NCBI GenBank assembly: GCA_903839085.1
Contig: CAIMBE010000172.1
Location: 1-35,149, forward strand
Length of the DNA: 35,149 bases
DNA from: an uncultured beta proteobacterium
Lineage (GTDB): Bacteria; Pseudomonadota; Gammaproteobacteria; Burkholderiales; Burkholderiaceae_C
Direction of reading: 5' to 3'
Shown one piece after another: positions 1 to 35,149 of the stretch. Numbering within the stretch: position 1 is the stretch's first letter; each line of letters begins with the position of its first letter. The notes beneath the pieces were generated by a model. That model was not told where the DNA came from, ran no database searches, and saw only the letters and a program-made list of their open reading frames with translations. The position numbers and the translations under genes were made by a program.

Positions 1-1178
1 ATCGCACCTGCCGCCCGCAAGTTGGCAATGGCGGCCGCGTCGTGCCCGAGTTCATGCAGAATCGCCTCGCTGTGCTGGCCGACGGCCGGCACCGGGTCCA
101 TGCGGTAGTCAAACGCGTTGCTGCGCCCCGGCGGCAAGAGGGCCGGAATGTCGCCCGCCGGTGAGCCCACGCTCTGCCAGCGCTGGCGCGCCTGCAGTTG
201 CGGATGGGCCCAAAGATCGGCCATGTCGTTCATGCGCGCGCTCGCGATCTGAGCCCGGTCCAGGCGCTCGATGACCTGCGCGGTGCCCAGTTTTTCAAAC
301 GCCGCAAGAATGATCACCGTGAGCGCGGCGCGATATTCGCTGCGCCTGGCGTTGCTGTCAAAGCGCGGGTCCGCAGCCAGCCCGGTGTCCTGCAGCACCA
401 CCTCGCAAAACGCACTCCACTCGCGCTCATTCTGCAAGCCCAGCATGATCGTACCGCCGTCCCCTGCGGCAAAAGGCCCGTAGGGATAGATGCTGGCATG
501 CGCGGCCGCGCTGCGCGGCGGTGGCGGTGCTCCGGCAAAGGCGTAGTACAGCGGGTAGCTCATCCACTCGGCCAGCGACTCCAGCATCGAGACATCGATG
601 TGGCTGCCGTGCCCGGTCCTGCCGCGCAGCAGCAGGGCCGACAGAATGCCGCTGTAGGCATACATCGCCGCCGCGATGTCGGCGATCGAGTTGCCCGCCT
701 TGCTCGGCGCCTCGGGCGTGCCGGTGACCGACAAAAAGCCCGCCTCGCTCTGGATCAGCAGGTCGTAGGCCTTTTTGTCGCGGTAAGGGCCGTCCTCGCC
801 GTAGCCCGAGATATCGCAGACGATCAGCGCCGGATGCGCGGCGCTGAGCGCCTCCCACGACAGCCCCATGCGCGCCGCCGCACCGGGCGCCAGGTTCTGC
901 ACCAGCACATCGGCCTTGCCCAGCAGTTGCATCAGCGCGGCCAGTGCCGCCGGCTGCTTGAGGTCCAGCGCCAGGCTCTCCTTGGAACGGTTGGTCCAGA
1001 CAAAGTGCGAGGACTGTCCCTTGACGCGCGTGTCGTAGGCGCGCGCAAAGTCCCCGCCACCGGGACGCTCGACCTTGATCACGCGCGCGCCAAGGTCGGC
1101 CAGTTGGCGCGTGCAGAAGGGCGCGGCGATGGCGTGTTCCAGGGAGATGACGGTGATACCGTCGAGGGGTCGGGTCAT
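1..1178 (-). CDS. Type III CoA-transferase (CaiB/BaiF family), 3' end off the left edge
   Basis: About 392 residues are visible and the reading frame is still open at base 1, so the C-terminus is missing. The protein starts MTRPLDGITVISLEHAIAAP, the typical N-terminus of CaiB/BaiF (type III) CoA-transferases, which move CoA between carboxylic acids through an enzyme-bound aspartyl-CoA intermediate. The candidate nucleophile is Asp195 in GSHIDVSMLES, the usual context of that residue. Further family signatures are LGARVIKVERPGGGDFAR near residues 29-46 and CDISGYGEDGPY near 121-132. The start is the ATG at 1178, with a weak purine-rich stretch (CGGAAA) ahead of it. It lies downstream of an acyl-CoA dehydrogenase and an HTD2-type hydratase on the same strand, but a 324-bp gap suggests that it has its own promoter. 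The acid substrate cannot be read from the sequence. Confidence 0.93.
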   Translation of the reverse strand, partial: MTRPLDGITVISLEHAIAAPFCTRQLADLGARVIKVERPGGGDFARAYDTRVKGQSSHFVWTNRSKESLALDLKQPAALAALMQLLGKADVLVQNLAPGAAARMGLSWEALSAAHPALIVCDISGYGEDGPYRDKKAYDLLIQSEAGFLSVTGTPEAPSKAGNSIADIAAAMYAYSGILSALLLRGRTGHGSHIDVSMLESLAEWMSYPLYYAFAGAPPPPRSAAAHASIYPYGPFAAGDGGTIMLGLQNEREWSAFCEVVLQDTGLAADPRFDSNARRSEYRAALTVIILAAFEKLGTAQVIERLDRAQIASARMNDMADLWAHPQLQARQRWQSVGSPAGDIPALLPPGRSNAFDYRMDPVPAVGQHSEAILHELGHDAAAIANLRAAGA

Positions 1179-1502
1179 AAATTTCCGTGCCTATTGAGTT
1201 CCGAAAGTAAGCCGAGTGCGACGCATTGGATGGTTCCGCGAATGTCCCCCGCCCTTCGGGCTCCTCCTTGATTTGGCAAAACCCCAAGTCCACGCCGCAC
1301 CACCCAACGCATCACCCCCGGCAACCGGCGTTGGTGGGGTGCGCATTTCAAATGCCAGCACTGCATGCAAGATCTGGCTGGTGTGGCACTCGGCGCAGCG
1401 GCATAAAGGGGGAGTCCGCAGGACGGAGGACAGCCGCGGAGCTGAGTGCTCCAGCGGCCAGATCCACCCCGCATGCTCAGCGAAACTGGGCTTGTCATCA
1501 TC
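1179..1502. other. 324-bp non-coding gap between acyl-CoA dehydrogenase and CoA-transferase genes
   Basis: I find no convincing gene here; open frames in it have no recognisable family features. It holds an imperfect hairpin (arms about 1297-1310 and 1329-1342), which on the minus strand is followed by a short T-rich stretch near 1275-1285 and could end transcription from the dehydrogenase gene. It also holds a perfect 13-bp palindrome, GCATTTCAAATGC, at 1343-1355, which looks like a small operator. The gap probably contains the CoA-transferase promoter, but I cannot pick out convincing -35 and -10 boxes. Confidence 0.4.
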
Positions 1503-2666
1503 TCAGAAGGATCTCGGCAAACCAAGAATATGCTCCGCCACATAGGAATAAATCAGGTTCGTCGAGATTGGCGCCACCTGGTACAGACGGGTTTCGCGGA
1601 ACTTGCGCTCAATGTCGTATTCGTTGGCAAAACCGAAACCGCCGTGGAACTGGATGCAGGCATTGGCCGCTTCCCAGCTTGCCTTGGCTGCCAGGTACTT
1701 GGCCATGTTGGCCTCGGCGCCGCAGGGCTGGCCGGCGTCGAACAGTTCGCATGCCTTGTATCGCATCAGATTGGCGGCCTCGACTTCGATGTAGGCGTCG
1801 GCGATCGGAAACTGCACGCCCTGGTTCTGGCCGATCGGTCGGCCGAAGACGATGCGCTCGTTGACATACTTCGTGACGCGGTCCAGAAACCAGTAGCCGT
1901 CGCCAATGCACTCGGCGGCGATCAGCGTGCGCTCGGCGTTGAGGCCGTCCAGGATGTACCTGAAGCCCTTGCCCTCTTCGCCGATCAGGTTCTCCTGCGG
2001 AATTTCCAGATTCTCGAAGAACAGCTCGTTGGTCTCATGGTTCACCATGTTGGCAATCGGTCGCACCGTCATGCCGGACTTCTCGGCCTGGCGCAGATCG
2101 ACCATGAAGATCGACATGCCTTCGGATTTCTTCCTGACCTCGGCCAGCGGCGTGGTGCGCGCCAGCAGGATCATCCAGTCGCTGTGCTGCACGCGCGAAA
2201 TCCATACCTTCTGCCCGTTGACCAGATAGCGGTCGCCCTGCTTCACGGCGCTGGTCTTGATCCTGGTGGTGTCGGTGCCGGTGCCCGGTTCGGTCACGCC
2301 CATCGACTGCAGCCGCCATTCGCCGCTGGCGATCCTGGGCAGGTACAACTGCTTCTGCGCCGCCGAGCCGTGGCGCAGCAGCGTTCCCATGTTGTACATC
2401 TGGCCGTGGCAGGCACCCGAGTTGCCGCCGCTGCGGTTGATCTCTTCCATGATGACCGAGGCCTGCGCCAGTCCCAGGCCCGAACCACCATACTGCACCG
2501 GAATCAGCGCCGCCAACCAGCCGGCTTTGGTCAGGGCGTCGACAAAGGCCTCGGGGTAGGCACGCTGCGCATCGATCCTGCGGTGGTACTCGTCCGGGAA
2601 CCCGGCGCACAGGGCGCGCACGGCGTCGCGGATGTCCTGGTACTGGTCGGGGGCGGTCTTGATCAT
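1503..2666 (-). CDS. Acyl-CoA dehydrogenase
   Basis: 387 residues, normal length for an FAD-dependent acyl-CoA dehydrogenase that forms the alpha,beta double bond of an acyl-CoA and passes electrons to ETF. Order: N-terminal helical domain (1-115), middle beta domain with the MGVTEPGTGTDTTRIKT flavin-binding motif (122-138), C-terminal helical domain with FGRPIGQNQGVQFPIAD (274-290) and QFHGGFGFANEYDIER (339-354). The MCAD-type catalytic Glu in the C-terminal YEGT motif is absent; the sequence there is VAPIST. A Glu is present at position 245 in LNAERT, the place used as base by isovaleryl-CoA and long-chain dehydrogenases, so the enzyme is probably active with that arrangement. The ATG at 2666 has a good RBS (AGAGGAAG), so an in-frame upstream extension is not used. 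It lies 32 bp downstream of the hydratase gene, probably in the same operon. Confidence 0.93.
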   Translation of the reverse strand: MIKTAPDQYQDIRDAVRALCAGFPDEYHRRIDAQRAYPEAFVDALTKAGWLAALIPVQYGGSGLGLAQASVIMEEINRSGGNSGACHGQMYNMGTLLRHGSAAQKQLYLPRIASGEWRLQSMGVTEPGTGTDTTRIKTSAVKQGDRYLVNGQKVWISRVQHSDWMILLARTTPLAEVRKKSEGMSIFMVDLRQAEKSGMTVRPIANMVNHETNELFFENLEIPQENLIGEEGKGFRYILDGLNAERTLIAAECIGDGYWFLDRVTKYVNERIVFGRPIGQNQGVQFPIADAYIEVEAANLMRYKACELFDAGQPCGAEANMAKYLAAKASWEAANACIQFHGGFGFANEYDIERKFRETRLYQVAPISTNLIYSYVAEHILGLPRSF

Positions 2667-2698
2667 GAGACTGGTCTTCCTCTGTGCAAATTCAGGGC

Positions 2699-3628
2699 TC
2701 AAGCCAGTTCGGCGCTGCCTTGCATGGTGAGCCAGCCCTCGTGGTCCTGCGCCCACAGCCGCACGCTTCTGCCGTCCTCGGAGGGTTGGCCGCTCAGGCG
2801 AAACGGATGCAGATCAAAGGTCGGTCGGACCGCCTTGAAGTCAAAGCGCCGGATGAAAGCCTGCGGCGCATGGCGCCGCACCAGATCGATCAGCAGCGTG
2901 GCGATCAGCGGGCCGTGCACGATCAGGCCCGGGTAGCCCTCGACCTCGGTCACATAGCGGCGGTCGTAGTGGATGCGGTGGCCGTTGAAGGTCAGCGCCG
3001 AGTAGCGGAACAGCAGCACATCGTCGGGCACGATCTCGCGCTGCCAGGCGGCCAACTGCTCTGCCGCAAGCGGTGGCGGCACGGGGTCACCAGTGCCGAG
3101 CGTGGGGGCCTGCACTGCAGCGCGGTAGACGATATCGTGCTCCTCGGTCAGCGCCAGTCCCGTGGTGTTGTGCACCTCATGCTTGACCAGCACAAACAGC
3201 AGGTCGCCGCTGCGCCCGGCCTTGTGCGTCACCGATTCGATGCGTGAAATGCGCCGCACCGCGTCGCCGACGCGCAGCGGGTTTTCCGCCAGCCACTGCA
3301 ACCTGCCACCGGCCCACATGCGCCGGGGCAGCGGCACCGGCGGCAGGAAGCCGCCGCGCCTGGCATGCCCGTCCGCTCCAATTTCGCTTTGCCGGTGCTG
3401 CGGCAAAAAGTACAGCCAGTGCCACAGCGGCGGCAGCACAGTCGAGCCCGCTACCGGCGGCGCGTCGGCGCGGTCCAGCGTGGCCGACAGGCCGCGCACC
3501 GGCGCTGCGCTGAGCTCATCGTCAAGCGTTTCAGTCCGGCCAACCCACTCTTGCAGATGGGACAGGGTGGTAGCGTCCAGGGTGCGGGTGTCGTTGTTCA
3601 TCATTTTCAACAGTGGCTGGGTTAGCAT
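2699..3628 (-). CDS. HTD2/MaoC-type acyl-CoA hydratase (mesaconyl-C4-CoA hydratase-like)
   Basis: 309 residues. It resembles the long HTD2/FAS1-type hydratases that carry two hot-dog folds, the group containing mesaconyl-C4-CoA hydratase. Visible features are the N-terminal LPPLWHWLYFLPQ segment, GGFLPPVPLPRRMWAGGRLQW, and the C-terminal active-site-like region ALTFNGHRIHYDRRYV followed by EGYPGLIVHGPLIATLL. The N-x-H-x-I-H-Y-D pattern and the HGPL motif are typical of this group. The start is the ATG at 3628, preceded by GGAGG four bases upstream; internal ATGs eight and nine codons later are less likely. It is the first gene of a probable operon with the acyl-CoA dehydrogenase and is divergent from a methyltransferase gene only 31 bp away. 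A role in hydrating an unsaturated, possibly branched or dicarboxylic, acyl-CoA is inferred; the substrate is unknown. Confidence 0.82.
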   Translation of the reverse strand: MLTQPLLKMMNNDTRTLDATTLSHLQEWVGRTETLDDELSAAPVRGLSATLDRADAPPVAGSTVLPPLWHWLYFLPQHRQSEIGADGHARRGGFLPPVPLPRRMWAGGRLQWLAENPLRVGDAVRRISRIESVTHKAGRSGDLLFVLVKHEVHNTTGLALTEEHDIVYRAAVQAPTLGTGDPVPPPLAAEQLAAWQREIVPDDVLLFRYSALTFNGHRIHYDRRYVTEVEGYPGLIVHGPLIATLLIDLVRRHAPQAFIRRFDFKAVRPTFDLHPFRLSGQPSEDGRSVRLWAQDHEGWLTMQGSAELA

Positions 3629-3659
3629 AATGCCTCCATTTTGACCTGACGCCACGAAC

Positions 3660-4355
3660 ATGCCGCTAATCACCGACGAACTCGAACTACTGCATTCGCT
3701 GGTCGATCTCGACCAGCGCCCCCGCGTCATCGAACTGGGCTGCGGTGCGGCGCAGCTCTCGCGCAACCTGCTGGCGCGATTTCCAGGCTGCGACGTCAGT
3801 GCGCTGGAGGTCGACCAGCGCCAGCACGCCAAGAACCTGCAGCAACCCCAAGCGCGATTGCTCTTTGTTCAGGCCGGGGCACAGGCCATTCCCTTTGCCG
3901 CGGGACAATTCAACCTGGCCCTGATGCTCAAGTCCCTGCATCACATACCGACCGATCTGCTCGAGCAGGCCCTGGGCGAAGTGCACCGCGTGCTGCGGCC
4001 GGACGGCCTGCTCTATGTGTCGGAGCCGGTCTTTGCCGGTACCCTCAACGAAATCCTGCGCCTGTTTCATGACGAGCAGCAGGTGCGCGCCGCTGCCCTG
4101 CGCGCACTGCAGGAAGCGGTGGCGAGCGGCGCCTGGGAACAGGTGGCTGAAGTGTTCTTTGACGTGCCGGTGCAGTACCGTGACTTTGCAGAATTCGAAC
4201 AGCGCCTGATCGCCGTCACCTACCTCGAGCACCAGCTCGACGCCGCCACGCGGGCTGCGGTGCGCGAGCGCTTCGAGCGGCATATGACGCCGACGGGCGC
4301 CGCCTTCGAGCGGCCGATGCGGGTCAACCTGCTGCGCAAACTGCCGGATAACTGA
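3660..4355 (+). CDS. Class I SAM-dependent methyltransferase
   Basis: 231 residues with a Rossmann-type methyltransferase domain. Motif I is VIELGCGAAQLS (residues 22-33), the acidic strand-2 region ends in SALEVDQRQ, and the motif near LMLKSLHHIP plus EVHRVLRPDGLLYVSEP gives the typical post-motif pattern of UbiE/Methyltransf_11-like enzymes. The C-terminal third (FFDVPVQYRDFAEFEQRL onward) is not recognisable as a known substrate domain. The ATG at 3660 has no strong Shine-Dalgarno sequence, so the start is only moderately certain. It is divergent from the HTD2-type hydratase gene with 31 bp between start codons, so promoters must overlap one another or the coding regions. The methyl acceptor is unknown. 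Confidence 0.85.
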   Translation: MPLITDELELLHSLVDLDQRPRVIELGCGAAQLSRNLLARFPGCDVSALEVDQRQHAKNLQQPQARLLFVQAGAQAIPFAAGQFNLALMLKSLHHIPTDLLEQALGEVHRVLRPDGLLYVSEPVFAGTLNEILRLFHDEQQVRAAALRALQEAVASGAWEQVAEVFFDVPVQYRDFAEFEQRLIAVTYLEHQLDAATRAAVRERFERHMTPTGAAFERPMRVNLLRKLPDN

Positions 4356-4359
4356 CCAT

Positions 4360-4439
4360 CATTGCGAGCGCCAAGTCGTCATTGCGAGAACCCAGTCGTC
4401 ATTGCGAGCGCCAAGTCGTCATCGCGAGTGATCAGTCGT
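4360..4439. repeat. Four tandem 20-bp repeats built from a palindrome end
   Basis: Four contiguous units of exactly 20 bp start at 4360, 4380, 4400 and 4420. Units 1 and 3 are identical (CATTGCGAGCGCCAAGTCGT); units 2 and 4 differ at a few bases. A fifth start of the unit at 4440 runs into the left arm of the large palindrome that follows. The array begins five bases after a stop codon and lies between two convergent genes. It appears to have grown by duplication of the palindrome's outer arm plus a short linker. Confidence 0.85.
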
Positions 4440-4520
4440 CATTGCGAGCGCAGCGAAGCAATCCATGTCTTGGGGCTCGCGGCCTGGACTGCCGCGTCGC
4501 TACGCGCCTCGCAGTGACGA
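4436..4520. repeat. Large dispersed palindrome (REP-like), 85 bp
   Basis: The left arm begins TCGTCATTGCGAGCGCAGCG at 4436 and the right arm ends CTCGCAGTGACGA at 4520. The arms pair over most of about 35 bases with a few mismatches around a GC-rich centre. This CGTCATTGCGAG...CTCGCAATGACG form is a widely seen intergenic palindrome in bacterial genomes. It lies between the convergent methyltransferase and aminotransferase genes, where the RNA hairpin could serve as a two-way transcription stop or protect mRNA ends. No mobility gene accompanies it. Confidence 0.8.
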
Positions 4521-4559
4521 GAAGGCGGTAGCGCAGCGATGGCGATGCTCGGTTGCCGC

Positions 4560-5687
4560 TTACAACACCTTGTCCAAGGCGGCCGCCAGTTGGGCCACGG
4601 TGCGGTCCACGTTGTGCCACTTTTCCAGACCGAACAGGCCGACCCGAAAACTCATGAAATCCGCCGGTTCATCGCACTGCAGGGGCACGCCGGCGGCGGT
4701 CTGCAGACCGGCGGCGAGGAACTTTCGTCCGGCCTGGATCTCCGGGTCTTCGGTATAGCTCACCACCACGCCTGGCGCCTTGAAGCCATCGGCTGCCACG
4801 CTGGGAATGCCGCGACTCTCGAACAGCGCGCGCACCCTGGCGCCAAGCTCGATCTGCTCGGCGCGCACCTTGTCAAAGCCGTAAGCCTGGGTTTCCTTCA
4901 TGACGTCGCAAAGCCTGGCAAGGGCGTCGGTCGGCATCGTGGCGTGGTAGGCGTGGGCACCGCTTTCATAGGTTTCCATGATCTGCAGCCACTTCTTCAA
5001 ATCGCAGGCATAGCTGCTGCTGCTCGTGCCATCGATGGCGGCGCGGGCGCGCTCGCTGAGCATCACCATGGCGCAGCAGGGCGAACTGCTCCAGCCCTTC
5101 TGCGGCGCGCTGACCAGAATATCGACCCCGGTATCGACCATGTTGACCCACACCGCGCCCGATGCAATGCAGTCGAGCACGAACAGGCCGCCAGCCTCGT
5201 GCACGGCCGCTGCGACAGCGCGCAGGTAGGCATCGGGCAGCATCATGCCGCTTGATGTTTCAACATGCGGGGCAAACACCAGCCCGGGCTTTTTCTCGCG
5301 TATGGCGGCCACCACTTCCTGGATTGGCGCCGGCACCCAGGGCGCCTGCTTGCCACTGCCAACGCGGCGCGCCTTCATGACCGTCGACTCGGCGGCGATG
5401 CGTCCCATGTCGAGGATCTGCGACCAGCGAAAACTGAACCAGCCGTTGCGGATGATCAAGACTTTCTTGTCGGCCGCGAACTGGCGCGCCACCGCTTCCA
5501 TGCCGAAGGTGCCGCTGCCGGGCACAATCGCCGCCGACCGTGCGTGGTACACCGACTTCAGGATCGCCGACATGTCCCTCATCACGCCCTGGAAACGCTT
5601 GGACATGTGATTGAGCGAACGGTCCGTAAAAACGACCGAAAATTCAAGCAATCCATCGGGATCGACGTCGGGCAAAAGGCCGGCCAT
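4560..5687 (-). CDS. Class V PLP-dependent aminotransferase (alanine-glyoxylate type)
   Basis: 375 residues, typical for the alanine/serine-glyoxylate aminotransferase family of fold-type I PLP enzymes. The PLP-binding lysine is Lys197 in SAPQKGWSSSP, and the ring-stacking Asp is Asp172 in LFVLDCIASGAVW. The N-terminus shows LNHMSKRFQGVMRDM and a VPGSGTFGMEA loop that usually grips the PLP phosphate. The ATG at 5687 has a strong AGGAG six bases upstream, so an in-frame upstream extension is not used. It lies 80 bp downstream of the gamma-glutamyltranspeptidase gene on the same strand and could be co-transcribed, acting on an amino acid released by that enzyme. The true amino donor and acceptor are not known. 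Confidence 0.88.
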   Translation of the reverse strand: MAGLLPDVDPDGLLEFSVVFTDRSLNHMSKRFQGVMRDMSAILKSVYHARSAAIVPGSGTFGMEAVARQFAADKKVLIIRNGWFSFRWSQILDMGRIAAESTVMKARRVGSGKQAPWVPAPIQEVVAAIREKKPGLVFAPHVETSSGMMLPDAYLRAVAAAVHEAGGLFVLDCIASGAVWVNMVDTGVDILVSAPQKGWSSSPCCAMVMLSERARAAIDGTSSSSYACDLKKWLQIMETYESGAHAYHATMPTDALARLCDVMKETQAYGFDKVRAEQIELGARVRALFESRGIPSVAADGFKAPGVVVSYTEDPEIQAGRKFLAAGLQTAAGVPLQCDEPADFMSFRVGLFGLEKWHNVDRTVAQLAAALDKVL

Positions 5688-5767
5688 GGGAGACTCCTGT
5701 ACAAGTTGAATGAAGTTCGCGCTGCTGCCGCGCCAACCAACTGCGCCAGCATAGCACGCGCCCTGTC

Positions 5768-7492
5768 TCAATAACCGAGCGCCAACCCGGTGTTTCGGCG
5801 CGGATCGTTGGCGCCGAAGAAGCGGTTCTTGCCATCGGTCTTGCCGCCCAGTGATGGCGCGCCCACCAGAATTGCCGCCAGATGGTTGGGCGGCTGCGGC
5901 GCCCCCAGCTTGTGACCCATCTCGAGCAGAATCCTTCGCGTGTCGGGGCTGAGGGCAAAGGTATCCACAAGCGTCACATCAGGCAGCCACTGCTGGTGAA
6001 AACGCGGCGCATCAACCGCTTCCTGCACATTCATGCCGTAGTCGATCAGGTTCAGGATCGTGTGGGTGACGGCCGTGATGATGAGGCTGCCGCCGGGCGT
6101 TCCAAGCACCATGACCGGTTTGCCATCACGCGTGATGATGGTCGGGCTCATCGAGCTCAAGGGCCGCTTTCCCGGCGCGATGGCATTGGCTTGCCCCTGC
6201 ACCAGACCGTAATAATTGGGCACACCGATCTTGACCGTGAAGTCATCCATCTCGTTGTTGAGCAGCACGCCGGTACCCGCGGCGGTGACCTTTGCACCGA
6301 ACCAGTCGTTCAAGGTGTAGGTGACCGCCACCGCATTGCCGTGCCTGTCGACGATCGAATAGTGGGTCGTGTTCATCCCCTCGTGCGGTGCCACGCCGGG
6401 TTTGAGTTCCATGGAGACGCCAGCGCGCGCGGGGTCGATGGCCTCGCGGATTTTTGCTGCATAGGCCTTGTCGAGCAAGCGGTCCAGCGGATTCTTCACA
6501 AAATCCGGATCCCCCAGGTAGCTGTTGCGGTCCAGATAGGCGTGGCGCATGGCCTCGATCTGGTAGTGCACGGCCTTTGCCGAACGAAAACCGAGTTCCC
6601 TCAGCGGATAGCCTTCCAGGATATTCAGGATCTCGCAGATCACGACGCCGCCCGAACTCGGCGGCGGCGCCGACACGATGTGGTAGCCCCGGTAATCGCA
6701 CTCCACCGGTGCCAGTTCGCGCACCGTGTACTGGTTCAGATCGGCCTGGCTGAGGATGCCCTTGCCCGCCGTGCTGGCGGCGACCAGCGCCCGTGCCACC
6801 GGGCCCTTGTAGAAGCCGTCGCTGCCGTGCTGGCTGATCAATCGAAGGGTTCTGGCGAGGTCTTTCTGCACCAGTTTCTGCCCGCTCTGAAAGGGCTTGC
6901 CCCGGTTGAGAAAGATCGCGGCCAACGCGGCGTCCTTGCGAAAATCAGCCGTCGCCGTGTTCAGAAAAGCCAGATCCCCCGGCATCAATGCAAAGCCGCG
7001 CCCGGCCAGTCGGATGGCCGGTGCCATCAGCGCAGCGCGCGACCGCGTGCCGTATTTCACCCGCGCCGCCTCCAGCCCCGCGACCGAGCCCGGCACGGCA
7101 ACGGCAAGGTGGCCTTTGGTGCTCAGGCCCTCAATGACATTGCCATTGGAATCGAGGTACATGTCGGCGCTGGCCGCCAGCGGTGCCTTCTCGCGAAAGT
7201 CGAGAAAGGTCTTGCGACCATCGGCCAGTTGCAGCGTCATGAACCCGCCACCGCCCAGATTGCCCGCAGCCGGATAGACCACCGCCAGCGCATAACCGAC
7301 GGCGACCGCAGCGTCGACCGCGTTGCCGCCCTTCCTCAGCACGTCGACGCCAACCCGGGTCGCCAGGTGCTGCGCCGTCACCACCATGCCGTGTTCGGCC
7401 GCCACCGGTGCCACCGAGGCAGCGTGGCCGCCCGCGCAGCAAAAAAAACAAGTGCTGGCGATCAGGGTCAGGCGAACTGACAGGTCATGCAT
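5768..7492 (-). CDS. ggt: Gamma-glutamyltranspeptidase precursor
   Basis: 574 residues with an N-terminal signal peptide (about 1-24, hydrophobic core LTLIASTCFFCCAGG, likely cut near GHAA), so the enzyme acts in the periplasm. GGT precursors cut themselves at a Thr that becomes the nucleophile; here that is Thr375 in NTTHYSIVD, dividing a large subunit from a C-terminal small subunit of 200 residues. Other active-site elements are present: LDFREKAP with Arg100, the PLSSMSPTI double Ser and LGTPGGSLIIT for the oxyanion site. It should hydrolyse or transfer gamma-glutamyl groups from glutathione and related compounds. The start overlaps the end of the nitrilase relic by 8 bp and has GGAGAC about nine bases upstream. 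No inactivating change is visible. Confidence 0.95.
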   Translation of the reverse strand: MHDLSVRLTLIASTCFFCCAGGHAASVAPVAAEHGMVVTAQHLATRVGVDVLRKGGNAVDAAVAVGYALAVVYPAAGNLGGGGFMTLQLADGRKTFLDFREKAPLAASADMYLDSNGNVIEGLSTKGHLAVAVPGSVAGLEAARVKYGTRSRAALMAPAIRLAGRGFALMPGDLAFLNTATADFRKDAALAAIFLNRGKPFQSGQKLVQKDLARTLRLISQHGSDGFYKGPVARALVAASTAGKGILSQADLNQYTVRELAPVECDYRGYHIVSAPPPSSGGVVICEILNILEGYPLRELGFRSAKAVHYQIEAMRHAYLDRNSYLGDPDFVKNPLDRLLDKAYAAKIREAIDPARAGVSMELKPGVAPHEGMNTTHYSIVDRHGNAVAVTYTLNDWFGAKVTAAGTGVLLNNEMDDFTVKIGVPNYYGLVQGQANAIAPGKRPLSSMSPTIITRDGKPVMVLGTPGGSLIITAVTHTILNLIDYGMNVQEAVDAPRFHQQWLPDVTLVDTFALSPDTRRILLEMGHKLGAPQPPNHLAAILVGAPSLGGKTDGKNRFFGANDPRRNTGLALGY

Positions 7493-8021
7493 GCCCGGTT
7501 GTCTCCGATTGAATGGCGTCGCGCCACGATCCATTCGCGGCCCTGGCCACGTCGAAATCGAGCTGCGCCATCGCAATCGTGTCAAGGTCGAATTCGGCGC
7601 TCAGCACGGCGTCCTGGTCGCGAACCGGTCCGGCCAGGATCTTGCCCATCGGATCGATGATGGCGCTGCCGCCGCGCATCAGGACCGTCTCTGGCGCCTG
7701 GGGCAGGCGATTGTTCATGCGGTCCGAGGGGAAATCCGCACGGCGCAAGTGCTGGCAGGCCGACAGCACGAAGCAGCGCCCTTCCAGCGCAATGTGCTGC
7801 AGCGTGCCGATCCAGGTGTCGCGGTCGTCGGCCGTGCGCGCGCCCAGATCAATGTGAAAGTCCGCGCCCTTGGGATAGCCGCCGATAAACGCCTCGGGGA
7901 AGACCAGAACCTGCGCACCCTGCGCAGCGGCCTCCTTCATCAAGCCCAGCGCGCGCTCCACAGTGGCCGGCGTATCGAGCAAGACAGAAGAAGTCTGCGC
8001 CACAGTCGCTGTAAGTTTCAT
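7485..8021 (-). pseudogene. Nitrilase-family gene with the catalytic core deleted in frame
   Basis: 178 residues, against the usual 300-340 for nitrilases. The N-terminus is normal up to VLVFPEAFIGGYPKGADF, with the first catalytic residue Glu43. Directly after HIDLGAR (residue 62) the protein continues with TADDRDTWIGTLQHIALEGRCFVLSACQ, which in intact nitrilases comes well over 100 residues later, after the catalytic Lys and Cys. Both of those residues and the CWEN motif are therefore missing. The join lies near 7835-7842 in a GCGCGC run. The C-terminus also departs from the family after LDFDV. The frame is kept and the RBS (GGAG, seven bases before the ATG at 8021) is intact, so a short protein may still be made, but nitrilase activity is very unlikely. 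An assembly error is the other explanation. Confidence 0.8.
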
Positions 8022-8155
8022 GTGGCTCTCCATTTCAAAACGATGTTCGGGCTTGATAGTGGCGGATCTTACGCGCGCGCTGCGATGCATGCGCCTGATC
8101 AGCGGCATCCGCGGCACCGAAACCAGCATCCATCCGGCGAGCTAGCGCTGAGCGC

Positions 8156-8623
8156 CTAAAGCAGGGCCAGCGCGACGCTGTTCTTCACCTCTTCCATCAC
8201 CGCGTAGGTGCGGGTCTCGCGCACGCCCGGCAACTGCCAGAGCACCGTGCCGGCAAATTCGCGGTAGGCATTCATGTCGGCACAGCGCGTCTTCAGGAGG
8301 TAATCAAAGCCGCCTGCGACCATGTGGCACTCCATGATCTCGGGGCGCACCTGCACCGCGGCCTTGAACTGATCAAACACATTGGGACTGGTGCGGTCGA
8401 GCAGCACCTCGACAAACACCATCATGGCGGCTCCGAGTTTTTGCGGGTTGAGCCTTGCCTCGTAGCCCAGGATATAGCCATCGCGCGTCAGCCGCTGCAC
8501 CCGCGCCAGCACCGCGGTCGGGGACAGCGCCACCGACTCGGCCAGCTTCAGGTTTGAAATCCGGCCATCTTCCTGCAAGGCCATCAGGATCTTTCGGTCA
8601 ATTCGGTCAATCCCAGTTTCCAT
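8156..8623 (-). CDS. Lrp/AsnC-family transcriptional regulator
   Basis: 155 residues. The N-terminal winged helix-turn-helix reads DRIDRKILMALQEDGRISNLKLAESVALSPTAVLARV in the usual Lrp pattern, followed by the C-terminal RAM ligand-sensing domain (VFVEVLLDRT...MVAGGFDYLLKTRCADMNAYREF). Such proteins form dimers to octamers and sense amino acids. The ATG at 8623 follows GAGGT closely; an in-frame ATG at 8644 lacks an RBS. It is divergent from the molybdenum hydroxylase genes and upstream of the nitrilase relic, ggt and aminotransferase genes on its own strand, so it may control either side. A palindrome in the divergent gap is a likely binding site. Confidence 0.92.
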   Translation of the reverse strand: METGIDRIDRKILMALQEDGRISNLKLAESVALSPTAVLARVQRLTRDGYILGYEARLNPQKLGAAMMVFVEVLLDRTSPNVFDQFKAAVQVRPEIMECHMVAGGFDYLLKTRCADMNAYREFAGTVLWQLPGVRETRTYAVMEEVKNSVALALL

Positions 8624-8644
8624 GACTACCTCGTTTCGAATCAT

Positions 8645-8658
8645 AATTTGGTCAAATT
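8645..8658. promoter_or_regulatory. Palindrome AATTTGGTCAAATT, candidate Lrp operator
   Basis: Perfect six-base arms (AATTTG and CAAATT) around two bases, in an AT-rich island inside the 119-bp divergent gap between the Lrp-type gene and iorA. Lrp/AsnC proteins commonly bind AT-rich palindromes near their own promoters. The site is only 21 bp upstream of the chosen lrp start, which would suit autoregulation. Inference from position and symmetry only. Confidence 0.5.
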
Positions 8659-8742
8659 CTAGGGTTATGCTGCCAGGTGCCGGCCTCGGTCGCCAGTGCG
8701 GGGCGTCGCGCGCATCAACTTTGCTTTAGTTCAGGACCGTCC

Positions 8743-9222
8743 ATGAGCCAATATTCGCTGAACATCAATGGCGTCGCCCATCGGGTTGACGTCGCGCCGG
8801 ACACGCCGCTGCTCTGGGTCCTGCGCGACACCCTGGGCTTGGTCGGCACCAAATTTGGCTGCGGTGTCGGCCTGTGCGGGGCCTGCATGGTGCATCTCAA
8901 CGGCTTGCCCACGCGCTCCTGCATGACCCCGGTCTCGAGCATCGGGCGCAAACAGGTCGTGACCATCGAGGGCCTGTCGCCGCAGGGCGAGCACCCCTTG
9001 CAGACGGCGTGGCAGGAACTCGACGTGCCGCAGTGCGGCTATTGCCAGGCCGGCCAGATCATGACCGCCGCGGCGCTGCTCAACGAGAGCGCCAACCCGA
9101 CCGACGCCGAAATTGACGACGCCATGTCGGGCAACCTGTGCCGCTGTGCGACTTACCTGCGCATCCGCGCCGGCATTCACCGCGCCGCTGAAATTGCGCA
9201 GAAGAAAAAGGTGAGCCCGTGA
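8743..9222 (+). CDS. iorA: 2Fe-2S subunit of a molybdenum hydroxylase (isoquinoline 1-oxidoreductase alpha type)
   Basis: 159 residues, the size of the small iron-sulfur subunit of xanthine oxidase-family enzymes. The N-terminal plant-ferredoxin cluster uses Cys40, Cys45, Cys48 and Cys60 ([17 protein letters not shown]...SC). The C-terminal helical cluster uses Cys98, Cys101, Cys133 and Cys135 (QCGYCQAGQ...NLCRCATY). These two clusters carry electrons from the molybdenum site to an outside acceptor. The ATG at 8743 has AGGA seven bases upstream; an upstream in-frame start would add residues with no family match. Its stop overlaps the GTG start of the large subunit, so the two are translationally coupled. 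The symbol reflects the family; the true substrate may be another N-heterocycle or an aldehyde. Confidence 0.88.
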
Positions 9223-11441
9223 AGCGCCGCGCTTTTCTCCAGCAATCGGCGGCCGGCGGCGGTCTGCTGCTGGGCCACTACCTGCAAGCCGCCACAGGCG
9301 CCGAACTGGTGAGCGCGCCGGGTAGCGCAAGCCACGCAGCGGGATTCAGGCCGAGCGCGTTCATCAGCATTTCGACTCAAGGAATTGTGACCCTCGTTTC
9401 CAAGCAGCCCGAGATCGGCCAGGGCATCAAGACCTCCTTGCCGATGGTGATTGCCGAGGAACTGGAGGTCGACTGGAAAGACGTGCGCATTGTGCAGGGC
9501 GATCTGGATCCGGCCTATGGCGCTCAGAGCGCGGGCGGCTCGACCTCGACCCCCAACAACTACAACCATTTCCTCAGGCTCGGCGCCACCGCTCGCACCC
9601 TGCTTGTGCAGGCGGCCGCGCTTGCCTGGAGCGTGCCGCCGGCTGAATGCGCCGCCGCCAGTTCGGCCGTGCACCACGCCGCCAGCGGCAGATCGCTGGG
9701 CTACGGCGCGCTGGCAGCGAGGGCCGCCACCCTGGCGGTGCCGGCCGCCGACTCGGTCAAGCTGAAGGATCCACAGCGCTACACCCTTCTGGGCAGACGA
9801 ATCGGCGGTGTCGACAACTTGGCACTGGTGACCGGAAAAGCCCTGTTTGGCATCGATGTGCAACTGCCCGGCATGCTGCACGCCGTGTACGAAAAGTGTC
9901 CGGCCTTTGGCGGCAGGGTGATCAGCGCGAACCTGGTGGCAATCAGGACGCTGCCCGGTGTGCGCGATGCCTTCGTCATCGACGGCGGCAGCCAGTTGAC
10001 AGGGCTGATGCCGGGTGTGGCGATCGTCGCCGAGTCGACCTGGGCCGCCTTCAGCGCGCGCCGTCAGCTCAAGGTGGTCTGGGACGAAGGCCAGGTGGTC
10101 GACCAGAGTTGGGATGCCTTTGCGGCGCAGGCCCACAGTCTCGCGAAGCAGGCCGGCACGGTCCAGTTGCGCAAGGATGGCGACACCGTGGCCGCCTTCG
10201 CCGCCGCCGCCAGGACGGTCGAAGCGGCCTACAGCTACCCCTTTGTTTCCCACGCCAGCATCGAGCCGCAGAACTGCACCGCCTGGTTTCGGGACGGCGC
10301 CATGGAATTGTGGGCGCCGACGCAGAATCCGGCGGCCGGACAGAACCTGGTGGCCAACACCCTGGGCCTGCCCCGAGAGAGAATCACGCTGCACATCACG
10401 CGCAGCGGTGGCGGCTTTGGCCGGCGCCTGAGCGCCGATTACATCGTCGAGGCGGCGGCGATCGCGCAGCGGCTCACGGCGCCCGTGAAGCTGACCTGGA
10501 GCCGCGAGGACGATCTGCGTCATGACCACTACCGCGCCGGCGGCTTTCATTTCCTGCGCGGCGCACTGGACGGCAAGGGCCGCTTGAGCGCCTGGCACAA
10601 CCACTTCGTGACCTTTGCCAACCGCGTCCTGCGCGATGGCAAGCCGGTCCTGCAGCCGGGCAGCGGCGCCAGCCTCTCCGGCGACGAGTTTCCCGGCCGC
10701 TGGGTCGCCAACTGCCTGCTGGAACAGACGCCGATCGAGTGCGGCATTCCGATGGGCCCCTGGCGGGCGCCGGGCAGCAATGTGTTCGCCTGGGTTTTTC
10801 ACAGTTTCATCGATGAACTGGCGCACGCCGGCGGGCGCGATCCGCTCGATTTCCGGCTTGAGCTGCTGGGACAAAAAGACATGGTGGCTGCCAGCGGCGA
10901 GCGGGGCGCGCCCTACAACGTCGCCCGCATGCGCCGCGTGCTGATCGAGGTGGCGCAAAGGGCCGGCTGGGGTCAGCAGAAATTTCCGCGCGGCCGGGGC
11001 CAGGGCATCGCCTTTCACTTCAGCCACCGCGGCTATGTCGCCGAGGTGGCCGAGGTCACGGTCAGCCGGGCCGGTGCGTTGAAGGTGAACCGCGTCGTGG
11101 TCGTCACCGACATCGGCTCGCAGATCGTCAACCTCAGCGGTGCTGAAAACCAGGTGCAGGGCTCGATCATCGACGCCCTGGGCACCCTGATGTTTGCAGA
11201 GCTTGACATCCAGCGCGGCCGCGTCGTGCAGCGCAATTTCAGCGACTACACCCTGATCGGCATCGCCGACGCGCCGCCGCGCATCGAGGTTCATTTTCTG
11301 CGCAGCAACGAACCGGTCACCGGACTTGGTGAACCCGCGCTGCCGCCGCTGGCGCCGGCGGTCTGCAACGCCATCTTTGCAGCCACCGGCACGCGCGTGC
11401 GGCAAATGCCTTTGAGCCGGGCCGACTTGCGCTGGAGTTGA
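9219..11441 (+). CDS. iorB: Molybdopterin-binding subunit of a molybdenum hydroxylase (isoquinoline 1-oxidoreductase beta type)
   Basis: 740 residues with a Tat signal ([19 protein letters not shown]), so the folded complex is probably exported to the periplasm carrying the small subunit with it. It has the single-chain layout of IorB-type subunits: [22 protein letters not shown] near 65-86, [14 protein letters not shown] near 104-117, [14 protein letters not shown] near 342-355 and [13 protein letters not shown] near 397-409, which contact the molybdopterin cofactor. The catalytic Glu of the family is expected at Glu705 in [13 protein letters not shown]. The start is a GTG overlapping the iorA stop (GTGA). 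No FAD subunit, cytochrome c subunit or XdhC-type cofactor chaperone is next to it, so the electron acceptor and the maturation factor must be encoded elsewhere. Confidence 0.9.
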
Positions 11442-11480
11442 GGGCAGGCAGCTGAGCTTTGCCCCTACACTGTCAGCGCG

Positions 11481-12443
11481 ATGACACGCCACCCGCCGAC
11501 CCAACCGCACAAGCCCAGGCGGAGCCCCGCCAGACCGATCCAGCGCCGCATTGTGTTGGCGCAGCGGCGAGCCCGCAGGCGCATGGTTCGGCTGCCCGCC
11601 GTCTGGCGCGGCATGCTCTGGGTGGCCCTCAGCGGTCTGATGTTTTCATGCCTCAACACCATCGTGCGCAGCACCACCCTCACGCTCGATCCTTTCGAGT
11701 CGCAGTTTCTTCGTTATCTGTTTGGCGTCGTCGCGATGTTGCCGATGCTGTGGCGCCAGGGCTGGCGCAGCTATCGCCCGGTGAATCTCGGCGGGCAATG
11801 GTGGCGCGGCGCCGTGCATACGCTGGGCCTGATGCTCTGGTTCACCGCCCTGCCCCACATCGGGCTGGCCGACATGACGGCGATCGGCTTTACCGGACCG
11901 ATCTTCATCATGCTGGGCGCCGCCTGGTTTCTGGGCGAGCGCATGCGCGCTGACCGCTGGGTCGCTGCGGTCATCGGCCTGGCCGGCGTGCTGCTGGTGG
12001 TGGCGCCCCAACTCAGCGGACGCGGTGGCGTGTACGCCCTTGTCATGCTGGCATCCTGTCCGGTCTTCGCCGCCTCTTTCCTGATGACCAAGACCCTGAC
12101 GCGCTACGAACAACCGGGGGTGATCGTGCTCTGGCAGGCAATCTCGGTCACGATCCTGAGCCTGCCCCTGGGCCTGCTGCACTGGACCGCTCCGCTCGCC
12201 TGGCAATGGCTCGGTTTTGCGCTGGCCGGCATCATGGGGTCCGCCGGGCACTACTGCCTGACACGCGGCTTTGGCGCCGCCGACATCTCGGCCACACAGT
12301 CGCTGCGCTTCCTCGACCTGATCTGGGCTTCTTTGCTGGGCTGGCTGGTTTTTTCAGATGTCCCGAGCCGCTCCACCCTGCTCGGCGCGCTGGTCATCCT
12401 GCTCTCCACGATCTGGATCGCGCGGCGCGAACACCTGCGCTGA
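11481..12443 (+). CDS. EamA/DMT-family membrane transporter
   Basis: 320 residues with two EamA repeats and about ten membrane segments, from WRGMLWVALSGLMFSCL to STLLGALVILLSTIWIA. Typical drug/metabolite transporter features include ALPHIGLADMTAIGFTGPIFIMLGAAWFLGE in the first repeat and a matching SLRFLDLIWASLLGWLVFSD in the second. The first 35 or so residues are unusually basic and lack an obvious RBS, so the true start could be an internal ATG at 11583. It lies 39 bp after iorB on the same strand and may be read from the same promoter, but a link to the hydroxylase substrate is only a guess. Substrate and direction of transport are unknown. Confidence 0.88.
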   Translation: MTRHPPTQPHKPRRSPARPIQRRIVLAQRRARRRMVRLPAVWRGMLWVALSGLMFSCLNTIVRSTTLTLDPFESQFLRYLFGVVAMLPMLWRQGWRSYRPVNLGGQWWRGAVHTLGLMLWFTALPHIGLADMTAIGFTGPIFIMLGAAWFLGERMRADRWVAAVIGLAGVLLVVAPQLSGRGGVYALVMLASCPVFAASFLMTKTLTRYEQPGVIVLWQAISVTILSLPLGLLHWTAPLAWQWLGFALAGIMGSAGHYCLTRGFGAADISATQSLRFLDLIWASLLGWLVFSDVPSRSTLLGALVILLSTIWIARREHLR

Positions 12444-12470
12444 CGACGCAAGCGGGCTGCGCTGGCGGCC

Positions 12471-13025
12471 CTATTTCGGTGCCGACGCGCGCCACATTTC
12501 GACCGCCTTCAGCGTGTTCTGCACGTGCTGGTCCGGGCTCAGGCTTGAATACACGTAAAGCACCGTGCCCTGCGGGCTGATCACATAGGAAATCCGGTCC
12601 GCCATGTCCGGCTTGATCCACAGGGCAGCGTCATACTGCTTCATGATGCGCGCGCCGACATCGGCCGCCACCGCAAACTTGTCACGACAGGCCTCGACCG
12701 AAAATTTCTTCAGGGTTTCAATGTCGTCGTTGGAGACGCCAACCACGGTCGCGTCCAGTGCATTGAATTTTGGCGTTGCTTCAGCAAAGTCGTGCGCCTC
12801 CCGGGTGCATCCGCTGGTAAAGGCTTTCGGGTAGAAATAGAGCACCACCGGTCCCTTCTTCAATGCCTCCTTCAACGAAAACCGGAAGGCCGTCCCGGCG
12901 CGCGCCGCGTCCGCCGTGAAATCCGGCGTCGGTGCACCGACGGCCAGCGCCGCGCGCGCGCTGCCACCGGCAAATGCCATGAGCAGGCAGACGCCCAGCG
13001 GCAGACAGCAGTTCTTCAGTCTCAT
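12471..13025 (-). CDS. Exported peroxiredoxin of the AhpC/TSA (PrxQ/Bcp-like) type
   Basis: 184 residues with a signal peptide (about 1-25, ending GGSARA-A), so it should act in the periplasm. The thioredoxin-fold core begins VGAPTPDFTA, and the peroxidatic cysteine is Cys73 in YPKAFTSGCTREAHDF, which matches the PrxQ/Bcp pattern YPKxxTxGCT. Cys113 in VEACRDKFAVA is a possible resolving cysteine, although it is further away than the Cys five residues after the peroxidatic one in classic Bcp. Expected role: reduction of hydrogen peroxide or organic peroxides. The ATG at 13025 follows GGGGAG by eight bases and is preferred over the adjacent TTG. It is convergent with the transporter gene, 27 bp away. 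Confidence 0.87.
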   Translation of the reverse strand: MRLKNCCLPLGVCLLMAFAGGSARAALAVGAPTPDFTADAARAGTAFRFSLKEALKKGPVVLYFYPKAFTSGCTREAHDFAEATPKFNALDATVVGVSNDDIETLKKFSVEACRDKFAVAADVGARIMKQYDAALWIKPDMADRISYVISPQGTVLYVYSSLSPDQHVQNTLKAVEMWRASAPK

Positions 13026-13141
13026 CAAATCACTCCCCGGATTAACATTGACATCGACCCCCGGGCTTGAACGCTAACTCAAACGCCAATACCCGGTCTG
13101 GCCCCATGGTCACTGCAAGGCGCCTCGTGCCAGAATTGCGC

Positions 13142-13792
13142 ATGCGCTCCTACTACGCCGCCCGCGCCACCGAGTATGACCGGATCTATCTCAAACCCGA
13201 ACGCCAGACCGACCTGCGCGCGATCGAGAAGTGCTTGCCGCGCCTGTTCAGCGATGCCCGCCTGCTGGAAATCGCCTGCGGCACCGGTTACTGGACACGG
13301 TTCATGGCGCCTTTCGCGGCCCACATCGTCGCGCTCGATCTCGCCGTCGAGACCCTGCGCATCGCAAGAAGCCGCGTGCCCGCGGCCAAGGTGGACTTCG
13401 TGGTGGGCGATGCCTACGACCTGCCGCTGCGCGCCGGGGCGTTCGACGCCGCCTTTGCCGGCTTCTGGTTTTCGCATGTTCCAAAGTGCAGGCGCCGCGA
13501 GTTCCTGATCGGTCTTGGCGCACGGCTCAGGCCCGGCGCGAGAGTTGTGTTGCTCGACAATCGCTACGTCGAGGGCAGCAGTACGCCGATCAGCGACCAG
13601 GACGGCCAGGGCAACAGCTACCAGACCAGAAGGCTGGCGGACCAGTCAACCCACCGCATACTCAAGAACTTCCCTTCTGAAGCGGAACTGCAGGACCTGC
13701 TGGACGGGATCGGCCAGGACGCGATCTTCACCAGCTGGCAGTATTTTTGGTCTTTTGAGTACGTCAAGCTGACGCCGCAAGACCAGGTTTGA
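13142..13792 (+). CDS. Class I SAM-dependent methyltransferase
   Basis: 216 residues from the start chosen here. The protein opens with RSYYAARATEYDRIYLKPERQ, the usual beginning of a methyltransferase subgroup with a YYxxRAxEYD motif. Motif I is LLEIACGTGYWTRFMA, followed by VALDLAVETLRIARSR, VVGDAYDLPL and FAGFWFSHVPK. The reading frame extends upstream to an ATG at 13106 and a TTG at 13067, but neither has a convincing RBS and the extra residues are low-complexity or unfamiliar, so 13142 was chosen from family structure. It is divergent from the peroxiredoxin gene. The methyl acceptor is unknown. Confidence 0.82.
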   Translation: MRSYYAARATEYDRIYLKPERQTDLRAIEKCLPRLFSDARLLEIACGTGYWTRFMAPFAAHIVALDLAVETLRIARSRVPAAKVDFVVGDAYDLPLRAGAFDAAFAGFWFSHVPKCRRREFLIGLGARLRPGARVVLLDNRYVEGSSTPISDQDGQGNSYQTRRLADQSTHRILKNFPSEAELQDLLDGIGQDAIFTSWQYFWSFEYVKLTPQDQV

Positions 13793-13816
13793 GCCGTCAC
13801 AAGAGGCCTGAACAGG

Positions 13817-14545
13817 CTACTTGCGAAAACTGATGTCGCCAAACCAGGTGCTGACCCGCTCATTGGTGTTGTCGGTGTCGCTGCCAATGGCCAGACCGAT
13901 CACCGCGGGCGCCTCGATCCCGAACGCCTGACGGAAATCTGCGGCCACGTCGCGCGCTTCGCTCATCCACTGACCGGCAGACGCCGGCCCGCTCTGAAGG
14001 ACAATTTTCCGCTCGCGCCTGGTATACGGGCTCCACGCTGTGTAGCCGACGCGGTGCTTGTTGTCCCAGACATAACACAGGGCCGCTGTCGGCACATTGA
14101 GACCGCTGACCAGGCGCGCAAGCCGGATCTTGTTGCGTTCGACAAAAGGCAGCGTGTCCAGTGGCACATCAAAGAAAACGAAAACACGCGCCGGATGGTC
14201 ATCGCCAGCCTTGTCGTCCATGTCGGCCTTCTCGATGATGCGGCTGACCTTCCAGCGCCACTCCAGAATACTGGACCGGCCGCCCGATCCGTCGCCGGCT
14301 GCCTCAAGGCCGATCGGGATCTCGATGCTGCCGGCGCTGTCATCCGAATCGATGCGCAGAACGGTCTTTCCAGCGTCTGCCACCAGGGCAAAACTGTTCT
14401 TCGCAACGCGCGGCAGGTTGATGATCCGAAATTCCTTGGGCACCGGCTGGCCCGCCAGCAGGGCAGAAAAGAGCGGCGCCGAATCGGCACCCCAGGCGAT
14501 CAGGGAAAACAGCAGCAGCGCGACCAGGCATAAGCGGGTTTTCAT
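13817..14545 (-). CDS. DUF3047-type exported protein
   Basis: 242 residues with a signal peptide (MKTRLCLVALLLFSLIAWGADSA). The rest shows the hallmarks of DUF3047: LEWRWKVSRIIEKADMDDKAGDDHPARVFVFFD, then LCYVWDNKHRVGYTAWSPYTRRERKIVLQSG, and a C-terminal GLAIGSDTDNTNERVSTWFGDISF. The fold resembles beta-sandwich carbohydrate- or ligand-binding modules, and the function of the family is not established. The ATG at 14545 is preceded by AAGGAG about eleven bases upstream. It is convergent with the methyltransferase gene, with a 24-bp gap. A relic of an alpha-E gene lies just upstream on the same strand. Confidence 0.8.
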   Translation of the reverse strand: MKTRLCLVALLLFSLIAWGADSAPLFSALLAGQPVPKEFRIINLPRVAKNSFALVADAGKTVLRIDSDDSAGSIEIPIGLEAAGDGSGGRSSILEWRWKVSRIIEKADMDDKAGDDHPARVFVFFDVPLDTLPFVERNKIRLARLVSGLNVPTAALCYVWDNKHRVGYTAWSPYTRRERKIVLQSGPASAGQWMSEARDVAADFRQAFGIEAPAVIGLAIGSDTDNTNERVSTWFGDISFRK

Positions 14546-14604
14546 GCGTGTGATGTGCTCCTTGTCGCTTAACCATCCCTGACTGAGATGTCCTCGTGCA
14601 GCAA

Positions 14605-14709
14605 GTGTAGCTTTAGCGGCTCGGCGACGCGTTCCGGACGGATCACCTCGCGACAGACCTTGCGACCGGCCTCCAAACCGCCGACGCTGCGTGTAAAGTG
14701 GCAATCTTC
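14605..14709 (-). pseudogene. Short relic of an alpha-E (DUF403) gene
   Basis: On the minus strand this stretch still encodes RSVGGLEAGRKVCREVIRPE followed by RVAEPLKL, which matches RSVSGFEVYRKVYRDVIRPE and RVAELLIL in the intact alpha-E protein at 34079-35038. At the DNA level, 72 bases (14620-14691 against 34340-34411) align without gaps at 59 identities, about 82 percent. Nothing of the roughly 200 residues before it or 80 after it remains, and the surrounding frame has no family features. It is a decayed fragment lying between the DUF3047 gene and the class III aminotransferase gene, and marks an old duplication, insertion or deletion point. Confidence 0.75.
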
Positions 14710-14773
14710 AATACCACCCCGAAGGGCCATGGCTGCCCTCATGGCCGGCCACGCATACCAGGAGTCAGAACCC

Positions 14774-16078
14774 ATGAACGATTTTGAAATCGACTGGTCG
14801 ACGCAAGGCATTGTCGCAAGGCGCGACACCTACTATGCCGCGTCGCAGCGGGCCTTTGTGCCCTACCGCACGCCGCTCATTTTCAGCCGCGGCGAGGGCC
14901 AGTACCTGTGGGACGAAAAAGGCAGGAAGTACATCGATTTGCTCGGCATGAACGTGTGCATCTCGGTCGGACACGCGCACCCTGCCGTCACGGCTGCAGT
15001 GATCGATCAGGTCAACAGGCTACAGCATTGCACGACCATGTTTTACCATCCGGTGCCGGCTCATTTCGCGCAGGAACTGGTGGCGCGAATGCCCAGCGGG
15101 CCTGACTGGGTGGTTCATTTCACCACCAGCGGCGCCGAGGCCGTCGATCTCGCGCTGGTGATGGCGCAGACCTGCACCGGCCATATCGATATGCTGGCAT
15201 TGAGAAACGCCTACCACGGCGCAACCATAGGCGCCCAGTCGCTCACCGGGATCAGTGGTTTTCGCCACAGGATTCCCTTGCTCGGCGGTATTCACCACAT
15301 CGCCAATCCGGACCCCTATCGGGGCGCCTTTGGTGAGGACAGCGCGGCCTACCTGGCGGAGATTGACCGCACCATCGCGTACGCCACTTCGGGCAGCCTG
15401 GCCGGATTGATCGTCGAGCCGATTCAGGGATACGGGGGCATCGTCGAGTTGCCCGCCGGTTATCTGAAGGCCGCCGCCAGAAAGGTGCGTGAACGCGGGG
15501 GCGTGCTGATCGTTGACGAGGTGCAGTCGGGCTTTGGCAGAACCGGCGACACCTTCTGGGCGTTCGAGGCGCACGACGTGATGCCAGAGATCGTTGTCAT
15601 GGCCAAGGGCATCGGCAATGGCTTTCCGCTCGCCGCCGTGGTTGCACAGCGGCACGTGGCTGAGAGCCTGGCCAGCAAATTCTTCTTCAACACCTATGGC
15701 GCGAACCCGGTCTCGTGCGCCGCCGGGCGCGCTGTGCTGCGCGTCATCGACGAGGAGAAACTGCAGCGCAACGCGCAGACCGTGGGTGCGGCGTTGAAGG
15801 CCGTCCTGACGCGACTGGGCCAGCGGCACGAGATCGTCGGCGATGTGCGGGGCCGCGGGCTGATGCTCGCCATCGAACTGGTGACCCATCGCGGCAACAA
15901 GACGCCGGCGACCAAAGAGACCACCGAGATCTTCGAGAAAACACGGGAACAGGGCCTGGTCGTCAGCAAGTCCGGCGCCAACAGGAACATTCTGCGCATG
16001 GTTCCGCCGATGTGCCTCACGCTCGCCGATGTCGAGGCCGTTTCCGATGCGCTTGATCGCTGCTTCGAGGGCTACTGA
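14774..16078 (+). CDS. Class III (omega) PLP-dependent aminotransferase
   Basis: 434 residues, fold-type I class III aminotransferase of the family that includes beta-alanine-pyruvate, AGXT2-like and taurine-pyruvate enzymes. Key residues are Asp248 in LIVDEVQSGFGRTG, which contacts the PLP ring nitrogen, and the Schiff-base lysine Lys278 in VVMAKGIGNGFPLAAVV. HFTTSGAEAVDLAL (115-128) is the phosphate-binding loop and NAYHGATIG carries the ring-stacking aromatic. The ATG at 14774 has AGGAGT eight bases upstream, so the long in-frame 5' extension is not coding. It lies 76 bp upstream of the MocR-type regulator on the same strand and next to the taurine genes. A role with taurine, hypotaurine or another omega-amino compound is possible but not proven. 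Confidence 0.9.
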   Translation: MNDFEIDWSTQGIVARRDTYYAASQRAFVPYRTPLIFSRGEGQYLWDEKGRKYIDLLGMNVCISVGHAHPAVTAAVIDQVNRLQHCTTMFYHPVPAHFAQELVARMPSGPDWVVHFTTSGAEAVDLALVMAQTCTGHIDMLALRNAYHGATIGAQSLTGISGFRHRIPLLGGIHHIANPDPYRGAFGEDSAAYLAEIDRTIAYATSGSLAGLIVEPIQGYGGIVELPAGYLKAAARKVRERGGVLIVDEVQSGFGRTGDTFWAFEAHDVMPEIVVMAKGIGNGFPLAAVVAQRHVAESLASKFFFNTYGANPVSCAAGRAVLRVIDEEKLQRNAQTVGAALKAVLTRLGQRHEIVGDVRGRGLMLAIELVTHRGNKTPATKETTEIFEKTREQGLVVSKSGANRNILRMVPPMCLTLADVEAVSDALDRCFEGY

Positions 16079-16154
16079 ACTCTCATCATTGATCAAAGCG
16101 GCTGGCCGGGTCTGGCCCAGGCGGCGCTTGGCCGGGGGTAAACTGGCTTGAACC

Positions 16155-17681
16155 ATGGCCAACCCGCAACCGATTCAGTGGGCGCAGCTATTGAAGCTGC
16201 CGGCGCAGCCCGCCTTGCCCCTGCAAGGGCGGCTGCGACTCGTGATCGTGCAGGCGATTCTCGCGGGGCGACTCGGTTCCGGCGCAGCCCTGCCATCGTC
16301 GCGCAAACTCGCCACCCTGCTGGGTCTGAGTCGCAACACCGTGACCTCGGCCTATCTGCAACTGGCCGACGAAGGCTTCCTGGTGGCGCGACCGCGCAGC
16401 GGCGTGGTCGTGGCGCCGAACTCCCGTCCGCGTTCACCGTCACAGGCCGAGCCGGTGGCAGGCGCGCGCGGCCAGCCGGTGAACTGGACTCTGCGTGTGC
16501 GGCGTTCGATGCTCGACCGGCCGACCCTGTCCAAGCCGGAGCAGTGGAGCGCCTACCGCTACCCGTTCATTTACGGCAACCACGACCCGCAACTGTTTCC
16601 GACTGAAGATTTCCGCGAGTGCTGCGTACGCAGTCTGGCGCGCTCGCAGCTGCCCAACTGGACACCCGACATCGAGGTTGACGACGTGCCTGATCTGATT
16701 GAGCAGATCCGGACCCGCCTGCTGCCGGCGCGCGGTGTCTTCGCACTGCCCGAGGAGATCATCGTCACGATCGGCTCGCAGCATGCGTACTACCTGCTTG
16801 CCGAGGCGCTCTTCGACCATCGCACCCGCGTTGGCCTGGAGGAACCTGGCCACCCGCATGCCCGCAACGGGTTTTCGATGCGCAGCCCTGAACTGGTCGA
16901 GGTGGCGGTGGACGACAAGGGCCTGGTGGTCGAGACGCTGCCAGGGGTCGACTACATTTTTGTAACGCCTTCGCACCAAAGCCCCACCACCGCCACGCTC
17001 AGCCTGGATCGGCGCCAGTGGCTGTTGCGCCAGGCGGAGTTGCAGGACTTCGTGATCATCGAGGACGACTACGAAGCCGAAAATTTGTACCAGGGCGAGC
17101 CAATGCCGGCGATGAAGGCGCTGGACCGCAGCGGGCGCGTGGTCTATATCGGCTCGGTGTCAAAGAGCCTGTCGCCGGCGCTGCGACTCGGTTACATCGT
17201 TGCGCCGCGCAATCTGATCAGGGAACTGCGCGCGATCCGGCAGGCGATGGTGCGCCACCCAAGTGCGTTTCTGCAACACGCCTTTGCGCTATTTCTATCG
17301 CTCGGCCACCACGACTCGCACATACGGCGTGTCAACCAGGCGATGCAGGAACGCATGACGCTGGCGGCACAGGCTTTGCGGGAACAGCTTCCAGACTTCG
17401 GTTTTGTGCTGCCTCAGGGTGGCGCGTCGATCTGGGTGCGCGCCCCGGCGTGGGTCGATGCCACTGAACTCGCCGCGATCGCGCGACGCCATGGCGTGCT
17501 GATCGAGGCCGGCGACGTGTTCTTCAACAAGCCACCCTGCCCCTGTCCATTCTTCCGCTTGCGACTGTCGTCGATCGCCGCCGGTTTGATTGCGGCGGGC
17601 ATCCATGCCCTCGGGCTGGCGGTGGACGAGATGGCGCGCGCACGGGGCCTGCAACGCAGGCCGGTTGGGCGCCCGCACTGA
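16155..17681 (+). CDS. tauR: MocR-family regulator (GntR HTH plus aminotransferase domain), probable TauR
   Basis: 508 residues. The N-terminal GntR winged helix-turn-helix spans about residues 20-88 (LQGRLRLVIVQAILAGRLGSG, LPSSRKLATLLGLSRNTVTSAY). A fold-type I aminotransferase-like domain follows, with the PLP lysine at Lys337 in IGSVSKSLSPALRLGY and the acidic IIEDDYEAE at 301-309. Such regulators use PLP and an amine ligand to switch gene expression. TauR of this family is the known activator of taurine genes in several alphaproteobacteria, and this gene lies 169 bp upstream of tauA on the same strand, which supports the name. PdxR- or GabR-like roles are the alternatives. The ATG at 16155 has no strong RBS. 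Confidence 0.85.
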   Translation: MANPQPIQWAQLLKLPAQPALPLQGRLRLVIVQAILAGRLGSGAALPSSRKLATLLGLSRNTVTSAYLQLADEGFLVARPRSGVVVAPNSRPRSPSQAEPVAGARGQPVNWTLRVRRSMLDRPTLSKPEQWSAYRYPFIYGNHDPQLFPTEDFRECCVRSLARSQLPNWTPDIEVDDVPDLIEQIRTRLLPARGVFALPEEIIVTIGSQHAYYLLAEALFDHRTRVGLEEPGHPHARNGFSMRSPELVEVAVDDKGLVVETLPGVDYIFVTPSHQSPTTATLSLDRRQWLLRQAELQDFVIIEDDYEAENLYQGEPMPAMKALDRSGRVVYIGSVSKSLSPALRLGYIVAPRNLIRELRAIRQAMVRHPSAFLQHAFALFLSLGHHDSHIRRVNQAMQERMTLAAQALREQLPDFGFVLPQGGASIWVRAPAWVDATELAAIARRHGVLIEAGDVFFNKPPCPCPFFRLRLSSIAAGLIAAGIHALGLAVDEMARARGLQRRPVGRPH

Positions 17682-17705
17682 GCAGAATCAGTCGATAGCC
17701 CGCAG

Positions 17706-17763
17706 AAGGGTAAGGGTAAGTCCGAGTCTGCTGGCTCCATCTAAGAAGCTATGCTGGCCCTTG
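17706..17763 (+). promoter_or_regulatory. Candidate tauA control region with direct repeats
   Basis: The 169-bp gap before tauA has three elements. AAGGGT is repeated head to tail at 17706-17720. CTGGCTCCAT at 17731 and CTGGCCCTTG at 17754 form a direct repeat spaced 23 bp, about two helical turns. A possible -10 box, TATGCT, lies at 17750-17755 with no good -35, as expected for an activator-dependent promoter. MocR regulators usually bind direct repeats overlapping the -35 region, so these are the best TauR site candidates. Inference from position and repeat structure. Confidence 0.4.
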
Positions 17764-17850
17764 TGGCGCTGCTACGCTGCGTCCACCATGCAGTGCGCGC
17801 CGACACCTTTGGCGCGAACCATTCCACGATTCGACATACAGGAGCAATCG

Positions 17851-18852
17851 ATGAAGATGAACAAGCGTCAGATGTTGTGTGCGGCAAGCGCCGCCTTGCT
17901 GGCCTGCGGCAGCGTTTCGGCCCAAACCAAGGAAGTGACGTTCGCGCACCAGGACATGCTGGTACCCCTGCGCACCGTGATGGAATCGGGCGAGTTGGAG
18001 AAGGCCACCGGATACAAAATCAACTGGCGCATGTTCGGCGGTGGCGGCGACGTCATCAAGGCCATGGCATCGGGCGATGTGCATATCGGCGAGGCCGGGT
18101 CGAGTCCGGTGACCGCTGCCGCCAGTCAGGGCCAGGCCATCAAGCTGTTCTGGATCCTCGATGACATCGCCGATGCCGAGGCCCTGATCGCGCGCAACGG
18201 CTCCAACGTCAACAGCATGAAGGATTTGAAGGGCAAGAAGGTCGCCACGCCGTTTGTCTCGACCGCGCATTACCAGTTGATGGTCGGCATGAAGCTCGAA
18301 GGCGTGGACGCAAAGGGCGTCAACGTGATGAATATGCGCCCGCCCGAGATCGCCGCCGCATGGGAGCGCGGCGACATCGATGCCGCGTTCATCTGGGACC
18401 CGGTGCTGAGCAAGATCAAGGGCAACGGCAAGGCGATCGCCACCTCCGGCAGCATCGGCAAGAAGGGCTACCCCACGTTCGACGGACTGATCGTCAGCTC
18501 CAAATGGGCGGCCGAAAACGAGGGTTTCATGGTGGCTTTGGTGAAAGCGCTGGCCAAGGCTGACGACGAATACCGCAAGAACGTTGCCAAGTGGACGGTC
18601 GATTCACCGCAGGTCAAGGCAGTCGCCAAATGGACCAAGGCCGACGCCAAGGATGTGCCCCCATCAATGATGCTGTACAAGTTTCCGACCCTGCAAGAAC
18701 AGATGTCTGCCGCATGGCTGGGCGGTGGCGCCGCCAAGGCGATGACGAACACGGCTGCCTTTCTGAAGGAGCAGGGCCGCATCCAGGAAGTGAAAGCGGA
18801 CTACGGCGCTTTCGTGACCGACGCCTACGTGAAAAAGGCGATGGCCAAGTAG
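17851..18852 (+). CDS. tauA: Taurine ABC transporter, periplasmic substrate-binding protein
   Basis: 333 residues with a signal peptide (MKMNKRQMLCAASAALLACG, likely cut after SVSA). The mature protein has the TauA pattern: GSGDVHIGEAGSSPVTAAASQG-like region (MASGDVHIGEAGSSPV), ATPFVSTAHYQLMVGMK and PPEIAAAWERGDIDAAFIWDPVL, all matching the taurine/aliphatic sulfonate-binding family and closer to TauA than SsuA by the PFxSTxHY and PPxIxAAWxRGDID elements. It delivers taurine to the TauBC membrane complex. The ATG at 17851 follows AGGAG by about seven bases. An intrinsic terminator lies between it and tauB, so the binding protein is probably made in excess over the rest of the transporter. Confidence 0.92.
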   Translation: MKMNKRQMLCAASAALLACGSVSAQTKEVTFAHQDMLVPLRTVMESGELEKATGYKINWRMFGGGGDVIKAMASGDVHIGEAGSSPVTAAASQGQAIKLFWILDDIADAEALIARNGSNVNSMKDLKGKKVATPFVSTAHYQLMVGMKLEGVDAKGVNVMNMRPPEIAAAWERGDIDAAFIWDPVLSKIKGNGKAIATSGSIGKKGYPTFDGLIVSSKWAAENEGFMVALVKALAKADDEYRKNVAKWTVDSPQVKAVAKWTKADAKDVPPSMMLYKFPTLQEQMSAAWLGGGAAKAMTNTAAFLKEQGRIQEVKADYGAFVTDAYVKKAMAK

Positions 18853-18890
18853 ACGGCCAACGAATAGTTGCTGGCAGGCCTCCTGCGGCA

Positions 18891-18924
18891 GGGGCAACCT
18901 CTTCGCAGGTTCGCCCCTTTTTTT
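18891..18924 (+). terminator. Intrinsic terminator between tauA and tauB
   Basis: The arms GGGGCAACCT and AGGTTCGCCCC pair with a single bulged G around a CTTCGC loop, immediately followed by seven T residues. This is a textbook Rho-independent terminator on the plus strand, 38 bp after the tauA stop and 26 bp before the tauB start. Partial readthrough would give a high tauA to tauBC ratio. Confidence 0.85.
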
Positions 18925-18950
18925 GAACCTGATCATTTTCAGAGCCATTT

Positions 18951-19739
18951 ATGCCCATCCTCGAAGTCAGGGATCTGACCGTCAACTACGCGACCAAGAT
19001 CGGCATCTTGCAGGCGCTTGCGCCGGTCAATCTCAAGCTGCGCGATGGTGACTTCATGGTGGCACTGGGCGCCTCCGGGTGCGGCAAGACGACCCTGCTG
19101 AACTGCATCGCAGGCTTTTTGCCACCATCAACCGGCGAGATCCTGCTCGATGGCGCCCCGGTCACCGGACCAGGCGCCGACCGCGGCGTGGTTTTTCAGA
19201 AGCACGCGCTGCTGCCCTGGCTTTCGGTGCGCGATAACGTGGCGCTGGGCTTGCGCATGCGCGGAGTTGACGCAACAACGCGTGCGCGCATTGCGCAGGA
19301 GAAACTGAGCCTGGTGGGCCTGCAGGACTACCCCAACCGTTCGGTCTATGAATTGTCGGGCGGCATGCAGCAGCGGGTCGGCATCGCCCGCGCGCTGGCA
19401 AGCGACCCGGCGGTGCTGCTGATGGACGAGCCGATGGGCGCGCTCGATGCATTCACGCGTGAGTCGGTTCAGGAGATCCTCTTGCGGGCCTGGTCCAAGT
19501 CAAACAAGATCGTGTTCTTCATCACCCACTCGGTCGAGGAGGCGCTGTTCCTGTCGACACGGCTGATCCTGATGAGCCCGAGTCCGGGACGCATCACGCA
19601 TGTCTACGACAACGTTCCGTTCTCGCGCGAATTCCTGGCCCATGGCGATGCCCGCAAGGTGAAGTCGGAGCCCGAATTCATCCGCATGCGCGAGGAGGTG
19701 TTGGCTATCGTCCATCAACGCAAGGCTGCCCATGTCTGA
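18951..19739 (+). CDS. tauB: Taurine ABC transporter, ATP-binding protein
   Basis: 262 residues, a nitrate/sulfonate/taurine-type ABC ATPase. Walker A is GASGCGKTT (residues 39-47), the Q-loop is [14 protein letters not shown], the signature is [15 protein letters not shown] and Walker B is [17 protein letters not shown], with the switch His in [10 protein letters not shown]. It powers taurine import from the inner face of the membrane. The start at 18951 has only a weak RBS. Its last codons overlap the tauC start by 8 bp, so translation of the two is coupled. Confidence 0.93.
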
Positions 19740-20550
19740 AGCTCCCAAAACGGCCCTCAAGACCAGCGCGTTCAAGGTTCCAGGAGAGGGATCGAGCGCC
19801 ACCATCAGCGTTGTCACGATGGTCATCATTCTGGTCTTTTGGTTTGTGATCACCAACATGGGCTGGATCAAACCTTTGTTCCTGCCCTCGCCCCAGGCCA
19901 CCTTTCAGCAGTTTTATGAATACCTGACCGGCGCAGCCAACGACAAGCCGCTCTGGCAGCATTTTGCGGCCAGCATGATGCGCGTGTTTGCGGCGTTTTT
20001 TCTGGCCTGCCTGCTGGCGATTCCGGTTGGAATCGGAATGGGCATGTCACGCATCTGGCGCGGCATTTTCGACCCGCCGATCGAACTCTATCGGCCCTTG
20101 CCGCCGCTGGCCTATCTGCCCCTGATCATCATCTGGTTCGGCATCGACGAACTGCCCAAGGTGCTGCTGATTTTCCTGAGTTGCTTTGCGCCGCTGGCGA
20201 TGGCGGCGCGCTCCGGTTTGCGCAGCGCGTCGCAGGAGCAGATGAACGCCGCCTACTCGATGGGCGCCAGTTATGGGCAGGTGATTCGCCATGTCGTGCT
20301 GCCGGCGGCACTGCCCGAGATTCTGGTCGGCATGCGGGTCTCGATCGGCTTTGGCTGGAGCACGCTGGTCGCGGCCGAGATGGTCGCTGCCAATGTGGGC
20401 CTGGGACAAATGGTTCTCAACGCCTCGAACTTTCTGCGCACCGACATCGTTGTCATGGGCATCATCGTGATCGGCGTGGTGGCCTACATGTTCGACCTGC
20501 TGATGCGCTGGATCGAGCGCCGGCTGGTGCCATGGCAAGGCCGCATGTAG
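19732..20550 (+). CDS. tauC: Taurine ABC transporter, permease
   Basis: 272 residues, with about six membrane segments starting at [20 protein letters not shown]. The ABC-coupling (EAA-type) loop is visible as [40 protein letters not shown], the site that docks on TauB. The N-terminal 20 residues are soluble, as in other TauC/SsuC proteins. The start overlaps the tauB stop (ATGTCTGA). The gene is convergent with tpa, with 48 bp between stops. Confidence 0.93.
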
Positions 20551-20558
20551 CGCATCGC

Positions 20559-20581
20559 CGCCCGCACCTGCCTGGCGGGCG
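20559..20581. terminator. GC hairpin between convergent tauC and tpa
   Basis: Perfect seven-base arms CGCCCGC and GCGGGCG around a nine-base loop, in the 48-bp gap between the two stop codons. No T-tract follows on either strand, so it is at best a weak or Rho-assisted terminator. It would serve both directions. Confidence 0.4.
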
Positions 20582-20598
20582 CGACCTCGCCGCAACCC

Positions 20599-21993
20599 TC
20601 AGAACTTTTCAATCGCCGCTTTGACGGCTGCCACGATTTCGTCGATGTCTTCCCTGGTTGCAATCAGGGCCGGCGCGAAATTCATGATCGTGTTGTTGCC
20701 CGGCAGGCTGCTGCTGGTGCGTCCCACCAGAACGCCCTGCGCGGCCACCAGGCCCATCATGCGGGCCATCTCGGCCTCGCTGATCGGTTCCTTGGTCTGC
20801 TTGTCTTTCACAAACTCGATGCCGCAGAAAAGGCCGATGCCGCGCACATGGCCGACGATCGGCCTGTCGCTCAGGGCCTGGAGTTCGGCGAGCAGGTAGG
20901 CGCCGACGACGCGGCTGTTTTCCACCAAATTCTCGTCCTCGATGATGCGCGTGCTCTCCAGCGCAGCGGTGGTTGCGCCGGCACACCCGCCATAGGTGCT
21001 GATGTCGCGGAAGTAGTTCATCCTCTCGGCCGGATTGTTCGGCTCGCACAGGAACTTGTCGAATATCTCCTGGCGCACCGCCATTGCCGAGAGCGGCATG
21101 TACGAACTGGCCAGCCCCTTGGCCATGGTGACGATGTCCGGATCCACGTCGAACTGGTCATGGCCCCAGAACTTTCCGGTGCGGCCGAATCCGCACACCA
21201 CCTCATCCATGATCAGGTAGACGCCGTACCGCTTGCAAATCTCCTGCAGAATCGGGTAGTACTCCGGCACCGGCACGATGATGCCGCCGCCCGCCGTGAT
21301 CGGCTCGACGATGCAGCCGCCCACGCTGTCCGGGCCTTCCTTGAGGATCACGTCTTCCACGCTTCGGGCACACTCGATGTTGCAGCCCGGGTAGCTCTTG
21401 CCCATCGGGCAGCGGTAACAAAGCGGGTGGGGAATCTGGGCGAAGCCCTCGGCAAAGGGGCCGTAATCCTGCTTGCGCTCGGACTGGCCGGTGGCGCTGA
21501 GGGCGCCGATGGTCGTGCCATGGTAGTCGCGGTCACGAAACAGGATCTTGTACTTTCCCTTCCTGGCCGGATCGATGTGGGAAAGCTGCCGCACGACCTT
21601 GAATGCCTTTTCATTGGCCTCCGAACCGCTGTTGGAGAAGAACACCTTGCCCAGACGGGGCAGCAGTTCAATCAATTTGGCGGCGAACTTGATGGTCGGC
21701 ACGTTGCCCGCAGTTCCGGCGTAATAACCCAGGGTTTTCAATTGCTCGTATACCGCGGCGGCGATGCTTTCCCGCCCGTGGCCCACCATCACGCTCCACA
21801 CGCCGCCGGAAGTCGCATCGAGGTATTCACGGCCGCGAATGTCCTTGACGCGCAGCCCCTTGCCCTCCACGATGATCATCTGTTCGGCGCTCTGGAAGAC
21901 CTTGTGCGGCTTGATGTGATGCCACAGAAAGTCGCGATCGTCGCGCACGATGTCGTCTGCGATGTACTCCAGCCAATTGGTTTCGTTACCCAT
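20599..21993 (-). CDS. tpa: Taurine-pyruvate aminotransferase
   Basis: 464 residues, class III aminotransferase. The Schiff-base lysine is Lys292 in IVTMAKGLASSYMPLSAM, the ring-binding Asp is Asp263 in IMDEVVCGFGRTG, and FSNSGSEANEKA (119-130) binds the PLP phosphate. A four-cysteine stretch CYRCPMGKSYPGCNIEC (Cys192, 195, 204, 208) is characteristic of this subgroup. The expected reaction is taurine plus pyruvate to sulfoacetaldehyde plus alanine, feeding Xsc. Placement between tauABC and xsc supports the assignment. The start is the ATG at 21993, with AGGAG ten bases upstream. It lies 166 bp downstream of the IclR gene on the same strand; the gap carries a small CAAACGGTTTG palindrome at 22035-22045 and may hold a separate promoter. 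Confidence 0.9.
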   Translation of the reverse strand: MGNETNWLEYIADDIVRDDRDFLWHHIKPHKVFQSAEQMIIVEGKGLRVKDIRGREYLDATSGGVWSVMVGHGRESIAAAVYEQLKTLGYYAGTAGNVPTIKFAAKLIELLPRLGKVFFSNSGSEANEKAFKVVRQLSHIDPARKGKYKILFRDRDYHGTTIGALSATGQSERKQDYGPFAEGFAQIPHPLCYRCPMGKSYPGCNIECARSVEDVILKEGPDSVGGCIVEPITAGGGIIVPVPEYYPILQEICKRYGVYLIMDEVVCGFGRTGKFWGHDQFDVDPDIVTMAKGLASSYMPLSAMAVRQEIFDKFLCEPNNPAERMNYFRDISTYGGCAGATTAALESTRIIEDENLVENSRVVGAYLLAELQALSDRPIVGHVRGIGLFCGIEFVKDKQTKEPISEAEMARMMGLVAAQGVLVGRTSSSLPGNNTIMNFAPALIATREDIDEIVAAVKAAIEKF

Positions 21994-22034
21994 GATCGTG
22001 TGGCTCCTGGTGTTGACCGATGCACCGCATATGC

Positions 22035-22045
22035 CAAACGGTTTG
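22035..22045. promoter_or_regulatory. Small palindrome CAAACGGTTTG upstream of tpa
   Basis: Perfect five-base arms around one base, 42 bp upstream of the tpa start, in the 166-bp gap between the IclR gene and tpa. It could be an operator or chance; it does not match the TTCCG/CGGAA sites near xsc. Confidence 0.25.
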
Positions 22046-22159
22046 CGGCGTGCGGCACGATCCTATCATCGTCCCGGCATCAATTGAGGGGCCAGTTGCC
22101 CTGTGTTTGAAGGACCAGATACCCCGGGTTTTGGCGCCCGCACCAGCGAGCGCCGCGCC

Positions 22160-22981
22160 TCATGTGGCGGCTTTGCTCGCGGGCACTGCCGCAGCGTCGA
22201 TCGCCGCGATGGCGTTCGCCGCGCGCTGCAGCGCCGGGAGGAACTGCAGCGCCTTGTCGCGCGAAACGCGCATCACCGGCGCCTGGATGGCGACACCCGT
22301 GTTCGAGCGCCCCAGCGGGCGTGGCACGAGTAGGGCGATGCAGAAAAGCCCCGGCAGAAATTCCTCGTTGTCGATCGCATAGCCGTCGCGCCGGACCGCC
22401 TCGACCTCCCGCTCCAGGGCCTCGAAGTCGGTCACCGTGCGCGCCGTGTACTGCTCCAGCGGTGCCTGGTCAAGCAGGCGCCGGCGCTGGCTGGGCGTCA
22501 TCTGCGCCAGAAAAAGCTTGCCGCTGGCCGAGCAGTGCGCCGGCACGCGCGAGCCCGGGTGGAGATAAAAGCGCAGCGGCGCCTGTGTTTCCACGCGATC
22601 GAGGTAGAGGACCTCGCTCCCCGAGAGCGCCGTGATGTTGCAGCTCTCACCGACCTCCTCGACCAGCTTGCGCAGCACCGCATGGCGCGCACCATGCACC
22701 GTGTTGTTGAGCAGGACGTCCTCGGCAAGGCGGCGCAGTCGCAGACCGGCGCCATAGAACCGGCCCTGCGCATCGCGCTGCAGGATCGCGGCGCTTTCAA
22801 GTTGCTGCAGCATGCGGTGCAAGGTGGCTTTGGGCAGCCCCGTTTCCTCGACCAGCCCTTGCAGGGAGAAGAACTGGTCCTTGCGGGCGATGACCTCCAG
22901 CAGCGAAAACAGGCGCAACACCGGCGTGTCGCCGTCCAGACTGGATGGTTCCTGGATCGGATTTGGTTTCGTTTTGTCCAT
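22160..22981 (-). CDS. IclR-family transcriptional regulator of the taurine genes
   Basis: 273 residues. The N-terminal winged helix-turn-helix is VLRLFSLLEVIARKDQFFSLQGLVEETGLPKATLHRMLQQLESAAIL, the standard IclR layout, and the C-terminal GAF-like effector domain contains LYLDRVETQAPLRFYLHPGSRVPAHCSASGKLFLAQ and YAIDNEEFLPGLFCIALLVPRP. The ATG at 22981 is preferred over an upstream TTG. The gene is divergent from xsc (162 bp between starts) and upstream of tpa on the same strand, so it most likely senses taurine or sulfoacetaldehyde and controls both. It is a second regulator beside the MocR-type protein. Whether it activates or represses cannot be read. Confidence 0.9.
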   Translation of the reverse strand: MDKTKPNPIQEPSSLDGDTPVLRLFSLLEVIARKDQFFSLQGLVEETGLPKATLHRMLQQLESAAILQRDAQGRFYGAGLRLRRLAEDVLLNNTVHGARHAVLRKLVEEVGESCNITALSGSEVLYLDRVETQAPLRFYLHPGSRVPAHCSASGKLFLAQMTPSQRRRLLDQAPLEQYTARTVTDFEALEREVEAVRRDGYAIDNEEFLPGLFCIALLVPRPLGRSNTGVAIQAPVMRVSRDKALQFLPALQRAANAIAAIDAAAVPASKAAT

Positions 22982-23008
22982 GATGGCTTGATCATAGATT
23001 ATTTTTGT

Positions 23009-23099
23009 TTCCGGTATCAATTGTTCCGATTTTTGTTAATTGTTATTGACTTCGGAAATTCGCAACCCTAGAATTGATCCAAGTTCCGATAAATGGAAC
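23009..23099. promoter_or_regulatory. Cluster of TTCCG/CGGAA sites in the IclR-xsc gap
   Basis: Four related sites are seen: TTCCGGTAT at 23009, TTCCGAT at 23024, the palindrome TTCGGAA at 23051-23057, and GTTCCGATAAATGGAAC at 23083-23099 with perfect five-base arms. IclR-family operators are often short palindromes of GGAA/TTCC type. One site overlaps the -35/spacer and one begins at the expected start of transcription of xsc, positions suited to repression; the two upstream ones could autoregulate the IclR gene. Function is inferred. Confidence 0.6.
23046..23074 (+). promoter_or_regulatory. Sigma-70 promoter of xsc
   Basis: TTGACT at 23046-23051 and TAGAAT at 23069-23074 are separated by 17 bp, close to the sigma-70 consensus. 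Transcription would begin near 23081, about 63 bases before the xsc ATG. A TTCGGAA palindrome overlaps the end of the -35 box. Confidence 0.7.
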
Positions 23100-23143
23100 C
23101 TTTTGTGGCGTTTTTCCAAATCAACTCCAGAGGAGATCAAGAG

Positions 23144-24955
23144 ATGAGCAAAGCTGACAATCGCAAGGTGACAGAGGGGCCAACCCGAATGACCCCGTCC
23201 GAGGCCTTCGTCGAGACCTTGGTGGCCAATGGCGTCACCGAAATGTTCGGCATCATGGGCTCGGCCTTCATGGACGCGATGGACATCTTCGCGCCCGCCG
23301 GCATCCGCCTGATTCCGGTGGTGCACGAGCAGGGCGCCGGCCACATGGCCGACGGCTATTCGCGCGTCTCCGGCCGGCACGGTGTCGTGATCGGGCAGAA
23401 CGGTCCGGGCATCAGCAACTGCGTCACGGCAATAGCCGCCGCCTACTGGGCGCACAGCCCGGTGGTGGTGATCACGCCCGAGACCGGCACCATGGGCATG
23501 GGCCTGGGCGGCTTCCAGGAGGCGCACCAGCTGCCCATGTTCCAGGAGTTCACCAAGTACCAGGGCCATGTCAACAACAACAAACGCATCGCCGAGTACA
23601 CCGCACGCTGCTTCGACCGTGCGCACTCGGAACTTGGCCCGACCCAGCTCAATATCCCGCGCGACCTGTTCTACGGCGAGCTGACCTGCGAGATCCCCAA
23701 GCCGATGCGCCTGGATCGCGGCGCCGGCGGCGAGGCCAGCCTGGCCGCTGCGGCCGAACTGCTGGCCACGGCCAAGGCGCCCGTGCTGATCGCCGGCGGC
23801 GGCGTGGTGATGGGCGACGCCTACGCCGAATGCATCGCGCTGGCCGAGCGGCTGGGTTGCCCGGTCGTCAACAGCTACCAGCACAACGATTCGTTCCCCG
23901 CCAGCCATCCGCAATGGTGCGGCCCGCTCGGCTACCAGGGCAGCAAGGCCGGCATGAGGCTGATCAGCGAGGCCGACGTCGTGATCGCGCTCGGTTCGCG
24001 CCTCGGCCCGTTCGGCACCCTGGCGCAGTACGGCATGGACTACTGGCCGAAGAACGCGCGCATCATCCAGATTGACGCCGACCACAAGATGCTGGGCCTG
24101 GTCAAGAAGATCGACGTCGGCATCTGCGGTGACGCCAAGGCCGCGGCTGTCGCGCTGAGCGCGCGCCTGGCCGGCAGGACGCTGGCCTGCGACGCGACGA
24201 GGGCTGAGCGCGCCGCACGCACCGCTGCCGAGAAGGCCGCCTGGGAGGCGGAACTCGCGGGCTGGACGCACGAGCGAGACGCCTACAGCCTTGACATGAT
24301 TGAGGAGGCAAAAGGCGAGAAGACTCCCGACGGCGGCCAGTGGCTGCACCCGCGCCAGGTGCTGCGCGAGCTGGAAAAAGCCATGCCGCGCGACGTGATG
24401 GTATCCACCGACATCGGCAACATCAACTCGGTGGCGCACAGTTACCTGCGCTTCGAGCGACCGCGCAGCTTTTTTGCGCCGATGAGCTATGGCAACTGCG
24501 GCTACGCCTTCCCGACCATCATCGGTGCCAAGGTCGCGGCGCCCGATAGGCCGGCCATCTCGTATGCCGGCGACGGCGCATGGGCCATGAGCATGGGCGA
24601 AATCATGACCTGTGTGCGTCACGACATACCGGTCACCGCAGTCGTGTTCCACAATCGCCAGTGGGGCGCCGAGAAGAAGAACCAGGTCGATTTCTACAAC
24701 CGCCGCTTCGTTGCCGACGAACTCGATAACCCCAGTTTTGCCGCCGTTGCCCGGGCCATGGGGGCCGAGGGCATCGTGGTCGACCGGCTCGAGGACGTCG
24801 GCGCTGCCCTGAAACGGGCTGTGGACCTGCAGATGAACCAGCGCAAGACCTGCATTGTCGAGATCATGTGCAACCGCGAACTGGGCGATCCGTTCCGCCG
24901 CGATGCGCTGGCCATGCCGGTGCGCATGCTTGAGAAGTACAAGGACTACGTCTGA
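23144..24955 (+). CDS. xsc: Sulfoacetaldehyde acetyltransferase
   Basis: 603 residues, a thiamine-diphosphate enzyme of the acetolactate synthase superfamily with the length of Xsc. The catalytic Glu for ThDP activation is Glu62 in VVHEQGAGHMADGYSR. The ThDP/Mg motif is AGDGAWAMSMGEIM (GDG at 476-478) ending at Asn504 in VVFHNRQWGAEKKNQ, and FGIMGSAFMDAMDIFAPAG and GNINSVAHSYLRF are typical of Xsc. Reaction: sulfoacetaldehyde plus phosphate to acetyl phosphate plus sulfite. The ATG at 23144 has a strong AGAGGAG eight bases upstream. No phosphotransacetylase gene follows, unlike in many xsc loci, so acetyl phosphate must be used by an enzyme encoded elsewhere. It is convergent with the G3E GTPase gene, with 19 bp between stops. 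Confidence 0.95.
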   Translation: MSKADNRKVTEGPTRMTPSEAFVETLVANGVTEMFGIMGSAFMDAMDIFAPAGIRLIPVVHEQGAGHMADGYSRVSGRHGVVIGQNGPGISNCVTAIAAAYWAHSPVVVITPETGTMGMGLGGFQEAHQLPMFQEFTKYQGHVNNNKRIAEYTARCFDRAHSELGPTQLNIPRDLFYGELTCEIPKPMRLDRGAGGEASLAAAAELLATAKAPVLIAGGGVVMGDAYAECIALAERLGCPVVNSYQHNDSFPASHPQWCGPLGYQGSKAGMRLISEADVVIALGSRLGPFGTLAQYGMDYWPKNARIIQIDADHKMLGLVKKIDVGICGDAKAAAVALSARLAGRTLACDATRAERAARTAAEKAAWEAELAGWTHERDAYSLDMIEEAKGEKTPDGGQWLHPRQVLRELEKAMPRDVMVSTDIGNINSVAHSYLRFERPRSFFAPMSYGNCGYAFPTIIGAKVAAPDRPAISYAGDGAWAMSMGEIMTCVRHDIPVTAVVFHNRQWGAEKKNQVDFYNRRFVADELDNPSFAAVARAMGAEGIVVDRLEDVGAALKRAVDLQMNQRKTCIVEIMCNRELGDPFRRDALAMPVRMLEKYKDYV

Positions 24956-24974
24956 CGCGCGAGGGCGCCCGACA

Positions 24975-25907
24975 TCACAGCCCCAGTCGCGAGAAGAACC
25001 GGGCATCCGAGTTCATTTGTTCCTTCAGACCGATAACGACCAGACGGGGACTGCCTGGCGCGGGGGCGGCATCGATTTGCCAGCGCCCCGCGCTGACCTG
25101 CAGTGAGCAGCCGCGGCCATGCGCGTCCACAGCCAGCGCCTTGGCCCGCAAAACACCGCTGCCGGGCGCTGCCAGGGCGCGCGCCAGCGCCGAGAGGTCG
25201 ATATTCGCTGGCAGTGTGAAGCTTCTGCTGGCAAAAACAGACATCGCGGAGCGCCGGCTCCAACCGATCGGCCTGCCCGCCATCGCCGCTGACGCACGCG
25301 AGGCGTCGGTCGCGTCAGCGCGCCAGCCCAGCACCAGAGCCGGTTCAATCTCGCGGGCGCCGCAGACCATGACCCGTGCCTGCGGCGCTGTCTCTGCCAG
25401 CCAGGTCGCCAGCGTGCGCGCCGGGTCCGGGCGCGCGAGGTCTGATTTGTTGAGCAGGATCCAGTCTGCGTCACGCAGTTGTTGGTGCACCGTCTCGCCG
25501 ACGTAGCGGTCGCTGGCCTGCCGCTCGATGGCAGATGCGTCGGCTAGCACCAGGGTGCCGGCCACCTCAACGGCTGGCGCCAGTTTGATGCTGCGTGAAA
25601 CAGGGCGCGGCAATGCCACTCCGCTGAGTTCGATCACCACCACGTCGGGTCGCGCAGCGCCCTGCGCCAGCGCCTGCAGCGTGCCCACCAGATCATCGCC
25701 AAAGCTGCAGCACAGGCAGCCGCCGCTCAGGCTCACGACGCCGGCCGCAGCGCCTTCGATGAGGTCGGCATCAATGTTGATCTCACCAAAGTCGTTCACC
25801 AGCACCGCCACGCGGCGTCCGCCCGCGTTGCGCAGCAGATGGTTGATCAGCGTGGTCTTGCCGGCACCAAGATAGCCACCGATGATGACGACAGGCAGCC
25901 TGCTCAA
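24975..25907 (-). CDS. G3E-family (COG0523/CobW-like) GTPase, probable metallochaperone
   Basis: 310 residues. Walker A is GYLGAGKTT (residues 11-19), the metal-site motif is GGCLCC (Cys64, Cys66, Cys67), the Mg/Walker B-like element is VVVIELSGVA, and the guanine-specificity motif is NKSD (153-156). A short CobW C-terminal domain follows. Proteins of this family use GTP to place Zn, Co, Ni or Fe into client enzymes, and some activate nitrile hydratase. The start is a TTG at 25907, chosen because the conserved N-terminus begins directly there; its RBS (GAAGG) overlaps the stop codon of the amidohydrolase gene, giving translational coupling. The natural client is therefore the amidohydrolase encoded 9 bp upstream. 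The metal is not known. Confidence 0.87.
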   Translation of the reverse strand: MSRLPVVIIGGYLGAGKTTLINHLLRNAGGRRVAVLVNDFGEINIDADLIEGAAAGVVSLSGGCLCCSFGDDLVGTLQALAQGAARPDVVVIELSGVALPRPVSRSIKLAPAVEVAGTLVLADASAIERQASDRYVGETVHQQLRDADWILLNKSDLARPDPARTLATWLAETAPQARVMVCGAREIEPALVLGWRADATDASRASAAMAGRPIGWSRRSAMSVFASRSFTLPANIDLSALARALAAPGSGVLRAKALAVDAHGRGCSLQVSAGRWQIDAAPAPGSPRLVVIGLKEQMNSDARFFSRLGL

Positions 25908-25916
25908 GACAAGCCT

Positions 25917-27548
25917 TCAGCCGGCCTGAAAGACCCGCCCCTCCTGCACCGTGCCCCAGACTGCGACATCTTTCAATGCCTGCGGATTGACAGCGGTCGG
26001 GTCCTCCTCCAACACGCAAAAATCAGCCCGTTTACCGCATTCAATGGAACCGACCTCGCCATCGAGCTTGAGTGTGGCGGCCGCCCCAAGGGTGATGGCC
26101 CGCAACGCGTCGGGCACACCGATTCGCTCCTGCGCACCGAGCACGCGACCCGACGCAGTCAGGCGATTGACAGCACACCAGGCGGTAAACAAGGGCCCCA
26201 AAGGCGTGATCGGAGCGTCTGAATGGATCGCAAAGGGAACGCCTTCGCGCATCGCAGACCGGCAGGCGTTCATGCGCTCCGAGCGCTCCGGCCCGACGGT
26301 CGTCGCGTAGTGCTGATCGCCCCAATAGAAATGGTGATTGGCAAACAGATTGACATGCATGCCCAGGGGCTTCATGCGGCGAAATTGCGCGGCGTCCGCC
26401 AACTGGCAATGCTGCAGCGTGAACCGGTGGTCCGATGCAGCGCAGGTGCGCAGCGCGGCTTCCATCGCGTCCAGCGCCATGTCGATCGCCTCGTCGCCAT
26501 TGGTGTGGGTGTGCACCTGAACGCCGCTTTGCAGCGCATGCACATAGAGCTCGCGCAGCGTCTCCGGTGGCATGTACCACAGGCCGTTGGGGGCGCCATT
26601 GAAATAGCCGGGCCACCGAATGCGGGCCGAAAATCCCTGGATCGACCCGTCCGCCACGGCCTTGATGCGCCCCAAGCGCAACTGGTTGGTGCTGCGGGCC
26701 TCCAGCGCCTTGGCGCGTTCCACCGCGTCCTTCGGACGGGCGCCAAAAAGCCGCAACAGCGGCACCAGGCGCAGCGGATAGTCGGCGCCTGAGGTCACGC
26801 GCAGCATGGTGCCTAGCTCATCGTCGGACAGCAGAGCCGCCATGTCGGTGGCGGTGGTGACGCCTGCAGTGACGCACAGTTTGGCGAAATTTTCCAGGCC
26901 CACTTCGTCGGCGGACAGGAATGACGCTCCCATGCCCAGATGGGGCATCACCGGCAGCATCGCCTCCGGCCCCTTCAATTCACCAGTGGGAAGGCCGTCT
27001 GCGCCCAGCGGATATCCCGGGTGTTCAATGCCTGTGCGCAAGAGACCCGCGCGTTCCAGTGCGCAACTGTTGGCGTTCAGAATGTGGCCGCTGGCATGCA
27101 AGATAGCGACCGGCCGCTCGCTGCTGACCCGGTCCAGATCGCCGCGTGCGCAGCGCGCGGCGCCGAAGTAAATGGGGTCGAATCCCCAGCCCACGAGCGC
27201 GTTCCCGGCCCGGTCTCGCGCGGCGCTGCTCAACGCGGCAATCACGGCATCCAGTGTCTTCAATCCCGGCCAGATCCGCCCCCGGGGATCGGTCACGTCA
27301 AAGTAGCCGCAATACACATGCCGCCACAGGGATCCGGCCATCGAATGGCTGTGGGCCTCGATCAGCCCCGGCATCAGCACCTTGTCGGCAAACTGCGTGC
27401 TCAGCGTGTACGCGCCCCAGGCGGCCAGCTCGTCAAGCGTTCCGGCGCCCAGAATGCGGCCATCACGCACCGCCACGTGGGTGACATCAGGACGTGCCGC
27501 GTTCATGGTCAGAATGCGACGGGCTTGGTAAATCGTGGTGCTGTTCAT
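25917..27548 (-). CDS. Metal-dependent amidohydrolase (YtcJ-like)
   Basis: 543 residues from the chosen start. The N-terminal small beta-sandwich is followed by a TIM barrel with the first metal motif PGLIEAHSHS (His66, His68). Later motifs are HTHTNGDEAIDMALDAM (metal His and acidic residues), LQHCQLAD and FAIHSDAPITPLGPL (C-terminal metal Asp in HSD). The overall order matches the YtcJ/N-substituted formamide deformylase-like group of the amidohydrolase superfamily, which hydrolyses C-N amide-type bonds. The ATG at 27548 was chosen from family alignment of the N-terminus; an in-frame ATG at 27578 would add ten Pro-rich residues, and neither start has a clear RBS. It forms an operon with the G3E GTPase gene and is divergent from an XRE-cupin regulator. 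No signal peptide is seen, so it should be cytoplasmic. Confidence 0.88.
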   Translation of the reverse strand: MNSTTIYQARRILTMNAARPDVTHVAVRDGRILGAGTLDELAAWGAYTLSTQFADKVLMPGLIEAHSHSMAGSLWRHVYCGYFDVTDPRGRIWPGLKTLDAVIAALSSAARDRAGNALVGWGFDPIYFGAARCARGDLDRVSSERPVAILHASGHILNANSCALERAGLLRTGIEHPGYPLGADGLPTGELKGPEAMLPVMPHLGMGASFLSADEVGLENFAKLCVTAGVTTATDMAALLSDDELGTMLRVTSGADYPLRLVPLLRLFGARPKDAVERAKALEARSTNQLRLGRIKAVADGSIQGFSARIRWPGYFNGAPNGLWYMPPETLRELYVHALQSGVQVHTHTNGDEAIDMALDAMEAALRTCAASDHRFTLQHCQLADAAQFRRMKPLGMHVNLFANHHFYWGDQHYATTVGPERSERMNACRSAMREGVPFAIHSDAPITPLGPLFTAWCAVNRLTASGRVLGAQERIGVPDALRAITLGAAATLKLDGEVGSIECGKRADFCVLEEDPTAVNPQALKDVAVWGTVQEGRVFQAG

Positions 27549-27886
27549 GGTGCGTAAAGGGGGGGGCGTCAGGGTCATGGCCGATGGGGCGGTGACGCAT
27601 TATGTTGCTTTGCCCGCAGCGCAAGAAGGCGGGTAAACACCGAGAAGAAAATGAAATTTTGCATGTAAATTTCACGTCAGGCAGGTTGCCGTCCTGGCCT
27701 TCCATCTCCATGCTTCTTTCGACGGACTCCGCGCATCAACGGTTCACGATCTTCATTGCGATGACATTCAACTGATCTTTTCAAATTGGACAACGACCTG
27801 CAACCCTCCTGTCCCGAAGAGCGGATTTTCGCCAACGGTGAGTTCGCGGGCGTCATGGCAGCGGCCATTTCCAGGATTCGCGGCTG
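27549..27886. other. 338-bp divergent intergenic region between amidohydrolase and XRE-cupin regulator
   Basis: No gene is supported here. The region is more AT-rich than its surroundings around 27640-27680 and 27740-27795. It contains a perfect 23-bp palindrome at 27652-27674 (listed separately) and a run of eight G at 27559-27566. It must hold the promoters for both divergent genes; I could not assign clear -35 and -10 boxes. Confidence 0.5.
27652..27674. promoter_or_regulatory. Perfect 23-bp palindrome, candidate XRE-cupin operator
   Basis: Arms TGAAATTT and AAATTTCA are perfect over eight bases, separated by TGCATGT. The site lies in the divergent gap, 104 bp from the amidohydrolase start and about 213 bp from the regulator start. 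Its length and symmetry fit a homodimeric helix-turn-helix protein. The nearest regulator is the XRE-cupin protein encoded next door, so it is the likely binder. Confidence 0.6.
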
Positions 27887-28486
27887 ATGAAGACCGAGTT
27901 GACAGCAGCAGCCCGACTGCCGGATCACGGCGCTGTGCTGGGGCGCCAGATCCGTGACCTGCGCAAGGCCCGAGGCCTCACCTTGCAGGACCTTGCAGCA
28001 CGCGTCGAGCGCTCGCTGGGATCGCTGAGCCAGATCGAGCGCGGCATGTCGCCGGTTTCCATCTCTGCGCTCGATGCCATCGCCCAGGCACTTGGGGTGG
28101 AACTTTCATGGTTCTTCGCGCAGGGCACGCCGCCAGATCCCGATGAATTGGCCATGGTGGTTCGCAAACGCCATCGCCGAGTGCTCGATTTTTGCGGCTC
28201 CGGCGTGCGCGAGGAGTTGCTGACGCCGACCTTTGGCAATCAGTTGCTGCTCATGGAGTCGACATTCGCCCCGGGTGCGAGCACCGGCGACCGGGACCGT
28301 GAGCGCCGCGGCGACGAGGCCGGCGTGGTGCTGCGCGGCAGCTTGCAACTCTCGGTCGAGGGGCGCACACTGCTGCTCAGGGCGGGCGACAGCTTTGCTT
28401 TCAAGCGCCACGGACCGCATCGTTGTCATAACCCGGGTCGGGTGCCCGCCGTTGTGCTCTGGGTCGTCACCCCGCCTTCTTATTGA
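27887..28486 (+). CDS. XRE-family regulator with C-terminal cupin domain
   Basis: 199 residues. The helix-turn-helix lies at about residues 18-72 (LGRQIRDLRKARGLTLQDLAARV, SLSQIERGMSPVSISALDAIAQALGV), followed by a cupin domain (about 105-197) with GVVLRGSLQLSVEGRTLLLRAGDSFAF and HGPHRCHNPG. XRE-cupin proteins usually sense small molecules and control transport or catabolic genes for amines, amino acids or amides. The gene is divergent from the amidohydrolase-GTPase pair and 45 bp upstream of the Dpp-like importer, so it probably controls both. The ATG at 27887 has only a weak RBS. Confidence 0.9.
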   Translation: MKTELTAAARLPDHGAVLGRQIRDLRKARGLTLQDLAARVERSLGSLSQIERGMSPVSISALDAIAQALGVELSWFFAQGTPPDPDELAMVVRKRHRRVLDFCGSGVREELLTPTFGNQLLLMESTFAPGASTGDRDRERRGDEAGVVLRGSLQLSVEGRTLLLRAGDSFAFKRHGPHRCHNPGRVPAVVLWVVTPPSY

Positions 28487-28531
28487 TTGAGTCCGAATTT
28501 CGTTCAATGCCAGTTCACCCGTAAAGGAAAA

Positions 28532-30130
28532 ATGTCCATGTCTTTCATTTCACGTCGTCAATTGATACAGGCCTCGGCCGCCACGTCGGTCGGTTCCTTG
28601 CTGGGAATTCCGTTGCAGGTACTCGCCCAGGCCGCCAAGGGCGGCGTTGTCGTCCTTGGCACCACGCAAAGGGCGCGCCACCTCAATCCCGCGGTGCAAA
28701 GCGGGATTGCGACCATGATTCCGGGCTCGCAATTGTTTGCATCACCGCTGCGCATGGATGCGAACTGGAAGCCCCAACCCTATCTGGCAGAGCGCTGGGA
28801 TTTGTCGACCGACTACCGCAGTCTGACCCTGTATCTGCGCAAGGATGCGGTGTTCCACGATGGCAAGCCGATTACCGCGGAAGACGTCAAATTTTCCCTG
28901 GAGACCATTCGCGACAACCATCCGTTCAAGTCGATGTACGAGCCGCTCAACAGTGTGACCATCGTCGACGCCCACACCGCGGTTCTTCGGCTGAGCGAGC
29001 CCCATCCGGCCTTGCTGCTGGCGATGTCCACCTCGCTCACACCGATCATCCCGAAGCACATCTTCGGCGACGGCACCGATGTCAAAGTGCACCCGCGCAA
29101 CGCCAGTCCGGTCGGCTCCGGCGCCTTCAAGATGGTCGAATACAAGCCGGGCGAACATCTCATCATGGAGCGCTTCGACCGCTTCTTCATGAAGGGTTTG
29201 CCCAAGCTCGAGCGCATCATCATCAAGGATTTCAAGGATCCCGCCAGCATGCTGCTGGCGTTTGAGCGCGGCGAAATCGATATGCAAGGCGTGAGCGATC
29301 CGCGTGAGATTGCCCGTGTTGCCAAACTGCCCAAGGTGCAATTGATCCGCAATGCGGCGCCGGCGGTCGGACCGCTGGTCTGGCTGGCCTTCAACACCAA
29401 GAACCCCAAGCTCGCCGACAAGCGCGTGCGCCAGGCCATCAGTTTCGCGATGGACCGCAAGTTCATCCTCGATTCGCTATTGGGTGGCGCGCACAAGGTG
29501 GCCACCGGCCCGATTGCCAGCGGCAGTCCGTTCTACAGCGCCGAGGTCGAGAAATACGAGCTGAATCTGGTCAAGGCCAACAAACTGCTCGACGATGCAG
29601 GCGTCAAGGCGGGAGCCGATGGCACCCGTTTTGCGCTGGAACTCGATACTTTGCCGGGCGTTCCTGAAATGAAGACCATCCAGGAGTACCTTAAACCAGC
29701 ACTGGCCAAAGTGGGGATTGCTGTCAACCTGCGCGTCTCGCCGGACTTCCCAAGCTGGGCGCGACGCGTGGCCACCTTCCAGTTCGAGGCGACCCTTGAC
29801 GCCGTCTACAACTGGGGCGACCCGGTGATTGGCGTGCACCGTACCTGGCTGACGTCCAACATCAAGCCGGGCGTGATCTGGTCCAACACGCAAAGCTACA
29901 GCAACACAAAAGTCGACGAGTTGTTGACATCGGCCGCCAAGGAAATGAACCTGGCAAAGCGCAAGGCACAGTACAAGGAAATGCAAAAGCTGGTGGTCGA
30001 CGATTGCCCGGCAGCCTTCATCTATGAGAGCGTTTCCTACGAGGCCTATGGCGCCAACGTGGTCAATCCGCCGCGCGGGATCTGGGGCATGGCGGACGCG
30101 CTCAACGACATGTCGATGCGCACTTCGTAG
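28532..30130 (+). CDS. ABC transporter substrate-binding protein, family 5 (peptide/nickel type)
   Basis: 532 residues. The N-terminus MSMSFISRRQLIQASAATSVGSLL carries a twin-arginine motif (SRRQLIQ) and a hydrophobic stretch ending LAQA, so a Tat or Tat-like export is expected. The body is a family 5 binding protein: YLAERWDLSTDYRSLTLYLRKDAVFHDGKPITAEDVKFSLE near 87-127 is the classic signature, and VRQAISFAMDRKFILDSLLGG lies further on. It should bind a peptide or similar solute in the periplasm and deliver it to the DppBC-like channel. The ATG at 28532 follows AAGGA by five bases. It is the first transporter gene after the XRE-cupin regulator. Confidence 0.9.
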   Translation: MSMSFISRRQLIQASAATSVGSLLGIPLQVLAQAAKGGVVVLGTTQRARHLNPAVQSGIATMIPGSQLFASPLRMDANWKPQPYLAERWDLSTDYRSLTLYLRKDAVFHDGKPITAEDVKFSLETIRDNHPFKSMYEPLNSVTIVDAHTAVLRLSEPHPALLLAMSTSLTPIIPKHIFGDGTDVKVHPRNASPVGSGAFKMVEYKPGEHLIMERFDRFFMKGLPKLERIIIKDFKDPASMLLAFERGEIDMQGVSDPREIARVAKLPKVQLIRNAAPAVGPLVWLAFNTKNPKLADKRVRQAISFAMDRKFILDSLLGGAHKVATGPIASGSPFYSAEVEKYELNLVKANKLLDDAGVKAGADGTRFALELDTLPGVPEMKTIQEYLKPALAKVGIAVNLRVSPDFPSWARRVATFQFEATLDAVYNWGDPVIGVHRTWLTSNIKPGVIWSNTQSYSNTKVDELLTSAAKEMNLAKRKAQYKEMQKLVVDDCPAAFIYESVSYEAYGANVVNPPRGIWGMADALNDMSMRTS

Positions 30131-30154
30131 CTGTTCCCCGCGCGCACCATTGCC

Positions 30155-31135
30155 GTGATTCGCCTGCTCTGGCTGATTGTTCGCCGTCTGGCGCTCGCCG
30201 CGGCCCTGGTGCTGTCGGTGCTGGCGGTCAATTTCATTCTGATCCACGCTGCGCCGGGTGACCCGGCGCAGGTGATTGCGGGTGAGATGGGCGGTGCCGA
30301 CGAGGCGGCCATGGCGAGCATCCGCAAGGCCTACGGGCTGGATCGTCCGCTGACGCAGCAGTTCATAACCTATATCGGCAAAAGCCTGCAAGGCGATCTG
30401 GGGCAGAGCTACACCTTCAACCGGCCCGTTTCTGAAATGATCCTGGATCGCCTCGGTCCGACGGTGATGCTGGTCATGACCGCCCTGCTCTGCGCGGTGC
30501 TGCTTGGGACTTTGCTTGGTGTCTGGGCCTCGCGGCGACCCGACAGCATGGTCAGCGGCGTGGTCACCGTGATGTCGCTGGTTGGCTATTCGATGCCCGT
30601 GTTCTGGACCGGCATCCTGCTGGTCATCCTGTTCGGCAAAGTCTGGCCCATCATGCCGATTGCCGGAATGCACGATGTGCGTCTGGTGGGCGCGAACGCA
30701 TGGGTCTCTGCCATGGATGTGCTGCACCATCTGGTGCTGCCAGCCCTGACGCTGACCCTGATCTATGTGGCGCAGTACAGCCGCCTGGCGCGCGCCAGCA
30801 TGCTCGAAATTCTGGGCTCGGACTACATCCGCACCGCCCGTGCCAAGGGCTTGAGCGAGGACGCAGTGACGTTCAAGCACGCCTTGCGCAATGCCCTGAT
30901 GCCGATCGTCACCGTCGTGGGCCTGCAGTTCGGCAATCTGATATCGGGCGCCGTGCTGGTTGAAACCGTGTTCTCCTGGCCCGGCCTGGGCACGCTGGCG
31001 CTCGATGCCATCCTGGGGCGCGACTACCCGACGCTGCTGGGCGTGCTGACCTTTTCCGCGGCGCTGGTGATTGTGGCCAACCTGCTGACCGATCTGAGCT
31101 ATCGCTGGATCGACCCGCGCTTGCGCGATCACTGA
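30155..31135 (+). CDS. Dpp/Opp-type ABC transporter permease (DppB-like)
   Basis: 326 residues with a GTG start. The first membrane segment LALAAALVLSVLAVNFILIH is followed by the typical HAAPGDPAQVI loop and RKAYGLDRPLTQQFITYIGKSLQGDLGQSYTFNRPV, which mark DppB/OppB proteins. The coupling motif is IRTARAKGLSEDAVTFKHALRNALMPIVTVVG. About six membrane segments are present. It sits 24 bp after the binding-protein gene and 7 bp before the second permease gene in one operon. No strong RBS precedes the GTG. Confidence 0.92.
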   Translation: MIRLLWLIVRRLALAAALVLSVLAVNFILIHAAPGDPAQVIAGEMGGADEAAMASIRKAYGLDRPLTQQFITYIGKSLQGDLGQSYTFNRPVSEMILDRLGPTVMLVMTALLCAVLLGTLLGVWASRRPDSMVSGVVTVMSLVGYSMPVFWTGILLVILFGKVWPIMPIAGMHDVRLVGANAWVSAMDVLHHLVLPALTLTLIYVAQYSRLARASMLEILGSDYIRTARAKGLSEDAVTFKHALRNALMPIVTVVGLQFGNLISGAVLVETVFSWPGLGTLALDAILGRDYPTLLGVLTFSAALVIVANLLTDLSYRWIDPRLRDH

Positions 31136-31142
31136 GGTCAGC

Positions 31143-32030
31143 ATGACCGTGAATCAGCCGCACCTTCCGAAGCCAGCGTTGCGGGCCAGTTCGCCCTGGC
31201 GCGAATCATGGCGCGTGTTTCGCAGCAACCGGGCTGCCGTTTTCGGACTGGCCCTGCTGCTTGCACTGGTTGCCATGATGCTGCTCGGACCTTACAGCTA
31301 CGGCGTCAAGGCCTTCGACATTGTGGCCGAACCGTTCACGGGCCCCTTCATCAACCCCCAAGTCTGGCTCGGCACCGACTATCTGGGCCGCGATGTGCTG
31401 GCCGGCGTCCTCATAGGGGGGCGAGCCACCCTGCTGGTGGGACTGGCTTCAGCGGCGTTGGCGGTCAGCATCGGCGTTACCGTGGGGGCGTCAGCCGGCT
31501 TCTTTGGCGGCTGGGTCGACACCTTGCTGACGCGCCTGATCGAGCTGTTTCAGGTGCTGCCGGCCTTGCTGCTGGCCATGGTGCTGGTGACCCTTTTTTC
31601 GCCGTCGCTGCAGGTCGTCATATTTGCCATCGGCATCGTCGCCTGGACCTCCACGGCACGGCTGGCGCGCGCCGAATTCATGCGCCTTCGCCACCTTGAG
31701 TACGTCAATGCGGCACGCACCATGGGCGCCGGGCCGGTGCGCTTGATGCTGCGCGAGATTCTGCCCAATGCCTTGCCGCCGCTGATTGTGTCTGCCACAT
31801 TGATCATCGGTTCCGCCATCCTTTTCGAGGCCGGGTTGAGCTATCTCGGCCTGTCTGATGCCAACGTGATGAGCTGGGGCATGATGATCGGCAACAACCG
31901 GCGTAATGTGCTCGACTGCTGGTGGGCGGTCACCTTTCCGGGTCTGGCCATTTTTGCCACCGTTTTGGCCGTCAGCCTGATTGGGGATGGCCTCAATGAC
32001 GCTTTCAATCCCAGATTGCAGTTGCGATGA
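31143..32030 (+). CDS. Dpp/Opp-type ABC transporter permease (DppC-like)
   Basis: 295 residues. The soluble N-terminus ends in [34 protein letters not shown], followed by the DppC/OppC marker [26 protein letters not shown]. The ABC-coupling motif is [30 protein letters not shown], and [21 protein letters not shown] closes the channel domain. It pairs with the DppB-like permease. The ATG at 31143 has GAGG six bases upstream, and the stop overlaps the next start as ATGA. Confidence 0.93.
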
Positions 32031-33028
32031 CCGATTCGCAAGCGCTACTGTCGGTGCAGGACTTGTCGGTCGAATTCAGGACACGACACGGCACCGCCAA
32101 CGTGCTCAATGGCGTCACTTTTTCCCTGCAGCGTGGCCAAACGCTGGCCGTCGTGGGCGAGTCGGGCTGCGGCAAGAGCGTGACCGCTCTGGCGGTGATG
32201 CGCCTGATTGCAGAGCCGCCCGGCCGCGTTGCGGCCGGGCGCGTGCTGTTTGACGGGCATGATCTTCTGAGACTGAGCGAGCCCGAGATGCGCCAGGTGC
32301 GGGGCAACCGCATCTCCATGATCTTCCAGGAGCCCATGACCTCGCTCAATCCGGCTTACACCGTGGGCAACCAGATTGCCGAGGCGGTGCGCTTGCATCA
32401 GGGAGGAGACTGGGGCGCCGCCATGGCGCGCGCGGTCGAGATGCTGGAGGCCGTGGGCATCCCCGCGCCGGGGCGCCGTGCGCATGAATACCCGCACCAA
32501 TTTTCGGGTGGCATGCGACAGCGGGTCATGATCGCCATGGCCCTGGCCTGCAAGCCCGACCTGCTGATTGCCGACGAGCCCACCACCGCGCTCGATGTGA
32601 CGGTACAGGCGCAGATTTTCGACCTGATTGCCGATCTGCGCGAGCGCACCGGTACCGCCGTCCTGCTCATCACGCACGACATGGGTGCCGTTGCCGAAAT
32701 GGCTGATCGCGTGGTGGTGATGTACGCCGGACACATCGTCGAGAGCGCTGAGGTCAGGGAAATACTGCAGTCACCGCTGCACCCCTATACCCGGGGGCTG
32801 ATTGCCTGCGCGCCGGGGGCGCGTTCGGTGCAGCCGGGCGAGTATCTGGAGGAAATTCCGGGAAGCGTGCCCTCGTTGCTGGAACGTGGCGCCGGCTGCA
32901 TGTTTGCCCAGCGCTGCCGCCAGGCCAGTCCACAGTGTTTTCAGACGCTGCCACCTCTGACCCGGATCGGTGCCGGACGCAGCGTCATGTGCTGGCTGCA
33001 TGCCCAGGCCGCGGAGGCAACCGCATGA
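32027..33028 (+). CDS. Dpp-type ABC transporter ATP-binding protein (DppD-like)
   Basis: 333 residues. Walker A is [14 protein letters not shown], the Q-loop is [20 protein letters not shown], the signature is [15 protein letters not shown] and Walker B is [16 protein letters not shown], followed by [23 protein letters not shown]. The C-terminal oligopeptide/dipeptide-transporter tail with [12 protein letters not shown] and a cysteine pattern ([15 protein letters not shown]) is present; in this family such cysteines can hold an iron-sulfur cluster. Its start overlaps the preceding permease stop by 4 bp, and its stop overlaps the next start by 4 bp. Confidence 0.94.
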
Positions 33029-34044
33029 CAGCGAGGGATATTGTGCTGTCGGTGCGCGACCTGAAGGTCTATTTCCCGATGGGCGGAGGTCTGCTGGGTC
33101 CTCGCGCTGCCGTGAAGGCTGTCGACGGTGTGAGTTTTGGCGTGCGCCGCGGCACCACCTTTGGCATCGTTGGCGAAAGCGGCTCGGGCAAGAGCACAAC
33201 CGCTCTGGCCATCATGCGCCTGGTCAAGATCACGGCCGGTGCGGTGAGGCTGGGCAGCACGGATATCGGTGCCCTCAAAGGTGATGCCTTGCGCCGCGAG
33301 CGGCACCGCTTCCAGATGGTATTTCAGGATCCCTACGCTTCGCTCAACCCGCGCACTCGCGTTGGCGATGCCATCCTTGAGGCGCTCAACCTGATGAATG
33401 TGGCGTCGGCTCATGAACGGCCCGAGCGCGCCAGGATGCTGTTTACCCAGATGGGCCTCACGGCCGAACAGATGTCGCTTTATCCGCACCAGTTTTCCGG
33501 CGGTCAGCGACAGCGCATTGTGCTGGCCCGTGCCCTGGCGGCGCACCCGGAGCTCGTGGTATGCGACGAGCCCGTCTCGGCGCTGGACGTGGCCATCCAG
33601 GCACAGATGCTCAATCTCATGCTGCGCCTGCAGCGCGAATTCGGCCTGACCTATCTCTTCATTTCACACGACCTGGGCGTCATTCGGCACATGTGCGATG
33701 AGGTGGCCGTGATGTATCTGGGGCGCATTGTGGAGCGCGCCGGCCGCGATGCCTTGTTTGCCCGGCCATTGCACCCCTATACGCTGGCGCTGTGGTCCGC
33801 CGCGCCCACCTTTGATCCGCAGGCGCGGGGACGCAGCCAGCGTATTCGGCTGCAAGGCGATCCGCCCAGCCCCATGAACGTACCCGACGGTTGCCGCTTT
33901 GCCGGACGCTGCCCCTTCGCCCAGACCGTCTGCCACAGCTCGGATCCGCCCCTGCGCGAAGTGGCCAGCGGTCATCTGGTCGCCTGCCACCGGGTCGCCG
34001 ACGATGGCACGCCAGGCTATGACGCCAAGGCATTGACCGGGTAG
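33025..34044 (+). CDS. Dpp-type ABC transporter ATP-binding protein (DppF-like)
   Basis: 339 residues. Walker A is [14 protein letters not shown], the Q-loop is [20 protein letters not shown], the signature is [15 protein letters not shown] and Walker B is [16 protein letters not shown], with [24 protein letters not shown] after it. The C-terminal tail has [12 protein letters not shown] and [15 protein letters not shown], the cysteine pattern expected of the family. The ATG at 33025 overlaps the DppD-like stop (ATGA); a longer in-frame upstream extension lies inside the previous gene and is not used. It completes the five-gene importer. Confidence 0.94.
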
Positions 34045-34060
34045 GCAGCGCGGCGCTGCC
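34044..34060. terminator. Hairpin at the end of the importer operon
   Basis: A near-perfect palindrome with eight-base arms GGCAGCGC and GCGCTGCC, starting on the last base of the stop codon and followed by a second weaker pairing (GCCGC...GCGGC) to about 34077. It lies between convergent genes. There is no T-tract, so it is a weak or Rho-assisted terminator at best. Confidence 0.45.
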
Positions 34061-34078
34061 GCCTCGGCCGGAGCGGCT

Positions 34079-35038
34079 TCAGTTCGCCGACGGAATCAGA
34101 AAATCACGGCTGATGTGGGCGCCCAGATCATTGACCCGGTCCAGGAACTGGGTCAGATAGGCGTGCAGACCGGTGGCCAGGATTTCGTCAATGCGGCCGT
34201 ACTTCAGTTCGGCGCACAGTTTGCCCGCCCGCCGGTGGGTTTCACCCGACTGCTCGTTGGCCACCATCGCCAGATTCTTCACCACCTCGTTCAGGCTGGC
34301 ATGCAGCGATCGCGGCATGTCGGGCCGCAGGATCAGCAACTCGGCGACCCGCTCCGGACGGATCACGTCGCGGTAGACCTTGCGATAGACCTCGAAGCCC
34401 GAGACGCTGCGCAGGATCGCGCTCCAGTGGTAGAAGTCGTATTCCTGGTCCTTCTCGCTGGCGGCGCCATAGAAGTCGCTCTGCAGCGCATGAAACTTCA
34501 CATCGACCAGCCGCGCCGTGTTGTCGGCCCGTTCCAGAAACGTTCCGAGCCGCATGAAGTACAGCGCCTCGTCCATCAGCATGGTGCCCAGCGTGACGCC
34601 GCGCGACAGGTGCGAGCGGAACTTGACCCATTCGAAGAACTGCGCCGGATCGCGCTCGAACTCGCCGCCCCGGATCATCCGCTTGACCTCGAGCCAGGTC
34701 TGGTTCTGGGTCTCCCAGACCTCGGTCGTGAGCGTCCCGCGCACGGCGCGCGCGTTCTCCCGCGCCGCGCTCAGGCAGGACATGATGGAAGACGGATTGC
34801 TCTCGTCCTTCACCATGAAGTCCATGACGCCGCGGACGTCGATGTCGCCATGTCGGGTCTCGTAGGCGGAGCGCAGCTCGCTGATGCTCAGCAACCCCTG
34901 CCATCCGACCAGCGCCACCGCGTCCGACTGCGGCAGCAGCGAGGTCTGATAATTGACATCGAGCATGCGCGCGGTGTTTTCGGCGCGTTCGGTGTAACGG
35001 GCCATCCAGAACAGATGATCGGCAGTGCGTGACAGCAT
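34079..35038 (-). CDS. Alpha-E (DUF403) domain protein
   Basis: 319 residues, all-helical alpha-E family. It begins MLSRTADHLFWMARYTERAEN, the diagnostic N-terminus, and continues with ARMLDVNYQTSLLPQ, LRSVSGFEVYRKVYRDVIRPE and RVAELLILRPDMPRSL. The family is usually encoded beside a circularly permuted ATP-grasp enzyme and often a transglutaminase-like protein, and is thought to belong to a peptide-modifying system, though its biochemical role is not settled. The start at 35038 directly follows the stop of the upstream ATP-grasp gene (TAAATG), and AAGGAG lies within that gene's last codons. A relic with 82 percent DNA identity over 72 bases lies at 14605-14709. Confidence 0.92.
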   Translation of the reverse strand: MLSRTADHLFWMARYTERAENTARMLDVNYQTSLLPQSDAVALVGWQGLLSISELRSAYETRHGDIDVRGVMDFMVKDESNPSSIMSCLSAARENARAVRGTLTTEVWETQNQTWLEVKRMIRGGEFERDPAQFFEWVKFRSHLSRGVTLGTMLMDEALYFMRLGTFLERADNTARLVDVKFHALQSDFYGAASEKDQEYDFYHWSAILRSVSGFEVYRKVYRDVIRPERVAELLILRPDMPRSLHASLNEVVKNLAMVANEQSGETHRRAGKLCAELKYGRIDEILATGLHAYLTQFLDRVNDLGAHISRDFLIPSAN

Positions 35039-35149
35039 TTAGTGCTCCTTGTCCGGTTCGCCCTGAGCCTGTCGAACGCTGGCCTGGGTCTGCTGCGGGA
35101 AGCCCTCGGCAGCCTCGGCCGAAACGCCGTCCCGATTCTCCAGCACCCA
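35039..35149 (-). CDS. C-terminal end of a circularly permuted ATP-grasp protein, 5' part off the right edge
   Basis: Only the last 36 codons and the TAA stop are inside the window. The visible protein begins WVLENRDG, which matches the common C-terminal ...DTWVLE motif of circularly permuted ATP-grasp proteins, and then runs into a low-conservation tail ending QAQGEPDKEH. The assignment rests on this motif and on the next gene: the stop abuts the start of an alpha-E gene, the usual partner, and the two are certainly co-transcribed. The tail codons overlap a dispersed palindrome. Since so little is visible, the name is an inference. Confidence 0.7.
   Translation of the reverse strand, partial: WVLENRDGVSAEAAEGFPQQTQASVRQAQGEPDKEH
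35055..35078. repeat. Dispersed palindrome overlapping the end of a coding region
   Basis: The sequence GGTTCGCCCTGAGCCTGTCG and the following AAC form an imperfect palindrome with GTTCG and CGAAC ends. This belongs to the widespread TTCG-CCTGAGC-TGTCGAA type of small bacterial repeat. Here it lies inside the 3' end of the ATP-grasp gene, where it encodes the tail residues VRQAQGEP. Only one copy is seen in this window. Confidence 0.65.

Follow-up and report, generated by a model that had tools for sequence, protein, structure and literature searches.

The neighbouring amidohydrolase and GTPase genes of the window, by which is meant the whole stretch of 35,149 nucleotides analysed here from an uncultured beta proteobacterium, are a further example of the naaS/naaT-type pair in a naa-like cluster and not a new system. 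In the gene listing excerpted from PMC4334477, the N-acetyltaurine genes of Ruegeria pomeroyi DSS-3 are naaS (SPO0658, N-acetyltaurine amidohydrolase), naaT (SPO0657, “Metallochaperone, putative”), the LysR gene naaR (SPO0659), and the transporter genes naaABB'CC' (SPO0660-0664). The first-pass annotation, made from the sequence alone, had taken the pairing for an undescribed one; this view does not survive, since both the pair and the guess at a metallochaperone were already in print in that listing. The pairing itself is widely conserved, and the GTPase is predicted from sequence to load the metal of its neighbour, which is its likely role. The least familiar result is a wider branch of COG0523 GTPases, most of whose sampled members are found with amidohydrolases of several kinds. 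A cluster with naaS/naaT for N-acetyltaurine was reportedly also described in Cupriavidus necator H16 by Denger et al. in 2011.

The Naa-like Cluster and Its Substrate

Compared by gene listing, the window and the R. pomeroyi cluster share an amidohydrolase gene with an adjoining putative metallochaperone gene (SPO0658/SPO0657 as listed) and the gene order of the transporter, the window carrying five genes for a Dpp/Opp-type ABC transporter (28487-34044, divergent from the pair) that are arranged as solute-binding protein, permease, permease, ATPase, and ATPase, as in SPO0660-0664 (PMC4334477, gene listing). Unlike that cluster as listed, the window has an XRE-cupin regulator and no LysR NaaR, and it holds xsc directly alongside the pair; LysR genes are seen in some roseobacter-type loci. 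Putative orthology to SPO0658/SPO0657 or the C. necator proteins is drawn from gene order and from family members that show 49-66% identity in transporter-bearing loci. The order ATPase, ATPase, permease, permease, solute-binding protein, LysR, amidohydrolase, GTPase was met at three loci (L080, L081, and L087), and two more (L059 and L076) have the transporter-LysR-amidohydrolase-GTPase order with one unlabelled gene call between, the LysR label being assigned by eye in all five; the same order recurs in two annotated Paracoccus plasmids. For the L-numbered loci these are minimum counts, as our own gene calls miss some genes. Of 83 loci searched, 42 gave a homologue of the solute-binding protein.

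Xsc is a downstream step of taurine catabolism. Further along lies a taurine-type cluster (14588-23020), in which the best matches of tauB and tauC are taurine models, both scoring below cut-off (323.4 of 357 and 297.3 of 342, respectively), and which also holds a MocR-type regulator and an IclR regulator; neither of the class III aminotransferases in the window was identified as taurine:pyruvate aminotransferase (Tpa). The naa transporter order, together with xsc and tauABC nearby, suggests that the window probably encodes the use of N-acetyltaurine. Near the pair, xsc was also found in two Achromobacter loci (L102 and L104) and in Caballeronia L198. With window genes as queries, no taurine genes were detected near the pair outside Burkholderiales, and xsc or tauA/tauC lay within 20 kb on either side of it in none of 10 roseobacter-type genomes. 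The idea that taurine genes are a general part of the module was rejected, given that they were found near the pair in Burkholderiales only.

This distribution also bears on the alternative that the enzyme acts on some other N-acyl or peptide-like amide and that the naa label fits only part of the family. The importers differ among members (a Dpp/Opp-type ABC transporter or DUF3311 plus a sodium:solute symporter), and some genomes have two tandem amidohydrolase copies, both of which would suit another substrate, as would the lack of taurine genes in the loci just described. We nevertheless regard this alternative as rather unlikely, because the transporter order is that of the published naa cluster (PMC4334477, gene listing), xsc directly adjoins the window copy with tauABC further on, and a related YtcJ-like enzyme frees taurine from conjugates, according to an extract of PMC13081902.

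Table 1. Features of the window in and around the naaS/naaT-type pair.
Feature	Position	Strand	Evidence or remark
Class III aminotransferase	14588-16078	+	In taurine-type cluster
Taurine ABC transporter tauA, tauB, tauC	17725..20550	+	tauA: TIGR01729, 351.7 bits (cut-off 304.25)
Class III aminotransferase	20599-21993	-	In taurine-type cluster
Sulfoacetaldehyde acetyltransferase Xsc	23093..24955	+	NCBIfam TIGR03457, 1025.1 bits (cut-off 676.4); convergent with GTPase gene
COG0523/G3E GTPase, NaaT-type putative metallochaperone	24975..25907	-	Pfam cobW, 4.5e-45; TTG start, GGCLCC, NKSD, no His run
Junction of the pair	25905..25919	-	Sequence: AAGG Shine-Dalgarno-like stretch overlapping the upstream TGA stop; 9 nt from that stop to the TTG start
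YtcJ-like amidohydrolase, NaaS-type (N-acetyltaurine amidohydrolase)	25917..27578	-	Pfam Amidohydro_3, 2.7e-68; likely start 27548
XRE-cupin regulator, at the place of LysR naaR in roseobacter loci	27887..28486	+	Pfam HTH_31/HTH_3 and Cupin_2; divergent
Family 5 solute-binding protein, naaA position	28487..30130	+	Pfam SBP_bac_5
ABC permease, naaB position	30155..31135	+	Pfam BPD_transp_1; order as in roseobacter loci
ABC permease, naaB' position	31143..32030	+	Pfam BPD_transp_1 and OppC_N
ABC ATPase, naaC position	32027..33028	+	Pfam ABC_tran and oligo_HPY
ABC ATPase, naaC' position	32935..34044	+	Pfam ABC_tran and oligo_HPY

The Two Genes and Their Junction

The features read in the first pass were confirmed by open reading frames and Pfam: a YtcJ-like amidohydrolase gene is followed after 9 bp by a COG0523/G3E GTPase gene with a TTG start, GGCLCC and NKSD motifs, and a ribosome-binding site overlapping the upstream stop. 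The minus-strand sequence of the junction is ggcTGAaggcttgtcTTG; its AAGG stretch overlaps the stop codon of the amidohydrolase, and 9 nt (25908-25916) separate that stop from the TTG codon (25905-25907). The GTPase of 310 residues carries all four marks of COG0523 (G3E GTPases), namely Walker A (GYLGAGKTT), the Walker B glutamate (E93), NKxD (NKSD), and GCxCC (GGCLCC); NKxD is lost in some relatives. Its AF2 model (pLDDT 84.7) is matched among solved structures by YjiA at the top, followed by HypB and UreG. Assignment as a CobW or ZigA equivalog was rejected, the scores being 138 bits against an NCBIfam cut-off of 332.1 and 115.8 bits against 600, respectively.

The amidohydrolase reading frame spans 553 residues, and a later in-frame ATG at 27548 (MNSTTIY...) is favoured as its start because it agrees better with the starts of homologues. 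The ligands of a binuclear site of the amidohydrolase superfamily (HxH, Lys, His, His, and Asp) are present as H76, H78, K306, H358, H390, and D454, are kept in 68/68 sequences, and match the ligands of BwBSH1 in residue type and order (PMC13081902, extract). The window enzyme is taken to have a binuclear metal site with a probably carboxylated Lys306. An additional His356 was considered as a mark of GTPase-linked amidohydrolases and rejected, since it also occurs in some unlinked ones and is Gln in L093.

Conservation of the Pair

Conserved adjacency in relatives, by which the first-pass annotation had proposed to check its idea, was borne out at several taxonomic depths. Among 300 genomes of the order, the GTPase query gave 17 matches in 15 genomes, its own included, and the gene next upstream was an amidohydrolase of the window type or a relative (29-100% identity) in 16; at the seventeenth (L020, the same place as L167), it was a PRK09061-type amidohydrolase. 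Conversely, the amidohydrolase query gave 27 matches in 22 genomes of the same 300, the GTPase lying next downstream of 15 of the 16 amidohydrolases at 46% identity or more but of only one of the 11 at 37% or less. In a sample of the phylum, the GTPase stood next to 10 of 12 amidohydrolase matches. A scan of named genomes covered relatives at 51-73% identity, the best 80 of 257, whose titles name alpha-, beta-, and gammaproteobacteria. Among these best 80 of 257 loci, the GTPase is next downstream in 75, two contigs (L095 and L115) end too early to judge, and three loci (L072, L093, and L126) have no GTPase directly downstream. The 75 consist of 73 strict pairs, L057, where the contig ends within the GTPase gene, and L107, whose GTPase is in broken frames. 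Chance adjacency was rejected, conservation on this scale being far beyond chance.

The finer arrangement was followed in 83 counted pairs, window included (73 from the best 80 of the 257 named-genome loci, the other 10 from the sample of the phylum, with some genomes represented twice). With starts chosen by rule, the spacing falls between -11 and +9 nt in 73 of the 83 and is -4 in 35, the start codons of the GTPase being ATG (55), GTG (21), and TTG (7). The two genes overlap in 46 of the 83, and gaps near 400 nt occur in two. The motif GC.CC is present in every one of the 83 GTPases; a His run occurs in 13, the window protein not among them.

Some neighbourhoods have features of their own. 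In the L126 genome, the GTPase lies about 9.5 kb downstream of the amidohydrolase on the same strand, and the stretch that separates it from the intact amidohydrolase holds fragments of another, broken copy of that gene (12968-14038). At L072, a cytidine-deaminase-like gene (12002-12565) lies about 370 nt downstream of the amidohydrolase that has no adjoining GTPase. Tandem amidohydrolase copies were seen at L221, L224, and L225, two of these three tandems being without a GTPase alongside. On plasmid pNK83 of Caballeronia sp. NK8 (L198), a gene named “cobalt chelatase” and an AAA ATPase gene adjoin the pair in the opposite orientation.

Evidence for a Functional Tie

Over 72 pairs, the patristic distances of amidohydrolase and GTPase are correlated with r = 0.886, a value uncorrected for the species tree; the highest r among 1000 permutations was 0.155, and 32 of 69 splits are common to the two trees. 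One alphaproteobacterial family (apparently of roseobacter/Paracoccaceae type) was represented by a single genome for each genus; the amidohydrolase is present at E <= 1e-100 in 43 of these 198 genomes, and the GTPase adjoins it in 27 of 30 loci examined (one locus each from 30 of the 43). The three exceptions (G940, G981, and G998) have no GTPase within 20 kb on either side of the amidohydrolase, and each carries one (239-272 bits) elsewhere in the genome. These three GTPases group together (0.996) inside the linked group of the family in a quick FastTree, which is midpoint-rooted and has many weak forks. Nothing points more strongly to a functional tie than this retention of both genes in unlinked places. 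The evidence supports a GTPase that is tied specifically to this amidohydrolase clade, as the first-pass annotation had supposed, and the loading of metal is its likeliest role in view of the adjacency, the correlated divergence, the GCxCC motif in 83/83, and the unlinked co-retention in three genomes.

That the GTPase is merely co-inherited, the enzyme being metallated unaided and the GTPase helping only when metal is scarce or serving another client, seems improbable in the face of the near-fixed adjacency, the overlap of the genes in more than half of the counted pairs, and the GTPase kept in trans in the three family exceptions. Some genomes do fit this alternative, as they have the enzyme and no GTPase of the amidohydrolase-linked branch was found in them. 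G119, listed as 100% complete and with an enzyme of 47-49% identity, gave five COG0523 matches, of which four fall outside the branch and the fifth (85 bits) was left out of the tree. L072 and L093 belong to G670 and G671, which are given without completeness values, and in each of these two genomes the sole GTPase found likewise falls outside the branch. A YtcJ-like bile salt hydrolase, moreover, is active from E. coli, the main text of its report making no mention of a GTPase or chaperone (PMC13081902, extract). In Sinorhizobium meliloti, the CobW-like gene beside BrbF, an amide hydrolase of the creatininase type, can be deleted without riboflavin auxotrophy (PMC9478397, extract), so adjacency is not proof of need.

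Proposed Mechanism and Comparable Systems

Metal delivery by the GTPase is part of our preferred reading, which we consider fairly probable as a whole: a naa-type set for the import of N-acetyltaurine, its hydrolysis by a NaaS-type enzyme, and the passage of taurine to Xsc, with GTPase-aided supply of metal. The Dpp/Opp-like ABC transporter, of naaABB'CC' order, would import an N-acyl sulfonate, and the NaaS-type amidohydrolase would cleave N-acetyltaurine, the presumed substrate in the window organism, to acetate and taurine; taurine would be converted into sulfoacetaldehyde and then cleaved by Xsc. The NaaT-type GTPase, probably made from the same message as the amidohydrolase, would most likely deliver the metal to the new enzyme in a GTP-dependent step on which that enzyme may depend, comparable to UreG with urease and Nha3 with Fe-type nitrile hydratase. 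That the ABC transporter instead supplies the GTPase with a metal or metallophore, and does not import the substrate of the enzyme, is highly improbable: the binding protein has similar scores against a nickel model (NikA, 151.0 bits) and a peptide model (Opp4A, 151.3), and nickel binders are among its solved relatives, but it stays below the cut-off of every nickel model, the counterpart genes of R. pomeroyi are annotated as an N-acetyltaurine transporter (PMC4334477, gene listing), and a sodium:solute symporter replaces the ABC transporter in other members.

UreG is a G3E GTPase that matures urease, an enzyme of the amidohydrolase superfamily with a carboxylated lysine. The window pair resembles this system in combining a G3E GTPase with such an enzyme as its client, a role that is proposed here, and differs in having one gene only, whereas UreG is smaller and works with other urease accessory proteins (PMC2770081, extract). 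Nha3, the activator of Fe-type nitrile hydratase, is likewise a COG0523 GTPase devoted to one client, as is proposed for the window GTPase, although the client of Nha3 is no amidohydrolase (PMC9164220, extract). MetalloBSH of Bilophila wadsworthia is YtcJ-like, stimulated by Zn, and releases taurine from an amide, as is proposed for the window enzyme; unlike it, MetalloBSH is secreted, and neither GTPase nor chaperone appears in the main text of the paper (PMC13081902, extract).

A Wider Branch of COG0523

Searched with a GTPase profile, 349 genomes yielded 19 matches at or above 260 bits, of which 18 adjoin an amidohydrolase gene; the exception is G410, where the GTPase is present and no amidohydrolase of the NaaS kind was found at E <= 1e-60, a case that speaks against the functional tie. 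The types alongside are NaaS, another YtcJ-like enzyme (L163-L165), and PRK09061 (L167, L169, L170, and L172-L174). At 236-243 bits, an amidohydrolase was alongside in only one of 12 fetched loci (L181), a count made with five query types that could miss unlike ones. A search of 274 genomes of the class returned six GTPases at E <= 1e-75. Four of them, that of the window included, adjoin the NaaS type; at L155 the neighbour is a dihydropyrimidinase-like gene, and at L156 it is a metallo-beta-lactamase-fold gene, which is not an amidohydrolase. In a midpoint-rooted tree of 102 rows, the amidohydrolase-linked GTPases, together with L156, L171, and L142 (the GTPase of the L126 genome), form a branch of 80 rows (support 98/95) set apart from 22 other COG0523 proteins.

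Whether this branch consists of dedicated metal-loading GTPases for the amidohydrolase superfamily, serving NaaS-type, other YtcJ-like, and PRK09061 (D-aminoacylase-like) enzymes, seems to us evenly balanced. Were it so, N-acetyltaurine metabolism would be only the best-annotated case. Haas et al. (2009) published 15 subfamilies of COG0523, ten of them detailed in an additional file, and the word “amidohydrolase” is absent from the main text (PMC2770081, extract); the present branch may coincide with one of those ten. For many COG0523 GTPases, no client is known (PMC9164220, extract), and the pair supplies a candidate in the form of a catabolic, assayable enzyme in tractable bacteria, which would open metal delivery by COG0523 to direct test. 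The branch further suggests that some enzymes labelled just “amidohydrolase” have a loading factor of their own, which could matter when they are produced alone.

Other Genes of the Window

Two further stretches of the window deserve brief mention. At 8677-11441, the gene for a [2Fe-2S] protein is followed by that for a molybdopterin-binding dehydrogenase subunit, the two probably forming one oxidoreductase, and an open reading frame of 319 residues (34079-35038, minus strand) lies at the window edge beside the transporter.
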